From contig JAGPUW010000014.1 of NCBI GenBank assembly GCA_018069465.1, positions 1-64,000 on the forward strand: DNA of 64,000 nucleotides. The letters run 5' to 3'. Shown here one piece after another: positions 1-64,000 of the stretch. Numbering within the stretch: the stretch's first letter is position 1; every line of letters begins with the position of its first letter. The position numbers and the translations under genes are program-made. This DNA is from Gammaproteobacteria bacterium. Its GTDB lineage: Bacteria; Pseudomonadota; Gammaproteobacteria; Pseudomonadales; Porticoccaceae. The notes beneath the pieces are model-generated. The model was not told where the DNA came from. It did no database searches and saw only the letters and a program-made list of their open reading frames with translations.

Positions 1-142
<142 letters not shown>

Positions 143-160
143 ATTTTAGCGCTTTGCCAT

Positions 161-193
161 AAAAAAAGGCCGCTGTTATAGCGGCCTTTTTTT
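161..193. terminator. Rho-independent terminator after tuf
   Basis: GGCCGCT/AGCGGCC stem flanked by an A-run on the left and a T-run on the right, 19 bases after the tuf stop. The symmetric A/T tracts let it work on both strands, but its place fits the end of the str operon. Confidence 0.9.
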
Positions 194-271
194 ATGGGGT
201 GTTTTAAATCGACTGCTTATAAAATCGCAGCGAGACTATTTGTGGTCTTAAATTGGCAAATTTCAGGTAAT

Positions 272-304
272 AAAAAACCCCGACAGGAAAACTGCGGGGT
301 TTTT
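272..304 (-). terminator. Rho-independent terminator of the EF-G2 gene
   Basis: On the minus strand an ACCCCG/CGGGGT stem (with inner CAG/CTG pairs) is followed by a T-run. It begins 18 bases after the stop codon of the minus-strand EF-G gene. Together with the tuf terminator it separates two convergent transcripts. Confidence 0.85.
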
Positions 305-321
305 GTTGAGGGAAAGGCAGC

Positions 322-2406
322 TTATTTAGCGGCTTTTCTTTCCTTTGTTTCCTGGATGACTTCTTCAGAAACATTCTTCGGGCAGGGCAGGTAGTGTGAA
401 AACTCCATGGAGAACTGGCCGCGACCCGATGTCATGGTGCGCAGTGTGCCGATATAGCCGAACATTTCTGCCAGTGGTACGTCTGCTTTTACGCGTACGC
501 CAGTAACGCCTTTTTCCTGATCTTTAATCATGCCGCGGCGACGGTTGAGATCGCCGATAACGTCACCAATGTGGTCGTCGGGCGTATACACGTCGACCTT
601 CATGATGGGCTCTATGAGCTGGGGGCCGGCTTTAGGCATGGACTGGCGGTATGCACCCTTGGCGGCGATTTCGAAGGCAACAGCCGAGGAGTCAACGGCG
701 TGGAAGCCACCATCGTAAAGCTCGATTTCGACATCCAGTACGGGGAACTCGGCGAGTGGTCCCTGCGCCATCATGCCCCTAAAGCCTTTTTCAATGGCCG
801 GGAAGAATTCTTTAGGAACGTTACCGCCCACTACGACTGAATTAAAGACGTAGCCTGTGCCGGGCTCGCCGGGTTTAATGCGGTAGTCAATTTTGCCGAA
901 CTGACCAGAACCACCAGACTGCTTCTTATGTGTATAGCTGTCTTCGATGGCCTCAGTGATGGTTTCGCGGTAGGCAACCTGGGGTTGGCCAACTTCGAGT
1001 TCGACACCGTAGGTGCGCTTGAGAATGTCGACTTTAATATCGAGGTGCAGCTCGCCCATACCTTTGAGGATGGTTTCGCCAGAATCCTGGTCTGTCTCAA
1101 CACGGAAAGAGGGGTCTTCTGCAATCATTTTACCGATAGCTATACCCATTTTTTCAGAGCCGCCTTTATCCTTTGGCTTAACGGCGATGGAGATAACGGG
1201 TTCGGGGAAGATCATTGGCTCTAGTGTCACTGGATCCTTGGGGCTACAGAGGGTGTGACCTGTTTGTACGTTCTTCATACCGACGATGGCGATGATGTCG
1301 CCCGCTTGTGCGTGGTCAATCTCGTTGCGGTCGTCAGCGTGCATTTCAACCATGCGGCCAACGCGCTCGGTCTTGCCGGTATAGGAGTTGAGGATGGAGT
1401 CGCCTTTATTCAGTACGCCGGAGTAGACGCGAACAAAGGTCAGCGCACCAAAGCGGTCTTCCATGATTTTGAACGCAAGGGCTTTGAATGATTCGTCGGT
1501 AGAAACGAGAGCTACTTCACCGGTGGGTAAGCCTTCCTCATCCGTTAAAGGCTGTGGTTTAACCTCAGTGGGGCAGGGTAGGTAGTCGACAACAGCATCG
1601 AGAATAACTTGTACGCCTTTGTTCTTGAAGGCAGAGCCACAGTAAGTGGGGAAAAAGTCGAGGGCAATAGTACCTTTGCGGATACAGGCTTTAATGTCCT
1701 CCATGGCGGGCTCTTCGCCATCCATATACGTCATCATCACGTCATCGTCTTGCTCAACAGCCATTTCGATGAGCTTCTCACGATACTCTTCAACCAGATC
1801 GACCATGTCCTCGGGGACATCAGTGGTTTCGAAGTTTTCGGGTAGACCGCTGTCGTCCCAGATAAAGGCCTTGCGACTGAGGAGGTCGACAACACCGACA
1901 AAATCTTCCTCAGTGCCGATGGGTAGAACCATAACCAGAGGATTGGCGCCGAGAACTTTCTCAACCTGTCCGACAACGCGCAAGAAGTCAGCACCCATGC
2001 GGTCGAGTTTGTTGACAAAAATGATGCGCGCAACTTCCGATTCGTTGGCGTAGCGCCAGTTAGTCTCAGACTGTGGCTCAACGCCACCAGAGCCACAGAA
2101 AACACCGACGCCACCGTCGAGTACTTTGAGAGAGCGATAAACTTCGACAGTAAAATCAACGTGGCCAGGCGTGTCGATAATGTTGAAGCGGTGGTCTTTC
2201 CAGAAGCAAGTGGTAGCAGCGGATTGAATGGTAATGCCGCGCTCTTGCTCTTGTTCCATGAAGTCGGTGGTTGCCGCACCATCGTGAACTTCACCGGTTT
2301 TATGAATTTTTCCCGTCAACTTCAAGATACGTTCGGTAGTGGTCGTCTTACCGGCGTCGACGTGGGCGAAAATACCAATGTTTCTATAGAGGCTTAAGTC
2401 TGTCAT
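322..2406 (-). CDS. fusA: Elongation factor G, type 2 (EF-G2)
   Basis: A 694-residue translational GTPase with all G motifs: [12 protein letters not shown] near residue 14, RGITI near 57, DTPGH near 78 and NKLDRMG near 132, followed by EF-G domains II-V (domain IV has GGFHAVDSS, domain V has [19 protein letters not shown]). EF-G drives translocation and, with RRF, ribosome recycling. The N-terminus [20 protein letters not shown] and the phrase [13 protein letters not shown] resemble the second EF-G of Vibrio- and Shewanella-like bacteria rather than the str-operon FusA. It is transcribed toward tuf and away from rpsJ, so it interrupts the usual tuf-rpsJ junction. Its own promoter and terminator are visible. 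The canonical fusA probably lies upstream of tuf, outside the window. It could instead be the only EF-G; the window cannot decide. Confidence 0.93.
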
Positions 2407-2444
2407 TGTTTTGCTCGAGTTGATGGGACGAAAAATAGCGCGGT

Positions 2445-2473
2445 ATTATAGCGAATTTAAAGGTAAGGATGAA
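2445..2473 (-). promoter_or_regulatory. Sigma-70 promoter of the EF-G2 gene
   Basis: Minus-strand -10 TATAAT (2450-2445) is perfect. The -35 is TTCATC (2473-2468), 17 bases upstream, matching only 3 of 6. Expected transcription start is near 2438, giving an untranslated leader of about 30 bases. Confidence 0.65.
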
Positions 2474-2662
2474 CAGTAATTGCAGGAGATATGGCTGTTT
2501 TAAAGAAAAAAACTGAATAAAGAAAAGCTAACTTAGGTATTATGCGCGCCGAGAGTTGATAATGGCCCCTGTGTTAAATAATAATACTAGGTGCATTTGC
2601 GGGAAGTTCCATGGGTAGAAGGCGTCGGTTTTAAGTTATTTGCGGTTCGACTGGATTTTGTC
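2474..2662. other. Intergenic spacer between divergent EF-G2 and rpsJ promoters
   Basis: Middle part of the 359-base gap between EF-G2 and rpsJ. I see no open frame with a ribosome binding site, no hairpin terminator and no RNA gene here. The edges hold the two divergent promoters. Confidence 0.5.
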
Positions 2663-2691
2663 TTGACACCCCCCTGCATGGCCTATAACAT
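2663..2691 (+). promoter_or_regulatory. S10 operon promoter
   Basis: Perfect -35 TTGACA at 2663-2668. The -10 is either TAACAT at 2686-2691 (17-base spacing, 4 of 6) or TATAAC at 2684-2689 (15-base spacing, 5 of 6). It lies about 75 bases before rpsJ, so the leader would be only about 70 nt, much shorter than the E. coli S10 leader through which L4 acts. A GGAG ribosome binding site at 2751-2754 sits between two AGATCT copies. Confidence 0.7.
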
Positions 2692-2765
2692 TCCGCCTCC
2701 GTTTTTCGAGCTGCCAGCAACTGTTTTGATGGCGCTAAACGACTAGATCTGGAGATCTGATTTCA

Positions 2766-3077
2766 ATGCAGGGTCAATCGATTAGAATTTGTCTTAAGGC
2801 TTTCGATCACAAGTTGATCGACGCCTCGGCTGAGGAAATTGTGGCAACAGTGCGACGCACTGGGGCGCAAATCCGTGGGCCAATTCCTTTGCCAACACGC
2901 AAGGAGAGGTTCACGATTTTGACCTCGCCGCACGTAAACAAAGATGCGCGAGATCAATACGAGATTCGTACTCACAAGCGTTTACTGGACATCGTCGAGC
3001 CTACAGAAAAAACTGTAGATGCCTTGATGAAGCTGGATCTTGCAGCTGGTGTTGATGTACAGATAAGCTTAGGTTAA
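2766..3077 (+). CDS. rpsJ: 30S ribosomal protein S10
   Basis: Full-length S10 (103 aa) with the family signature spanning [15 protein letters not shown] and the THKRLLDI segment. S10 sits in the 30S head and, in known systems, also pairs with NusB/NusG in antitermination and transcription-translation coupling. First gene of the S10 operon; its start follows GGAG at 2751-2754 by 11 bases. An 82-base gap separates it from rplC, the largest inside the S10 part. Confidence 0.98.
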
Positions 3078-3159
3078 TTATTTGCCGGGCCTGGCCCGGC
3101 GGTGTAACGCTTTGAAAAGGGCGGCCATAGCGGGTAAAAGCCCCGTACACGAGGATAAA

Positions 3160-3795
3160 ATGAATATTGGAATAGTAGGTCGTAAATGCGGCATGAGCCG
3201 TGTTTTTACTGATGAGGGTACGTCTGTACCTGTGACGGTGATTGAGGTTGAACCCAATCGCGTTACTCAGTTGAAATCCGAAGAAAGCGATGGTTACAGC
3301 TCCGTGCAGGTAACTACCGGTACTCGTCGTGTTTCTCGTGTAACCAAGGCACAGGCAGGTCATTACGCCAAAGCCGGTTCAGAAGCTGGACGTGGCTTGT
3401 GGGAATTTCGCCTCGATGTCGATCAAGAGTCGCCCGAAGTTGGTGGCGCCCTCACGGTTGAGCAATTTGAAGCAGGTCAGAATGTTGATGTTTCAGGTGT
3501 CTCTAAGGGTAAGGGTTTTGCTGGCGTAATTAAGCGCTGGAACTTCCAGATGCAGGATGCAACTCACGGTAACTCGCTCGCCCACAGAGCTCCCGGTTCC
3601 ATCGGTCAAAACCAGACGCCTGGTCGAGTCTTCAAAGGAAAGAAGATGGCTGGCCACATGGGCTCGCGAAATGTGACGACGCAAAATCTTGAGGTTATCC
3701 GCGTCGACGCTGAGCGTAATTTATTGTTGGTTAAAGGTGCTGTGCCTGGCGCAACCGGCGGAACAGTCATCGTTCGACCAGCAGTAAAGGTCTGA
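3160..3795 (+). CDS. rplC: 50S ribosomal protein L3
   Basis: 211-residue L3 starting [14 protein letters not shown]. An in-frame start exists 78 bases earlier, but the ATG at 3160 matches the family N-terminus and follows a GAGGA site at 3151-3155. The loop with [20 protein letters not shown], which reaches toward the peptidyl transferase centre and carries the glutamine methylated by PrmB in E. coli, is intact. Ten bases separate it from rplD. Confidence 0.97.
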
Positions 3796-3805
3796 GGGGT
3801 TAGCT

Positions 3806-4420
3806 ATGGAGTTGAATATTGCGACACCGACAGGCGTAAATGGCACAATTAATGTGTCAGATGAAGCCTTCGGTAAAGAATTTAATGGTGACCTTGTGCA
3901 CCAGGCCGTCGTCGCCTATATGGCTGGTGGCCGGCAGGGTACTCGGGCGCAGAAGACCCGTTCCGACGTCTCGGGTGGTGGTAAGAAACCCTGGCGTCAA
4001 AAAGGTACTGGCCGTGCACGATCTGGTACCATCCGCAGCCCAATTTGGCGTTCAGGTGGTGTTACGTTTGCCGCTCGTCCGCAAGATCACTCGCAGAAAA
4101 TAAACCGCAAGATGTATCGAGCTGCAATGCGCTCCATACTATCTGAGTTGGCGCGCCAGGATCGTCTGGTGGTCGTCGAGTCTTTCGATATTGAAGAGCC
4201 TAAAACCAAGGCCTTAGTGAGTCGTCTCGGTGAGTTTGGCCTCAGTGACGTGCTTATTGTCACCGAAGAGGTTAACGAAAACTTGTACCTCTCGGCGCGC
4301 AACCTGCACAAGGTTGAAGTACGCGATGCCCTCGCGGTCGATCCGGTAACATTGATTCGCTGTGAAAAGGTAATGGTGACTGTGCCTGCGATTAAAAAAA
4401 TTGAGGAGATGCTGGGATGA
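3806..4420 (+). CDS. rplD: 50S ribosomal protein L4
   Basis: 204 aa L4. The tunnel-lining extended loop is recognisable ([20 protein letters not shown] followed by [13 protein letters not shown]). In E. coli L4 also represses its own S10 operon; whether it does so here is doubtful given the short leader before rpsJ. The last four bases (ATGA) overlap the start of rplW, so the two genes are translationally coupled. Confidence 0.97.
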
Positions 4421-4713
4421 ACAAAGAAAGCATCTTCAAAGTGCTGTTGGCACCGCATGTTAGTGAAAAAGCGAGCATGGTTGCCGATGCAGGTAACCAG
4501 GTGGTCTTTAAAGTGGCGACAACTGCCACCAAGCGCGAAGTTAAAGCTGCAGTAGAAGCTTTGTTCGAAGTGCAGGTTAAGGATGTTCGTGTAATGAATG
4601 TCAAAGGCAAGACGCGACGCACCAAAGGCGGTCTTGGTAAATGTTCTGACTGGAAAAAAGCCTACGTCAATCTGGCTGCCGGTCAGGATATCGATTTTAT
4701 GGCGATTGGGTAA
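4417..4713 (+). CDS. rplW: 50S ribosomal protein L23
   Basis: 98 aa L23 with the N-terminal [12 protein letters not shown] motif and the VNVKGKTRR-type loop (here [15 protein letters not shown]). L23 lines the exit tunnel opening and docks trigger factor and the signal recognition particle. It overlaps rplD by 4 bases and precedes rplB by 12. Confidence 0.97.
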
Positions 4714-4725
4714 GGAGCGTTTACT

Positions 4726-5550
4726 ATGCCAGTAGTTAAGAGAAAACCAACCTCCCCCGGGCGCCGTCACGTTGTTAGTGTGGTGCACGCCGACCTGCAT
4801 AAGGGTGCGCCCTATGCGCCTTTGCTTGAGAAACAAAGCAAAAGCGGTGGTCGTAATAACGCGGGTCGTATCAGTGTTCGTCATATCGGTGGTGGTCATA
4901 AGCAGCACTACCGAGTTATTGACTTTAAGCGTAATAAAGATGGTATTCCCGCCACAGTGGAGCGTCTTGAGTACGATCCCAACCGCACAGCGAATATTGC
5001 CCTGGTTTGTTACAAAGATGGTGAGCGTCGCTACATTATCGCGCCCAAAGGCCTAAAGGCCGGTGAGGTACTAGAGTCTGGTGCTGCCGCAGCCATTAAG
5101 GTGGGCAATACATTGCCACTGCGCAACATCCCGGTAGGTAGTGTTCTTCACTGCGTCGAGATGAAGCCTGGCAAAGGCGCACAGCTTGCGCGCAGCGCTG
5201 GTACTTCGTTGCAGCTGGTTGCTCGTGAAGGCCGTCATGCAACTCTGCGCTTGCGTAGCGGTGAGATGCGCAAAGTGTTATCCGACTGTCGTGCGACACT
5301 CGGTGAAGTTTCTAACAGCGAGCATAGTTTGCGCTCGTTAGGTAAGGCGGGTGCATCTCGCTGGCGTGGTGTTCGTCCAACCGTTCGCGGTGTGGTGATG
5401 AACCCGGTTGATCACCCCCATGGTGGTGGTGAGGGTCGGACCTCTGGAGGTCGTCACCCTGTGAGTCCATGGGGTATGCCAACCAAAGGGTACAAGACCC
5501 GTAAAAACAAGCGAACTGACAGTATGATTGTTCGTCGTCGCGGTAAATAA
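4726..5550 (+). CDS. rplB: 50S ribosomal protein L2
   Basis: 274 aa L2, the usual length. The SRRRVIDFKR-type RNA-binding region appears as [16 protein letters not shown], and the C-terminal [20 protein letters not shown] segment contains the conserved histidine near the peptidyl transferase centre. It has an AAGGAG ribosome binding site. Downstream rpsS starts 26 bases later. Confidence 0.98.
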
Positions 5551-5576
5551 CGCGCTATTAATACGAGGATATAATT

Positions 5577-5852
5577 GTGGCACGTTCGCTTAAAAAAGGA
5601 CCGTTTATTGATTTCCACCTGATTAAAAAGGTGGAAGTTGCAGCAGAGCAAAATGATCGCCGACCTATTAAGACCTGGTCGCGTCGTTCAATGATTTTGC
5701 CTCAGATGGTGGGTTTGACAATCGCCGTTCATAACGGACGCCTCCATGTTCCAGTCATGGTTACCGAAGAAATGGTCGGGCACAAGTTGGGCGAGTTTGC
5801 GCCGACGCGAACCTATCGCGGACATGTTGCTGACAAAAAGGCGCGGCGTTAG
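5577..5852 (+). CDS. rpsS: 30S ribosomal protein S19
   Basis: 91 aa S19 beginning at a GTG codon ([14 protein letters not shown] follows), with an ACGAGGA ribosome binding site. Family features [15 protein letters not shown] and [15 protein letters not shown] are intact. S19 lies in the 30S head, near the A-site finger and S13. The next gene rplV also uses GTG. Confidence 0.97.
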
Positions 5853-5878
5853 TCGCTGGCTTGTAAGGGGTAATAATT

Positions 5879-6208
5879 GTGGAAGTAGCTGCGAAATTAA
5901 AAGGCGCTCAGTTGTCAGCGCAAAAGGCTCGCCTGATCGCTGATCAGGTGCGCGGTAAGCCGGTAGAGCAGGCGCTCGACATCCTTTCTTTCAGTAACCG
6001 CAAAGGCGCGGCTATTGTTAAAAAGGTGCTTGAGTCGGCCATTGCAAATGCCGAGCACAACGAAGGTGCAGATGTTGACGAGTTGAAAGTATCAACTGTC
6101 TTCGTCGATGAGGGTGTGACCATGAAGCGTCTTATGCCCAGAGCAAAGGGGCGCGCTGATCGAATCTTGAAGCGTTCGTGTCATATCACCGTAAAAGTTG
6201 CTGGATAA
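5879..6208 (+). CDS. rplV: 50S ribosomal protein L22
   Basis: 109 aa L22 from a GTG start ([20 protein letters not shown]). The long beta-hairpin that reaches into the exit tunnel, the site of macrolide-resistance mutations in other bacteria, is the [17 protein letters not shown] region. The ribosome binding site is AAGGGG at 5866-5871. Spacing to rpsC is 18 bases. Confidence 0.97.
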
Positions 6209-6226
6209 TTAGGCTTAGGAGCTGAC

Positions 6227-6892
6227 ATGGGTCAGAAAGTACATCCAATTGGTATAAGGCTGGGTATTGTTAAAAAACATACCTCAGTCTGGTATGCAGA
6301 CAAGGCAGACTACGCAGTAAAGCTTAACAGCGATCTGCGTGTGCGTAGCATGATACAAAAGCGTTTGGCTCACGCCTCCGTTAGTCGTGTTGATATTGAG
6401 CGTCCCTCGGCATCCGCGAGGATTACCATTCACACTGCTCGCCCCGGTATTGTTATCGGTAAGCGTGGTGAAGACGTTGACAAACTGCGAGCCGCAGTCT
6501 CCGCAGAGATGGGTGTGCCGGTTCATATCAATATTGAAGAGATTCGCAAGCCCGATCTCGATGCGACCTTGGTTGCGCAGAATGTCGCGCAGCAGCTTGA
6601 GCGCCGGGTTATGTTTCGTCGCGCCATGAAGCGCGCCGTGCAAAACGCCATGCGCCAGGGTGCGAAGGGTGTCAAGATTCAAATCGGTGGCCGTTTGGGT
6701 GGTGCAGAAATTGCGCGCTCTGAATGGTATCGCGAAGGACGCGTGCCGTTGCACACCTTCCGTGCGGATATCGATTATGCCCATGCAGAGGCAGCGACAA
6801 CCTACGGTATCGTCGGTGTCAAGGTTTGGATATTTAAAGGCGAAGTACTGGGTAGTGACGAAGCAGAGCCTGCCCAGGCTAAAAAGAAGTAA
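6227..6892 (+). CDS. rpsC: 30S ribosomal protein S3
   Basis: 221 aa S3. The N-terminal [14 protein letters not shown], the KH type-2 loop [14 protein letters not shown] and the C-terminal [20 protein letters not shown] are all present. With S4 and S5 it forms the mRNA entry tunnel and helicase centre. The C-terminus is short and lysine-rich (AQAKKK). Confidence 0.98.
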
Positions 6893-6915
6893 TTTGCGAA
6901 TAAGGGTCGAGCGAG

Positions 6916-7329
6916 ATGCTGCAACCGAAACGAACAAAATACCGCAAGATGCACAAAGGCCGAAATCGCGGCTTGGCGCAACGCGGGAGTAAGATTAGCT
7001 TTGGCGAATACGGGCTGAAAGCAGTGGGTCGTGGGCGCTTAACAGCGCGCCAGATTGAAGCTGCACGACGAGCCATGACGCGTCACGTTAAGCGTGGTGG
7101 TAAGATCTGGATCCGCGTTTTCCCTGATAAGCCAATTACTCAAAAGCCTCTTGAGGTCAGAATGGGTAAGGGTAAGGGTAACGTCGAATACTGGGTGGCA
7201 CTTATCCAGCCAGGGCGAGTACTCTATGAAATGGAAGGTGTCTCTGAAGAGATAGCGCGCGAGGCATTTGATCTCGCTGCTGCCAAGCTGCCTATCCAGA
7301 CAACTTTTGTTAAGCGGACGGTAATGTGA
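6916..7329 (+). CDS. rplP: 50S ribosomal protein L16
   Basis: 137 aa L16 starting [16 protein letters not shown]. It binds near the A-site and P-site tRNA elbows. The basic segment [19 protein letters not shown] is conserved, including the arginine that the oxygenase RoxA/YcfD hydroxylates in E. coli. Its stop overlaps the ATG of rpmC. Confidence 0.97.
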
Positions 7330-7532
7330 TGAAAGCTAGTGAACTTCGTGAGAAAAGCACCGAAGAGCTCAACACAGCCATCCTCGGCGAACTCGAAACT
7401 CAGTTCAAACTGAGAATGAAGCGTTCAACGGGTCAACTCAACGAAAGCCATGAGATGAAAGTTGCACGACGCAATGTGGCGCGCATTAAGACCGTCCTCA
7501 ACGAGAAAGCAAACGAAGCAGGTGGTCAGTAA
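7329..7532 (+). CDS. rpmC: 50S ribosomal protein L29
   Basis: 67 aa helical-hairpin protein [15 protein letters not shown], near the exit tunnel beside L23. I chose the ATG at 7329, which overlaps the rplP TGA; a GTG three bases earlier is also in frame. Its TAA overlaps the ATG of rpsQ by one base, so rplP-rpmC-rpsQ are translationally coupled. Confidence 0.96.
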
Positions 7533-7795
7533 TGACAGCAAGCAATACGGCGCGGACACTCTCCGGCAGAGTCGTCAGTGACAAAATGGATAAAACCGTC
7601 ACGGTTTTGATTGAGCGGCGGGTAAAGCACGCGCTCTACGGCAAATATATTAGCCGCTCCACAAAGCTTAAGGCACACGATGAGGCTAATGAGTGCCGTG
7701 CTGGTGATCTTGTCACCATCGCAGAAACTCGCCCTCTATCAAAAACCAAGTCCTGGGCTTTGGTTAACATCGACGAGCGCGCTGCTGAAGTTTAA
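7532..7795 (+). CDS. rpsQ: 30S ribosomal protein S17
   Basis: 87 aa S17, an OB-fold primary 16S rRNA binder. [25 protein letters not shown] and the [11 protein letters not shown] signature are clear (the first is described by its ends, MDKTVTV and YGKYI). Last gene of the S10-type unit by convention; 31 bases separate it from rplN. Confidence 0.97.
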
Positions 7796-7826
7796 AACGC
7801 CGCGTGGCACAGGTTTGGAGTAGGGA

Positions 7827-8195
7827 ATGATACAGACACAAAGTTATCTCGATGTGGCCGATAATAGCGGTGCACGCAGAGTTATGTGCATCAAGGTGCT
7901 AGGTGGATCGCACCGCCGTTACGCTTCAGTGGGTGACATTATTAAAGTTACCGTTAAAGAAGCCATCCCACGGGGTAAGGTTAAAAAAGGTCAGGTCATG
8001 AATGCAGTTGTGGTTCGCACTCGTAAAGGTGTGCGTCGCTCCGACGGTAGTCTGATCAAGTTTGGCGACAACGCTGCTGTGCTTTTAAACGCACAAAATG
8101 CGCCCATCGGTACGCGAATTTTTGGCCCGGTTACACGGGAACTGCGTAGCGAACGCTTTATGAAAATTATCTCACTGGCACCCGAAGTACTTTAG
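7827..8195 (+). CDS. rplN: 50S ribosomal protein L14
   Basis: 122 aa L14 with [17 protein letters not shown] at the N-terminus and the [18 protein letters not shown] core. L14 lies at the subunit interface and is the docking point of the silencing factor RsfS in other bacteria. First gene of the spc block. A GGAG motif (7815-7818) and an AGGG motif (7821-7824) precede the start. Confidence 0.97.
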
Positions 8196-8213
8196 GTATA
8201 GCAGGCAAATATT

Positions 8214-8540
8214 ATGGCGATGAAAAAAATCAGACGCGATGATGACGTTATCGTTATTGCCGGTCGTGATAAAGGTAAGCGGGGAAAAGTCCTCAAAGTA
8301 TTGACTGATGGCCGTGCGTTGGTGTCGGGAATACAGATTATCAAGAAGCACCAAAAGCCCAACCCGCAGCTGGGTGTACAGGGCGGTATTATTGAGAAAG
8401 AAGCACCAATCGATGCGTCTAATCTGGCTATCTTTAATCCAGAGAGCAGCAAGGCTGACCGAGTTGGTTTCAATGTGTCGGAAGACGGCAAAAAAATCCG
8501 AGTATTTAAATCCACCGGCCAGGCCGTGGACGCCAAGTAG
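8214..8540 (+). CDS. rplX: 50S ribosomal protein L24
   Basis: 108 aa L24 with the KOW motif [18 protein letters not shown] (about residues 13-30). An assembly-initiating 23S rRNA binder near the exit tunnel. Two start codons, ATG-GCG-ATG, lie six bases apart; I used the first. Spacing to rplE is 10 bases. Confidence 0.96.
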
Positions 8541-8550
8541 GGTAATATAG

Positions 8551-9096
8551 ATGGCAAGGCTCAAAGAATTATACAAATCAGAAATCGCGGCTAAGCTCAA
8601 AGACGAGCTGGGCCTTGACAATGTGATGGAAGTTCCTCGCATCAGCAAAATCACACTCAATATGGGTGTTGGTGAAGCACTGGCCGATAAAAAGGCCCTC
8701 GACCACGCGGTGCGTGATCTCGAGACCATTGCGGGACAAAAGGTTGTAGTCAATCTGGCGCGCAAGTCGATCGCTGGCTTCAAAGTCCGCGAGGGCTGGC
8801 CCATTGGTTGTAAGGTAACCCTGCGCAGTGACCGCATGTACGAGTTTCTGGAGCGCCTGGTAGATGTTGCCATTCCGCGTATCCGAGACTTTCGCGGCAT
8901 CAGCCCTAAGTCTTTTGACGGTCGTGGCAATTTCGCGATGGGTGTTACCGAGCAGATTATTTTCCCCGAAATTGACTACGATAAAATTGACAAGCTTCGC
9001 GGGCTCGACATCACTATTACAACGACTGCACGCACTAACGACGAAGGTCGAGCACTGCTAAGAGCGTTTAATTTCCCCCTCAAAGGTGATAAATAG
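8551..9096 (+). CDS. rplE: 50S ribosomal protein L5
   Basis: 181 aa L5 (family about 179) with [18 protein letters not shown] and the RDFRGIS / [20 protein letters not shown] core. Binds 5S rRNA in the central protuberance. Its stop lies 2 bases before the rpsN start. Confidence 0.97.
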
Positions 9097-9098
9097 TC

Positions 9099-9404
9099 AT
9101 GGCTAAAACATCGATGGTTGAGCGTGAAAAAAAACGCACCAAGCTGGTTGCCAAACATGCCGAGAAACGGGCCGCCATTAAGGCAGTGATTGCCAATGTC
9201 GGCTCGACTGCCGAAGAACGCTGGGAAGCTCAATTGCAGCTGCAGAAATTGCCGCGCGATTCTAGTGCTTCTCGCCAGCGACGTCGTTGTCAAATTACTG
9301 GACGCCCACATGGCGTCTACCGAAAGTTTGGTCTTTGCCGCAACAAGCTTCGCGAAGCAGCGATGCGCGGCGATGTCCCTGGTCTTGTTAAGGCTAGCTG
9401 GTAG
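9099..9404 (+). CDS. rpsN: 30S ribosomal protein S14, zinc-independent form
   Basis: 101 aa long-form S14. The CxxC pairs of the zinc-binding form are missing; the C-terminal [20 protein letters not shown] and [18 protein letters not shown] are normal. Being the C-minus type, it does not respond to zinc starvation, in contrast to the zinc-type L36 encoded downstream. Confidence 0.97.
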
Positions 9405-9425
9405 AGCCGGGAAGAGGAATTACAC

Positions 9426-9818
9426 ATGAGTATGCAAGATCCCTTATCAGATATGTTGACCCGCATTCGGAACGCGAACACGCGATCCAAGGTGAGCGTA
9501 ACTATGCCGTCTTCTAAGTTGAAGATTGCCGTGGCCAATGTGCTACAACAAGAAGGTTACATAACCGGCTACAGTGTTGCTGAAGGTAGCAAAGCTGAGT
9601 TGAGCATAGAGTTAAAATATTTCGAAGGGCGCCCGGTCATCGAAGAGATCGATCGTTTTAGTCGCCCTGGTTTGCGTCGCTATGCTGGTGCAACTGAATT
9701 ACCCAATGTTCGTGCTGGTCTCGGTATTGCTATTGTCTCTACCAGTAAAGGTGTTATGACCGACCGCGCAGCACGCAGTGCTGGTGTTGGCGGCGAAGTG
9801 CTTTGCACAGTCTTTTAA
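9426..9818 (+). CDS. rpsH: 30S ribosomal protein S8
   Basis: 130 aa S8: [17 protein letters not shown] at the N-terminus and the [17 protein letters not shown] / GGEVLC C-terminus. In E. coli S8 represses the spc operon by binding rplE mRNA; I could not identify that site here by eye. AGAGGAA ribosome binding site at 9413-9419. Confidence 0.97.
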
Positions 9819-9833
9819 CGGGAATTATCTAAG

Positions 9834-10367
9834 ATGTCTAGAGTAGCAAAAAACCCAGTGCCGATACCCAAGGGTGTCGAGGTCAAGCTGAGCGCTGGAG
9901 AGATCTCCGTAAAAGGCGCCGGCGGACAGCTAAATCTGGCCTACAACAATGCTGTTGAAGTTTCTGAGGCGGATAACGTTCTTACTTTTGTCTCCAAAGA
10001 CGGCAGTCGCACAGGCCTTAGCCAGGCGGGCACAGTAAGGGCCTTAGTTAATAACATGGTGGTTGGTGTCACTGCGGGCTTTGAAAAAAAGCTGCAACTG
10101 GTTGGTGTTGGTTATCGTGTGGCGGTGCAGGGAGATAAATTAAATCTTACCCTCGGCTTCTCTCACCCGGTGGCTTATAAACTGCCTAAAGGTGTCACTG
10201 CTGAAGCGGCTAGCCAAACTGATCTTGTGCTCAAGTCTGCTGACAAGCAATTACTAGGGCAGGTTGCCTCTGAGATTCGCGCCTATCGTCCGCCAGAGCC
10301 CTACAAGGGTAAGGGTGTAAGGTATGCCGATGAGCATGTAGTTCGTAAAGAAGCGAAGAAGAAATAG
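9834..10367 (+). CDS. rplF: 50S ribosomal protein L6
   Basis: 177 aa L6, two repeated domains. [17 protein letters not shown] at the start and the [14 protein letters not shown] signature near the C-terminus. Located at the base of the L7/L12 stalk next to the GTPase centre. Confidence 0.97.
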
Positions 10368-10376
10368 GTTCAAGTG

Positions 10377-10736
10377 ATGAGTGATAAAAAGCAAACAAGA
10401 TTACGCCGCGCGCGCCGTGGGCGAGCCAAAATACGTGAGCTGGGTGTATCTCGCCTCTGTGTTAATCGCACCCCTCAGCATATCTATGCTCAGGTTATCG
10501 TCGCTAGTGAAAATGGTGACAATGTAGTGGCAACTGCCTCGACACTCGATAAGGCCATCACGCCCGAAGGTAGTAGTGGTAATACAGATGCTGCTATTTT
10601 AGTGGGCAGTTTAATTGCAGATCGTGCTAAAGCGGCTGGAATTACCAAAGTGGCCTTCGATCGTAGCGGTTTTAAATATCACGGCCGAGTCAAGGCCCTG
10701 GCTGATGCCGCTCGTGCTGGCGGACTGGAATTTTAA
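10377..10736 (+). CDS. rplR: 50S ribosomal protein L18
   Basis: 119 aa L18, a 5S rRNA binder: [19 protein letters not shown] and [20 protein letters not shown]. An in-frame GTG lies three bases upstream of the ATG at 10377; the ATG is preferred because MSDKK matches the family start and the AGG of the site is 8 bases away. Confidence 0.96.
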
Positions 10737-10746
10737 AGGTAATCAC

Positions 10747-11259
10747 ATGGCAAAGAATAACCAGAGAAACGTCGATCCAAATGAAGGGCTGATGGAAAAG
10801 TTGGTCGAAGTCAATCGTGTCGCCAAGACTGTAAAAGGCGGACGTATTTTTGGCTTCACTGCTCTGACAGTTGTTGGCGACGGCAATGGCCGAGTCGGTT
10901 TCGGTCGTGGTAAAGCCCGCGAAGTACCTTTGGCTATTCAGAAGGCGATGGAAGCGGCACGCAGAAACATGATTTCAGTGGGCCTCGATGGAAATACTAT
11001 CCAGTATCCCATCAAATCCAACCATGGCGCCTCCAAAGTTTATTTGCAACCCGCCTCTGAAGGTACTGGCATTATTGCCGGTGGCGCAATGCGAGCTGTA
11101 TTAGAGCTGGCAGGCGTTCAAAACGTGCTGGCCAAGTGTTACGGCTCTACTAATCCTGTCAACGTTGTCCGCGCCACATTTAAGGGCTTGCAGACTATGC
11201 GTTCACCAGAAGATGTCGCGGCTAAACGCGGTAAAACGGTAGAGCAGATCAGCGAATAA
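10747..11259 (+). CDS. rpsE: 30S ribosomal protein S5
   Basis: 170 aa S5. The open frame extends upstream into rplR, but the ATG at 10747 behind AAGGTAATC gives the family length and the N-terminus [15 protein letters not shown]. The S5 signature [20 protein letters not shown] is intact. S5 affects decoding fidelity (ram mutations elsewhere). Confidence 0.97.
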
Positions 11260-11291
11260 CACTTTACCTGTACGACTATTTGGAAATTAGC

Positions 11292-11471
11292 ATGGCTAAA
11301 ATTAAAGTAACTCAATTGCGCAGTACCATTGGCCGCCTGCCGAGCCATAAGAGCTGCATCAAGGGCCTTGGCTTGCGTCGTATCGGTCATACTGTAGAGC
11401 TTGAAGATACCCCCTCAGTTCGCGGTATGGCGACTAAGGTCTTCTACATGGTTAAAGTCGAGGAAGTATAA
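11292..11471 (+). CDS. rpmD: 50S ribosomal protein L30
   Basis: 59 aa: [17 protein letters not shown] and [21 protein letters not shown] (as IGHTVEL). The start at 11292 is preferred over an in-frame TTG 12 bases upstream. Its TAA ends one base before the rplO ATG. Confidence 0.96.
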
Positions 11472-11472
11472 G

Positions 11473-11907
11473 ATGCGTCTCAATACATTGAGTCCCGCTC
11501 CCGGTCGTACTCACGCCTCTAAGCGTGTCGGTCGTGGCATTGGTAGCGGCCTAGGAAAAACCTGTGGCCGTGGTCATAAAGGGCAAAAGTCCCGTTCAGG
11601 TGGCAGTGTGAAACCCGGTTTTGAGGGTGGTCAAATGCCCTTGCAGAAGCGTCTGCCGAAGTATGGTTTCAGCTCGCGTATTGCCCGAGTTTCCGCGCAG
11701 ATCCGTCTCTCAGAATTAAATCTGATCGGCGGCGATGTGGCCAACATGGACTCACTTCGTGCAGCGGGCCTGATCAATCATGGCATCACTCGCGCCAAAA
11801 TCTTTCTTTCGGGTGAGTTAAGTAAACCTATTATTATCCAGGGGCTTGGCATTACACAGGGCGCAAAAACTGCCCTGGAAGCCGCTGGTGGCAAGGTCGA
11901 CGAATAA
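11473..11907 (+). CDS. rplO: 50S ribosomal protein L15
   Basis: 144 aa L15; [20 protein letters not shown], the glycine-rich [20 protein letters not shown] and the [15 protein letters not shown] motif. The start at 11473 lies right after rpmD, so the two genes are coupled; the GAGG of the site lies at the end of rpmD. Confidence 0.97.
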
Positions 11908-11926
11908 GTAGGGCGGACTGACTAAG

Positions 11927-13258
11927 ATGGCCAAGGGTGTAAATTTGCCGCAGGGCAATCAAAAAGGACTGGGCGAGCTTTGGGCTCGCCTTCGCTTTTT
12001 GTTGCTCGCGATAGTTATTTATCGAATCGGAACGCACATACCAGTGCCCGGTATCGATCCCGATCGCATGGCCGATCTCTTTAGTCAAAGTCAGGGTACC
12101 ATCCTTGGCATGTTTAACATGTTTTCTGGTGGCGCCCTGGAGCGCATGAGTATCCTCGCATTGGGCATCATGCCCTATATTTCTGCGTCGATAATAATGC
12201 AGTTGCTGACGGCGGTTACGCCTTCACTAGAGCAATTAAAGAAAGAAGGTGATGCCGGGCGCCGCAAAATCACTCAGTACACGCGCTACGGTACGGTTCT
12301 ACTCGCTCTGGTGCAGGGTACTGGTATGGCTTACGGCCTCGCTGGCCAGGGTCTGGCTTACTATGGTGGTGCTAGCTTTTTCGTGGTTGCGATCACATCG
12401 CTGGTCACCGGCGCTGTCTTTATGATGTGGCTGGGTGAGCAAATTACCGAACGCGGTATCGGCAACGGTATCTCAATGTTGATATTCGCAGGCATCGTGG
12501 CGGGTTTACCTCGGGCACTCGGCCAGGCTTTCGAGTCAGCGCGTACTGGCGATCTGAATATTATTGTGCTGTTGATTGTAGGTATTCTTGCCGTTGCTGT
12601 AGTTTATTTTGTAGTGTTCATCGAGCGTGGTCAGCGACGTATCACCGTCAATTATGCGCAGCGTCAGCAGGGACGTGGTAAAGCCTACGGGCAGCAGAGT
12701 ACTCATCTGCCACTCAAGGTGAATATGGCAGGTGTGATACCGGCGATTTTTGCCAGTAGTATTTTGTTGTTTCCCTCCACGCTGGCGGCAATGTTTGGCC
12801 AGGGAGCAGGAGCACCTGATTGGCTGCAAGATGTCTCCTTGTTTTTAGGGCCAGGGCAGCCTCTGCATATAATTTTGTTTACCGCGCTGATTGTGTTCTT
12901 TTGTTTTTTCTATACAGCTCTTACCTTTAATCCAAAAGAGGTGGCTGATAATTTGAAGAAAGGCGGGGCATATTTACCCGGTATCCGCCCAGGCCAACAA
13001 ACAGCGAAATATATTGATGGCGTTGTCACTCGCCTGACCATGGTTGGCGGCGCCTACATTGCCGGTGTGTGCTTACTGCCGCAGTTCTTGAACGTGTATT
13101 TCAATGTGCCTTTCTACCTTGGTGGTACATCGCTATTGATTGCGGTGGTAGTGACAATGGATTTTATGGCACAGGTTCAATCACACCTCATGTCGAATCA
13201 ATACGACTCGGTGATGAAGAAGGCCAACATGAAAGGTCAAGGCGGCAACGGCCGCTAA
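11927..13258 (+). CDS. secY: Protein translocase subunit SecY
   Basis: 443 aa core channel of the Sec translocon, about ten membrane segments, for protein export and membrane insertion with SecE/SecG and SecA. Typical segments are [10 protein letters not shown] after TM1, [24 protein letters not shown]-type plug/TM2 region, [17 protein letters not shown], and the cytoplasmic loop [15 protein letters not shown]. Its normal place in the spc operon, 19 bases after rplO. Confidence 0.98.
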
Positions 13259-13280
13259 ATTTTTACGATAGGGTTTGATC

Positions 13281-13397
13281 ATGAAAGTAAGAGCATCTGT
13301 AAAAACGATTTGCCGCAACTGTAAAATCGTTAAACGTAAAGGCGTCGTGCGAGTGATCTGTGTAAGTGATCCCCGCCACAAACAGCGCCAAGGTTAA
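13281..13397 (+). CDS. rpmJ: 50S ribosomal protein L36, zinc-binding form
   Basis: 38 codons, [20 protein letters not shown] ending RHKQRQG. The four zinc ligands Cys11, Cys14, Cys27 and His33 are present, so this is the C-plus form. It follows secY by 22 bases, as in other gammaproteobacteria. Short genes like this are easily missed. Confidence 0.97.
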
Positions 13398-13541
13398 GGT
13401 TTTTTCAAAAGAGATTGATTTTCGTTGCCTAAAGGGATATTGTTTCGCGCCCGTTTTTACTGGGTTTTGTCTCGCGGCTTATAGCCGAGGCTAGTACAAA
13501 CGTTATCAGTTAATATTTAAGTTTTACTGGGAGTAAAGTGG
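13398..13541 (+). promoter_or_regulatory. Leader region between rpmJ and rpsM (alpha operon)
   Basis: 144 bases with no gene, the largest gap within the ribosomal block. It contains a short hairpin at about 13476-13486 (GGCT/AGCC around TAT). In E. coli the alpha operon leader folds into a pseudoknot bound by S4; I infer an equivalent leader from position only and cannot confirm the fold. Confidence 0.4.
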
Positions 13542-13898
13542 ATGGCCCGTATCGCCGGTGTCAATATACCCGATCACAAGCATGCTGTTATATCGCTGAC
13601 TTACGTTTTCGGCATTGGTAGAACCAGTGCCAAAAAAATCTGTTCCAGCGTTGGTATTGACGAGTCGATCAAAATATCAGAGCTGTCAGAACAGCAACTT
13701 GATGCCGTTCGCGCCGCCGTCGGTGAGAGCGTGGTCGAAGGTGACCTGCGACGTGAAGTCAGCATGAACATCAAGCGATTGATGGACCTGGGCTGCTACC
13801 GCGGCATTCGCCATCGTCGCAACTTGCCTCTACGTGGGCAGCGAACTAAAACCAATGCGCGCACACGTAAAGGCCCTCGCAAGCCTATTAAGCGCTAA
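13542..13898 (+). CDS. rpsM: 30S ribosomal protein S13
   Basis: 118 aa S13 with [13 protein letters not shown], the helix-two-turn-helix region and the C-terminal [20 protein letters not shown] tail that reaches tRNA in the P site. A GGGAG ribosome binding site precedes the start. First gene of the alpha operon (rpsM-rpsK-rpsD-rpoA-rplQ). Confidence 0.98.
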
Positions 13899-13926
13899 GC
13901 GACAGTTAATTCAGGAATATTAGGTT

Positions 13927-14319
13927 ATGGCAAAGACTCCTACTAAAACAACGCGAAAGAAAGTGACGCGCACCGTTATCGACGGTATTGCACATATTCA
14001 CGCTTCGTTTAATAACACCATCGTCACCATTACTGACCGCCAGGGCAATGCGCTGAGCTGGGCAACATCTGGTGGTTCTGGTTTTCGCGGTTCTAGAAAG
14101 AGCACACCTTTTGCTGCTCAGGTAGCTGCAGAGCGTGCCGCCGTTGCCGCTCAGGAATACGGCTTGCAAAATCTAGATGTAGAAGTGAAGGGCCCTGGGC
14201 CCGGTAGAGAGTCTGCCGTGCGTGCATTGAACAATGCCGGTCTCAAAATTACTAATATTACCGATGTCACGCCGATTCCACACAATGGATGTCGGCCTCC
14301 CAAGAAACGACGCGTTTAA
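13927..14319 (+). CDS. rpsK: 30S ribosomal protein S11
   Basis: 130 aa S11. The family core [20 protein letters not shown], the [14 protein letters not shown] segment and the C-terminal [13 protein letters not shown] are all present. Platform protein on the 30S, near the Shine-Dalgarno duplex. Confidence 0.98.
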
Positions 14320-14337
14320 TTTAGAGGATTATCATCG

Positions 14338-14958
14338 ATGGCAAGATATCTCGGCCCAACCTGTAAACTCTCACGTCGCGAAGGAACAGATCTTTTCCTG
14401 AAGAGCGGAATTCGCCCTCTGGAATCCAAGTGTCGTGCAGAAAGCATTCCCGGTCAGCACGGTGCGCGACGTAGCCGCCTGTCTGATTACGGTGTGCAGT
14501 TGCGAGAAAAGCAAAAAGTTCGTCGTATATACGGTGTGCTGGAAAAGCAATTTCGCAACTATTACAAAGAATCTGCCCGTACTCCCGGTGCCACCGGTGA
14601 GAACTTGCTTAACCTATTAGAGCGACGTCTTGACAATGTCGTCTATCGCATGGGCTTTGGTTCAACTCGTGCAGAGTCTCGCCAGTTAGTGGCTCATAAC
14701 TCAGTACTGGTTAATGGTCGCAAAGCTAATATCGCTTCCTTTCGCGTCAGCGAAGGCGATGTGGTGAGTATTCGTGAGCGCTCCAAGAGTCAGCTGCGTA
14801 TACAATCCTCGTTACAACTCGCCGGACAGCGTAGTGAAATTGAGTGGGTTGAAGTTGATGTCAATAAGCTGGAGGGTACCTTTAAACGTATCCCCGATCG
14901 CAGTGATCTGCCTGCCGAAATCAACGAAAACCTCATTGTAGAACTTTACTCTAAGTAA
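14338..14958 (+). CDS. rpsD: 30S ribosomal protein S4
   Basis: 206 aa S4, zinc-free N-terminus (no cysteine cluster) and the S4 RNA-binding domain around [20 protein letters not shown] to [14 protein letters not shown] primary 16S rRNA binder; in E. coli the alpha operon autoregulator. AGAGGA ribosome binding site. Confidence 0.98.
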
Positions 14959-15006
14959 GGTTTTTCCTTGAACTCATGGCGTGTTTACGCGGGATAAGAG
15001 ACGAGA

Positions 15007-16005
15007 ATGCAAAATACATTGACAGAACTTCTGACACCTCGAACTATCGACGTTACGGAATACGATTCCACCCATGCCAAGATTGTACTTGAGCCATTAG
15101 AGCGTGGTTTCGGCCATACCCTGGGTAATGCTCTGCGACGCATACTGCTTTCGTCAATGCCCGGCTGTGCCATCGTCGAAGTCGAAATTGACGGTGTGCT
15201 ACATGAATACTCCGCCATTGAAGGGGTTCAGGAAGATGTTATTGAGATCCTCCTCAATCTTAAAGATGTTGCCATTATCATGCATGGCAAGAACGAAGCT
15301 GAACTGACTCTTTCCAAAACTGGCCCAGGCTACCTCACTGCTGGTGATATCCAAACCGATGCCAGTGTTGAAATCATGAACCCAGATTATGTTATCGCCA
15401 ATATTTCTGGTGATGTCTCCCTCAATATGCGCTTGCGTGTTGCTAGAGGTCGTGGCTATCAGCCAGCTGATGCACGTGAGACTGACGAAGAAGAAACCCG
15501 CGCTATTGGCCGCCTGCAACTCGATGCCTCTTACAGCCCGGTGCGCCGTGTGTCCTATGTTGTAGAGAGTGCCCGTGTCGAGCAGCGCACCGATCTTGAT
15601 AAGTTGATTCTCGATCTTGAGACCAACGGTACTATCGATCCTGAGGAAGCTATCCGTCGTGCTGCGACGATATTGCAACAACAATTGGCTGTCTTCGTCG
15701 ACCTTGAGCGCGAGAAACAAGTCGAGCCCGAGCAACGTGAGGATGAAATCGATCCGATCTTACTGCGCCCAGTTGATGACTTAGAATTAACTGTTCGCTC
15801 GGCCAATTGCCTGAAAGCTGAAACTATTTATTACATTGGCGACCTGATACAGCGCACTGAAGTTGAGTTGTTGAAAACCCCGAATCTCGGTAAGAAGTCG
15901 CTCACTGAAATCAAAGATGTACTGGCTTCGCGTGGCCTTTCATTGGGCATGCGCCTCGAAAACTGGCCACCAGCCAGCTTGAAGCAAGAAAGCGAAAGTA
16001 TTTAA
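15007..16005 (+). CDS. rpoA: DNA-directed RNA polymerase subunit alpha
   Basis: 332 aa. The N-terminal dimerisation domain includes [20 protein letters not shown]. The C-terminal domain, which contacts UP elements and activators, includes [16 protein letters not shown] and [19 protein letters not shown]. Downstream of rpsD by 48 bases, with GAGACGAG as the likely ribosome binding site. A perfect hairpin separates it from rplQ. Confidence 0.98.
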
Positions 16006-16013
16006 TTTAACTG

Positions 16014-16037
16014 GAATTGGCAATAATTTGCCAATTC
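16014..16037 (+). other. Intra-operon hairpin between rpoA and rplQ
   Basis: Perfect 9-bp inverted repeat GAATTGGCA / TGCCAATTC with a 6-base loop (ATAATT), placed 9 bases after the rpoA stop. There is no following T-run, so it is not a terminator. It could be an RNA processing or stability element. Confidence 0.6.
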
Positions 16038-16061
16038 ACGCCAGGATAGGAATAAAGTCTT

Positions 16062-16457
16062 ATGCGTCATCGTCACAGTGGCCGTCAATTAAACCGCAAG
16101 AGCCCTCACCGCCGAGCCATGTTTCGCAATATGACTGCATCGCTGGTAGAGCACGAAGTGATTAAAACCACCCTGCCCAAGGCCAAAGAATTGCGCCGTG
16201 TTGCAGAGCCCCTTATTACACTGGCTAAAAATGACAACGTGGCTAACCGCCGCCTTGCATTTGACCGTCTGCGTAGTAAAGCGGCTGTTGGTAAACTGTT
16301 TACAGAAATTGGTCCGCGCTTTCAGGAGCGACCCGGTGGATACACGCGCATACTGAAGTGCGGTCACCGTACAGGCGATAAGGCCCCAATGGCCTATATT
16401 GAGCTCGTCGATCGCACCGTAGAGCCCGAAGAAGAGTTCGAAGCTGTAGAGGAGTAA
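16062..16457 (+). CDS. rplQ: 50S ribosomal protein L17
   Basis: 131 aa L17: [20 protein letters not shown], the [19 protein letters not shown] segment and [20 protein letters not shown]. Lies at the exit tunnel rim. The acidic C-terminus ([11 protein letters not shown]) is a lineage-specific tail. AGGATAGGAA is the ribosome binding site. Last gene of the ribosomal block. Confidence 0.98.
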
Positions 16458-16464
16458 GTTCTCT

Positions 16465-16509
16465 ACACGCACAAAAATGCCGGACATGTTCCGGCTTTTT
16501 TGTGCGTGT
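16465..16509. terminator. Strong terminator between rplQ and apaH
   Basis: Long hairpin: ACACGCACAAAAA...GCCGGA / TCCGGC...TTTTTTGTGCGTGT around the loop CATGT. Both arms carry A/T tracts, so it can end the alpha operon and the convergent lptD-apaH transcript. Confidence 0.9.
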
Positions 16510-16548
16510 AATTTATTGCTTTTTCGCCCGCTTAATTGAGTATTGCGC

Positions 16549-17352
16549 TTAAGCACATTCGCAGTGGCTGTACGTCGTCGTGCTTAAGTTCATTAAGCGT
16601 AAGCGCCCACCCCAGACACAACCCGTATCCAGGGGATATAAGCCCTTCTCGGCCAGGTCGCCGTTTAGGGACGCCCAGTGCCCGAAAATTATTTTGTCAT
16701 CAACAGTCTTGCGCTGAGGGTGGATATACCAGGGTGCAAAACCTATAGGGGCTTGTGCAGGCCCCTTCTTAGCACTCAGCTCTAACTCCCCCTCGGCATC
16801 ACAAAAGCGCATCCGCGTGAAATAGTTGGTGATGGTGCGCAACTGTACGGCCTCGCATTGGCCATCATTCCAGCTAGCCGGCTTATTGCCATACATGTTT
16901 TCGAAGAAAAGGTCGGCATTGTCACTGCGTAAAACCGCTTCTACTTTTCGCGCCATTGATTGCGCAGTGTTAAGGCTCCAGTGGGGCGGAATTCCGGCGT
17001 GAACCATGGCGTAACCATGCTCGACAAGCAGCAGTGGCTGTTGTTGTAGCCAGGGCAATAGTTCATCACGATCACTGGCGTCGAGGATCTCATCCAGGGT
17101 GTCCTTTGGGTTGAGGCGCTTGAAGCCTCGGGCAGCGGCGAGTAGGTGGAGGTCGTGATTACCCAGAACCATTTTAAAGGCAGGCCCTAGTGCTTTCACA
17201 TAGCGCAGGGTTTGCAGTGACTGCGGACCGCGATTGACGATATCGCCAGCCGCCCAGAGCTGATCCTGTTGTGGGTCGAAATTGACCTTCTCCAGTAGAC
17301 AGAGCAAGGGGTCAAGGCAACCCTGCAAGTCTCCTACCGCATAATTAGTCAT
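16549..17352 (-). CDS. apaH: Bis(5'-nucleosyl)-tetraphosphatase, symmetrical (ApaH)
   Basis: 267 aa calcineurin-type phosphoesterase that splits Ap4A into two ADP and, in E. coli, removes Np4 caps from RNA. Metal-binding motifs: GDLQGC near residue 7 (Asp, with His replaced by Gln as usual in ApaH), GDIVNRGP near 36, LGNHD near 63 and HAGI near 118. Last gene of the lptD-surA-pdxA-rsmA-apaG-apaH unit, 9 bases after apaG, ending at the shared terminator. Confidence 0.96.
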   Translation of the reverse strand: MTNYAVGDLQGCLDPLLCLLEKVNFDPQQDQLWAAGDIVNRGPQSLQTLRYVKALGPAFKMVLGNHDLHLLAAARGFKRLNPKDTLDEILDASDRDELLPWLQQQPLLLVEHGYAMVHAGIPPHWSLNTAQSMARKVEAVLRSDNADLFFENMYGNKPASWNDGQCEAVQLRTITNYFTRMRFCDAEGELELSAKKGPAQAPIGFAPWYIHPQRKTVDDKIIFGHWASLNGDLAEKGLYPLDTGCVWGGRLRLMNLSTTTYSHCECA

Positions 17353-17361
17353 CTTGCTTGT

Positions 17362-17736
17362 TCAGTTAAGGGCATTGGGTACAGCTAGCGTGAACACCGG
17401 TATATCCAGTTCAAAGCCGAGGCCATTTTCCCCCTGCATGTGGTAGCTGCCCTGCATGGTGCCGACTTCAGTGTCGAGCACTGCGCCACTGCTGTACTTA
17501 TAGCTCTCTCCGGGGGCGATCAGTGGCTGCTCGCCGACAACCCCCATGCCCTTGACCTCGCGGCTCTCACCGTTACCGTCACTGATAATCCAGTGGCGGC
17601 TGATCAGTTGTGCGCCAAGATCCCCTTCGTTACTCAAGGTAATGTGGTAGGCGAAGGCATATTGCTTTTTTCCTGGGCTCGATTGCAGGGGTAAATATTG
17701 CGTCTCTACGGCAACCTGGATGTCATTCTTATTCAT
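17362..17736 (-). CDS. apaG: ApaG protein (Co2+/Mg2+ efflux-associated, DUF525)
   Basis: 124 aa single beta-sandwich domain. Family phrases: FAYHITLSNEGDLGAQLISRHWIISDGNG (described by HITLSNEG and WIISDGNG), VKGMGVVGEQPLIAPGESY and GSYHMQ. The biochemical role is not settled; mutants in Salmonella are affected in cobalt tolerance. It sits between rsmA and apaH as in other gammaproteobacteria. Confidence 0.95.
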   Translation of the reverse strand: MNKNDIQVAVETQYLPLQSSPGKKQYAFAYHITLSNEGDLGAQLISRHWIISDGNGESREVKGMGVVGEQPLIAPGESYKYSSGAVLDTEVGTMQGSYHMQGENGLGFELDIPVFTLAVPNALN

Positions 17737-17760
17737 AGATATATGCTCGTGATGGGTCGC

Positions 17761-18570
17761 TTAACGCAGTGCGCTCAATTGATTGGCCATGGCAATGAAC
17801 TCTTCGACCGAGAAAGTCTCGGGCCGCCGTCCTAAATCGATGTCGGCAAGGCAGTCCTCAGGCAGCTCTTTAAGTATCAGCTTGAGACCATTGCGGATTG
17901 TTTTGCGACGTTGTTGGAAGCAGACATTGACCATCTGTGCAAAAAATTTGGGATCTGTAACTGTCGTCGTTCTAGACCTGGGTCGCAGCCGAACGATAGC
18001 CGATTCAACTTTAGGGGCCGGTTTAAAGGCTGATGGTGGCACCACAAACAGAGGCTCAATGTGGCAGTGATATTGCACCATCACGCTGAGTCGGCCATAC
18101 GTTTTTTTGCCCTCGGGGGAGGCGAGACGGTCGACGACCTCCTTCTGCAACATAAAGTGCATGTCGTGGATGCAGGCTTTAAATGTCAGTAGGTGGAAGA
18201 GCAGGGGTGTCGAGATGTTGTAGGGCAGGTTGCCAATGACGCGCAGCGACCGCTCTGCGCTGGCGAGAGCGCCAAAATCTGCTTTCAAGGCGTCCATCTG
18301 ATGGAGCTTGAAATGAGGCGTGTCGGCGTATTGCAGTTCTAGCTTTTGCGCCAGATCTCGGTCGATCTCGACCACATCAAGTTGGCAGTTTTTGTCGACC
18401 AGGTGACGGGTGAGTGCGCCTAACCCGGGGCCAATTTCAACCAGATGCTCGCCCGCCAGTGGCTTAATTGCGCCAATAATGCGGTTGATAATATTGCCAT
18501 CGACTAAAAAGTTTTGGCCGAAGCGTTTCTTCGCCTGGTGGCTGTGTTGCTGGCTTGTTGGCTTAGTCAT
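17761..18570 (-). CDS. rsmA: 16S rRNA (adenine1518/1519-N6)-dimethyltransferase
   Basis: 269 aa KsgA-family methylase that dimethylates two adenines in helix 45 of 16S rRNA during 30S assembly. [11 protein letters not shown], the SAM motif [11 protein letters not shown] and the catalytic NLPYNIST motif are present. The open frame runs 72 bases upstream, but that extension (repeats of MERHA) is the pdxA repeat read in another frame; the ATG at 18570 gives MTKPTSQQ and the family length. It overlaps the pdxA stop by 8 bases. Confidence 0.96.
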
Positions 18571-19615
18571 TGCGGGCTTCTTTGGTGGGCGATGTATGGC
18601 CGGACTTTCCATTGCGTGCCTCTCCATTGCGTGCCTCTCCATTGCGAGCCTGGGCGAGTTGTGCCGCGCAGTCGATGGCGTAGGCGAGACTGCCTGTGTG
18701 TGCTTTGCCGGTTCCGGCCAGTTCTAATGCCGTGCCGTGGTCAACGGAAGTGCGAATAAAGGGCAGTCCGAGAGTGATATTGACCGCTTTGCCAAAGCCC
18801 TTATATTTGAGCACTGGCAGGCCCTGGTCGTGATACATGGCCAGCACGGCATCGGCGCTGTCCAGGTATTTTGGGGTAAACAGGCTGTCGGCCGGTAGTG
18901 GCCCGCTTAAGTTAAAACCCTGCGCATTCAGCTTTTTAAGCAGTGGTGTGATGATGTTGATTTCCTCACGCCCCAGGTGGCCATTTTCACCGGCGTGGGG
19001 ATTGAGGCCGCACACCAGAATGTGGGGGCGGGGCAGCGCGAATTTTTCAATCAGTTCACGCTGCAAAATGCGCAAACAGGTTTCGAGTAACTCGCTGGTG
19101 ATGGCCGGGGCCACCTCGCTCAAAGGCAGATGCGTGGTGGCCAGCGCAACGCGCAAGCCCTCCGTGGCCAGCATCATCACCACTTGTTGAGTCTGGGTTT
19201 GAGCGGCCAAATATTCGGTGTGGCCGCTAAAGGGAATGCCCGCATCGTTAATGACGGCTTTATTGATGGGGCCGGTAATGAGCGCGCTGTAGCGCTTGTC
19301 CAGACAACCGGCAATCGCCTTGTCGAGGCTTTGTATAACAGCGGGGGCGTTCTCTGTGGCGGGGTGCCCGGGTCTTGTGGTCACGGCGAGCGCGCAGGGC
19401 TCGATAGCCAATTCGCCGGGGGCCAGTGGGCGCGGCAAGCCATCGACAGCTCGCAGTGTCAGTCGCAGCCCCAGTTGTTGTGCTCTGTGCTGTAGCATTT
19501 GCGGATCGGCGATGGCAACCAGTTCGTGGGGCGAGCCACTTTGAATCAGTTGCAGCAGTAAATCCGGGCCAATACCTGCGGGTTCGCCCGGAGTGACTGC
19601 CAGACGCAGGGTCAC
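18563..19615 (-). CDS. pdxA: 4-hydroxythreonine-4-phosphate dehydrogenase
   Basis: 350 aa PdxA, NAD-dependent oxidation of 4-phosphohydroxythreonine in pyridoxal phosphate synthesis. [13 protein letters not shown] at the start, metal-site motifs [17 protein letters not shown] and [15 protein letters not shown], and the [20 protein letters not shown] segment are intact. The last 26 residues are unusual: ARNG(E/K) three times plus a final EARND, produced by tandem 15-bp DNA repeats. It overlaps surA by 4 bases and rsmA by 8. Confidence 0.95.
18608..18652. repeat. Three tandem 15-bp repeats at the pdxA 3' end
   Basis: Units TCCATTGCGTGCCTC (18608-18622), an identical copy (18623-18637) and TCCATTGCGAGCCTG (18638-18652). 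A fourth, diverged copy (CATTGCGGGCTTC) lies at 18569-18581 across the rsmA start. In frame with pdxA they encode [15 protein letters not shown]. Confidence 0.9.
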
Positions 19616-20964
19616 AGCCTTATATCAACGAAGGCCTCGCTGCGGATTTCCTGCAGCCAGATGGGGAGCTCCTCGGCGTACTTGCGTTGGCCCAGGGCGT
19701 TGCGCGCCTGATTGTTGATGAGCTTTTCGCTGAAGTCCTGACTGCGTCGTCCGGTGACCTGAATAATATGCCAGCCAAACTGGCTGAACACGGGCTCGCT
19801 GATCTCGTCGACTTTGAGCCCCGCGGAGGTGCTTTCGAAGATGGGCACGAACTGCCCTGGTGTCGACCAGCCGAGGTCGCCGCCCTTGAGCGCGGTGCCC
19901 GGGTCTTCGGAAAATTCTCTGGCTAGGTCGGCAAAGTCTTCGCCGGCAACAATGCGTGCTCGCAACGCGCTGATTTTTTCAAGGGCGCCTTCTTTACTGA
20001 GAATCTCATTGGGCTTGATCAATATGTGGCGGTTATTGACTTGCTGTATCAGCTGCTCGCCGCCACCGCGTCGCTCGTAAAGCTTTAAGAGGTGAATGCC
20101 CGCGTCACTTTGCAGGGGCGGCGACACTTCGCCGGGCTCGAGCTTGGCCAGTGCCTCGCTGAACAGCGCGGGTAGTTGTATCGCTTTGCGCCAGCCTAAA
20201 TCCCCGCCTTTGAGGGCGTTGGGCCCCCGCGAGTTGAGTATGGCGATGTTGCGAAAGTCATCGCTGTCGATGGCCTGCTGGCGCAGTTGGCTGGACCGCT
20301 CGAGGGTGGCGTCGAGTTCTGCGGGGTTCGCCGAGGAGGGGAGTGTCAGTAGAATATGCCCGACATTAAGATCGGGGGAGGTCATCAGCTGCCCCTCTTC
20401 AGAGTGCAGAAAGTTTTCGACTTCCTGATCGCTGATCTCTATACGCCGCTTGACCATGCCCTGCTGTACGCGGCCAATGATCATGTCCTGGCTAAACTGC
20501 TGGCGCAGCTGGGCGAGGCTCAAGCCATCGTTGTGGGCCATGGCGACAAACTGGTCAAAGCTCATATTTTGTTGTTCGGCGGTGCGAGTCAGAGCCTCAT
20601 TGAGTTCTTTGTCGCCAATTTTGATACCGGCTCTTTCCGCCATGGCGAGCTGAATGCGATCGAGGATCAGCTTGTCGAGCACCTGAGAGACCAGGGCTTC
20701 CTTGGGCGGGGTTGGCTGGCGCTGTTGTTGCTGTGCTGCCTGGCGTTGTAACTGACGATAAAATTGCTCGGTGTGCGCGCGCAATTCGCTGTCCATCACC
20801 ACGTCTTCGTTGACAATGGCGGCAATGCCATCGAGGGGCACGAGTTCTGCCCAGCACGTCGTTGCCCCGAGCAGCAGGCCCAGGCCCAGCGTTCGCCAGC
20901 CCCTGCGCCGCGCTGGTTTTGTGTGTGTTGCCCGAGGGCTCGCTTTATCTTGGTTCATAGCCAT
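19612..20964 (-). CDS. surA: Periplasmic chaperone / peptidyl-prolyl isomerase SurA
   Basis: 450 aa. A signal peptide ([13 protein letters not shown], about residues 25-39) precedes the SurA N-terminal domain ([14 protein letters not shown]). Two parvulin domains follow, around 195-300 ([13 protein letters not shown] to [11 protein letters not shown]) and 305-410 ([10 protein letters not shown] to [11 protein letters not shown]). SurA carries outer-membrane proteins, including LptD, across the periplasm. It overlaps lptD by 20 bases and pdxA by 4. Confidence 0.96.
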
Positions 20965-23566
20965 AAATACCGTCGCTCAAAATGCTGTCAAGGGTTCCGC
21001 CGGTACCGGCAAGGCCTTTTAATTGGATTTGGAAGAAAATGCCATCGTCATACTCCAGCTCTTCTTCGGGGATTAGCAGATCGTCATCTCGATCCAGCCA
21101 GTGGCGGGCGATGATGGCAGCACGCCAGCAGCAGCTGTTGTATTCGACGCCGCCGAAAACTTCGAGTTCCCGGCTGTTGGTGAGGTCCTGGTTCCAGCGG
21201 CCGATGAGACTCCAGCGGCGGCCGATAGGCAGGTAGGCAGACAGGTCTGCCTGCTCAATATCGGCGTCGAATTCCTCGCTGCCAACAAAGCGCGGGTCTT
21301 CCCGCGTGTAGCGATAACTGGCATTAAATAGCCCTTTGTTATCACCACGATAGCGCAGACTAAAGCTACCCTTGTTGACGAGGTCGCTGCCGTCGTTATA
21401 GAGAATGTCGGATTGCAGGCGCCAGCGTTTACTGAACTGGGCACCAAATTCGGCGGCGAGATCGGAGTCGTCGCTGCGCAGCTCCTCATTGGGGGCGGCG
21501 TAGTTGAGTGCAACTTCTCTATCGTCGAGATAAAAGACCTGTCCGATACTGGCGTGCATGCGTTCGATGCCACTGCTGGTGTCGATCAGGCGGGTGGTCA
21601 GCGCCACGGTGACCTGCTCTGCATCGCTAATGCGGTCGCTGCCGGAAAAGCGTTCATCGCGGAACAGTTGCTGATAGCTAAAGGTCAGCTCGTCGGTGTC
21701 AAAATCGGGGTTGTCACTCTGATCCTCGGTTTTGGCGTTGAGATAATAAATGCGCGGTTCGAGCGTTTGCGTGTGCTGGCCGAACAGGCTGGAGATGCGC
21801 TCGAAAAACAGGCCGGCGTCGATAATGCCCACCGGTACTGTGCTTGAGGGGCTGTCATCGCCGCCCGGTGCGAGGGGGTCGTCGAGATCGTAGCTGAGGT
21901 GCTTGAGTTTGAAGGTTGGGCGGAAGTAGCCCCACAGCCATTGCTTATCGAGACTGACCGAGTAGTCCGAGCGCAGGCGATCGCCGGTGACGCGATTATT
22001 GTCGTTGTGATCGAAGACGGTAAACTGATTATTCAGTTTGAAGAAAATGTCCTGAGCGCCGGCCTGAATACGGTATTCGCCGTTGGCGTGCACGCGGGGT
22101 AGCTGTTGGTATTGCTCGTCGGTGTTGTTGATTAAAGTTTGATATTCAGTGGCGCTGAGGCCCAAATTCCAGTGGCTGGTTCGGTAGTCGAGACCGGCGA
22201 ATTGCTTGAGGTGGGTTTGGCTGCGGGCCTCAAGTGTGGCGTTGCCAATATCGCGGAAATAGTCCTCGTCGCTGACCTTGGTGTAGTCGATGGTACTGCC
22301 CCAGCGCTTGCCGGTGCCGCCGCGATGGTCAAGCATGGCGAGCCAGCGATCCTCGCCCTCGAGGGGTTTTAGCTGGGTGATGGGGTCGACCTCGACGTCG
22401 CCGCCGTCGTCATCGCCGAGCCAGCCGCCGCCCAGAATTGTCTCTGTCAGCCTTGACAGGTGACGCAATTCGAGCTCGAGCATTGCGCCGCGTTCCTGCA
22501 TATAGCGCGGTGTAATGGTGGCATCGTAATTGGGCGCCAGATTGAGGTAAATGGGTTGTGCGTAGTCGAAGCCGTTTCTGTCGCTGAAGCTGACTTCCGG
22601 AAACAGTAGACCACTGGCGCGGCGATCATCGACGGGGTAGCGTATCCAGGGCAGGTAGATGACAGGCACATCTTTAATTTTAATGCGCACGTGCTTGGCG
22701 GTGGCGATACCCGTTTGCGGGTTGATGGCAATGTCGCTCGATACCATTGTCCAGGTGTTGTTGCCGGGCTCGCAGGTAGTATAGGTGGCATTGTCGATGG
22801 CAATCATGCCGTCTTCCTGGCGTGCCACTGCACCTGCCGTGCCGCGTATCGCCGCTTCGTGGAAGACCCAGGTGGCGTCATCGACAGCGAGCTCGCCAGA
22901 GTCGAGGTTAAAATGGGCTTGCTTGCCCAGTAACAACAGACCGGGCTCGCGAAGCTGTACGTTGCCTTTAAGAGTGGCGGTGCGCGCGTCCTGGTCGAGC
23001 ACGGCGGTATCGCTGCGAACCTGGCGATAACCCTGGGAAATTTGCACGTCACCCTTCATGGTGGCGACGTTGTCCTGGGCTTCGGTACTGGTAGAGCTGG
23101 CGTGCAAGGGGGCGTCGTCGGGGTTCAGCTCGGCATCGGGGTAATCTCGCGGTGGCTCGACATAGCGACCGCAGCAGCCGTCGGCCTGGCTTTGTTTTTG
23201 TGCTTCGCTAAGCGCGGCTTCGTCCACCCAGTCGAGATTGCGCGGTGTACTAACGCGGGGCTCATCGGCTTTTATCGAGGCTTTTGTAGTGGCCGAGCGG
23301 CGTTTGAGATAGCGGTGGGGCGGTATCTTGAACGCCGGGCCGGGGGCGGTGTATTCGGCGCAAGACCAGCTGCCATCCTCCGTAGTGTCGCAACGCCACT
23401 CAATATGACTGTTGCTGGCGAGGGCTTGCGATTCGACGTCGTTCTCCTCACCCAGGGCGGAAGCGGTGCCAAGGAGTCCACAGCTAAGCCCAAGTAAGCG
23501 CAGGGCTGTCATTCGAAAGGGCATGGCGTGTCGATGGTAGAACCTGACAAAAAAGGTTGGTGGCAT
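20945..23566 (-). CDS. lptD: LPS-assembly protein LptD
   Basis: Up to 873 aa outer-membrane barrel that, with LptE, inserts lipopolysaccharide into the outer leaflet. Periplasmic OstA-like repeats lie around residues 165-270 (MKGDVQISQGYRQVRSD and LKGNVQLREPG); then the jellyroll/barrel with VPVIYLPWIRYPVDDRRASG. Cysteines occur in the N-terminal part (WRCDTTEDGSWSC, ADGCCGRY) and as the C-terminal pair NSCCWR, matching the long-range disulfide scheme of LptD. An internal ATG at 23524 (MPFRMTALRL) gives a cleaner signal peptide and may be the true start. First gene of the minus-strand unit. Confidence 0.95.
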   Translation of the reverse strand: MPPTFFVRFYHRHAMPFRMTALRLLGLSCGLLGTASALGEENDVESQALASNSHIEWRCDTTEDGSWSCAEYTAPGPAFKIPPHRYLKRRSATTKASIKADEPRVSTPRNLDWVDEAALSEAQKQSQADGCCGRYVEPPRDYPDAELNPDDAPLHASSTSTEAQDNVATMKGDVQISQGYRQVRSDTAVLDQDARTATLKGNVQLREPGLLLLGKQAHFNLDSGELAVDDATWVFHEAAIRGTAGAVARQEDGMIAIDNATYTTCEPGNNTWTMVSSDIAINPQTGIATAKHVRIKIKDVPVIYLPWIRYPVDDRRASGLLFPEVSFSDRNGFDYAQPIYLNLAPNYDATITPRYMQERGAMLELELRHLSRLTETILGGGWLGDDDGGDVEVDPITQLKPLEGEDRWLAMLDHRGGTGKRWGSTIDYTKVSDEDYFRDIGNATLEARSQTHLKQFAGLDYRTSHWNLGLSATEYQTLINNTDEQYQQLPRVHANGEYRIQAGAQDIFFKLNNQFTVFDHNDNNRVTGDRLRSDYSVSLDKQWLWGYFRPTFKLKHLSYDLDDPLAPGGDDSPSSTVPVGIIDAGLFFERISSLFGQHTQTLEPRIYYLNAKTEDQSDNPDFDTDELTFSYQQLFRDERFSGSDRISDAEQVTVALTTRLIDTSSGIERMHASIGQVFYLDDREVALNYAAPNEELRSDDSDLAAEFGAQFSKRWRLQSDILYNDGSDLVNKGSFSLRYRGDNKGLFNASYRYTREDPRFVGSEEFDADIEQADLSAYLPIGRRWSLIGRWNQDLTNSRELEVFGGVEYNSCCWRAAIIARHWLDRDDDLLIPEEELEYDDGIFFQIQLKGLAGTGGTLDSILSDGIYGYEPR

Positions 23567-23711
23567 TCTTGTTATCCGGTTGCGGCCTTGAGCGGGCTGT
23601 CAGTACTTAAAACTGTAACTCGTCATTTTACCTAAAGTCAGCGAGGGTGCGAGTACCACGGGAGGCTTTAGGCTAAAATAAGTGCTTTCTGGCGCTTTGT
23701 TGTGGATTTTT

Positions 23712-24761
23712 ATGGGTGATTTAAACGCTCTGCAAAACTGGTTTGGCAAATTTCAGCCGGGGCAGTTGCCCGCTGCCGATTTACAGTTGCTGCCGGTCAC
23801 CGGCGATGCCGGCTTTCGAGCCTATTTTCGCAGCAATACTCAGCCTTCTTTTATTGCCGCGCTGGCGCCGCCCGAGCACGAAAACAACCCGGCTTTTGTG
23901 AATATTGCCATCGCCATGGCCAAAGGTGGCGTCCATGTGCCAAAAATTTATGCGGTGGATTATGAGCGTGGTTTCCTCCTGCAGGAGGATTTGGGTGAGA
24001 CCCTGTATCTCGATGTGCTAAACAGGGAGACCCAAAACCCGCTCTACGAGCGAGCCGAGGCGACGCTGCTACAAATACAAAAACTGCCCGCCGACAGCGG
24101 GCTCTTCCCCGCCTATGATGCGGCGCTACTGCGGCGCGAACTGGAACTCTTCCCCGAGTGGTTCGTTGGCAAATTACTCGGTGTCAAAGTCGATGCCCAG
24201 GTCCGCAGTTTATTTGATGAGGTCTTTAGCACCTTGCTGGATAGCGCCGCTGAACAGCCGCAGGTGGTGGTGCACCGGGATTTTCACTCGCGCAATTTAC
24301 TGGTGTTGGACGATGGCGGTGTTGGTGTTATCGACTTTCAGGATGCCGTGTTCGGCCCCCTGAGTTATGACCTGGTGTCTCTGCTGCGCGATTGCTATAT
24401 CCGTTGGCCCCAGTCTTTGGTGGAGCAACGTGTCGAGGGTTTTCGCCGCAAACTGCTGGCCCAACCCGCTGGCGAAGACGCGGCCCCTATCCCCGATGCC
24501 GCGACCTTTCTGCGCTGGTTTGATTTGATGGGCTTGCAGCGACATTTAAAGGTACTGGGTATTTTTGCCCGCCTGTCGCTGCGTGATGGCAAAACGCGCT
24601 ATTTGGCCGACCTGCCGCTGGTGCTGCGCTACGTATTAGAGGTGGCGCAAAAGCATCCGGAAACACAGGCTTTTTACCAGTGGTTTGTGGAACATCTCGA
24701 GCCGCAAATGCGTGATCAAAAGTGGTATCAGCCCTGGCAAACGGCGGGCGAGTCGGCATGA
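23712..24761 (+). CDS. amgK: N-acetylmuramate/N-acetylglucosamine kinase AmgK
   Basis: 349 aa aminoglycoside phosphotransferase-fold kinase. Brenner motif VVHRDFHSRNLLV and metal motif GVIDFQDAVFGPLSYDL. Followed by murU with an ATGA overlap, the arrangement of the Pseudomonas AmgK-MurU peptidoglycan-recycling pathway, in which AmgK phosphorylates MurNAc at C1. The frame opens 30 bases earlier, but the ATG at 23712 (MGDLNALQNW) fits the family. Divergent from lptD, also as in Pseudomonas. Confidence 0.93.
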   Translation: MGDLNALQNWFGKFQPGQLPAADLQLLPVTGDAGFRAYFRSNTQPSFIAALAPPEHENNPAFVNIAIAMAKGGVHVPKIYAVDYERGFLLQEDLGETLYLDVLNRETQNPLYERAEATLLQIQKLPADSGLFPAYDAALLRRELELFPEWFVGKLLGVKVDAQVRSLFDEVFSTLLDSAAEQPQVVVHRDFHSRNLLVLDDGGVGVIDFQDAVFGPLSYDLVSLLRDCYIRWPQSLVEQRVEGFRRKLLAQPAGEDAAPIPDAATFLRWFDLMGLQRHLKVLGIFARLSLRDGKTRYLADLPLVLRYVLEVAQKHPETQAFYQWFVEHLEPQMRDQKWYQPWQTAGESA

Positions 24762-25468
24762 AAGCGATGATACTGGCGGCGGGCTTTGGCAAGCGCCTGC
24801 GCCCGCTCACCGAGCACACGCCAAAGCCTTTACTGGAAGTTCGCGGTAAACCGCTGATCGTCCACCACCTTGAAGCGTTGGCGCGGGCGGGTATCAAAGA
24901 AGTAGTGATTAACAGTGCCTGGCTCGCTGAAAAGTTAGAGGCCTATGTGGGCGATGGTCGTCAGTACGGACTCCGCGTTGCCTGGTCGCGAGAGGTCGAG
25001 CCACTGGAGACCGGCGGCGGTATTTGCCAGGCCCTGCCCCTGCTCGGTGCACAGCCTTTCTTATTGGTGAATGGTGATGTGTGGACGGACTATCCCTTCG
25101 AGCAACTACTGGCGCAGTCACTGGATAAAGATCGCCTCGCTCATTTGGTGCTGGTGGAGAACCCCGAGCACAACCTCGGCGGTGATTATTGCTTTGCCGG
25201 GCAGGGGGATGGGGTCGAGATCTTAAGCGGCGTTTTGGCGGGGCCTTTGGCCGTCGAAAAACTAGAAGGCCGACAGACTTACACCTTTAGCGGGCTGAGT
25301 GTGCTGCACCCGCAACTGTTTACCGCTTGCCACCGCAGTCGGGCCTTCCCCCTGCGCGATGTGTTTGCCCCCGCTTTTCGCACGGGCCACATTAGCGGTG
25401 AGCTCTACCGGGGCGAGTGGTGCGATGTGGGTACGGTGGAGCGCCTGGAGGCACTCAACCAGCAATAA
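24758..25468 (+). CDS. murU: N-acetylmuramate alpha-1-phosphate uridylyltransferase MurU
   Basis: 236 aa nucleotidyltransferase starting MKAMILAAGFGKRLRPLTEH followed by TPKPLL, the signature of the family. It makes UDP-MurNAc from MurNAc-1-phosphate, feeding recycled sugar back to peptidoglycan synthesis and bypassing fosfomycin-sensitive MurA. NGDVWTDYPF contains the metal-binding Asp. The ATG overlaps the amgK stop by 4 bases. Confidence 0.93.
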   Translation: MKAMILAAGFGKRLRPLTEHTPKPLLEVRGKPLIVHHLEALARAGIKEVVINSAWLAEKLEAYVGDGRQYGLRVAWSREVEPLETGGGICQALPLLGAQPFLLVNGDVWTDYPFEQLLAQSLDKDRLAHLVLVENPEHNLGGDYCFAGQGDGVEILSGVLAGPLAVEKLEGRQTYTFSGLSVLHPQLFTACHRSRAFPLRDVFAPAFRTGHISGELYRGEWCDVGTVERLEALNQQ

Positions 25469-25621
25469 GGCCCGCTGCTTTCTTTAAGGGCTTGCCCGTG
25501 TTTTAAGTGGGTGGCAGCGAGTAAAGCCTTCTCTGTTAGTGCGCTTTATAGCTACAATGGGGTGTTTGGATTCAGCTCTTGCTGGCCACTCCTCTATTAA
25601 TGGATAGTTCCTGAGGTTGCT

Positions 25622-26818
25622 ATGTTTTCATCGCTCGACGCGCTTGCCCCCGACCCCATTCTCGGCCTGATTGCCCTGGCCAATAAAGACAATAACCCCC
25701 GAAAGGTCGACCTCGGTGTTGGTGTTTATAAAGACGAGTCGGGCTTAACGCCGATTATGGCGGCCGTTAAAACGGCGGAATTTAACTGCGCTGAGAAAGA
25801 GCTCACCAAAGCCTATATCGGCCCCGCCGGCCCTGCGGAGTTTAATAACGGCATCCGCGAGTTGATTTTTGGCGCCCAGCACCCCGCACTACAGGCGGGT
25901 CGGGTTAGTACCGTACTCACGCCCGGCGGCTGTGGTGCGCTGCGCGTTGGCGCCGAGTTTCTTAAGCGTTGCAATGACAACGCCACCGTCTGGGTCAGCG
26001 ATCCGACCTGGGCCAACCACCTGCCCCTGCTCGGCAACGCCGGCTTGAAACTGGCGGAATACCCCTATTACGAGGCGGGCAGCAGTACCATTAAATTCGA
26101 CGAAATGATGTCTGCCCTGGCCAATGCAGGCAAAGGTGACATCGTCCTTCTGCACGGTTGTTGCCACAACCCTTGCGGCGCCGACCTCAGCGAAGATCAG
26201 TGGCAGGCGCTCACCGATCTGGCGGCGAAGAATGGTTTTCTGCCTTTTATTGATCTGGCCTACCAGGGCTTTGGTCGCGGTCTCGATGAAGACGCCTTCG
26301 GCCCCCGCTTAATGGCGGCGCAATTACCCGAACTGTTGGTGGCTAGTTCCTGCTCGAAAAACTTTGGCCTCTACCGCGAGCGCGTCGGCAGTTTGTCCGT
26401 GCTCGGCGACAGCTCGACACAGGCCGAGGCGGCGCTGACCCACATTAACAATGTGGTGCGCGGCAATTACTCCATGCCGCCCTCCCACGGCGGCGCCATT
26501 GTCGGTGAAATTCTCGGTGATCAGGCGCTGCGTCAAAGCTGGGAAAGCGAACTCGCGGCCATGCGCAACCGTATTAATCAGCTGCGAGTGCTGCTGGTTG
26601 ATAAGCTCAGTGCCCAAAATGTCGATGCGGACTTTTCTTTTATCGCCAGGCAGCACGGTATGTTTTCCTTCCTCGGTTTAAGCCTTGCCCAGGTCGAGCA
26701 GCTGCGCGAGCAGTACAGTATCTATATGGTCGGCTCCAGCCGGGTGAATATCGCCGGCATCAGTCAGACCAATATCGACTATGTGGCCCAGTCTATTGCC
26801 GCAGTGCTCGCCAGATAG
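25622..26818 (+). CDS. Aromatic-amino-acid / aspartate aminotransferase
   Basis: 398 aa class-I (Ia subgroup) PLP aminotransferase. Lys246 in SSCSKNFGLYRERVG is the Schiff-base lysine; DLGVGVYKDESG, NPCGADLS and the C-terminal SSRVNIAGIS (substrate Arg) are conserved. It interconverts aspartate/aromatic amino acids and their keto acids with 2-oxoglutarate. Sequence alone does not separate AspC from TyrB/PhhC function. The start follows TGAGGTTGCT. A possible -10 TACAAT lies at 25553-25558. Confidence 0.93.
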   Translation: MFSSLDALAPDPILGLIALANKDNNPRKVDLGVGVYKDESGLTPIMAAVKTAEFNCAEKELTKAYIGPAGPAEFNNGIRELIFGAQHPALQAGRVSTVLTPGGCGALRVGAEFLKRCNDNATVWVSDPTWANHLPLLGNAGLKLAEYPYYEAGSSTIKFDEMMSALANAGKGDIVLLHGCCHNPCGADLSEDQWQALTDLAAKNGFLPFIDLAYQGFGRGLDEDAFGPRLMAAQLPELLVASSCSKNFGLYRERVGSLSVLGDSSTQAEAALTHINNVVRGNYSMPPSHGGAIVGEILGDQALRQSWESELAAMRNRINQLRVLLVDKLSAQNVDADFSFIARQHGMFSFLGLSLAQVEQLREQYSIYMVGSSRVNIAGISQTNIDYVAQSIAAVLAR

Positions 26819-26976
26819 TGGTTTTGCTTTAAGCCTACGCGGGTGCCGGTGGCCTTGTCCTCGGTACTCGTGGTCCTGCCCTGTTATATCTTTTGCATAT
26901 ATTTATTGGCATTGCTCATTGTTTTTAAACTAAGCTATGAGTCAGTGTTTTTCTGTGTGCGGGTCTGCCGACCGAT

Positions 26977-27561
26977 GTGTTTAGCAGACGTGAAGGGGGG
27001 CTTATCAAAGCAAAGAATACCGTGCTTAATAATAACAATAGAGCGCAGCAGCCGCTTCGGCGCTCTGTGTTTTCAGGCTTTTTATCCCTTGCACTACTGG
27101 TATTCAGCCCGCTGTTAGCTGGCCCCGCATTGGCGGACAACGCGCAATTAAAGCCGCCGCACCTGGAATCGGGAGGGGCTTGGGTGTATTCCGTCGAGTC
27201 TGAATTTGATGATGTCAAAGACAGCCTGGTCGAGGCCATCGAAGCGCAAGGCATGGTGATCAGCTATGTCTCCCATGCCGAATCCATGCTCGCACGCACC
27301 GCCGCAAGTATCGGTGGCAAGGTGGTCTACAGTGATGCGGAGGTCTTATTGTTTTGTAAAGCGAATTTGGCCCATCGCCTGGTGGCGGCAAATCCCCACA
27401 ATTTGGTTTTGTGTCCCTATGCGATGTCGGTGTATGGCCTGGTTGATAAGCCTGGGCGTATTTATGTCGGTATTCGCTCACCACAGACGACGGTTGGTGA
27501 GTATCAGGCGGTTCATGACTTATTAACAGGGGTGATTGCAGAGGCTTTGGCTGAACAGTAG
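26977..27561 (+). CDS. Exported DUF302-domain protein
   Basis: About 194 aa. After a basic start comes a signal peptide (SVFSGFLSLALLVFSPLLAGPALA, described as about residues 30-53), then a DUF302-like domain with WVYSVESEFDDVKDSLVEAI and VLLFCKANLAHRLVAANPHN. DUF302 has no established activity; such genes often occur near sulfur or metal redox clusters, and this one lies just before sox. The GTG start at 26977 is uncertain; the GAAGGGGGG at 26991-27000 would fit a later start, but I find no good codon at the right distance. Confidence 0.75.
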   Translation: MFSRREGGLIKAKNTVLNNNNRAQQPLRRSVFSGFLSLALLVFSPLLAGPALADNAQLKPPHLESGGAWVYSVESEFDDVKDSLVEAIEAQGMVISYVSHAESMLARTAASIGGKVVYSDAEVLLFCKANLAHRLVAANPHNLVLCPYAMSVYGLVDKPGRIYVGIRSPQTTVGEYQAVHDLLTGVIAEALAEQ

Positions 27562-27629
27562 TGGCACTTGTTTGGCCTGCCTTTGGTGCAGCGCGGGGGT
27601 GTTTGAAGACTGCGCTTCTTAAAAGCCTT

Positions 27630-27651
27630 TATATTAGAATAAAATAATATA
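27630..27651. promoter_or_regulatory. AT-rich inverted repeat 1 upstream of soxC
   Basis: Perfect 7-bp inverted repeat TATATTA-N8-TAATATA, about 140 bases before soxC. Size and composition resemble operators of ArsR/SmtB-type repressors, the family of the Sox regulator SoxR in other bacteria. Operator function is inferred. Confidence 0.5.
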
Positions 27652-27683
27652 GCAGAAGGATTGATTGCGCGGCCTCATTATAC

Positions 27684-27706
27684 GATTATAGTATTAACAT
27701 ATAATC
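27684..27706. promoter_or_regulatory. AT-rich inverted repeat 2 overlapping a -10 element
   Basis: Perfect 7-bp inverted repeat GATTATA-N9-TATAATC. It contains a perfect -10 TATAAT (27700-27705), but no good -35 lies 16-18 bases upstream. A repressor bound here would block the likely sox promoter. A further TAATAT half-site lies at 27712-27717. Confidence 0.55.
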
Positions 27707-27793
27707 AAATCTAATATGAGGTTGATGTTTTGTTGCTTGCTCAGATGTCTTTCCTGCGAAAGACCAGAAAGTGAAACAAGGCGAGGATTGTAA

Positions 27794-29146
27794 ATGTCGG
27801 ATTCTGACAACAAGAATATGAGTCAAGGCAGCGGGGGCTTGCTCCGCAGTAAGGCGATGCCCAGTTTAAAAACCCTGTCTGGCGAGGCTGAACCTCTCAA
27901 GGGTGGTGATCGCCGGGGCTTTTTAAAAGGCCTGCTGGCGATGACTGGGGCTGCCGCCACGGGGCAAGTTAGCGCGGTCACATCGCGGGGCAATTTGCCC
28001 CCCGAGGTGCCAAGTTGGACAAAGTCTCTGGGCCGAGGTGTGGTTAGCAAGCCCTATGGCACACCCTCTGTTTACGAAAAAGACGTGGTGCGGCGCACGG
28101 TGCCCTGGTTAACGGCTGAATCAATCTCCTCCATCAGCATGAGTCCGCTGCACGAATTGAAGGGCCTGATCACACCCAATGGTCTGGTTTTTGAGCGCTA
28201 CCACGCGGGTGTGCCGGAGATTGATCCCGAGCAGCACCGTTTGATGATTCACGGTCTGGTCGAGCGGCCGCTGATTTTTACCATGGAAGAGCTGGCGCGC
28301 TTCCCCAGTGTCTCTGAAATCAAATTTATTGAATGCCCCGCCAACGGTGGCATGGAGTGGAAGGGGCCACAGATGGAAGGCCTGCAGTTTACCCACGGCA
28401 TGCTGTCGTGTTGCGAGTGGACGGGGGTGCGCCTGTCGACCTTGCTGGCCGAAGTGGGGGTCAAGCCCGAGGGCAAATGGGTGCTGGCAGAGGGTGCCGA
28501 TGGCGCCGCAATGGCCCGTAGTATCCCCATTGAAAAAGCCCTCGACGATACCCTCGTCGTTTACGCCCAGAATGGTGAAGCGCTGCGCCCGGAGCAGGGC
28601 TATCCCGTGCGCTTGTTGAACCCCGGCTGGGAAGGCAATACCAGTGTTAAGTGGCTGCGCCGTCTTGAAATCGGCGACCAGCCCTGGCACATGCGCGAGG
28701 AAACCTCCAAGTACACTGACCTGATGGCCGATGGTCGGGCGCGAAAATTCACCTTCGTGCAGGAATGTAATTCAGTCATTACCTCCCCCTGCCCGGAGAA
28801 GCCCTGGCAAAACGCCGGCTGGTATGAAATTGAAGGTCTGGCCTGGTCTGGCCGAGGTGCTATTAAAGCTGTGGACATCTCTTTTGATGGCGGTGTCAAT
28901 TGGCTCAATGCGCCTCTCAAGGGCATGGTGATGGCGAAATCACTGACCCGCTTTGGCTATCGCTTTAAATGGCCGGGTGGGCCGCTGTTGTTGCAAAGCC
29001 GCGCGCTTGATGAAACCGGCTATGTGCAACCAACCTTGCGCCAGTTGCGAGAGCAGCGCGGCGTTAATTCCATCTATCACAAGAATGCCATTCACACCTG
29101 GCGTGTTGAAGCTGACGGGAGCGTACGCAATGTTCAGATTCCCTGA
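27794..29146 (+). CDS. soxC: Sulfane dehydrogenase molybdenum subunit SoxC
   Basis: 450 aa sulfite-oxidase-family molybdoprotein. A twin-arginine signal (DRRGFLKGLLAMTGAAA, about residues 39-55) sends it folded to the periplasm. Cys181 in FIECPANGG is the expected molybdenum ligand; ITSPCPEKPWQNAGWYEIEGLAWSG starts the dimerisation domain (given by its ends). SoxCD removes six electrons from the sulfane sulfur on SoxY, so thiosulfate can go fully to sulfate without sulfur globules. GAGGA lies 7 bases before the ATG. Overlaps soxD by 17 bases. Confidence 0.95.
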   Translation: MSDSDNKNMSQGSGGLLRSKAMPSLKTLSGEAEPLKGGDRRGFLKGLLAMTGAAATGQVSAVTSRGNLPPEVPSWTKSLGRGVVSKPYGTPSVYEKDVVRRTVPWLTAESISSISMSPLHELKGLITPNGLVFERYHAGVPEIDPEQHRLMIHGLVERPLIFTMEELARFPSVSEIKFIECPANGGMEWKGPQMEGLQFTHGMLSCCEWTGVRLSTLLAEVGVKPEGKWVLAEGADGAAMARSIPIEKALDDTLVVYAQNGEALRPEQGYPVRLLNPGWEGNTSVKWLRRLEIGDQPWHMREETSKYTDLMADGRARKFTFVQECNSVITSPCPEKPWQNAGWYEIEGLAWSGRGAIKAVDISFDGGVNWLNAPLKGMVMAKSLTRFGYRFKWPGGPLLLQSRALDETGYVQPTLRQLREQRGVNSIYHKNAIHTWRVEADGSVRNVQIP

Positions 29147-30182
29147 TTTACAGATCATAAAGCGTGTTGCTGCTGTGCTTACATTGGCAGGCGCAATGAC
29201 GTTATTGGGCTGTAGCGAAAAGGCCAGTAGTCCTGAAAAACAATCGGGCGCGGCAGGGCAAAAGCCATCGGGAGCATTGATGAAGGCAAGTGCAGATGGC
29301 GTGAAGCACGAGCTTTTCAGTGTAGGTCAGCCCGCGACGCAAGCACAGATTGAGGGGTGGGATATCGATGTCCGTCCCGATGGCCTGGGCTTGCCCGAGG
29401 GTGAGGGCTCGGTGGAAGATGGCGAGATGCTCTACGAAGATAAATGCGCCAGCTGCCACGGTACCTTTGGTGAGGGCGAGGGGCGCTGGCCGAAACTGGC
29501 CGGTGGCATGGGCACCTTGAGTCAGGAGCGCCCCGATAAAACCGTGGGTAGTTATTGGCCCTACGCCTCAACACTATGGGATTACATTCGTCGCGCTATG
29601 CCCTTTCCCGCGCCGCAATCCCTGGCCGTTGATGAGGTTTATGCCATCACCGCCTACGTGCTCAATCTCAATGATCTGGTCGATGACGACTTCGTGCTCA
29701 GTCGGGATAATTTCAACAGTATAAAAATGCCCAATAAAGATGGCTTTTTTATTGATGATCGCCCCGACGTAAAGAACCCCCGTTGTTTGAGTGGCTGCCT
29801 TGATCCGGCAACGATAAAGATTGTTGAAACAATTGCTGGGATAACGCCGACAGCGCATATCAAAGAAGGTGGCACCGATGCTCGTGCTTACAGCGAGGAG
29901 GAAGCTGGCGGTGACAACACAGAAGCTCAATCAGCCGGTAAAAGCGTACACGACAGTGCCTGCAAAATTTGCCACGGCAGCGGTGTCGCCGGGGCACCCA
30001 TTACCGGTAACAGCGACGATTGGCAGGCGCGAATAAAGCAGGATAAAGCACTTATTTATCAACATGCCCTCGAAGGATTTCAGGGTGAGAGTGGCGTGAT
30101 GCCTGCTAAAGGCGGGCAAACACAGCTCGATGATATTGCGGTTAAAGCCGCCGTGGATTATATGCTTGAGCAAAGCCATTAA
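29130..30182 (+). CDS. soxD: SoxD-type diheme cytochrome c, predicted lipoprotein
   Basis: 350 aa electron-accepting partner of SoxC. Two c-type heme sites: CASCH at 106-110 and CKICH at 278-282, the second in a c5-like domain. The N-terminus has a lipobox LLGC with Cys28 as the lipidation site, so the protein is probably membrane-anchored, unlike the soluble SoxD of Paracoccus. A long open frame extends upstream inside soxC, but the ATG at 29130 gives the signal peptide. Confidence 0.92.
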   Translation: MFRFPDLQIIKRVAAVLTLAGAMTLLGCSEKASSPEKQSGAAGQKPSGALMKASADGVKHELFSVGQPATQAQIEGWDIDVRPDGLGLPEGEGSVEDGEMLYEDKCASCHGTFGEGEGRWPKLAGGMGTLSQERPDKTVGSYWPYASTLWDYIRRAMPFPAPQSLAVDEVYAITAYVLNLNDLVDDDFVLSRDNFNSIKMPNKDGFFIDDRPDVKNPRCLSGCLDPATIKIVETIAGITPTAHIKEGGTDARAYSEEEAGGDNTEAQSAGKSVHDSACKICHGSGVAGAPITGNSDDWQARIKQDKALIYQHALEGFQGESGVMPAKGGQTQLDDIAVKAAVDYMLEQSH

Positions 30183-30227
30183 GGCTGGGAATGTGAAATC
30201 TTATGCCGGGGTTATGGGAGGAACAAC

Positions 30228-30593
30228 ATGCGTCTTTTACAAAATAAAGTGATAAAAAAAGTGACATTATTTATCGGCTTGCTGGCATCTGCTGTGGTAG
30301 CGCCGTGCTGGGCAGAGAGTACTGGGGTTGAAAAAGGCAAGGCTTTAACCTTCGATCGTAAAAAAGGTAACTGCCTCTCCTGTCATGTCATTGCTGGTGG
30401 CACCTTGATGGGCACCACAGCTCCGCCGCTGATACAAATGCAGGCACGCTTCCCCGATAAAGAAAAACTTTATGATCAAATATGGGATGCCAGAAAGCGC
30501 AACCCCAATACGATAATGCCGCCCTTCGGTAGTCATGGCATGCTTTCAAATGAAGAAGTGGATGCAGTAGTTGAATATTTATACACACTTTAA
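30228..30593 (+). CDS. soxX: Sulfur oxidation c-type cytochrome SoxX
   Basis: 121 aa monoheme cytochrome with a signal peptide (cleavage near A29), heme motif CLSCH at 49-53 and a candidate distal ligand Met97 in NTIMPPFG. SoxX pairs with SoxA to attach thiosulfate oxidatively to SoxY. A GGGAGGAAC ribosome binding site precedes the start. Confidence 0.94.
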   Translation: MRLLQNKVIKKVTLFIGLLASAVVAPCWAESTGVEKGKALTFDRKKGNCLSCHVIAGGTLMGTTAPPLIQMQARFPDKEKLYDQIWDARKRNPNTIMPPFGSHGMLSNEEVDAVVEYLYTL

Positions 30594-30637
30594 AAACCGT
30601 TTGTAAGCGATTTTTAAAGATGCTTGTAGGTGGAAAT

Positions 30638-31120
30638 ATGACAGTGGATGGACAAAGTATGAAGATGAATAGAAGACGTTTTTTAGGGGCTTTATTGAAA
30701 GGTTCAGCCTGTATTGCGGTGGCAACGAGCTTGCCTCGTTTGGCCTTTGCCGCCTGGAACGAAAAGGCCTTCAAGGCAGAAACGCTGGAAGGGGCCTTGA
30801 GCAATAAATACCCAGGGCTGGAAATTGTTGACAGCACAGCACTTAAATTAAAGGCGCCAGCCATTGCTGAAAATGGCGCGGTGGTGCCAGTCAGCGTTAA
30901 AACAGACTTGCCCGATGTGAAAAGTATTAGTTTGTTTGTTGAGAAAAACCCCTCTCCATTAGCCGCGACATTTCATCTGACGCCAGTCAATGTGGCCGAT
31001 GTGTCGATTCGACTTCGCATGGGCGAAACATCTAATTTGATTGCCGTGGTCGAGTCGGGTGGCAAGCTGCATCGTGCGCAGCAGGAAGTAAAAGTCACCA
31101 TTGGAGGCTGCGGCGGTTAA
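30638..31120 (+). CDS. soxY: Thiosulfate-carrier subunit SoxY
   Basis: 160 aa. Twin-arginine signal (NRRRFLGALL) and the diagnostic C-terminal swinging arm GGCGG with Cys158, to which sulfur intermediates are covalently bound. The ATG at 30638 follows AGGTGGA and is chosen over an ATG 18 bases upstream. The SoxZ partner is encoded 55 bases downstream and travels with SoxY through Tat. Confidence 0.95.
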   Translation: MTVDGQSMKMNRRRFLGALLKGSACIAVATSLPRLAFAAWNEKAFKAETLEGALSNKYPGLEIVDSTALKLKAPAIAENGAVVPVSVKTDLPDVKSISLFVEKNPSPLAATFHLTPVNVADVSIRLRMGETSNLIAVVESGGKLHRAQQEVKVTIGGCGG

Positions 31121-31175
31121 AGGCCCGTTGTATAAAGATTATTTTGGCGATGCCTAAACAGACAGGTAATGAGTA

Positions 31176-31475
31176 ATGAAAATTAAAGCAAAAGTTAAAA
31201 AAGATGTGACTAAAGTAAAAATGTTAATTAAACACGCTATGGAGACGGGACGGCGTAAAGATCAGGATGGCAATGTGATCCCCGGTCTCTATATTACGGA
31301 GGTGTCGGCCAGTCACAATGGCCAGCCCGTTTTTCATGCAGAAGTTGGGCAGGCCGTTTCCAAAGACCCCTATATTGCCTTTAGTTTTAAAGGTGGGGTG
31401 GCTGGTGACAAAATCGCAATTACCTGGATTGATAGCTCTGGTGCCACAGAAACTGGCGAAGCGGCCATTAAATAA
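31176..31475 (+). CDS. soxZ: SoxY-binding protein SoxZ
   Basis: 99 aa immunoglobulin-fold protein without a signal peptide, as expected for SoxZ exported with SoxY. Family features MLIKHAMETGRRKDQDG and PGLYITEVSASHNGQPVF. The start is preceded only by AGGTAATGAG. Confidence 0.94.
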   Translation: MKIKAKVKKDVTKVKMLIKHAMETGRRKDQDGNVIPGLYITEVSASHNGQPVFHAEVGQAVSKDPYIAFSFKGGVAGDKIAITWIDSSGATETGEAAIK

Positions 31476-31500
31476 GAGCAGACGGAAGAGGGGTTCTGAG

Positions 31501-32379
31501 ATGGGGCTTGTAAGGCACAAAATAAAGACGGGGATAATGTTGCTTGGCCTGTTCGTTTTCAGTTGTATGGCGAGCGCGGATGCTGGAGCTGAATCAGGGG
31601 TCGATTTTAAAGCCATGGTGCAGCAGGATATTCGCGATTTTCAGGCCTATTTTAAAAAACGCTTTTCAAGTGTTGAATTTAGTGAATATAAAAATGGTGT
31701 TTACGCCATTGATACTGCCTCCCGTGAGCAGTGGCTGGAAATGGAAGATTTCCCACCCTATGAATTCGCCGTCGATGAAGGCGAAGAATTATTTACAGCC
31801 CCCTTTACTAACGGCAAAACGTATACCGACTGTTTTGCTAACGGTGGTGAGGGGGTTCGGCAAAACTACCCCAACTTCGATAGTAAAAAAGGCGAAGTCA
31901 TAACCCTGGAGCTAGCGATAAACAATTGCCGGCAAGCGAATGGAGAGAAGCCTTTAGCGTATAAAAAAGGCCCTTTGGCAGCCTTGTCGGCCTATATGGC
32001 AAGCACCTCCGCAGGAAAAACCTTCGCGGTAGCCGTGCCCAATGAGGCGGCTTTTCAGGCTTATAAAGATGGCAAAAAGTTTTTTTATGCAAAGCGGGGG
32101 CAGCTAAATTTTTCCTGTGCAGATTGCCATATGCGTGTCGCGGGCCAGAAGTTACGTGCAGATATAACCAGTCCAGCATTGGGTCACCCGACGGGTTTTC
32201 CCGTGTATCGCTCTAAATGGGAAGAGATGGGCACCTTGCATCGCCGCTATGCTGGGTGCAATAAAAATATTCGCGCTAAGCCTTTGCCCGCCCAGGGTCG
32301 TGCCTATCGAAACCTTGAGTACTTTCAGTCAGTGATGAGTAATGGCCTGGAAATTAATGGCCCATCTTCGCGGAAATAA
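31501..32379 (+). CDS. soxA: SoxA, monoheme form of the SoxAX cytochrome
   Basis: 292 aa with a signal peptide (about residues 1-30). One CxxCH heme motif, CADCH at 206-210, and Cys253 in RRYAGCNKN, the position of the cysteine that is modified to persulfide and ligates the heme. The N-terminal heme of diheme SoxA is gone: Cys111 (TDCFANGG) and Cys143 (NNCRQ) remain, likely as a disulfide. The ATG at 31501 follows AAGAGGGG. Upstream in-frame starts lie within soxZ and are rejected. Confidence 0.94.
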   Translation: MGLVRHKIKTGIMLLGLFVFSCMASADAGAESGVDFKAMVQQDIRDFQAYFKKRFSSVEFSEYKNGVYAIDTASREQWLEMEDFPPYEFAVDEGEELFTAPFTNGKTYTDCFANGGEGVRQNYPNFDSKKGEVITLELAINNCRQANGEKPLAYKKGPLAALSAYMASTSAGKTFAVAVPNEAAFQAYKDGKKFFYAKRGQLNFSCADCHMRVAGQKLRADITSPALGHPTGFPVYRSKWEEMGTLHRRYAGCNKNIRAKPLPAQGRAYRNLEYFQSVMSNGLEINGPSSRK

Positions 32380-32422
32380 ATTCAATATGCCGGTGATGGC
32401 AAAAGTGAGTGGTGAGAAAGCT

Positions 32423-32731
32423 ATGAATAAATGTCGATTACTCTTTTTTATGGTCTTGAGTATTACTCTATTTTCATCGGGCAGTCTATATGCCGGTGCT
32501 GCTGTTGAGCCAATATTGGAGGATGCGCGAACGACGCTGAACAAAGCGGCCGCAAAGGGTTTTGAATGGACGACTACGCGCAAGCTTATTGAAGGCGCGG
32601 AAATAGCTCTGGCGGCAGGTGAAAAAGATAAAAGTCTTAAGTTAGCAAAAGCGGCTTTGAATGAGGCTGAAAAATCTCTAACCCAGGCTAACTATGCCGA
32701 GGCCCATTGGCGAGCTGGAATTCCTCTATAA
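32423..32731 (+). CDS. soxK: Small exported protein, probable SoxK (SoxAX-binding)
   Basis: 102 aa. Signal peptide (MNKCRLLFFMVLSITLFSSG, to about residue 24), then an alanine/lysine-rich helical protein with paired AEIALAAGEKDKSLKLAKAA and ALNEAEKSL segments and a C-terminal HWRAGIPL. Position between soxA and soxB and the helical, A-rich make-up match SoxK/SAXB, which stimulates SoxAX in Chlorobaculum-type systems. Assignment rests on context and general resemblance. Confidence 0.7.
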   Translation: MNKCRLLFFMVLSITLFSSGSLYAGAAVEPILEDARTTLNKAAAKGFEWTTTRKLIEGAEIALAAGEKDKSLKLAKAALNEAEKSLTQANYAEAHWRAGIPL

Positions 32732-32797
32732 CCCTCATCCTCTTTAATCCTCACTAATGCCAGTCATAAAAAGTCGATTTAATTTGCGGAGCCCAAG

Positions 32798-34540
32798 ATG
32801 AATATTGATCGCAGAGAGTTTTTGCGTTTACTCGGTTTCGCCAGTGCAGCGGGACTGTTGCCACTAAATAGTCGGGCGGCTAACGGCGATATTTATAATC
32901 TACCCACCACCGGTGATGTGAGGTTACTGCATATTACCGATACCCACGCGCAGCTTAAGCCTATTTATTTCCGTGAGCCCAGTGTCAATCTCGGCTTTCA
33001 TGATGCCCTGGGCAAACCACCCCACTTAACGGGTTTAAAGCTACTCGAGCATTTTAATATCGCACCAGGCTCCAGCCTGGCTCACGCTTTTACTTGTTTA
33101 AACTTTACGGAGGCCGCCAATAAATATGGCAAAGTCGGTGGTTTCTCTTATCTGAAAACCCTGGTTGATCGCTTGCGTGATGACTTTGGCGTCAATAAAA
33201 CCCTGTTGCTGGATGGCGGTGATACCTGGCAGGGATCGGGCACAGCACTGTGGACACGCGGCAAAGATATGGTCGAGGCCTGTAATCTACTCGGTGTCGA
33301 TGTAATGACGGGGCATTGGGAATTTACCTATCGCGATAGCGAAGTGCTGGAAAATATTGCCGCCTTTAACGGTGACTTCGTCGCGCAAAATGTCAAAGTG
33401 AAAGAGGATGCCTTATTCGACGGCTCCCCCGCCTACGATGAAGACAGCGGCCATGCACTGAAACCCTATGTAATAAAAAGCCTGGGATCCCGTCGCGTGG
33501 CAATCATTGGCCAGGCATTTCCCTATACGCCGGTGGCCAACCCATCACGCTTTATTCCCGACTGGACATTCGGGATTAACGACGGTGATTTACAGGAGCT
33601 GGTCGATGAAATTCGCAGCGCGGAAAAACCTGATGCGGTGATTGTACTGTCTCACAACGGTATGGATGTCGATCTTAAAATGGCTTCTCGCGTTACTGGT
33701 GTTGACGCCATTCTTGGCGGCCATACCCATGACGGCATCCCCGCACCGGTAGAAGTTAAAAACGCCAAAGGCATTACATTAGTGACCAATGCCGGTTCCA
33801 ATGGCAAATTCGTCGGTGTGCTAGATCTTGAGTTTGGCGCTCAGGGGGTGAGTGGCTATCACTATAAATTATTGCCAGTATTTGCCAATTTCCTCAAAGC
33901 CGATCCAGCGATGGCTGGCTATATAGAAACCATGCGCAAGCCCTGGCAGAGTAAGCTGGAAGAGCCATTGGCTGTGGCCGGTGAATTACTTTATCGCCGG
34001 GGCAATTTTAATGGCACCTTCGATCAGGTGATTTGTGATGCTTTACGCGCGGTGAATGATGCGCAGATTTCTCTTTCCCCCGGCTTCCGCTGGGGTACGT
34101 CCGTGCTACCGGGCCAGTCGATCACTATGGAGCATGTTCTCGATCAAACTTGTATTACCTATCCCGAAACCTATGTGCGAGAAATGTCGGGTGGTGATTT
34201 AAAAGCGATTCTTGAAGATGTGGGCGATAATTTATTTAACCCCGACCCCTACTATCAGCAAGGCGGTGACATGGTGCGCCTCGGCGGGCTTGATTATCGT
34301 TTTGATCCATTGCAGACAATGGGTCAACGGGTGAGTGAGATGACCCTGGATAATGGCCAGAAAATAGAAGCGGGTAAAAACTACAAAGTAGCTGGCTGGG
34401 CGACGGTAGGTAGCCAGTCACCGGGTGAGCCCATATGGGACACGGTGGCGACATACTTGCGCGATATTAAAACGGTGAAGATTAAAAAACTCAATACCCC
34501 TGTGTTAATTAATGCCGCGAATAACCCTGGCCTGGTGTAA
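32798..34540 (+). CDS. soxB: Thiosulfohydrolase SoxB
   Basis: 580 aa dimanganese hydrolase of the 5'-nucleotidase family that releases sulfate from SoxY-bound thiosulfonate. Tat-type start (DRREFLRLLGFASAAG). Metal ligands: Asp48 and His50 in ITDTHAQ, LLDGGDTWQGSG, the GHWEF catalytic segment, VLSHNG and GGHTHDG. A hallmark gene for thiosulfate oxidation. Confidence 0.97.
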   Translation: MNIDRREFLRLLGFASAAGLLPLNSRAANGDIYNLPTTGDVRLLHITDTHAQLKPIYFREPSVNLGFHDALGKPPHLTGLKLLEHFNIAPGSSLAHAFTCLNFTEAANKYGKVGGFSYLKTLVDRLRDDFGVNKTLLLDGGDTWQGSGTALWTRGKDMVEACNLLGVDVMTGHWEFTYRDSEVLENIAAFNGDFVAQNVKVKEDALFDGSPAYDEDSGHALKPYVIKSLGSRRVAIIGQAFPYTPVANPSRFIPDWTFGINDGDLQELVDEIRSAEKPDAVIVLSHNGMDVDLKMASRVTGVDAILGGHTHDGIPAPVEVKNAKGITLVTNAGSNGKFVGVLDLEFGAQGVSGYHYKLLPVFANFLKADPAMAGYIETMRKPWQSKLEEPLAVAGELLYRRGNFNGTFDQVICDALRAVNDAQISLSPGFRWGTSVLPGQSITMEHVLDQTCITYPETYVREMSGGDLKAILEDVGDNLFNPDPYYQQGGDMVRLGGLDYRFDPLQTMGQRVSEMTLDNGQKIEAGKNYKVAGWATVGSQSPGEPIWDTVATYLRDIKTVKIKKLNTPVLINAANNPGLV

Positions 34541-34546
34541 CACCTG

Positions 34547-35494
34547 ATGACTAGCCGAGGATTCGTTAGGTATCTTCACGCGGCCATTTTTTTATATAGC
34601 CTACTGGCGACGACCTCTGTCTTTGCCGAACCCTACCCCATTAAACTGATTAAAGTCGCGGATAATGTCTATTCCGCTATCGGTGAAACTCAGCCGCCGA
34701 ACTACGAAAATGGCGGCCACAATAATAACTTGAGTTTTATTATCGGTAGTGAGAGTGTGCTCGTCGTCAATGGTGGCGATAGTTATCTGCTGGCGAAAGC
34801 CTTTCATCAGGCAATAAAAAGAAAAACCAAACAAGCCGTTCGCTGGGTCGTCAATGAAAATGGCCAGGGCCATGCCTTTCTCGGTAACAGTTACTGGTCG
34901 CAGCAGGGGGTAGCCATTCTCGCCCAGAAAGATGCGGCCCATGAAATTGCACAACACGGTCGCGCGGTGCTGGCTAGAATGCTGGTGCGCAATAAAGATA
35001 AAGGCGAAGGCACTTTTGTTGCCCCGCCGACGGAAACCTTCGACAAGCTCAAGCATATTTCGTTGGGGAATATTGATATTGAGGTCATCAGCTTCGGTGC
35101 GGCTCACTCGCCGGGTGATATTTCTGTGTGGTTGCCAAAGCAATCCATCCTTATTGTTGGCGATATGGCTTTTCATCAGCGTTTACTCGGGGTTTTCCCC
35201 GATACGAATACCGCTGAGTGGATTGTTTCTTTTGAAAAAATGGCAGCCCTACAGCCACGTATTGTCATCCCCGGCCACGGTGCTCCAACTACCCTCGCGG
35301 AGATAAGTACCTGGACTCTGGGCTATCTGAAGTTCCTGCGTGCAGAAGTGGCTAAGATTTTAGACGATGACGGTGAGCTGGATGAGGCCTATAACATTGA
35401 CCAATCGGCCTACTCCCAGCTTGATGTCTTTGATGAGCTAGCCGCAAAAAATGCGGGTCGTGTGTTTCAGGAAATGGAGGCAGAGTCCTTCTAA
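34547..35494 (+). CDS. SoxH-like metallo-beta-lactamase-fold protein, degenerate metal site
   Basis: 315 aa with a signal peptide ending near VFA (about residue 27). The usual HxHxDH motif is replaced: the aligned segment N103-ENGQGHAFLG-N114 has Asn105, Gln107, His109 and Ala110 at the four ligand positions. Later ligands remain: His187 (AHSPGD), Asp206 (VGDMAF) and His244 (PGHGAP). SoxH-like proteins accompany sox clusters but have no firm function and are dispensable in Paracoccus. Six bases after soxB; its TAA overlaps the next ATG by one base. Confidence 0.82.
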   Translation: MTSRGFVRYLHAAIFLYSLLATTSVFAEPYPIKLIKVADNVYSAIGETQPPNYENGGHNNNLSFIIGSESVLVVNGGDSYLLAKAFHQAIKRKTKQAVRWVVNENGQGHAFLGNSYWSQQGVAILAQKDAAHEIAQHGRAVLARMLVRNKDKGEGTFVAPPTETFDKLKHISLGNIDIEVISFGAAHSPGDISVWLPKQSILIVGDMAFHQRLLGVFPDTNTAEWIVSFEKMAALQPRIVIPGHGAPTTLAEISTWTLGYLKFLRAEVAKILDDDGELDEAYNIDQSAYSQLDVFDELAAKNAGRVFQEMEAESF

Positions 35495-36402
35495 TGGCAG
35501 GCTGGCTTGTAAAAGGTTTCAGCCACCGGCGACTGACGGATTTTTTGTTGGTCAAGGCCCTGTTGTTATCGCTGTTTTCTTTCGCCGACCCGGTGCAAAT
35601 AAACCTCGCTGAGTTGCGGCTCAACGCTAATTTAATGGCAGTGGAGGATAGGCAAAAAACCGCTTTTCTTATTGTCCATGGCACTTGGGCACACGGGGCA
35701 ATGGAGTTGCCAGTCACTTTGCAAAGTCTACTGGACGATGAGGGCTATGCCAGCCTCGCTATTACTTTGAGCCTGGGTATTAATAATCGCCGGGGTTTTT
35801 TCGACTGCAAATCGCCCATTGTTCAGAGTCACGAGGCGGCCGTTGAAGAAATTCATGCCTGGTATTTATTTATGCGTGAGCAGGGTTATTCGAAAGTGGT
35901 ATTAATTGCCCACTCACGCGGCGGCGCACAGGCGGCGCTTTATCAGCAGAGCTATCCACAGGATGAGCTTGCTGCTCTGGTGCTTATCGCGCCAATGACC
36001 TGGCGGGAAGATCTTGAAGCTAAAGCCTATAAGGAAAAATTTGGCCTGGAGCTTCACGGCTTGCTGGCCGCCGCCGAGCAATATCGACAGGAGGGCAGGG
36101 CTTTATTTACGCCACCTGGCCTGCTCTATTGTGAAAAGACAGCCGCAAGTCCCGCTGCTTTTATGAGTTATTATTCTTCAATACCGAAAAAAAATACGCC
36201 GGCATTGCTTCAGAAAATTAATATCCCTACTGTGGTTTATTTGGCTTCGCAAGATCCGCTGAGTGAAAGCTTCGCTGAACAGCAGGCCTTGCTCGTTGAA
36301 AAAAAGAATATTTTTATTGTCACGATTGATGGTGCAGGTCATTTCTTTCGTGACCTTTATAGCGATGAATTGATTGAAGATCTTTTGCCGCGCTTGCCAT
36401 GA
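35494..36402 (+). CDS. Alpha/beta hydrolase of unknown role in the sox cluster
   Basis: 302 aa with an N-terminal hydrophobic segment (about residues 15-31, signal or anchor). Oxyanion HGTW at 62-65, nucleophile Ser141 in AHSRGG, candidate Asp254 (SQDPLS) and His283 (GAGHFF) form a complete triad. Resembles DUF3530-like/serine hydrolases. Coupled to the SoxH-like gene (TAATG) and to the thioredoxin gene (ATGA), so it belongs to the operon, but I know of no such enzyme in the Sox pathway. Confidence 0.8.
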   Translation: MAGWLVKGFSHRRLTDFLLVKALLLSLFSFADPVQINLAELRLNANLMAVEDRQKTAFLIVHGTWAHGAMELPVTLQSLLDDEGYASLAITLSLGINNRRGFFDCKSPIVQSHEAAVEEIHAWYLFMREQGYSKVVLIAHSRGGAQAALYQQSYPQDELAALVLIAPMTWREDLEAKAYKEKFGLELHGLLAAAEQYRQEGRALFTPPGLLYCEKTAASPAAFMSYYSSIPKKNTPALLQKINIPTVVYLASQDPLSESFAEQQALLVEKKNIFIVTIDGAGHFFRDLYSDELIEDLLPRLP

Positions 36403-36953
36403 ACAGCTTTATTACGGCAGAAGGTATACTCAAGCCTGCAGATCGACAAGCCTGTTCCTTTGGGGTTCGTTTTGCGGGACTGTTTTTACTGTCGTTCTTG
36501 TCCTTAGCTCTTGCCAGTAATGTGGCCTTGGCCATTGAAGTGAGCATGCCCCTTGCCAGTAACCTTGAAGCGGATAGCAAAATAGTGGCGGGTACAAAAA
36601 CTGTCATTATTCTTTATTTTTCTGCCCCAGATTGTGTCTATTGCATGAAGCTGGAAAAGGCGGTGCTAGAGCCGATGTTGAGAAGTGGCGATTATGATGA
36701 ACAGGTTTTACTGCGAAAAATAGATTGGCGAAGTGCAGGGCAAGTAAATGATTTTTCTGGCCGAAGGGTGTCATTAAATACCCTGGCCGATCATTATGAG
36801 GTGAAAGTGACGCCGACCCTGGTGTTTGTTGATGCGGGTGGAAGAGAGGTCGCGCCGCGCATACTCGGCTTTCGATCGGCTGATTTTTTCTGGTATTACC
36901 TGGATCAGCGTATAGATTTGTCGGGTCTTCAAATAAGTGGGGAAAGTCGCTGA
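36399..36953 (+). CDS. soxW: SoxW-like periplasmic thioredoxin
   Basis: 184 aa. Signal or membrane segment at about 24-46 (FAGLFLLSFLSLALA), then a thioredoxin fold with CVYC at 79-82 and the cis-proline VTPTLVF. SoxW-type thioredoxins keep the SoxY cysteine reduced using electrons from SoxV/CcdA; no such donor gene lies in the window. Overlaps the hydrolase gene by 4 bases and ends the cluster. Confidence 0.85.
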   Translation: MNSFITAEGILKPADRQACSFGVRFAGLFLLSFLSLALASNVALAIEVSMPLASNLEADSKIVAGTKTVIILYFSAPDCVYCMKLEKAVLEPMLRSGDYDEQVLLRKIDWRSAGQVNDFSGRRVSLNTLADHYEVKVTPTLVFVDAGGREVAPRILGFRSADFFWYYLDQRIDLSGLQISGESR

Positions 36954-36973
36954 GGCCTGGGTTTCATCGCCCA

Positions 36974-37004
36974 TAAAAAAGACCGCTCGATGCGGCCATT
37001 TTTA
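36974..37004 (+). terminator. Probable terminator after soxW
   Basis: GACCGC/GCGGCC stem (one mismatch) with an A-run before and a T-run after, 20 bases beyond the soxW-like stop. The mismatch makes it weaker than the others in the window. Confidence 0.65.
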
Positions 37005-37029
37005 TGCACTGCCTTGTTATTTTTGTGCC

Positions 37030-37263
37030 TCAAAAGAGAATCTGCTCTTCCCGGCTCTGGGCCATTGCTTGCTCAGCTTTGCAGGCCGAAAACAGCAGGG
37101 CGTGCACTAAGGCGCTGCCCCAGGCGAGTACGGCAAATGCAAATATGAGCGCTGAGTTTTGTGCGGCGCCGAGGGCAAAAGTTGCGACAAGAGCTGGAAT
37201 AAAGAGCGTTACACTGATGATGATAAATTTTTGACAGGGTTTTAGTTGCGGGAGTTGTTCCAT
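37030..37263 (-). CDS. Small inner-membrane protein, unknown
   Basis: 77 aa with two predicted membrane helices (FIIISVTLFIPALVATFALG and SALIFAFAVLAWGSALVHAL) and a charged C-terminus. I do not recognise the family. The start is well supported: AAGGAAGG lies 6 bases before the ATG on the minus strand. It stands alone between the sox cluster and an acyl-CoA synthetase. Confidence 0.7.
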   Translation of the reverse strand: MEQLPQLKPCQKFIIISVTLFIPALVATFALGAAQNSALIFAFAVLAWGSALVHALLFSACKAEQAMAQSREEQILF

Positions 37264-37454
37264 GGGTCACCTTCCTTAGTGATGTTGTGGCCTGGTTGAT
37301 GTTTGTCAGGCCATTATTGTTGGAGCAACAGAAAGGTAACACCGGCGCTCGTTTTTAACCGAACACTAGAGGTGTGGATGTGACGGCTTAGGCAATTTTG
37401 TAGGCTGCAGTTCTCAATCGTTTTTCTTTTGTCAGCGTTTGCTGATGGCGGAAT

Positions 37455-37486
37455 ATAAAAAAACCCGCATTACGCGGGTTTTTTAT
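37455..37486. terminator. Terminator after the acyl-CoA synthetase gene
   Basis: ACCCGC/GCGGGT stem, loop ATTAC, with A-run and T-run on either side, 20 bases beyond the minus-strand acyl-CoA synthetase stop. Confidence 0.88.
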
Positions 37487-37505
37487 GGGGCAAAGTCACT
37501 AACGT

Positions 37506-39044
37506 TTATTTAGCCGCGACAGTAATTCCGCCGAACATTTTTCGCAGTTCGGTTTTAAGAATTTTACCGGCACCTGACTTGGGCAGCTCGTCAATGAAGT
37601 GAGCTGTTTTCGGCACTTTAAAGCGTGCCAGTCTCTCGTTGCAGAAGGCAATCAGTTCGTCTTCTGTCAAGCTGGCGCCTTCTTTGAGGACGATGCAGGC
37701 CGCAGGCACTTCCTGCCACTTGTCGTGAGGGATGCCAATCACGGCAACTTCGGCGACAGCGTCATGCAGGTAGATGGCTTGCTCAAGCTCGGCGGGATAG
37801 ACGTTCTCACCACCGCTGATAATCATATCTTTCTTGCGGTCGACGACGTAGAGGTAGCCCTCGTCATCGAGATAGCCAAGGTCGCCACTGTGGTACCAGC
37901 CACCTTTAAGCGCTTCAGCTGTTGCCTCGGGCTTGTTCCAGTAGCCCTTGAGCATATTGGGACCGCGGCAGAGGATTTCGCCGACATGGGTTTGGGGTAA
38001 GTCCTGGCCATTATCGTCGATAATGCGAATGTCGACGTTAAAGGCGGGGTAGCCGACAGAGCCGTTTTTACGCTCGCAGTCCCACTTGTCGAGAATGGCC
38101 ACAAGGGGCGCCATTTCTGTCATGCCGAAACCTTCGTAAATTGACAGGTTGCGGGCCTGGAAGTACTTGAGAATATTCAGCGGCGTTGGTGCAGCACCGG
38201 TCATCAAGAACTCAACAGAGCTTAAGTCGAAGTCTTTTTTCTCCAGCTCCTCAACAATCATTTGCCACATAGAGGGCACGCAGAACAGGCCGGTGAGCTT
38301 TTCTTTCTCGGTTAATTCGAGCACCGCGACGGGGTCAAAGGCGGGCAGTGTTACCACGCAACCGCCCTGATAGAGGGTCGGTAATACCGTGACGCTGGTG
38401 CCACCGATGTGGAACATCGGCGTTACGCCGAGGGCGATGGTGTCAGCATGAATCGGCAGACGCTGGGTGGTGTGATGGACGTTGGCCATGTGGTTGGCGT
38501 GAGTGAGCATCGCGCCCTTGGGTCGGCCCGTGGTGCCGGAGGTGTACATCAGCAGGGCGACGTCGTCGGCACCTACCCGGGCGTTAATTTCTTCGTCAGA
38601 GGCGGCATCGAGCAAGGCTTCGTACTCGGCATCGTCATCGCAGGTGGCGCTGCGGCCGCAGTAGACGGTCTTGTTAAAGTTGACGACCTTGGCCAAGCCC
38701 TCTGCCAGATTGGTAAACTCATCGTGGTAGAAGAAGACGCTGGCGCCGGAATCTTCAACGATGTATTCGATCTCGGGCACTGTCAGGCGGAAGTTAATGG
38801 GCAAGTAAATGGCACCGAGTTTGGCGACGGCGAAAATTAATTCCAGTTGCTCGTGGCCGTTTTGCAGCAGTGAGCAAACGCGGTCGCCGGGGCGTACACC
38901 GCTGTCGCGCAGAGCATTGGCCAGTCGGTTGCAGCGGCGGTTGAGTTCCTTGTAGGTAAAGCGCTTGTGGCGATCAACCACGGCCAGCCTTTGGCCAGAA
39001 ATCATTTCGCGCTTAGTGAGCCAGTATCCCAAACCTTGATCCAT
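37506..39044 (-). CDS. Acyl-CoA synthetase (AMP-forming)
   Basis: 512 aa ANL-superfamily ligase. P-loop YTSGTTGRPKGAM near residue 168, GFGMTEMAPL, adenylate motif YHSGDLGYLDDEG and the C-terminal catalytic lysine in KSGAGKILKTELR. It activates a carboxylic acid, probably a medium- or long-chain or aromatic acid, as acyl-AMP then acyl-CoA; the substrate cannot be read from sequence. GAGAGG ribosome binding site. A TetR-type palindrome lies 62 bases upstream. Confidence 0.92.
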   Translation of the reverse strand: MDQGLGYWLTKREMISGQRLAVVDRHKRFTYKELNRRCNRLANALRDSGVRPGDRVCSLLQNGHEQLELIFAVAKLGAIYLPINFRLTVPEIEYIVEDSGASVFFYHDEFTNLAEGLAKVVNFNKTVYCGRSATCDDDAEYEALLDAASDEEINARVGADDVALLMYTSGTTGRPKGAMLTHANHMANVHHTTQRLPIHADTIALGVTPMFHIGGTSVTVLPTLYQGGCVVTLPAFDPVAVLELTEKEKLTGLFCVPSMWQMIVEELEKKDFDLSSVEFLMTGAAPTPLNILKYFQARNLSIYEGFGMTEMAPLVAILDKWDCERKNGSVGYPAFNVDIRIIDDNGQDLPQTHVGEILCRGPNMLKGYWNKPEATAEALKGGWYHSGDLGYLDDEGYLYVVDRKKDMIISGGENVYPAELEQAIYLHDAVAEVAVIGIPHDKWQEVPAACIVLKEGASLTEDELIAFCNERLARFKVPKTAHFIDELPKSGAGKILKTELRKMFGGITVAAK

Positions 39045-39105
39045 AACAACCTCTCTATTCTCTAGTTTTAACGTAATAAAAAATGTGGGTGTTTCACTTT
39101 TTAGA

Positions 39106-39119
39106 TGACTGATCGGTCA
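39106..39119. promoter_or_regulatory. Palindromic operator-like site
   Basis: TGAC-TGATCG-GTCA, which also reads CTGA-TCGG-TCAG one base in. Its size and symmetry fit a TetR-family operator, and the neighbouring minus-strand gene encodes an acyl-CoA synthetase, a common target of such repressors. No regulator gene is adjacent. Inferred. Confidence 0.45.
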
Positions 39120-39282
39120 GCTAAAAGGCGGCCAAGGCTAACAAGAGCCAGTCGTCTTGGCAAGTATGACAAGACCTTTACAATTGTCTGTGGGGAACTC
39201 GCTGAGTTTGGCGCAATCTGTTCGCGACGCTGTGAGCCGTTGTATACTTTCCCTACACCCATTCCGAGGCAGAGAATAGCAA

Positions 39283-39693
39283 GTGGAGCACGTACTTGAA
39301 AAGCCGCTTTATAAAATAGCGCGCGTTGGACTGGTTTTTTTATTGTTCTCGGTTGCCTGGGCCTGTTTGCAGGCGCCGGGGCCAGACGATACACCGTGGT
39401 TTATCGGCGCCGATAAAATTATTCACCTCAGCACTTATGCCCTGCTTTATATTTGTGCCTGGCTGGCGTTTCCGGGTGCTTTTTTGAGCTGGACACTGCA
39501 CGGCAGTTTGCTGGCTTACGGTTTGATGATTGAAGGTCTACAAAGTCTCACCAGTTATCGCTCCGCCGAGCTTGCCGATATGCTGGCCAACGCCACTGGC
39601 CTCGGCCTGGGCTGCTTGCTGCTGTCTCTGGTGGCGGGGCGCCTGGTGTTCATCCATCAGTACCGCGCCGCTTATGTGAGGCTGACATCATGA
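39283..39693 (+). CDS. VanZ-like membrane protein
   Basis: 136 aa with about four hydrophobic segments (VGLVFLLFSVAWACLQ, then STYALLYICAWLAF, GSLLAYGLMIEGLQ and GLGLGCLLLSLVAG). GADKIIHLSTYALL and EGLQSLTSYRSAELADMLAN are typical of the VanZ-like family, which has no settled function apart from teicoplanin tolerance in enterococci. GTG start behind GAGGCAGAGAA. It overlaps the next gene by ATGA. Confidence 0.85.
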   Translation: MEHVLEKPLYKIARVGLVFLLFSVAWACLQAPGPDDTPWFIGADKIIHLSTYALLYICAWLAFPGAFLSWTLHGSLLAYGLMIEGLQSLTSYRSAELADMLANATGLGLGCLLLSLVAGRLVFIHQYRAAYVRLTS

Positions 39694-40469
39694 GTATTGA
39701 CTGGAACTCGACACAGGCGGCTATCTGGCGACCGGCCAGTGCCCAGTTGCGCGCCGTGCGGCGGCTCGATAGCGTGCGCTTTGATGAACTGCTCGGCATC
39801 GAGCGCCAATGCGCCGCCTTTAAAAACAATATTGAAGCCTTTTTACGCGGCGAGAGGGCCAATAATATGCTGCTGTGGGGCAGTCGCGGCACCGGTAAAT
39901 CTTCGTTGATTAAAGCAGCGCTGAACCACTACGGCCCCCAGGGTTTGCGGGTGATTGAAATCGATAAAGACGATCTCGCCAATCTTTGCGAGGTGGTTGA
40001 TGAGCTCCACGAGCTGCCCCAGCGGTTTATTATCTTCTGCGACGACTTGTCTTTTGATGAAGGCGAGACTGCCTATAAGCACTTAAAAAGTGTGTTGGAG
40101 GGCTCGATTGAGTTGCCGCCCGAAAATGTACTGGTCTGCGCTACCTCGAATCGCCGCCACATTATTACCGAGCACAACAGTGATAACAGCGGTGTCGATT
40201 TGATCAATGGTGAGCTGCACTACGGCGATACGGTCGAGGAGAAGCTCTCTCTGGCCGATCGCTTTGGCCTGTGGCTGGCCTTTCATCCTAATAACCGTGC
40301 GCAGTATCTGGCCATCGTCGACAGTTTGTTTGTCGGTTTTAGTGGCGATAGAGAGGCCCTGCATCTGTCGGCCAAGCAATTTGCCATGACCCGAGCCTCG
40401 AAAAGTGGCCGCACCGCGCGGCAATTTTGGCTGCAGTGGCGGGCCGCAGACGAGTCGTCTGTGCTTTAG
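39690..40469 (+). CDS. DUF815-family AAA+ ATPase
   Basis: 259 aa. Walker A GSRGTGKS at 64-71 and Walker B FIIFCDDLSFDEGE near 112-125; VLVCATSNRRHII is the sensor-1 region. The DUF815 family is widespread and uncharacterised. Translationally coupled to the VanZ-like gene. Its stop lies 7 bases from the end of the convergent acyltransferase gene, with no obvious terminator between them. Confidence 0.9.
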   Translation: MSIDWNSTQAAIWRPASAQLRAVRRLDSVRFDELLGIERQCAAFKNNIEAFLRGERANNMLLWGSRGTGKSSLIKAALNHYGPQGLRVIEIDKDDLANLCEVVDELHELPQRFIIFCDDLSFDEGETAYKHLKSVLEGSIELPPENVLVCATSNRRHIITEHNSDNSGVDLINGELHYGDTVEEKLSLADRFGLWLAFHPNNRAQYLAIVDSLFVGFSGDREALHLSAKQFAMTRASKSGRTARQFWLQWRAADESSVL

Positions 40470-40476
40470 TGCGGGC

Positions 40477-41403
40477 CTAATAAATCTTCTTTTCACCCTC
40501 GGGGCGAGTTTTAAAGCGCTTGTGTAGCCAGAAATAGTCTTCCGGTTGCTTGCGGATACTGGCTTCCAGCCAGTCGCTCCAGCGCTGGGTGTCGGCGACG
40601 TCATCCCCGGAGGGGAAGTTTTCCAGCATCGGCTCGATTTCAATATCACAGCGACCACCCTCTCGGCGGGCAATATTTAAAGTCAGCACATTGGCCCCGG
40701 CGATAGCCGCGTATTGGGGTATCGCAGTAATCGTCGAGGTTTGGATACCAAAGAAGGGGATGAATACGCTGCGTCTTTTGCCAAAATCTTGATCCGGCAC
40801 AATCACCACTACGCCCTGCTTTTTCAGCTGGCTGAGCATCTCGGGGATTTCTTTGCGGTGAATGGGGGTAATCGGGTATTTGCGTGCTGCACGCTGATAA
40901 AGCTGTGCTTCCAATACCGGATTATCCATTCGCCGATAAACAATATGGTAGGGCAGCAGCTGGGTAAGTTGTGCGAAGCCCAGCACGAAGCCGTTAACGT
41001 GCCCCGCCAAAATGATCAGTGGTTTGCCGCTGTCGAGGGCCTTGCGCAAGTTCTCCTCGCCACTGATATTGCCTCGCTCCAGCAAGTTTGCTGGTGGGTT
41101 CCAGATGAAATCCAGCAAGTCAAAAAGAAGAAGAATGGTCGAGGCCAGATTTTTTTCTGCCAGCGCCAGCTGCTCTTGTTTTGACAGTTCGGGAAAGCAC
41201 AATTCGATATTGCGGCGAATGGTGCTGCTGCGCGCTGATGAAACCTTCATTAACAGCCGCGCCAGCCCTCTCGATAAGCTGCGCTGCAAGCCCCCGGGTA
41301 GTTTTGCCAGCATCCAGCTTAGGCCGACCACTAGCCAGGAGGGCCAGAAGCGGGGTGCGTAGAGAGAGCCGTGTACCCGACCGCTTAAATTGCGTTTACC
41401 CAT
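40477..41403 (-). CDS. LpxL/HtrB-family lipid A acyltransferase-like protein
   Basis: 308 aa, one N-terminal membrane segment (FWPSWLVVGLSWMLAKLPGG) and the family core with PDQDFGKRRSVFIPFFG. LpxL/LpxM transfer secondary acyl chains to Kdo2-lipid A at the inner membrane using a His-x4-acid dyad. Here the motif reads H135-VNGF-V140: the acid is a valine. Acyltransferase activity is therefore doubtful, or another residue substitutes. It is the only clear lipid-A acyltransferase relative in the window. Confidence 0.85.
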   Translation of the reverse strand: MGKRNLSGRVHGSLYAPRFWPSWLVVGLSWMLAKLPGGLQRSLSRGLARLLMKVSSARSSTIRRNIELCFPELSKQEQLALAEKNLASTILLLFDLLDFIWNPPANLLERGNISGEENLRKALDSGKPLIILAGHVNGFVLGFAQLTQLLPYHIVYRRMDNPVLEAQLYQRAARKYPITPIHRKEIPEMLSQLKKQGVVVIVPDQDFGKRRSVFIPFFGIQTSTITAIPQYAAIAGANVLTLNIARREGGRCDIEIEPMLENFPSGDDVADTQRWSDWLEASIRKQPEDYFWLHKRFKTRPEGEKKIY

Positions 41404-41462
41404 AAAGCCTCTGGCTCCTGTTGCTGATGTGAGTTTTTGTTACTAGTCGCAGTGGCAAGCGA

Positions 41463-42476
41463 TTAGTCGGCCAGCTTGACCAGCATTTTGCCCAGGTTGG
41501 CGCCGTTGAAGAGGCCGAGAAAAGCTTCCGGCGCCTTGTCGACGCCCTCGTACACCGTCTCCTGCCAGTCAATTTTGCCCTCGCTGCGCCACTTGGCCAT
41601 GTCGGCCGTAAACGCCTGGTGGTGCTCGGCCATATAGTCGAGTACCACAAAGCCTTTCATGGTGACGCCGAGGGCGACGACTTTAAACAGATTCTTTACG
41701 CCGTGGCGTTTTTCCGGTGCCTCGTTGTAGTCTTCAATGGTGCCACAAAGAATGGCCCGGCCATTTTTACGCATGCTCAGCAGCGCGCCGTCGAGTTGAG
41801 AGCCACCGACATTGTCAAAAAACAGGTCGATGCCCTTGGGGCACAGCGCGGCGAGCTTGGCGGCGAAGTCGGCCTCGGTTTTGTAATTAAATGCGGCATC
41901 AATTTTAGCGGTGTTTAATAACCACTCGACCTTGGCATCTGAGCCAGCGCTGCCAACCACGGTGCAGCCCAGGGCTTTGGCAATTTGACAAACCAGCGAG
42001 CCCACCGCACCACCGGCACCGGAAACATAAACGGTGTCGCCAGCCTTGGCCTCACCGAGAATTTTGGTGCCTACATAGGCGGTGATGCCGGGCATGCCGA
42101 GAATGCCGAGGTAGTCCTGGGGGGCAATGGTCGAGGTATCGCGGATGCCCAAACCCTTGCCGCTAGACACAAAGTACTCGCGCCAGCCATTCATGCTTTC
42201 AACGTGGGTGCCGACGGGCAGCTTGGGGTTGTTTGATTTCTCTACCACACCAATGGCGCCGCCTTCGAGCACATGGTCGAGCTGAAAGGGCGGGATGTAG
42301 CTTTTAACGTCGTTCATGCGTGGCCGCATATAGGGATCGACCGACATCCACAGGTTTTTGACCAATACCTGGCCGTCTTTCAGCTCTTCGCCCAATTCGT
42401 TTTCGACCAGTTTGAAACAGTCGAGGCTGGGCTGGGGCGAGGGGCGTTGGGCGAAGTGAATTTCTCGATTAATCAT
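41463..42476 (-). CDS. NADP-dependent oxidoreductase, MDR superfamily (CurA/PTGR type)
   Basis: 337 aa zinc-free medium-chain reductase/dehydrogenase. WMSVDPYMRPRM near residue 43, the nucleotide loop SGAGGAVGSLVCQIAK and FDNVGGSQLDGALL mark the curcumin/prostaglandin-type alkenal reductases. It probably reduces activated double bonds. The ATG at 42476 is chosen over one 6 bases upstream because AGGA is then correctly spaced. Confidence 0.9.
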   Translation of the reverse strand: MINREIHFAQRPSPQPSLDCFKLVENELGEELKDGQVLVKNLWMSVDPYMRPRMNDVKSYIPPFQLDHVLEGGAIGVVEKSNNPKLPVGTHVESMNGWREYFVSSGKGLGIRDTSTIAPQDYLGILGMPGITAYVGTKILGEAKAGDTVYVSGAGGAVGSLVCQIAKALGCTVVGSAGSDAKVEWLLNTAKIDAAFNYKTEADFAAKLAALCPKGIDLFFDNVGGSQLDGALLSMRKNGRAILCGTIEDYNEAPEKRHGVKNLFKVVALGVTMKGFVVLDYMAEHHQAFTADMAKWRSEGKIDWQETVYEGVDKAPEAFLGLFNGANLGKMLVKLAD

Positions 42477-42496
42477 GGGCATTCCTGGTCGGCGTA

Positions 42497-42540
42497 GTTA
42501 ATTAGATAGTTGATTAGGTGGTTGATTGGTTAATTAATTA
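42497..42540. repeat. Short degenerate AT-rich tandem repeat
   Basis: Four units of the theme GTTGATTAG: GTTAATTAGATA, GTTGATTAGGTG, GTTGATTG, GTTAATTAATTA. It lies 20 bases before the oxidoreductase start, on the promoter side. Could be slippage-prone spacing or protein half-sites. Confidence 0.6.
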
Positions 42541-42597
42541 TTGGGCTAACTTGTCGATTGGCGCTCGGCCCGGCGCGGCAAGCGGCTTTGTCTGTTA

Positions 42598-43644
42598 TTA
42601 CTCGCGCAGAGCCAGGCGCAGATTACTGGGGTGAATGGGGTTGGTGCCGCTCATGCTTAGCACCATGCTGGTGAGCTCGTCCCAGGGCTGGGCGTCGCGC
42701 ATGCCTTTTACCGCGCGATCGACACCACCGGCCTGGCGCAGCAGCATAGTGAGCTGGGCGGGCCGAGTGCGGCGCAGGGCTTTACGTACCAGTGGCAGAT
42801 GCTTGTCCCAGACCCGCAGTTGGCGCAGGGCATTGTCGATAGACTCGCCGTTCGCCGTCTGTTCGCTGGCTTTAATCAAGATGCGCAATTCTCGGGTCAG
42901 CGCCCAGAGAATGGCGATGGGCTCCGTGCCCTCGTCGCGCAGGCCGCGCAGGGTGCGAATCGCGCCGACGCTGTCGCCGTCGAGAATGCGATCGACCATG
43001 GTAAAGACATTGTAGCGGGCGCTGTCGGTCACCACGGATGACATTGTTTCGCTGTCGATTTCGCCCTCGGGGGCGAGCAATTTGAGCTTTTCAATTTCTT
43101 GAATGGCGGCCAGTAGATTGCCCTCAACGCGCTCGGCGAGTACTTCAATGGCCTGATGATTGGCGTTGATCCCGGCACGTTCGAGGCGGTGTTTGATCCA
43201 CTGTGGCATTTGCGCGGCAGTGACGGGCCACACTTGCACAATGGCACCGTGTTGGTCGAGGGCTTTAAACCACTTGCTGTTTTGCGCCGACTTGTCGAGC
43301 TTGGGCAAAATGATCAGCAGCAGGTTGTCGGCATTGATATTGGCGCAGTAGTCCTGAAAAAACGCGCCGCCCTCGCGCCCCGGTTTGCCGGAGGGGATGC
43401 GCAGCTCGAGTATTTTCTTATCGGCAAACAGCGACAGACTGTTGGCTTCCGTCAGCACTTGCTGCCAGTCGAAGCGGGCTTCGGCGTTGAACAATTCGCG
43501 CTCGGTAAAGCCGTTTTCTCGGGCCTGCCCGCGTATCGCGTCGGCCACTTCCTGAGCCAGCAAGGGCTCATCGCCGCTGATGACATAGATCGCTTCGAGG
43601 CCCTGTTGCAGCTGCCTGGAGAGTTTGTCAGGGTGCAGGCGCAT
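42598..43644 (-). CDS. holA: DNA polymerase III subunit delta
   Basis: 348 aa clamp-loader delta subunit, which opens the beta clamp. N-terminal AAA+-like domain with YVISGDEPLLAQEVADAIR and LLIILPKLDKSAQNSKWFKAL (given by LIILPKLDK), helical C-terminal collar with ALTRELRILI. In the leuS-lptE-holA order typical of gammaproteobacteria; lptE ends 6 bases before it. Confidence 0.95.
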   Translation of the reverse strand: MRLHPDKLSRQLQQGLEAIYVISGDEPLLAQEVADAIRGQARENGFTERELFNAEARFDWQQVLTEANSLSLFADKKILELRIPSGKPGREGGAFFQDYCANINADNLLLIILPKLDKSAQNSKWFKALDQHGAIVQVWPVTAAQMPQWIKHRLERAGINANHQAIEVLAERVEGNLLAAIQEIEKLKLLAPEGEIDSETMSSVVTDSARYNVFTMVDRILDGDSVGAIRTLRGLRDEGTEPIAILWALTRELRILIKASEQTANGESIDNALRQLRVWDKHLPLVRKALRRTRPAQLTMLLRQAGGVDRAVKGMRDAQPWDELTSMVLSMSGTNPIHPSNLRLALRE

Positions 43645-43650
43645 GGCTTT

Positions 43651-44178
43651 TTAGGGCGCGACTGGCGATGCAGTATTGCCGGCAGGGGCTTTGCCTAAGC
43701 GTCGTAGGCGGTTGGCAATTTGTCGGGCCAGATCGCTGTGCATTTCATTCTTTAAGAGCTGCGCTTCATTTTCAGTGGCCAGTACATTGTCTTCGTTGTA
43801 TTCATAAATACGTTCGACAGTGGCTGTTGAGCGCTCGATAGCCACCGTGCCATCGGGTCGGGTGACCAGATATTCGACCCGTTCTTCAAGCAGGCGCTCG
43901 GAGATGCGGGCGCTGGCACTAACGGTAGCCGTGCGGCGCTTTGAGGTCTTTTTGACAATTTTGAGGCTGTATTGGGCTGCGCCAGCGTTGTCGACCAGCT
44001 CTATACCGCTGCCGCGCAGGTAGCGCTCCAGCACCCGTGTAAAGTTGCTGTCGGGCGTGTTGGCGATGATATACAGACGTTCGATAGTGGCTTCACCACT
44101 GGCGCCGCGCAGTTGCCAGCCGCAGGCAGACACGCTTAGCAGGAGAAGAATAGCGCTCAACTTTAGTGCTTTTTTCAT
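43651..44178 (-). CDS. lptE: LPS-assembly lipoprotein LptE
   Basis: 175 aa outer-membrane lipoprotein that plugs LptD. Lipobox LSVSAC with Cys19 (CGWQLRGA follows, the usual LptE start). Secondary elements AARISERLLEERVEYLVTRPDG and EAQLLKNEMHSDLARQIANRL fit the family (shown by LLEERVEY and LARQIANRLRRL). Its partner LptD is encoded at about 21-23.6 kb. 30 bases after leuS. Confidence 0.94.
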   Translation of the reverse strand: MKKALKLSAILLLLSVSACGWQLRGASGEATIERLYIIANTPDSNFTRVLERYLRGSGIELVDNAGAAQYSLKIVKKTSKRRTATVSASARISERLLEERVEYLVTRPDGTVAIERSTATVERIYEYNEDNVLATENEAQLLKNEMHSDLARQIANRLRRLGKAPAGNTASPVAP

Positions 44179-44208
44179 GAAATTAAAGGCTTCCGTATTA
44201 GGAGTTTT

Positions 44209-46785
<2,577 letters not shown>

Positions 46786-46898
46786 TTATGGCTTAATAGC
46801 GGTCGAAACTTGCAGGTCTTAGGTCGCTGCTCTGTTATCGGTAAGTGAAAGTGCCCCGTGGATATTTTAAAAGACACAAAAGCTTGGGAATAAACACT

Positions 46899-47891
46899 AT
46901 GAAATTAATAAAAGTGGTCGCGCTCAATGTGATTTTGGCGCTGTTATTGAGCGCCTGTAGCGAGAGCCAGCAAGAGGTCGGGCCAACAGAGGTCGCCGCC
47001 AATTTCTGGAAGGCGATGGAAATGGGCGATCGCGCCGAGGCCGAGCAGCTGGCCGTACCCGGTAGTCTGGATGGCAGCGCGATGAATTTCGAGACCGAGG
47101 GCAACCGTATCGAGAGTATTACTTTTGCCGAGGCGATGGTGTCGGCAGATATGGCGGCGGTGCCGACCACCATGGAGGGTGAGGTCAACGGCAGGCCCAT
47201 AAAGTTTAGCTTTGACACCCGCCTGGTGCCGATTGCCGGTGTCTGGAAGGTGGACTTTAATACCACCAGCACCGGCATGATGGGGGCGATGCTAAAGCAG
47301 GCGATGAACACTTTTGGCGAGGTGATGGCCGAGGGCATGGGGCAAGCCGTGACCGATATCAGTGCCGCATTGTCAGACAGTGTCGATGTGCTGGCCGAGA
47401 GTCTGCGCGAAGGCTTTGAGCAAGGCGCTTCCGGGTTGTCGCAGGGGCTGGATTCAGCATCCGATACGCTGCGCACCAGTGCCAAACAGTCGGCGCCGGT
47501 CACCCTTGCGGCGCGAGTTAGCGGTGAGATACAGGGCTTTCCGACACAGCTAGTCGCCTCTGAGTGGAGTAATACCCTGGCTATTTATCAGGGTGATAGC
47601 TGGAGTTCTAACCCGAGTATGTTGCTGTTTTTGTTTTTACCCGAGGGCGAGTTGCCGGTTGGGCGGCTTATCGAAGTGGCCAGTGATGATGCGTCTTTTG
47701 GTCATCCCCACGTGCATTATCGCTGGCGTGATGGTGAGGGCGAAATTCAGACCACCGTGTTGACCGGGGGCTATAACTTGCAGCTGCAATTTGGCGAGCA
47801 GGTCGACGGCCAGGTGGATGCTCAGATTAGCTTTGATGTGCCGGGCGAAGAAACCCGCCTGCAGGGCGAGTTTAGTATTCGCGTCGATTAG
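46899..47891 (+). CDS. Lipoprotein of unknown function
   Basis: 330 aa. Lipobox LLSAC with Cys20. An NTF2/DUF4878-like N-terminal segment (EVAANFWKAMEMGDRAEAEQ) is followed by a serine/alanine-rich amphipathic middle (about 130-205) and a C-terminal beta-rich part. The start at 46899 follows TTGGGAA; the longer frame upstream lacks a signal peptide. It stands alone between leuS and lnt and I do not recognise the full-length family. Confidence 0.8.
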   Translation: MKLIKVVALNVILALLLSACSESQQEVGPTEVAANFWKAMEMGDRAEAEQLAVPGSLDGSAMNFETEGNRIESITFAEAMVSADMAAVPTTMEGEVNGRPIKFSFDTRLVPIAGVWKVDFNTTSTGMMGAMLKQAMNTFGEVMAEGMGQAVTDISAALSDSVDVLAESLREGFEQGASGLSQGLDSASDTLRTSAKQSAPVTLAARVSGEIQGFPTQLVASEWSNTLAIYQGDSWSSNPSMLLFLFLPEGELPVGRLIEVASDDASFGHPHVHYRWRDGEGEIQTTVLTGGYNLQLQFGEQVDGQVDAQISFDVPGEETRLQGEFSIRVD

Positions 47892-47907
47892 CGGGCGCCT
47901 GGAGCGA

Positions 47908-49398
47908 TTAACGAAAGCGCCGAAAAACGCGCAGCACAATAAGGATGACAAAGCTGAGTCCGACAATGGGCAGCGAGCCATATTGGCTGAACGGGCTTGA
48001 ACCCGTATAGGGCGTCACCTGCGTTTTTAAGATGCCGGCCTGGAAGCGAGGTAGCTTTTCCAGCACCTTGCCGCGTGGGCTGATGTTGGCGCTGATGCCG
48101 TCATTGGTGCTGCGCAGCAGGGGCTTGGCGTTTTCTATGGCGCGCATGCGGGCGATTTGTAAATGCTGGTGGGGGCCGATGGATTGACCAAACCAGGTGT
48201 CGTTGCTGACTGTTAGTAGTATGTTGGCGTCGCGGGCATCGCGGGCGAGTAGGTCGGGATAGGCAATCTCATAACAAATGGCAGTGGCAATTTGCACTGT
48301 GCCGAGGCGAATGGGGCGCTGTTGGTCGGCCCCGGCACTGAAGGCCGACATCGGTAAATCAAAAAAGCCAATGGCACCGCGCAGCCAGCGCTCCAGTGGC
48401 ACATATTCACCGAAGGGCACCAGTCGGCGTTTCTGATAAGAGCCACTGGCCCTGCCGAGGCCAAGCACCGAGTTGTAGTAGTGATTACTGTCGGTATTAC
48501 TGGGGATGCCGGTCAGCAGCCCGACGTGCTCTTCTCGCAATGTGGTGTCGATCTCGTCGAGAAAACCACTGATATTACTTTGCAGAGTGGGCAGGGCCGA
48601 CTCCGGCCAGACAATCAAATCCTGGTCGAGTAGTGACTCATTACTTTGTTTGAAATTGACGAGAATTTGTTTTAATTCCCGATCATCCCACTTTTCCAAT
48701 AAGGGCAGATTGGGCTGGACTAAGGCCACCTTAAGCCGCTTGCCCGATGGGTAAGTCCAGGGCTTGATTTTCAGATAGGCGCCACCCGCACAGATTAGCG
48801 TCAGTAATATCAGGGCGTTGCCGATCAAGCTTTTATGCTGTTTGCGCTCGCCAATCAGGCTCACTAATGCGCCGCTAAACGCGATAATGCCGCTGAGCGC
48901 CAGAACGCCAAAAATCGGCGCCCAGCCGACGAGCCAGGTATCGATAAACCCGTAGCCGATATTGAGCCAGGGGAAACCCGTGAGAAACCAGCCCCTAAAC
49001 CACTCGCCCAATACCCACAGCGCTGGGAAGGCGAAGAGGACGGCTACTGGTGGAGCCTTGCGAAACAGGCCGAACAGGGAGAGGGGCAGGGCAAAAACCA
49101 GCGCCATGCCAAGGGCGAAAAGCCCAGTGAGCAGACTGGCAAGGCCGACGGAAGCGTGGCCGTAGTCGTGAATACTGACGTAAATCCAGCTGGCGCCGAC
49201 GCCGTACAGACCAAAACCAAAGACCATAGATAAGGCGAACACGCCCCGCATACCCTGGCCGCGACACAAAAAGCACAGGGCGCAAGTGCTGAACAGCGCC
49301 GTTGGCCACCAGTTGAAGGGCGCTAAGGCCAGTGGTAATAAGGCGCCGCTAAAGAGCGCCAGTAAGTAGGACGAAAAACTGGATTTACGTTTCGGCAT
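47908..49398 (-). CDS. lnt: Apolipoprotein N-acyltransferase
   Basis: 496 aa inner-membrane enzyme that adds the third acyl chain to lipoproteins. About six N-terminal membrane helices, then a carbon-nitrogen hydrolase domain with the triad region WPESALP (Glu), YQKRRLVPFGEYVP (Lys) and ATAICYEIAYP (Cys). 27 bases after corC, as in Pseudomonas and E. coli. Confidence 0.96.
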   Translation of the reverse strand: MPKRKSSFSSYLLALFSGALLPLALAPFNWWPTALFSTCALCFLCRGQGMRGVFALSMVFGFGLYGVGASWIYVSIHDYGHASVGLASLLTGLFALGMALVFALPLSLFGLFRKAPPVAVLFAFPALWVLGEWFRGWFLTGFPWLNIGYGFIDTWLVGWAPIFGVLALSGIIAFSGALVSLIGERKQHKSLIGNALILLTLICAGGAYLKIKPWTYPSGKRLKVALVQPNLPLLEKWDDRELKQILVNFKQSNESLLDQDLIVWPESALPTLQSNISGFLDEIDTTLREEHVGLLTGIPSNTDSNHYYNSVLGLGRASGSYQKRRLVPFGEYVPLERWLRGAIGFFDLPMSAFSAGADQQRPIRLGTVQIATAICYEIAYPDLLARDARDANILLTVSNDTWFGQSIGPHQHLQIARMRAIENAKPLLRSTNDGISANISPRGKVLEKLPRFQAGILKTQVTPYTGSSPFSQYGSLPIVGLSFVILIVLRVFRRFR

Positions 49399-49425
49399 AG
49401 TCAGGTTTCTGGCTTTTTGCGGTTC

Positions 49426-50295
49426 TTATTGTTGGTTGGTTAGTTGGCTGGCCTGGGGGTCTGCGCTGTCACATTTTAATGCCAGGCGATGAATTTGTCG
49501 CTCGTCGCCGGCGATGACGGTAAAGTTAAAGGCGCCCAGTGAAACCTCTTCCCCGACTTTGGGCAGGTGGCCAAAGGCCTGGGTAACGAGGCCGCCAATG
49601 GTGTCGAATTCATCTTCATTAAAGCCGGTAGAGAAAAACTCGTTGAAATCTTCAATGGTGGTCAGGGCCTGAAGTTGGTAGCTGTCGTCTTCCCTTTGCT
49701 GAATGGGGTTTTGTTCTTCGAGGTCGGTTTCATCTTCAATTTCACCGACAATTTCTTCCAGAATATCTTCAATGGTGACTAGCCCGGCAACGCTGGCGTA
49801 CTCATCCATAACGATAGCCATGTGGTAGCGCTGCTCGCGAAACTCTTTGAGCAGCACATTGAGGCGCTTGCTTTCGGGGATGATGTTAGCGGGGCGGATC
49901 ACCTCGGCGATGCTGAAGTTATCATTGCCTTTGAGTAGCAGTGGTAACAACTCTTTGGCGAGCAAGATGCCTTTGATGTCGTCGATGGATTCACCAATCA
50001 CCGGGAAGCGCGAGTGTTTGGAGTCGGTGACTAAAGTCAGTATTTCTTCAATATCGGCGCTTTCGGGGATCACCGTCATCCGCGAGCGGGCCACCATGAT
50101 TTCCCTGACCTGCTGGTCGGCGACGCTCAGTGCCCCCTCCATAATTTCCAGCGCCTCGCCGTCAATAACTTTGTCGTTATAGGCACTGCGGAGGATTTCG
50201 GCGATGTCGTCTCGGGTGGCCGGTGTCGATGAAAAAATGCGGGCAAGTCGTCCTAACCAGGAGCTGGCTTGCCCGTTGGTACTGTCTTCGTTCAT
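49426..50295 (-). CDS. corC: CorC/HlyC-family CBS-domain protein
   Basis: 289 aa. Paired CBS domains (VREIMVARSRMTVIPESADI and IPESKRLNVLLKEFREQRYH, shown by their ends) and a C-terminal CorC_HlyC domain (YQLQALTTIEDFNEFF, IGGLVTQAFGHLPKVGEEV). No DUF21 membrane domain, so it is the soluble E. coli YbeX type linked to magnesium/cobalt efflux and ribosome function. Overlaps ybeY by 4 bases. Confidence 0.94.
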   Translation of the reverse strand: MNEDSTNGQASSWLGRLARIFSSTPATRDDIAEILRSAYNDKVIDGEALEIMEGALSVADQQVREIMVARSRMTVIPESADIEEILTLVTDSKHSRFPVIGESIDDIKGILLAKELLPLLLKGNDNFSIAEVIRPANIIPESKRLNVLLKEFREQRYHMAIVMDEYASVAGLVTIEDILEEIVGEIEDETDLEEQNPIQQREDDSYQLQALTTIEDFNEFFSTGFNEDEFDTIGGLVTQAFGHLPKVGEEVSLGAFNFTVIAGDERQIHRLALKCDSADPQASQLTNQQ

Positions 50296-50771
50296 GGTGA
50301 TGTTGTCTCTTCTACGATCGGTAAATAGGGTGGGGGAAAGCCGAGTTCGCCAAGGGTGGCGGTTTCCAGGGCTTCCATATTTTCAGCATCGACCTCTTCA
50401 ATATGGTCGTGGCCGAGTAAATGCAAGGTGCCGTGTACCAGCATATGCGCCCAGTGGGCTTCGAGTGCTTTGTGCTGCTGGGCTGCTTCACGGCGCACGA
50501 TGGCGGCGCAAATCACAATGTCGCCGAGCAGACTAGTTTCGACAAAGTCGGGAATGTCAGCGGCAAAAGAGAGCACATTGGTTGGCCCCTGTTTGCCGCG
50601 ATAGCGTTGGTTGAGCTCGGCGCTTTCATCGGCGCTGACAATGCGCACGCTAATTTCAGCCTCGGGTTTGTCGTCGCCCAGAGCGGCGCTGATCCAGCGA
50701 CGTATCGACGGCGGCTCGGGCGCCTCTTCACCGCTGGCATTGTCGATGTCGATAGTTGCGTTGGCGTGCAT
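50292..50771 (-). CDS. ybeY: Endoribonuclease YbeY
   Basis: 159 aa zinc hydrolase for 16S rRNA 3' maturation and ribosome quality control. The metal motif HGTLHLLGHDH is complete and SAELNQRYRGKQGPTNVLSF is the family core. Coupled to phoH (one-base overlap) and corC. Confidence 0.96.
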   Translation of the reverse strand: MHANATIDIDNASGEEAPEPPSIRRWISAALGDDKPEAEISVRIVSADESAELNQRYRGKQGPTNVLSFAADIPDFVETSLLGDIVICAAIVRREAAQQHKALEAHWAHMLVHGTLHLLGHDHIEEVDAENMEALETATLGELGFPPPYLPIVEETTSP

Positions 50772-51775
50772 TAATCATCGTCCGCCGCTTTGCTTTCGTA
50801 GGCGTCATAGGCCTCGACGATTTTTTGTACCAGGGGGTGGCGCACCACATCTTTGGGCTGGAAGTGGGTAAAAGTAATGCCTTCAACGCCATCGAGCACC
50901 TGGCAAGCGTGGAGCAGACCGGAGCGTGTACCTCGTGGCAGATCAATTTGCGTGGTGTCGCCGGTAATCACTGCCGTGGCACTAAAGCCGATGCGGGTGA
51001 GAAACATTTTCATTTGTTCGCGGGTGGTGTTCTGGCTTTCATCGAGAATAATAAAGGCGTTATTTAGCGTGCGTCCGCGCATATAGGCCAGGGGTGCCAC
51101 TTCGATAACATTTTTCTCAATCAGCTTGTCGACCTTTTCAACACCGAGCATTTCGTACAGCGCATCGTAGAGTGGGCGCAGGTAGGGGTCGACTTTCTGG
51201 GATAAATCACCGGGCAAAAAGCCGAGTTTTTCGCCGGCCTCTACGGCGGGGCGAACCAGCAGAATGCGTTCAACTTCATTGCGCGAATAGGCTTCGACCG
51301 CGCAGGCAACGGCGAGATAGGTTTTACCCGTACCCGCCGGGCCGACACCAAAATTAATATCGTGGGTTTGTATCGCCCGCACATAATTCTGCTGGTTGAT
51401 CCCGCGGGGGATAATCTTGCCTTTTTTGGTGTGAATCACACTGAAGTTTTCGATATTGCTAGCAGCGGGGTGCTCGGTGCTCTCTTCCATTGTGGTTTCC
51501 AGATTGGCTTGTTGCAGATAAAGATGCACCGCTTCCGGCGACAGGTTTTGCTGGTCGCGGGTTTCTCCGTAGAGCGCGTGGAGTAAGTGCACGGCAGTTT
51601 GTGAGCGCTGTGGGTCGCCGTAAATAGCAAAGGTGTTGCCGCGATTGCGAATCTCGACGTCGAGGCGGCGTTCTATTTGGTGCAGGTGCGCATCGAGCTG
51701 GCCGCAAAGGTTGGCCAGACGGCGGTGATCGTTGGGTTCGAGAGTAATGGTGTCGGCGGCGGGTAGGGTATTCAA
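50771..51775 (-). CDS. ybeZ: PhoH-like ATPase (YbeZ)
   Basis: 334 aa. Walker A FGVGPAGTGKTYLAVA, Walker B AFIILDESQNTT, C-terminal GDTTQIDLPRGTRSGL. A P-loop ATPase that works with YbeY in RNA processing. The start is a TTG codon: no ATG or GTG is in frame upstream to the preceding bases I checked, and NTLPAADTITLEPNDHRRL aligns with the family start. No clear ribosome binding site. Confidence 0.93.
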   Translation of the reverse strand: MNTLPAADTITLEPNDHRRLANLCGQLDAHLHQIERRLDVEIRNRGNTFAIYGDPQRSQTAVHLLHALYGETRDQQNLSPEAVHLYLQQANLETTMEESTEHPAASNIENFSVIHTKKGKIIPRGINQQNYVRAIQTHDINFGVGPAGTGKTYLAVACAVEAYSRNEVERILLVRPAVEAGEKLGFLPGDLSQKVDPYLRPLYDALYEMLGVEKVDKLIEKNVIEVAPLAYMRGRTLNNAFIILDESQNTTREQMKMFLTRIGFSATAVITGDTTQIDLPRGTRSGLLHACQVLDGVEGITFTHFQPKDVVRHPLVQKIVEAYDAYESKAADDD

Positions 51776-51927
51776 AGGGTGCGATTGAGCGCCTGTTTTG
51801 GCTGGGGTTTGGGTTAAGCATAGCGAGTTTATTGCGCTATGGAAACCGCGAGCCGGGGGAATTTATAGACCAATAGTGTCACCAGCTTCGGCCTGCTTAG
51901 CAGGTGCCGTTATGTTTGAGCGGATTT

Positions 51928-53271
51928 TTAGCCGCTGAGCGTGCCGCGCAGTGAGTTGGGCAGCGCCTCGTAGATCTCGATATCGACAAACTGGCCGATG
52001 ACCTGGTGGTCGCTGCAAGTGAAGTTGACGACGCGGTTATTCTCGGTGCGCCCCTGAAGTTGGCCCGGATCTTTGCGGGAAATGCCGGAGACTAGTACGC
52101 GCTGCGTGCTCCCTACCATACGCCGGCTAATGGCCATGGCCTGCCCAATGATGCGATCCTGGAGGATTTTGAGGCGCTGCTTTTTGGTCTCGGCGCTGGT
52201 CGTATCGGCGAAGTCGGCGGCGGGTGTGCCGGGCCGGGCGCTATAGACGAAGCTGAAGGAGTGGTCGAAGCCAATATCTCCGATCAGCTTCATGGTGGCG
52301 GCGAAATCATCTTCTGTCTCGCCGGGGAAGCCAATAATAAAGTCGGACGAGATGCTGATATCGGGGCGAATAGCGCGGAGTTTGCGGATGATCGACTTGT
52401 ATTCCAGCCAGGTGTGCCCGCGTTTCATGGCGCTGAGGATGCGATCGGAGCCGCTCTGCACAGGCAGATGCAGGTGGTTAACCAGCTCTGGCAGCTCGGC
52501 GTAGGCGTCGATTAAGGATTGCGAAAACTCCATCGGGTGGGAGGTGGTAAAGCGAATGCGATCAATGCCATCTATCTGCGCGACGTAGGTCATCAATTCG
52601 GCGAGGTCGCAGAGACTCTCGCGACCGGGCATCTCGCCACGAAAAGCGTTGACGTTTTGGCCGAGCAGGTTGACTTCGCGCACACCCTGACTGGCCAGAT
52701 GGGCAACTTCGGTGAGGATGTCGGCACAACCGCGACTGACTTCCTCGCCACGGGTATAGGGCACCACGCAGAAACTACAATATTTTGAACAGCCTTCCAT
52801 AATCGACACATAAGCCGAGACGCCATCGGCTTCGGGCAGGGGCAGGTGGTCGAATTTTTCAATTTCCGGGAAGCTCACATCGACCACGGCGCTGTTGCCC
52901 TGCTGGCGTTGCCGCATCATCTCGGGCAGACGGTGGAGGGTTTGCGGGCCAAAGATCAGATCGACATGGGGTGCGCGGCGAGCGATGGTTTCGCCCTCCT
53001 GGCTGGCCACGCAGCCGCCGACACCAATAATCAGCTCGGGGTTTGTCTCTTTAAGTTTCCTCCAGCGACCGAGCTGATGGAAGACTTTATCCTCCGCTTT
53101 TTCACGGATGGAGCAGGTGTTGAGCAGCAGCACATCGGCCTCATTCGGATCGTCAGTTTGTACCATTTGATGGCTGTCGCCGAGTAGATCGCGCATGCGA
53201 GCGGAGTCGTACTCATTCATTTGGCAGCCGTGAGTGACGATGTGGAGTTTTTTGACCGGGGTATCTGCCAT
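51928..53271 (-). CDS. miaB: tRNA-2-methylthio-N6-isopentenyladenosine synthase
   Basis: 447 aa radical-SAM methylthiotransferase acting on tRNA A37. First cluster cysteines in [22 protein letters not shown] and [11 protein letters not shown]; radical-SAM [19 protein letters not shown] domain at the C-terminus. The start region lies opposite the DUF1820 gene's upstream part. Confidence 0.97.
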
Positions 53272-53415
53272 GGGGGCTCGGGCGTGGTTGGCAAGGGCGG
53301 CGATTATAGGGCTTCTCTGTTATTTAGCCTAGGGCACTTGGTCATAAGGGACGGAATACGGGGCGGCAATATGTTAGAATCGCGCGCCATTTCTGTCGTC
53401 AAGCCGCAAAACACT

Positions 53416-53751
53416 ATGTCCAGTCAGCCAATCTACAAAGTCGTTTTCTTCAATCAAGGCCAGGTCTATGAGCTGTATGTGCGCTCGGTCTATCAGAGTG
53501 AGCTGATGGGTTTTCTGGAAGTTGAAGAGTTTGTGTTTGATGAGCGCTCGAAGATGATCGTCGATCCGGGCGAGGAAAAGCTTAAAGCTGAATTTTCCAG
53601 CGTCAAGCGCAGCTATATTCCCTTGCACTCGGTGGTTCGCATCGATGAGGTTGAAAAAGAGGGGGTCTGTAAAGTCACCGATGTCAAAGGCGGTAATGTG
53701 ACGCACTTGCCCTTTCCCTCTATGGCTCCCGGCCCGAAGAAAACGGATTGA
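53416..53751 (+). CDS. DUF1820 family protein
   Basis: 111 aa; MSSQPIYKVVFFNQGQVYEL and LEVEEFVFDERSKMIVDPGEEKLK (shown by its core VDPGEEKLK) match DUF1820, a short family of gammaproteobacteria with no known function. A longer frame runs into miaB, but the ATG at 53416 fits the family. A TAGAAT -10 lies at 53375-53380. Confidence 0.88.
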   Translation: MSSQPIYKVVFFNQGQVYELYVRSVYQSELMGFLEVEEFVFDERSKMIVDPGEEKLKAEFSSVKRSYIPLHSVVRIDEVEKEGVCKVTDVKGGNVTHLPFPSMAPGPKKTD

Positions 53752-53802
53752 TGCAAGGGCGCCTATATTATTAGCAGCTGGCCCATAACCTTGCCCCTAG
53801 CC

Positions 53803-54846
53803 TTAGTGGCTGACCCATAATCCTGACAGCTTGAGCTCGGCCTGTAGTGCCAGGGCCTGGCGCTCAGCCTCCTCTCTCGAATGATAGCCCTCCGCTCTAA
53901 TGCGGTGCAGGGTCTTGCCGTTGATGTCGGCGGGCTTGATAACGGCTTTGCTCGTTATTTTCTGCACTTTCTCAAACAAGCTGTTGGCGGCCCGGGGATC
54001 GGAAAAGCTGGCGATATTGATAGCCCAATTTACGGCTGTGTCGCTACTCTTTGCTGTGGGGCTTGTCTCGCCAGCGCTTGTTGCGGGCTTGGCTTTACTC
54101 TCTAAGCTTTGCGCGATTAACGCTTCATTTTCAACTTTGCTGATAAGCGCTTCCTCTACATGGCTGCTCAGGCCTGTGAGTGTGCCCTCCAGTTTTTCCA
54201 GCTGGGAGCGAGTTTGTTCGGTGTTCGCATCGACGGCGGTTTGTAGCGTGCTGAGCGTGGCGGCAAGTTGTTCCTGACTTTGTTTTACGGTGAGCAGCTC
54301 TTGCTCGGCCCTGGCTAAGCTGTCGCCTGTTTCCTGTAGCTTGCCAGGCAGGGGTGTTGCCGGCAGTGCCTCGAGCTGGTCGAGACGCAGGTTCAAGGTC
54401 TCGACCTGTTGCTGAGTGTGCCAGGCGTAATTACCACTAAATAGCGCCAGGGTTAAGGTGATGCTGGCAATAAGCCAGGGCACTATGCTGGCGGAGGCGG
54501 CACTGGCCGGCTTCGCTGCAAGTGGGGGGCTGGGCAGGGGCTTACCTGGCATAGGGCTATTTGACACAGGCCTGCTGGGGGTGCTTGTTCCTGTGCCGGC
54601 GCTTTGGCCAGAGGCTGGCTGATGAATCCTCGTGGGGGGAGGTGTCGCTTGTCGCGGCTCAACGGGTTGCCTGGGGTGATTCCTTGGGCTGTTTTTTTCA
54701 GCGCCGCCAATGTCTGTGCCTGAGGGTGCAGCTTCTGCAGCCAGTGCCCGAATCCTGTCGAAAGCGGGGCTCAGATTTCGATTAATTCTGTTTTCCCTGG
54801 TGCTCTGGTCTGCGAGGTTTTGTCGAAGATGAGTGGGTTTATTCAT
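53803..54846 (-). CDS. SPOR-domain membrane protein
   Basis: 347 aa. Proline/serine-rich cytoplasmic part (1-118), one membrane helix (120-140, IVPWLIASITLTLALFSGNY), a coiled-coil periplasmic stretch (about 145-245) and a SPOR domain (about 268-345, WAINIASFSDPRAANSLFEK to LKLSGLW). SPOR domains bind denuded glycan at the septum. The role beyond that is unknown. Its upstream region carries two pairs of short direct repeats. Confidence 0.88.
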   Translation of the reverse strand: MNKPTHLRQNLADQSTRENRINRNLSPAFDRIRALAAEAAPSGTDIGGAEKNSPRNHPRQPVEPRQATPPPTRIHQPASGQSAGTGTSTPSRPVSNSPMPGKPLPSPPLAAKPASAASASIVPWLIASITLTLALFSGNYAWHTQQQVETLNLRLDQLEALPATPLPGKLQETGDSLARAEQELLTVKQSQEQLAATLSTLQTAVDANTEQTRSQLEKLEGTLTGLSSHVEEALISKVENEALIAQSLESKAKPATSAGETSPTAKSSDTAVNWAINIASFSDPRAANSLFEKVQKITSKAVIKPADINGKTLHRIRAEGYHSREEAERQALALQAELKLSGLWVSH

Positions 54847-55152
54847 GGCAAATAAGTAACAGTATTTGAGTATGTAGAGTATTTGAATGCAGTAACTATG
54901 CCCAGTAACTATATCGCCAGGTTTTTGTCTGCTAAGTGGCTATTTATTCACAGAATTTTGTTAAGCTGGACGAACGGCAGGTTTTTTCCGCTGGTTGGTG
55001 TCGTTTTTTTGACGACTGCGTCATAAGAGTGACGGCTTAGAGTGGTGGTTTTTAGGCTGGAGTTGTTGTGCGCTACGCCTCTGGGGCGAAGAGTCGTACT
55101 ATTTTTCGGCGACTAAATTTCTTTGTTACTACGTAATGTTTAAGAGGGTCGG
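54847..55152. other. Gap between divergent SPOR and diguanylate cyclase genes
   Basis: 306 bases without a gene. It holds CAGTAACTAT twice (54890-54899, 54903-54912) and AGTATTTGA twice (54861-54869, 54878-54886), near the SPOR side. I see no sigma-54 or sigma-28 motif and no terminator. Confidence 0.5.
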
Positions 55153-56709
55153 ATGCAGAATAAACCGATAGTTTCGGGCGCGACAAACGGCAACGGCAAC
55201 GGTAATGGCAAAGTAGCGCTGTTGACCCGTCTGGCTGTTGAGTTGACGCGTCTGGCTCAGGGTCGTGATAAGAAACTGGATTATTTGCTTGAGCAGTTGC
55301 GCGTCTCCCTCCATGAAAGTACGCCCTCGTCAGATTTTAAAGATAGCGCTGCGCGTTTTCTGAAATACATTGTTTCCGGCCACGTCGAGTTTGCCAATAG
55401 CTTTGAGCTGGCCATAAAAAAATCCGCCATTGAGTTATTTGTGGCGATTGAAAGCTGCTTTCCCAGCGTGACACAGATTGCACTACTCAAAGGCGAGTTG
55501 ATGCAGGCCTCCTCCCTGCAGGAGACGGTTGAGCAGGTTGAAAAAATTATTCCTCTGCTGGTCGATATTAGTCGGCGGGAGTCGGGGCTGGAATCTGCTG
55601 ACGCTCCGGGGCTGTTGTCTGACTCGCCACCATTGCCTGACGGCGCGTTTTCGCTGGCCCATGTGCTGGATGTTGTCGGTGCGGCCCTCAATAAATTACT
55701 TGACCAGTTAAACTTGCTGGAACCTGATGATGGTCGGATTGAAGATGTCAGGAGTGAGCTTGGCCGCATCGCCAGCATGGATGAGCTGGAGCTGGTTCTT
55801 GGCGATGCCCTCAGTCTGGTGATTGTTGTGGCGCGACAAATTGACCAGGAACGCCAGTTCACCGAGCAGTTTTTATCGCAATTGAGGCTGCACCTGAAAA
55901 GCCTGGAAGAGGGCATAGGCGATTCAATTGATATCGGCGCCTCACTCAAAAGCGTCGAAAAGATTCAGTCTGATGTTGGCGGTGAGGTTTCGGGCATTGA
56001 AGCCGCCGTTAGTGAAAATAGTGATCTGGACTTGCTCAAGCAAATTATCCGTACTCGGACGGAGCGCTTGACCTCTAAAGTGGCGGATTATGTCGAGGCT
56101 GAAAAAAAGCAGCTGGAATCTGCGAAAGACAAAATTGATGTGCTAACTCGCCAGGCGCAGGAAATGAATGCCGAGGTGGAGGGGCTGCGCCATCAGCTCA
56201 TGGAAAAACAGCAGGTGCTGGCGCTGGATCCACTGACAGGGGTAGCCAATCGCGGTGGCTTTGACAAACGTATTGAAGAGGAAATGGCTCGCAGCCAGCG
56301 CATCGGCTTCCCGCTATCACTGTTGCTGGTTGATATCGATAAATTCAAATTCGTCAACGATACTTTTGGCCATAAAGCCGGTGACAGGGTGCTGCAAGCG
56401 ATCGCCAAGCTGATGTCGGGCCGGGTGCGAGATACGGACTTTATTGCTCGCTACGGCGGCGATGAGTTTGTTATTTTGCTGCCGGGTACGTCCGCTGAAG
56501 ATGCGCAGGCAGTGGCTCAGGGTTTTTGTGATGCCGTGAAGCGCTGTGGTTTCCACAGCCGTGGCAAGTCAGTAGATGTCACGCTGTCCATCGGCATTGC
56601 TCAGTTGCAGCAGGGTGACAGCAGTGAGGCCTTTTTTGAAAGAGCGGATATCGCCATGTATGAGGTCAAAAATGATGGCCGCGACGGTTGCTCTATAGCC
56701 CGGTCGTAA
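55153..56709 (+). CDS. Diguanylate cyclase (GGDEF) with a long N-terminal helical region
   Basis: 518 aa. The C-terminal GGDEF domain (about 355-518) has an intact GGDEF at 435-439 and an RDTD product-inhibition I-site five residues before it, so it likely makes c-di-GMP. Residues 1-350 are soluble and largely helical, ending in a coiled coil (about 300-355); I recognise no named sensor. It faces a PilZ flagellar brake gene, so both halves of a c-di-GMP circuit lie tail to tail. AGAGGGTCGG ribosome binding site. Confidence 0.9.
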   Translation: MQNKPIVSGATNGNGNGNGKVALLTRLAVELTRLAQGRDKKLDYLLEQLRVSLHESTPSSDFKDSAARFLKYIVSGHVEFANSFELAIKKSAIELFVAIESCFPSVTQIALLKGELMQASSLQETVEQVEKIIPLLVDISRRESGLESADAPGLLSDSPPLPDGAFSLAHVLDVVGAALNKLLDQLNLLEPDDGRIEDVRSELGRIASMDELELVLGDALSLVIVVARQIDQERQFTEQFLSQLRLHLKSLEEGIGDSIDIGASLKSVEKIQSDVGGEVSGIEAAVSENSDLDLLKQIIRTRTERLTSKVADYVEAEKKQLESAKDKIDVLTRQAQEMNAEVEGLRHQLMEKQQVLALDPLTGVANRGGFDKRIEEEMARSQRIGFPLSLLLVDIDKFKFVNDTFGHKAGDRVLQAIAKLMSGRVRDTDFIARYGGDEFVILLPGTSAEDAQAVAQGFCDAVKRCGFHSRGKSVDVTLSIGIAQLQQGDSSEAFFERADIAMYEVKNDGRDGCSIARS

Positions 56710-56743
56710 GTAAGGCTTAAATGATGCGGCTAGCTGACATCTA

Positions 56744-57487
56744 TCAGCGGCGCCGAGCGTTCAGCCTTTCGACAGCGGCTGCGTAGCGCTGAATGTCCTG
56801 CGCTGTCGATAAATCGACATTGATGAAGCGACACCCCAGCCGGGTTCTCGAGCTGTGTTCGGTCTCAATCTGCCTTTTGACCTCAGCCTCAACAATAATC
56901 ATTTTATTGCTGAGGGTTTTAAAAATGCATTGTGCGATTTTGTCCCCGGCGCCCAGGGGGCTGCCGGCCGCTACCGTCAGTAGCGCGCCGCTGGTCGATA
57001 TGTCGCTAATTTGCGCGGTAACGATCTGATTGTCACCGAGAATCAGATGAACCTCGGGTGAGGACATCATACTCACGGGGGTGCGGTAGCCGGTGCGGCG
57101 CTGGTTTTGATAAATGGTGTCGGGCAGGCTTGAGCGGTAGCGCGTCAGTCCCTTTATTTGTTGATGGTCAATGATGCTTGCCGTGAAATCAATATTAACG
57201 CCCTTTAGCCAGCCGCTGGCGCGATAATTTTTATTTTCAAGCAGTGCTGAATGGGCGTCGCCATCGGCGAGCTCATCCAGTTCAAGGCAGTCATTTTTTG
57301 CATCGATTGCCAGAATAATACTCACAAACGCGCCGTCGATGCCTGTAATTGACAGGCTTAGCGGGCAGCGGTTTTCCTGCAGGGCTTTGAGGATTAAAAA
57401 CTTGTGGGCTTTTATTTTAACGCCGTCCTGGTGTCTGCCGGGGCGGGCGCGGTCGGTATCGACTGTGGCGGGTTCTTCTCTTGGCAT
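56744..57487 (-). CDS. PilZ-domain flagellar brake protein (YcgR/FlgZ-like)
   Basis: 247 aa. N-terminal YcgR-type domain (about 20-120) and C-terminal PilZ domain with RxxxR at 131-135 (RTGYR) and DxSxxG at 162-167 (DISTSG), the c-di-GMP contacts. YcgR slows flagellar rotation when c-di-GMP is high. Last gene of the flgA-flgM-flgN unit; flgN ends 120 bases upstream. No convincing ribosome binding site at the assigned ATG. Confidence 0.92.
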   Translation of the reverse strand: MPREEPATVDTDRARPGRHQDGVKIKAHKFLILKALQENRCPLSLSITGIDGAFVSIILAIDAKNDCLELDELADGDAHSALLENKNYRASGWLKGVNIDFTASIIDHQQIKGLTRYRSSLPDTIYQNQRRTGYRTPVSMMSSPEVHLILGDNQIVTAQISDISTSGALLTVAAGSPLGAGDKIAQCIFKTLSNKMIIVEAEVKRQIETEHSSRTRLGCRFINVDLSTAQDIQRYAAAVERLNARRR

Positions 57488-57607
57488 GGGCTTGGGTAGG
57501 CTGGGTGTGGGTGGCGCTATGTTAGCGTTTTGGCTGCTGTTTTACAGCCTGGGCGGCGCTCGGCCTGTGGGTTTGCTCGCTGAACAGCTTGTTGCCAAAG
57601 GCTGTTA

Positions 57608-58072
57608 TCAGGCTTTGCCGAGGGGTGAGGACTGTGAGCGCTGCGGGGTTAGGCCGTTAGCGCTGTAAGTCTGAGCTGTTTCTATACTGCCCTGGCGCAG
57701 GACTTGAAGTGCCTGATCGGTCACCATCTGGTTTTTCCTGATCATGGTTCCAGCCAGCAGGTTGTCTTGTTTACAGCGCCGACTCACCTCGCAAAGCGCC
57801 TGCCAGCTAGCTTGCAGTTGTGGCTCGGGGTGTGACGCGAGCAGGGCCTCCATGCCCGCGAGGCCGGGGGCTGCTCCGAGCTTCACCAGGGCATCGTCGC
57901 GCTGGCGGTCGACGCCTTGCAGGGCCTGGGCGATAGCCAGCTTCTTTTCGATAATCGTTTCGAGAGTGGCAATATCTTGTCGGGACAGGCTCGCTTTCTC
58001 CTCGTCCAGTACGTCGAGAAGTTCGAGGGTCAGGGCGCTTGTCTTGTCGAGCAGAGCAATAAGGTTTTTCAA
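57608..58072 (-). CDS. flgN: Flagellar export chaperone FlgN
   Basis: 154 aa helical chaperone for the hook-filament junction proteins FlgK and FlgL. LLDVLDEEKASLSRQDIATLE and CKQDNLLAGTMIRKNQMVTDQAL are FlgN-like (the second as NLLAGTMI). Downstream of flgM by 75 bases. Confidence 0.88.
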   Translation of the reverse strand: MKNLIALLDKTSALTLELLDVLDEEKASLSRQDIATLETIIEKKLAIAQALQGVDRQRDDALVKLGAAPGLAGMEALLASHPEPQLQASWQALCEVSRRCKQDNLLAGTMIRKNQMVTDQALQVLRQGSIETAQTYSANGLTPQRSQSSPLGKA

Positions 58073-58147
58073 GAGTCTATACCGGCTTGATGAATAGAGC
58101 TTGCGGGGGCTTACTTACAGGGCTTAGCGGTCACAGCTTACGCGGGG

Positions 58148-58459
58148 CTAAGCGATATCCTGCTCAAAGCTAATTAGCTTCTCGGCGATGCGATCAGTAT
58201 TGATGGTGTAGGAGCCATCGCTCAGGGCCTGCTTGATGCTCTCTACTTTTTCCGTATCAAAACCGGGCATTTCGGCGAGGGTTTTCTCAATTTGCAGCAG
58301 CTTGAGGGCGGAGTCGGTAACGGTAACCGTGCTCGACTCCCCCGCCTGTTGCGGGGTACTGGCTGTTCCGGAGGCGACGCCGTGGCTGGCATCAGCCTTT
58401 TTTTCGGTGCTGGTGCTGAGCCCGGTGTTGCTAGTGGCTGGCTGGCGAATAATTTCCAT
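58148..58459 (-). CDS. flgM: Anti-sigma-28 factor FlgM
   Basis: 103 aa, disordered first half and a FliA-binding C-terminal half (VTVTDSALKLLQIEKTLAEM, FDTEKVESIKQALSDGSYTI). FlgM holds FliA until it is exported through the finished hook-basal body. The ATG at 58459 follows GGAAAGGA; a longer in-frame start is rejected because it lies across the promoter leader. It has its own sigma-28 promoter. Confidence 0.94.
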   Translation of the reverse strand: MEIIRQPATSNTGLSTSTEKKADASHGVASGTASTPQQAGESSTVTVTDSALKLLQIEKTLAEMPGFDTEKVESIKQALSDGSYTINTDRIAEKLISFEQDIA

Positions 58460-58506
58460 GGTGTCTTTCCTTTCCGTTTTACAGTGTCGAAACACTGGCA
58501 ATTAGC

Positions 58507-58533
58507 TTATCGGCATATTTGAGAGAAACTTTA
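58507..58533 (-). promoter_or_regulatory. Sigma-28 (FliA) promoter of flgM
   Basis: Minus strand TAAAGTTT-N11-GCCGATAA, an exact match to the gammaproteobacterial FliA consensus. It lies 48 bases before the flgM ATG and just outside flgA, so flgM-flgN-pilZ can be transcribed as class-III genes. Confidence 0.9.
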
Positions 58534-58572
58534 GTCCTTACGGCCAATTTAAAAGAAAATAGTTGGCTGTTG

Positions 58573-59364
58573 TCAGTCAGCTTGCACAGCACCGGAGGCG
58601 AGTATGGTGCCTTCGACTATTTTACTGGATGACAAGTTTTTCACGCGAATCTTTTCTCCCACCGCACCGCCGCTTAAGGCGATTGCTGTGACGCTGACTT
58701 TCAGGCCACCAGTGCCCGCTTGCAGGTCGATATGCTGACCTTTGTCGATGATGTGGGGCTCCGTCAGCAGCGCGCTGGTAAACAGGGCTTTGCGGCCCAG
58801 ATTTCTCTTCAGCACCTTTCCGACAACCTGTGCCGGATCACTTAAATAGGCGCTGTTCAGCAAGCTAGAATCTCTTGATTGCAGCGACACGTCATCTGCC
58901 GTGACGCGGTGCCCGCGGCGCAGGGGGGTCTTGCTCACCAAAACCTGGCTCAGGGTGGCGACGCTTGCCGGTACATAAAGTGTCCAGGGTTGTGGTGTTT
59001 GGCAGCGTACGCCGATAGTGGTTTTGCCCCTGACGTTGGCGCCGGAGGGCAAAAAGGCCTCGAGTGGGGCGCCGCAGGAGGGCAGGGTTAGGCGAGCATC
59101 AATGTTGCCGATGCTCACTGTGGTGTTGGCCTGGCCCTGAATGTCGCTGTGCGCGGTGAGGAATGACCGGGCGGCGGCTTTGATGGAGGCAATTGACTGG
59201 AACTTGGCATCGGCTGCCAGGCTCGGTGCTATCTCAATGAACAGCGTGCCTAGCAAGACAAAAAGCATCGCGGCCAGTGTTAGCGGCGAGCTTGCTGGGG
59301 GCTGTTCATGAAAGAACCTGGAAAGAATAGTCAATTTATTGGCGTCTTCTAGTCTGATAAGCAT
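58573..59364 (-). CDS. flgA: Flagellar P-ring assembly chaperone FlgA
   Basis: 263 aa from the ATG at 59364 (an in-frame TTG lies 30 bases upstream). Signal/membrane segment PLTLAAMLFVLLGTLFIEIA and then an SAF-domain region (TPLRRGHRVTADDV, TSALLTEPHIIDKGQHIDL) and the C-terminal GEKIRVKNLSSSKIVEGTI. FlgA helps FlgI form the P ring. Divergent from flgB. CheV/CheR genes, next to flgA in Pseudomonas, are not here. Confidence 0.93.
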   Translation of the reverse strand: MLIRLEDANKLTILSRFFHEQPPASSPLTLAAMLFVLLGTLFIEIAPSLAADAKFQSIASIKAAARSFLTAHSDIQGQANTTVSIGNIDARLTLPSCGAPLEAFLPSGANVRGKTTIGVRCQTPQPWTLYVPASVATLSQVLVSKTPLRRGHRVTADDVSLQSRDSSLLNSAYLSDPAQVVGKVLKRNLGRKALFTSALLTEPHIIDKGQHIDLQAGTGGLKVSVTAIALSGGAVGEKIRVKNLSSSKIVEGTILASGAVQAD

Positions 59365-59554
59365 TGTTTGTTGGGGTCTTCTATGACTAAGCAATATTTG
59401 GGCCGCTTAGTGAATGTGCAGCACCTGAGGGTTTGCCAAAAAGAGATTTAAAATCTGACGCCGGCTTTGCCGTTGACCGGCAGTGCCTTGCCGCCAGGGG
59501 GCGTTTTACCCGGTAATGTTTTTGTAAGTCTTTGAAAAATAATAACTAAATATT

Positions 59555-59571
59555 TTGGCATAGGGCTTGCA
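59555..59571 (+). promoter_or_regulatory. Sigma-54 promoter of the flgB operon
   Basis: TTGGCATAGGGCTTGCA: GG at 59557-59558 and GC at 59569-59570, ten bases apart, matching the -24/-12 pattern. It lies 46 bases before flgB. Needs a FleQ/FleR-type activator, encoded elsewhere. Confidence 0.85.
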
Positions 59572-59617
59572 GTATTTATCGCTAAGCAATCTTAGATGAT
59601 GAACAGGAATAAAACGT

Positions 59618-60001
59618 ATGTCCGCTCAATTTGGTTCAATACTCGGCGAGCAAGCTCAGGGCCTCTATTTCCATGCCCAAAGGGCCGAGTTGCTGGCGGC
59701 CAATATTGCCAATGCTGAAACGCCCGGCTATAGAGCGCGGGATGTTGATTTTCGCTCCGCGCTTCGCGCTGCGAGTGCCGACCGCCTGGCGCAAAGCCAC
59801 TCCCAGCACATGCCGTCGAATAGCAACTTCAATACCAGCGTGCATTACCGCCAGCCAGCGCAGTCATCCATTAATGGCAACACGGTTGATATGCCGATGG
59901 AGCAAACCGCCTACGCAGAAAATGCCCTGCGCTATCAGGTCAACCTGCGTTTTCTTGATGGCAAGATAAAAAGCCTGATGTTGGCCTTGAGAGGAGATTA
60001 A
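59618..60001 (+). CDS. flgB: Flagellar proximal rod protein FlgB
   Basis: 127 aa rod protein: [26 protein letters not shown]-type N-terminus (here [18 protein letters not shown]) and the [18 protein letters not shown] C-terminus. AGGAATAAAACGT precedes the ATG. First gene behind the sigma-54 promoter; flgC starts 3 bases after its stop. Confidence 0.96.
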   Translation: [127 protein letters not shown]

Positions 60002-60004
60002 GCG

Positions 60005-60418
60005 ATGAGTTTAGAAGGCGTGATGAGGGTTTCGGGTTCGGCCCTGGCAGCGAATACAGTGTGGCTCGACACCGTCGCCAGTAACTTGGCGAATTCAGAG
60101 GTGGTCAGTGGCAGTGCCGGCGATGTTTATCGCTCGCGCCAGCCAATATTTGCCACCATGACAAAGCCCTTCGGCGACCCCAGGGGTGCCGTTGGCGTTA
60201 CCGTTGAGGGTGTTGTCGAGATGGGGCCTCCGGGCAGGAAGGAGTACGCGCCAAACCACAATCTCGCCGATGGCGATGGTTATATTTACCACAGCAACGT
60301 CAATACCGTTGAGGAAATGGCCAATATGATCGCCGCCTCGCGGGCTTACCAAAATAGCGTTGAGGCCATGAATACGGCAAAACAATTACTGGTGCAGACC
60401 CTGAGCATGGGTCGTTAA
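60005..60418 (+). CDS. flgC: Flagellar proximal rod protein FlgC
   Basis: 137 aa. WLDTVASNLANSEVV near the start and NTVEEMANMIAASRAYQNSV at the end, both typical axial-protein motifs. Coupled to flgB; the GAGGAG site lies in the end of flgB. Confidence 0.96.
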   Translation: MSLEGVMRVSGSALAANTVWLDTVASNLANSEVVSGSAGDVYRSRQPIFATMTKPFGDPRGAVGVTVEGVVEMGPPGRKEYAPNHNLADGDGYIYHSNVNTVEEMANMIAASRAYQNSVEAMNTAKQLLVQTLSMGR

Positions 60419-60429
60419 GGGGATGAAAA

Positions 60430-61101
60430 ATGTCATCTGATATCGCAAGTATTATCGGCGCAAATTCAGCGGGTGCTGAACAGGCCGTTATTAAGAAGAA
60501 GGACGAGCTGGGACAGGAGGAATTTATGCGCCTGTTGGTCGCCCAGTTGAATAATCAGGACCCCACCAAGCCGATGGATAATTTCGAGTTCCTGTCGCAA
60601 ATTGCCCAGTTCAGCACGGTGTCCGGTATTCAGGATATGCAGGGTTCTTTGTCGGGGGTGGGCGAGTCCTTGCGTTCGACTCGCGCCATGCAGGCCTCCT
60701 CTTTGGTGGGTCGGGATGTGATCAGTGCCTCCAACCAGTCAGCGTTTAAGGCGGGTGAGGAAATTGAAGGTGTTGTCGCCCTGCCAGTCAGCGCGTCGGG
60801 CGTTCAGATACAGGTGTCGGATAGCGCTGGACAACTGGTCAAAACTCTTGCTATCGGTAATGTCGGCGCTGGCATTCACAAGTTTTCCTGGGATGGCCTG
60901 CTCGCCGATGGCGAGTCGATACCCCCTGGCAGTTATCAGGTCACCGCCAGTGGTGTCATCGATGGTGCAGTGGAAGCGGTGCCCGCCTTCGCGTCGGCCC
61001 GTGTCACCAGTGTTTCGATTGGCGCTGGCGGGGCCGATATTAGTTTAAATCTGGATGGTGGAGAGTCGGTGTCCTATGCCGATGTGCTCCAGTACTTATA
61101 A
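60430..61101 (+). CDS. flgD: Flagellar hook cap FlgD
   Basis: 223 aa hook scaffolding protein. EEFMRLLVAQLNNQDPTKPMDN followed by FEFLSQIAQFSTVSGI is the conserved N-terminal part (shown by QLNNQDPTKPMDN); the C-terminal Ig-like/tudor parts include KFSWDGLLADGESIPPG. Removed after the hook is complete. Confidence 0.95.
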   Translation: MSSDIASIIGANSAGAEQAVIKKKDELGQEEFMRLLVAQLNNQDPTKPMDNFEFLSQIAQFSTVSGIQDMQGSLSGVGESLRSTRAMQASSLVGRDVISASNQSAFKAGEEIEGVVALPVSASGVQIQVSDSAGQLVKTLAIGNVGAGIHKFSWDGLLADGESIPPGSYQVTASGVIDGAVEAVPAFASARVTSVSIGAGGADISLNLDGGESVSYADVLQYL

Positions 61102-61119
61102 AGTAAAGAGGAATTAGTT

Positions 61120-62397
61120 ATGGGTTTTGAAACGGCAGTATCAGGTATTCGAGCGGCCTCATCTCAGCTCGGCATTATTGGTAACAACATTGCCAACAGC
61201 TCTACTTCAGGCTTTAAACAGGCCCGGGGCGAGTTTGCCGATGTTTTCGCCTCCAGTGCACTGGGTGTGGCCTCCAACTCTATTGGTCGCGGTGTGGAGT
61301 TATCGGCCATTGCGCAGCAGTTTACCCAGGGCAATATTAGTTTTACTGATAGCTCTCTGGATTTGGCTATCAGTGGCACGGGCTTTTTTATGCTCGATGA
61401 CGGCGGTACGACACGCTTTACCCGCTCCGGTGCCTTTGCAGTGGACTCTGAAGGTTTTGTGACCAATAACGAAGGCTTACGCTTACAGGCTTTTAGTGCT
61501 GATGCGGCAGGTCAGATTACCGGCCTGGTTGACGACGTGCGCTTGACGACCTCGCAAATTGAACCCATTCCCACCGCTGATGTGGATATTACGGCTAACC
61601 TGGATTCCCGCGAGGGGGCGCCGTTACTACCCTTTGCAGCACCTTTTGACGCTTTTGCTGCGCCGCCCACGGCACCCAGCGCCGATATGTTCAATGGATC
61701 TACCTCGCTGACCATTTACGACAGCCTGGGTAACCCCCATGCCTTGACCACCTACTTTGTCAAAACAGCAGTGCCTAATGTGTGGGATTCCCATGTCACC
61801 GTCGATGGTGTCACTCCCGGTGGTGTTGCCGCACCGCAGACCCTCACGTTCGGTAGCACTGGCCAGTTCCCCGCCGCTTCGCTACCGGTTGAAGTAGCTG
61901 TTGCTAACTGGAATCCGGTGGACAGCTCAGGCAATCCAACGGGGGCGGTGACTCCAGAATCCTTTACCGTAAATTTGTCCTCCACCACGCAGTTCGGTAG
62001 TGACTTCGGTGTCAGCTTTATTTCGCAAAATGGTTTCTCCTCGGGCCAGTTGCGGGGTGTTGAAATCTCCGACACCGGCGTTATTTTCGCCCGATACACC
62101 AACGGTCAGTCGTTCGCACTGGGTCAGGTGGCCCTGGCTAACTTTGCCAACCAGCAGGGCTTACAGCCTTTGGGTAGCACCGCCTGGGCAGAGACTTTTG
62201 CCTCGGGTGTGGCCACGGTGAGTGAGCCGGGCACGGCGGGTCTGGGTCTGATTCAGTCCGGTGCGCTGGAGGATTCCAATGTCGACATCACCCAGCAACT
62301 GGTGAATATGATTACCGCCCAGCGCAACTTCCAGGCCAACGCTCAGGTCATTCAAACGGAAGATACGGTGACCCAAACCGTGATCAACTTGCGTTAA
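61120..62397 (+). CDS. flgE: Flagellar hook protein FlgE
   Basis: 425 aa. N-terminal [21 protein letters not shown] and [21 protein letters not shown]-terminal [21 protein letters not shown]. The middle domains D1/D2 are of the short-hook type. AGAGGAATTAGTT ribosome binding site. Confidence 0.96.
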
Positions 62398-62433
62398 ACA
62401 CCTTACTTTACGCACTGAATAGGCTGAACAGTT

Positions 62434-63171
62434 ATGGGCAACTATCTTTATACATCAATGGTCAGCGCCAGCCAGATTATGCGCGGCATGGCTGATGTTA
62501 CGCACAACCTGGCCAATGCCAGCACCACCGGCTTTCGCGCCGACCTGGCGATGTTTAAATCGGTAACAGTTCCCGGTGCGGTCAATGGTGGTGGTGCGCC
62601 GGTGTATGAGCGCGTGGGTATCGACACCACTTTTGGTGCCCTGCAAAACACCGGTGTTGACCTCGATGTTGCCGTCAGTGGTGACGGCTGGATAGCGGTG
62701 GAGGCATCGGGTGGTGGCGAAGCCTATACCCGCCGTGGCGATCTGCGTCTCGACGCCAACGGCCAGCTCACCAATGGTGCCGGTCAGGCGATTATCGGTG
62801 ATGGCGGGCTGCTGGCCATACCGCCACACACCAAGATGGAAATAGCCGCCGATGGCACCATCTCGATTCAGCCCTTAGGGCAGGGTCCAGATACCGTTGC
62901 CGTGGTGGGCCGTATCAAGCTGGTCAGTCTCAACAGTGAGGCTCTGTATAAAGATAAGAGTGGCCTGTTGCGGCTCAAAGACGGGGCCACTGCCGATGAG
63001 GACGCCGGTGTGTCACTCATATCGGGCTCTCTTGAGACCAGCAATGTTAATACCATCTCCACCATGGTGAAGATGATCGAGCTGCAAAGAAGTTATGAAA
63101 CCCAGATCAAGATGATGAAAACCGCTGCCGATAATGATCGCGCCTCAGCGGCATTGATGAAAATGAATTGA
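62434..63171 (+). CDS. flgF: Flagellar proximal rod protein FlgF
   Basis: 245 aa. MGNYLYTSMVSASQIMRGMA, HNLANASTTGFRADLAMF, and the C-terminal SGSLETSNVNTISTMVKMIE. Second-last rod gene of the operon, 50 bases before flgG. Confidence 0.95.
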   Translation: MGNYLYTSMVSASQIMRGMADVTHNLANASTTGFRADLAMFKSVTVPGAVNGGGAPVYERVGIDTTFGALQNTGVDLDVAVSGDGWIAVEASGGGEAYTRRGDLRLDANGQLTNGAGQAIIGDGGLLAIPPHTKMEIAADGTISIQPLGQGPDTVAVVGRIKLVSLNSEALYKDKSGLLRLKDGATADEDAGVSLISGSLETSNVNTISTMVKMIELQRSYETQIKMMKTAADNDRASAALMKMN

Positions 63172-63221
63172 TCCCTTAATAGGGGATGACGGACAAATAA
63201 AGACGGTATTGGGGAACAAAA

Positions 63222-64000
63222 ATGCAAGAATCTCTGTGGATAGCAAAGACCGGACTGGACGCCCAGCAGACGCGCATGGCGACCATTTCCAACAACCTCG
63301 CCAACGTTAGTACAGCGGGTTTCAAGCGTGGGCGGGCTGTTTTTGAAGACCTGCTCTATCAAAACCTGCGTCAGGTCGGCGCCCAGTCCTCCCAGGACAC
63401 CGAGCTGCCCTCGGGTTTGATGCAGGGCACGGGTGTGCGCGTGGTTGCCACAGAAAAGCTCTTCACCCAGGGCAATCTTGAGACCACAGAAAACGCCCTC
63501 GACGTGGCGATTGAAGGCAAGGGTTTTATTCAGGTACTAATGCCCGACGGCACGATCTCCTATACCCGCGATGGCTCAATGGCTCTCGACTCCGAAGGGC
63601 AGATGGTTACCTCCAACGGCTACCCGATCGAGCCCTCTATCACCATCCCTCAGGATTCCCAGTCGATCACCATTGGCAGCGATGGCACCGTCTCAGTGTT
63701 GGCGCCCGGTGATACCGCGCCCACCCAGGTCGGCACCTTGCAGCTGGCTGACTTTGTGAACCCCGCGGGCTTGCAGGCGATTGGTAAGAACCTCTATCTG
63801 GAATCGGGCTCCAGTGGCAATCCGCAAACTGGCAACCCCGGTTTGAATGGCCTGGGGTCGATTATGCAGGGCTACATTGAGAGCTCCAATGTCAATGTAG
63901 TGGAAGAGCTGGTGTCGATGATCGAAACCCAGCGCGCCTACGAAATGAACTCCAAGGCGATTTCCACTACCGATCAAATGCTCCAGTACATCAGCAACAA
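63222..64000 (+). CDS. flgG: Flagellar distal rod protein FlgG (3' end outside window)
   Basis: 259 complete codons of about 261 are present: [40 protein letters not shown] and [20 protein letters not shown]. The window ends after MLQYISN, just before the expected stop. GGGGAACAAAA precedes the ATG. flgH and flgI presumably follow. Confidence 0.95.

Follow-up and report, generated by a model that had tools for sequence, protein, structure and literature searches.

A Sox-linked, putatively exported alpha/beta-hydrolase as a probable optional accessory of bacterial sulfur oxidation

Gene content of the sox operon

The window, i.e. the whole stretch of 64,000 nucleotides that was analyzed, contains a run of eleven genes on the plus strand, of which the tenth encodes a putatively exported alpha/beta-hydrolase (HYD; 35494..36402). 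The run opens with soxC (27794..29146; TIGR04555, 660 bits, cut-off 420) and a soxD-like cytochrome c gene (29130..30182), which encodes two cytochrome c domains and also follows soxC in relatives. Downstream lie soxX (30228..30593; TIGR04485, 94.1 bits, cut-off 61), soxY (30620..31120; TIGR04488, 169.7 bits, cut-off 125), whose product ends in GGCGG, soxZ (31176..31475; TIGR04490, 122.9 bits, cut-off 76) and soxA (31501..32379; TIGR04484, 236.9 bits, cut-off 110). The small gene that comes next (32423..32731), which we take to be soxK, has homologues that in relatives also stand between soxA and soxB, and its product gave no Pfam match at E 0.001. It is followed by soxB (32798..34540; TIGR04486, 837.6 bits, cut-off 550).

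Only 6 bases separate the end of soxB from a gene for a SoxH-related protein of the metallo-beta-lactamase fold (MBL; 34547..35494; Lactamase_B, 2.7e-8), so that the immediate neighbors of HYD are the MBL gene and, closing the run, a gene for a thioredoxin-like, probably exported protein with a CVYC motif (TRX; 36399..36953; Thioredoxin_2, 2.4e-10). The overlaps on both sides of HYD, by which the initial annotation in part tied the enzyme to sulfur oxidation, are real: TAATG is shared with the MBL gene (35492-35496) and ATGA with the TRX gene (36399-36402). SoxB, encoded two genes upstream of HYD, is likewise a hydrolase of the same pathway, in which it acts on SoxY-bound sulfonate, but it consists of metallophosphatase/5'-nucleotidase domains and is unrelated to HYD.

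The hydrolase and its fold

HYD encodes 302 aa followed by a stop codon, and its own genome holds a single copy. Membership of the alpha/beta-hydrolase superfamily follows from the Pfam score (Abhydrolase_6, 2.4e-13, 51.7 bits, cut-off 26.3), the fold matches given below, and the order and conservation of Ser, Asp and His. No NCBIfam family scored above its curated cut-off; the listing held only PRK10749 (17.3 bits, cut-off 362) and PRK14875 (15.2 bits, cut-off 307). DUF3530 was rejected as the family of HYD at 19.6 bits, below its cut-off of 29.8.

Conservation was counted in an alignment of 53 homologous sequences. The catalytic triad named in the initial annotation stands: the nucleophile Ser141 (codon 35914..35916, motif HSRGG) and His283 (36340..36342, motif GHFFRDLY) are invariant (53/53), and Asp254 (36253..36255) is found in 51/53 sequences, the two exceptions (L153 and L155) each having an Asp one column off. 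Other columns that never vary include His62, Gly63, Arg99, Glu119, Trp123, His140, Gly143, Ala281 and Phe285, while Arg142 is conserved in 49/53. Two cysteines that were absent from the initial annotation, Cys105 (35806..35808) and Cys213 (36130..36132), are also both invariant (53/53), which in an exported protein suggests a Cys105-Cys213 disulfide.

The proposed export signal is likewise supported. A hydrophobic stretch and Ala31 mark residues 1-31 (35494..35586) as a probable Sec signal peptide that ends near Ala31, a position occupied by Ala in 41/53 rows. By a simple rule made for this analysis 43/53 rows are signal-like, and by eye the ten failing rows resemble effects of start-site choice or alignment columns.

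The AlphaFold2 model built from the 53 homologues (mean pLDDT 93.1, pTM 0.88) was compared with known structures using Foldseek and VIA-align. Among the 50 matches listed, the neighbors are feruloyl/cinnamoyl esterases, PET46 and monoglyceride lipases, which points to a carboxyl-ester hydrolase fold for the modeled protein. The esterases GthFAE (7wwh), LJ0536 (3pf8), Est1E (2wtm) and PET46 (8b4u) share this fold with HYD at VIA Z scores of 23-24 across about 230-250 residues, and monoglyceride lipases (e.g. 3hju) at Z scores of about 20-21, with identities to HYD of 11-20% among the same 50 matches. The likeness to the feruloyl/cinnamoyl esterases is one of fold only: HYD differs from them in its export signal, the two invariant cysteines, the HSRGG and HFFRDLY motifs and the linkage to sox. 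HYD apparently represents an undescribed, Sox-dedicated family with a known fold. Among the papers listed in searches of mostly openly accessible literature, titles and abstract beginnings gave no account of such a Sox hydrolase; one listed SAR11 paper contains both soxB and 'beta hydrolase' (PMC3160333).

The neighboring thioredoxin and metallo-beta-lactamase genes

The CxxC motif of TRX is invariant in 21 sequences, and its model (pLDDT 86.8) shows a thioredoxin fold with general thioredoxins and DsbD/DsbH-like domains as best structural matches. With SoxS and SoxW, the periplasmic thioredoxins of sox clusters, TRX has a signal-like N-terminus, the CxxC motif and encoding among sox genes in common. 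Its profile also gave a weak match (4.8e-4) to the PDB sequence 3d4t/3dml, a 'putative uncharacterized protein' that we take to be SoxS. In place and kind TRX therefore resembles SoxS/SoxW and is a candidate for such a protein. SoxS is described in the accessible text of two papers as reducing false mixed disulfides, which keeps SoxYZ active (PMC10451225), and as binding SoxY (PMC11582611).

MBL shares a signal-like N-terminus and sox adjacency with SoxH and with the SoxH-like metallohydrolases of quinoprotein relay systems (TIGR04558, TIGR04559), but stays below the curated cut-offs of both families (TIGR04559, 144.5 bits, cut-off 280; TIGR04558, 129.6 bits, cut-off 300). The usual metal motif of the fold is HxHxDH; in MBL and seven aligned relatives it is replaced by NENGQGH or a variant thereof (8/8 sequences), which means either an unusual metal site or none. 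SoxH itself is called only a putative hydrolase in the accessible part of a published account (PMC10045233).

Co-occurrence with SoxB

The distribution of HYD was compared with that of SoxB in three samples. For the order, 390 genomes were drawn evenly, HYD homologues were accepted at E ≤ 1e-5 and SoxB above its curated cut-off. HYD was present in 29 genomes, SoxB in 39 and both in 25 (one-sided Fisher test, 1.8e-25; 1.5e-24 when the window's own genome is excluded). Four genomes have HYD with SoxB falling short of the cut-off: in G273, SoxB lies in pieces on two contigs, G387 is an assembly of 410 contigs, G436 is 72% complete, and in G413 the HYD match itself is weak (L088, 2.3e-6) and the family motifs are absent. 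The last match was omitted from the alignments and is still counted among the 29.

For the phylum (398 genomes, HYD at E ≤ 1e-20), HYD was found in 6 genomes and SoxB in 60, and all six HYD genomes have SoxB (P 9e-6; 6e-5 without the window's own genome); single misses are possible in these counts, as scoring took in at most five HYD candidates from each genome of the phylum and, for SoxB in the order and phylum alike, at most three candidates in most genomes. A wider collection of contigs was searched with a profile of one short motif, which gave at least 61 loci, a sample; a search of the same collection with the single sequence gave no HYD relative. Among the matches listed from the profile search, 45 of 50 further HYD genomes have SoxB above the cut-off. 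As for the five exceptions, SoxB is in two pieces in G493 and a piece at a contig start in G500, G521 has a weak SoxB match only, and G488 (1.4 Mb) and G525 have none. The bearers among these listed matches include Thioalkalivibrio, Thiothrix, Sedimenticola, Magnetovibrio and Ferrovibrio.

The reverse does not hold. At the limits used, no HYD match was obtained in 14/39 SoxB genomes of the order and 54/60 of the phylum; the pathway thus operates without HYD. A core Sox enzyme is expected in every SoxB genome, which is not the case for HYD, as these counts and the genome G089 (see below) demonstrate. It is accordingly very improbable that HYD performs a core step alternative to SoxB, the cleavage of an S-S or sulfonate bond. 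The near-exclusive presence with SoxB would agree with such a role, whereas nearly every genome with HYD retains SoxB, and HYD is missing from many genomes with SoxB; moreover, we know of no serine esterase that cleaves S-S or sulfonate bonds.

Pairwise distances of HYD and SoxB correlate (Mantel test, r 0.65, n 26), a value that is confounded by species descent. Across 25 relatives, identity to the window's protein reaches at most 46% for HYD and up to 73% for SoxB; HYD thus evolves faster, which fits an accessory.

Genomic context of the homologues

Genomic context was scored for 77 clear HYD loci, made up of 27 from the order and 50 among the matches listed from the contig profile search. 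Five duplicates (L136, L137, L141, L142 and L154) were removed before this count, and L156-L161 were excluded as weak. At 30/77 listed loci, which belong to Gamma- and Alphaproteobacteria, the fetched stretch includes a sox gene. A TRX profile match lies within 300 bp of HYD at 35/77; both are found at 23/77, and TRX without sox at 12/77. Of the 27 loci in the order, 18 include sox in the stretch and 24 show TRX no more than 300 bp away; at two of the nine that lack sox, the stretch is cut short by the end of the contig. For the 50 listed contig-search loci, sox was present at 12 and absent at 38, some of the latter on short contigs.

Where sox genes are near, the arrangements differ. HYD directly follows soxB in L042, L062 and L063, and MBL-HYD-TRX lies downstream of soxB in the window, L101 and L102. 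In L069, L135 and L138, HYD-TRX stands ahead of soxC; in L071 and its relatives the pair is one gene away from soxB; in L072 and L074 HYD is convergent with soxB; and in L145, L147 and L148 it adjoins soxAZYX. HYD is near soxB or soxX in L118, L130 and L134, two of which (L118 and L134) carry alphaproteobacterial names. In G839, which belongs to another class, HYD is found downstream of soxXYZABC (L178), and on a megaplasmid of Indioceanicola profundi it is the last gene of a run soxA/X-Y-Z-B-C-D-TRX-HYD (L181). The L071 locus is also that of strain LSUCC0096 (L137), in which the hydrolase-thioredoxin pair is likewise one gene from soxB, and this isolate grows on thiosulfate according to the accessible part of its description (PMC8269220).

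Several further features of these loci were recorded. Within one family of the order, L071 and the loci related to it have a gene for a HupE/UreJ-like membrane protein that separates TRX from soxB; beyond HYD they have genes that by eye resemble those of molybdenum cofactor synthesis. A small DUF302-like protein recurs beside HYD or TRX in L062, L063, L072 and L074 (172 aa in L074, where DUF302 scores 20.2 bits, below its cut-off of 23). In L105, L113, L071 and L066, rhodanese-domain genes are found a few kb or less from HYD, at some of these loci away from sox. Multiple HYD copies occur as three in tandem in L119 (7990-10801) and at two places in G755 (G755:C15; L176 and L180).

A neighborhood search had been proposed as a check on the link to sulfur oxidation. 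With homologues near sox at 30/77 listed loci and in several unrelated layouts, the search speaks for this link, and the homologues are not scattered without relation to sox, despite the 38 of 50 listed contig-search loci at which the fetched stretch showed no sox gene. Together, co-occurrence and, in part, position support the tie of HYD to sulfur oxidation.

The initial annotation had gone further and suggested that HYD hydrolyzes an extracytoplasmic organosulfur ester or thioester and thereby supplies Sox with a sulfur compound. A serine esterase fold with an export signal would suit this, as would the optional presence among Sox organisms, which is what a substrate-broadening enzyme would show, and the sox-unlinked locus L109 has a gene for an extracellular solute-binding protein upstream. 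At 14 sox-less loci, however, no organosulfur gene recurred among 20 annotated neighbors. These are mostly housekeeping genes (EPSP synthase, cytidylate kinase, SHMT, RecA, GidA, ABC), and some gave no match; the others encode rhodanese domains (L105 and L113), an FAD oxidoreductase in Thiothrix (L112) and the solute-binding protein at L109. The recurrent partner is a thioredoxin and not a transporter, and HYD occurs in Thioalkalivibrio and Thiothrix, which are known for inorganic sulfur. Because the family is common to specialists of inorganic sulfur and has no recurrent organosulfur gene among these 20 neighbors, we consider organosulfur feeding improbable. Thioester chemistry as such is possible for HYD and is read here as deblocking rather than feeding.

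The HYD-TRX pair is kept together even away from sox (order loci L064-L068, L070 and L075), which together with the invariance of Cys105 and Cys213 would also agree with a TRX that serves HYD itself. TRX would then form or reduce the Cys105-Cys213 bond and place HYD under redox control that follows the periplasmic thiol state, and the substrate would be something other than SoxY, e.g. a lipid or some other envelope ester encountered as sulfur is oxidized. Against this, 42/77 listed loci have no TRX match within 300 bp, and G089 retains TRX without HYD, so TRX has another client there. We regard such redox control as unlikely, though less so than organosulfur feeding.

Loss and decay of the hydrolase gene

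The genus of the window offers natural experiments in gene loss. Among the seven genomes of this genus that were compared, SoxB occurs only in the window's own genome (G000) and G089, and SoxA likewise. G090 (82% complete) is syntenic with the window at 17817-26805 and 37457-45204; between these flanks (26805-37457 of the window) the sox genes are deleted (L089; G090:C74, 9346-10735), and the remnants are an MBL fragment followed by a frame-shifted, stop-bearing HYD and TRX in the original order. In G089, at the same site, an intact soxCDXYZAKB is followed by TRX (L173; G089:C24, 8594-10977), with neither MBL nor HYD between soxB and TRX and no HYD match in the whole genome. A complete sox operon without HYD means that HYD is not a needed Sox step.

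Decay was also seen elsewhere. In the Magnetovibrio bin G525, which has no SoxB match, HYD is interrupted by two in-frame stops and also changes frame (L146, 9989-10737), which may stem from assembly error, as the genome is a bin. In G225 (99% complete), intact soxB and TRX stand next to a HYD copy that is truncated and has changed frame (L087; G225:C6, 9814-10309), and HYD has a frame change in Thioalkalivibrio ALE14, where SoxB is present (L139). These two broken copies demonstrate that decay of HYD is not confined to genomes without SoxB. Overall, 73 of the 77 listed copies match 240 or more of the 294 profile positions within a single open frame; one of the other four is cut by a contig end (L078) and three are broken (L087, L139 and L146).

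That HYD is a mere passenger, functionally unconnected with Sox, is hardly credible. Many homologues do not adjoin sox, G089 lacks the gene and the copy beside soxB in G225 is broken, as would be expected of a passenger. The association in the order, phylum and contig-search samples, the several unrelated sox layouts and the near full length of almost all listed copies argue against it.

Discussion

HYD adjoins sox in unrelated lineages and is largely restricted to genomes with SoxB, as befits a Sox accessory. As it accompanies sox, yet sox persists without it, HYD is very probably an optional accessory linked to the Sox system.

What it does there can be given with far less assurance. Our best explanation overall, which we put forward tentatively, is that an exported serine hydrolase helps Sox by deblocking its carrier in concert with a thioredoxin. 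HYD would reach the periplasm by secretion and there hydrolyze, through an acyl-enzyme on its serine, ester or thioester-type adducts that block the exposed carrier cysteine of SoxY or a similar periplasmic thiol. The neighboring thioredoxin would then reduce mixed disulfides, by which the carrier would return to its active thiol. Cys105 and Cys213 probably form a disulfide, which may either stabilize the cap or be acted on by the thioredoxin in its turn. Since the cycle would halt at a carrier bearing the wrong modification, an optional enzyme of repair agrees with the occurrence of HYD in many Sox bacteria but not in all of them. That a blocked carrier is the substrate of HYD is a possibility we hold slightly more loosely still: we know of no acyl block on SoxY. 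The housekeeping neighbors at some of the listed sox-less loci count against a Sox helper as such.

Taken one step further, a serine hydrolase acting with a thioredoxin, and sometimes with a SoxH-like protein, to repair or unload SoxYZ would be an enzyme activity of the Sox pathway that was previously undescribed, a proposal that is doubtful at present. If true, it would mean that the SoxYZ carrier is subject to a modification of the ester or thioester type, which to our knowledge is part of no Sox model. Such models cover SoxXYZABCD, and several accessory genes are left unexplained. A hydrolase family that tracks SoxB in two classes of Proteobacteria therefore offers a testable handle on a part of thiosulfate oxidation that has not been modeled.
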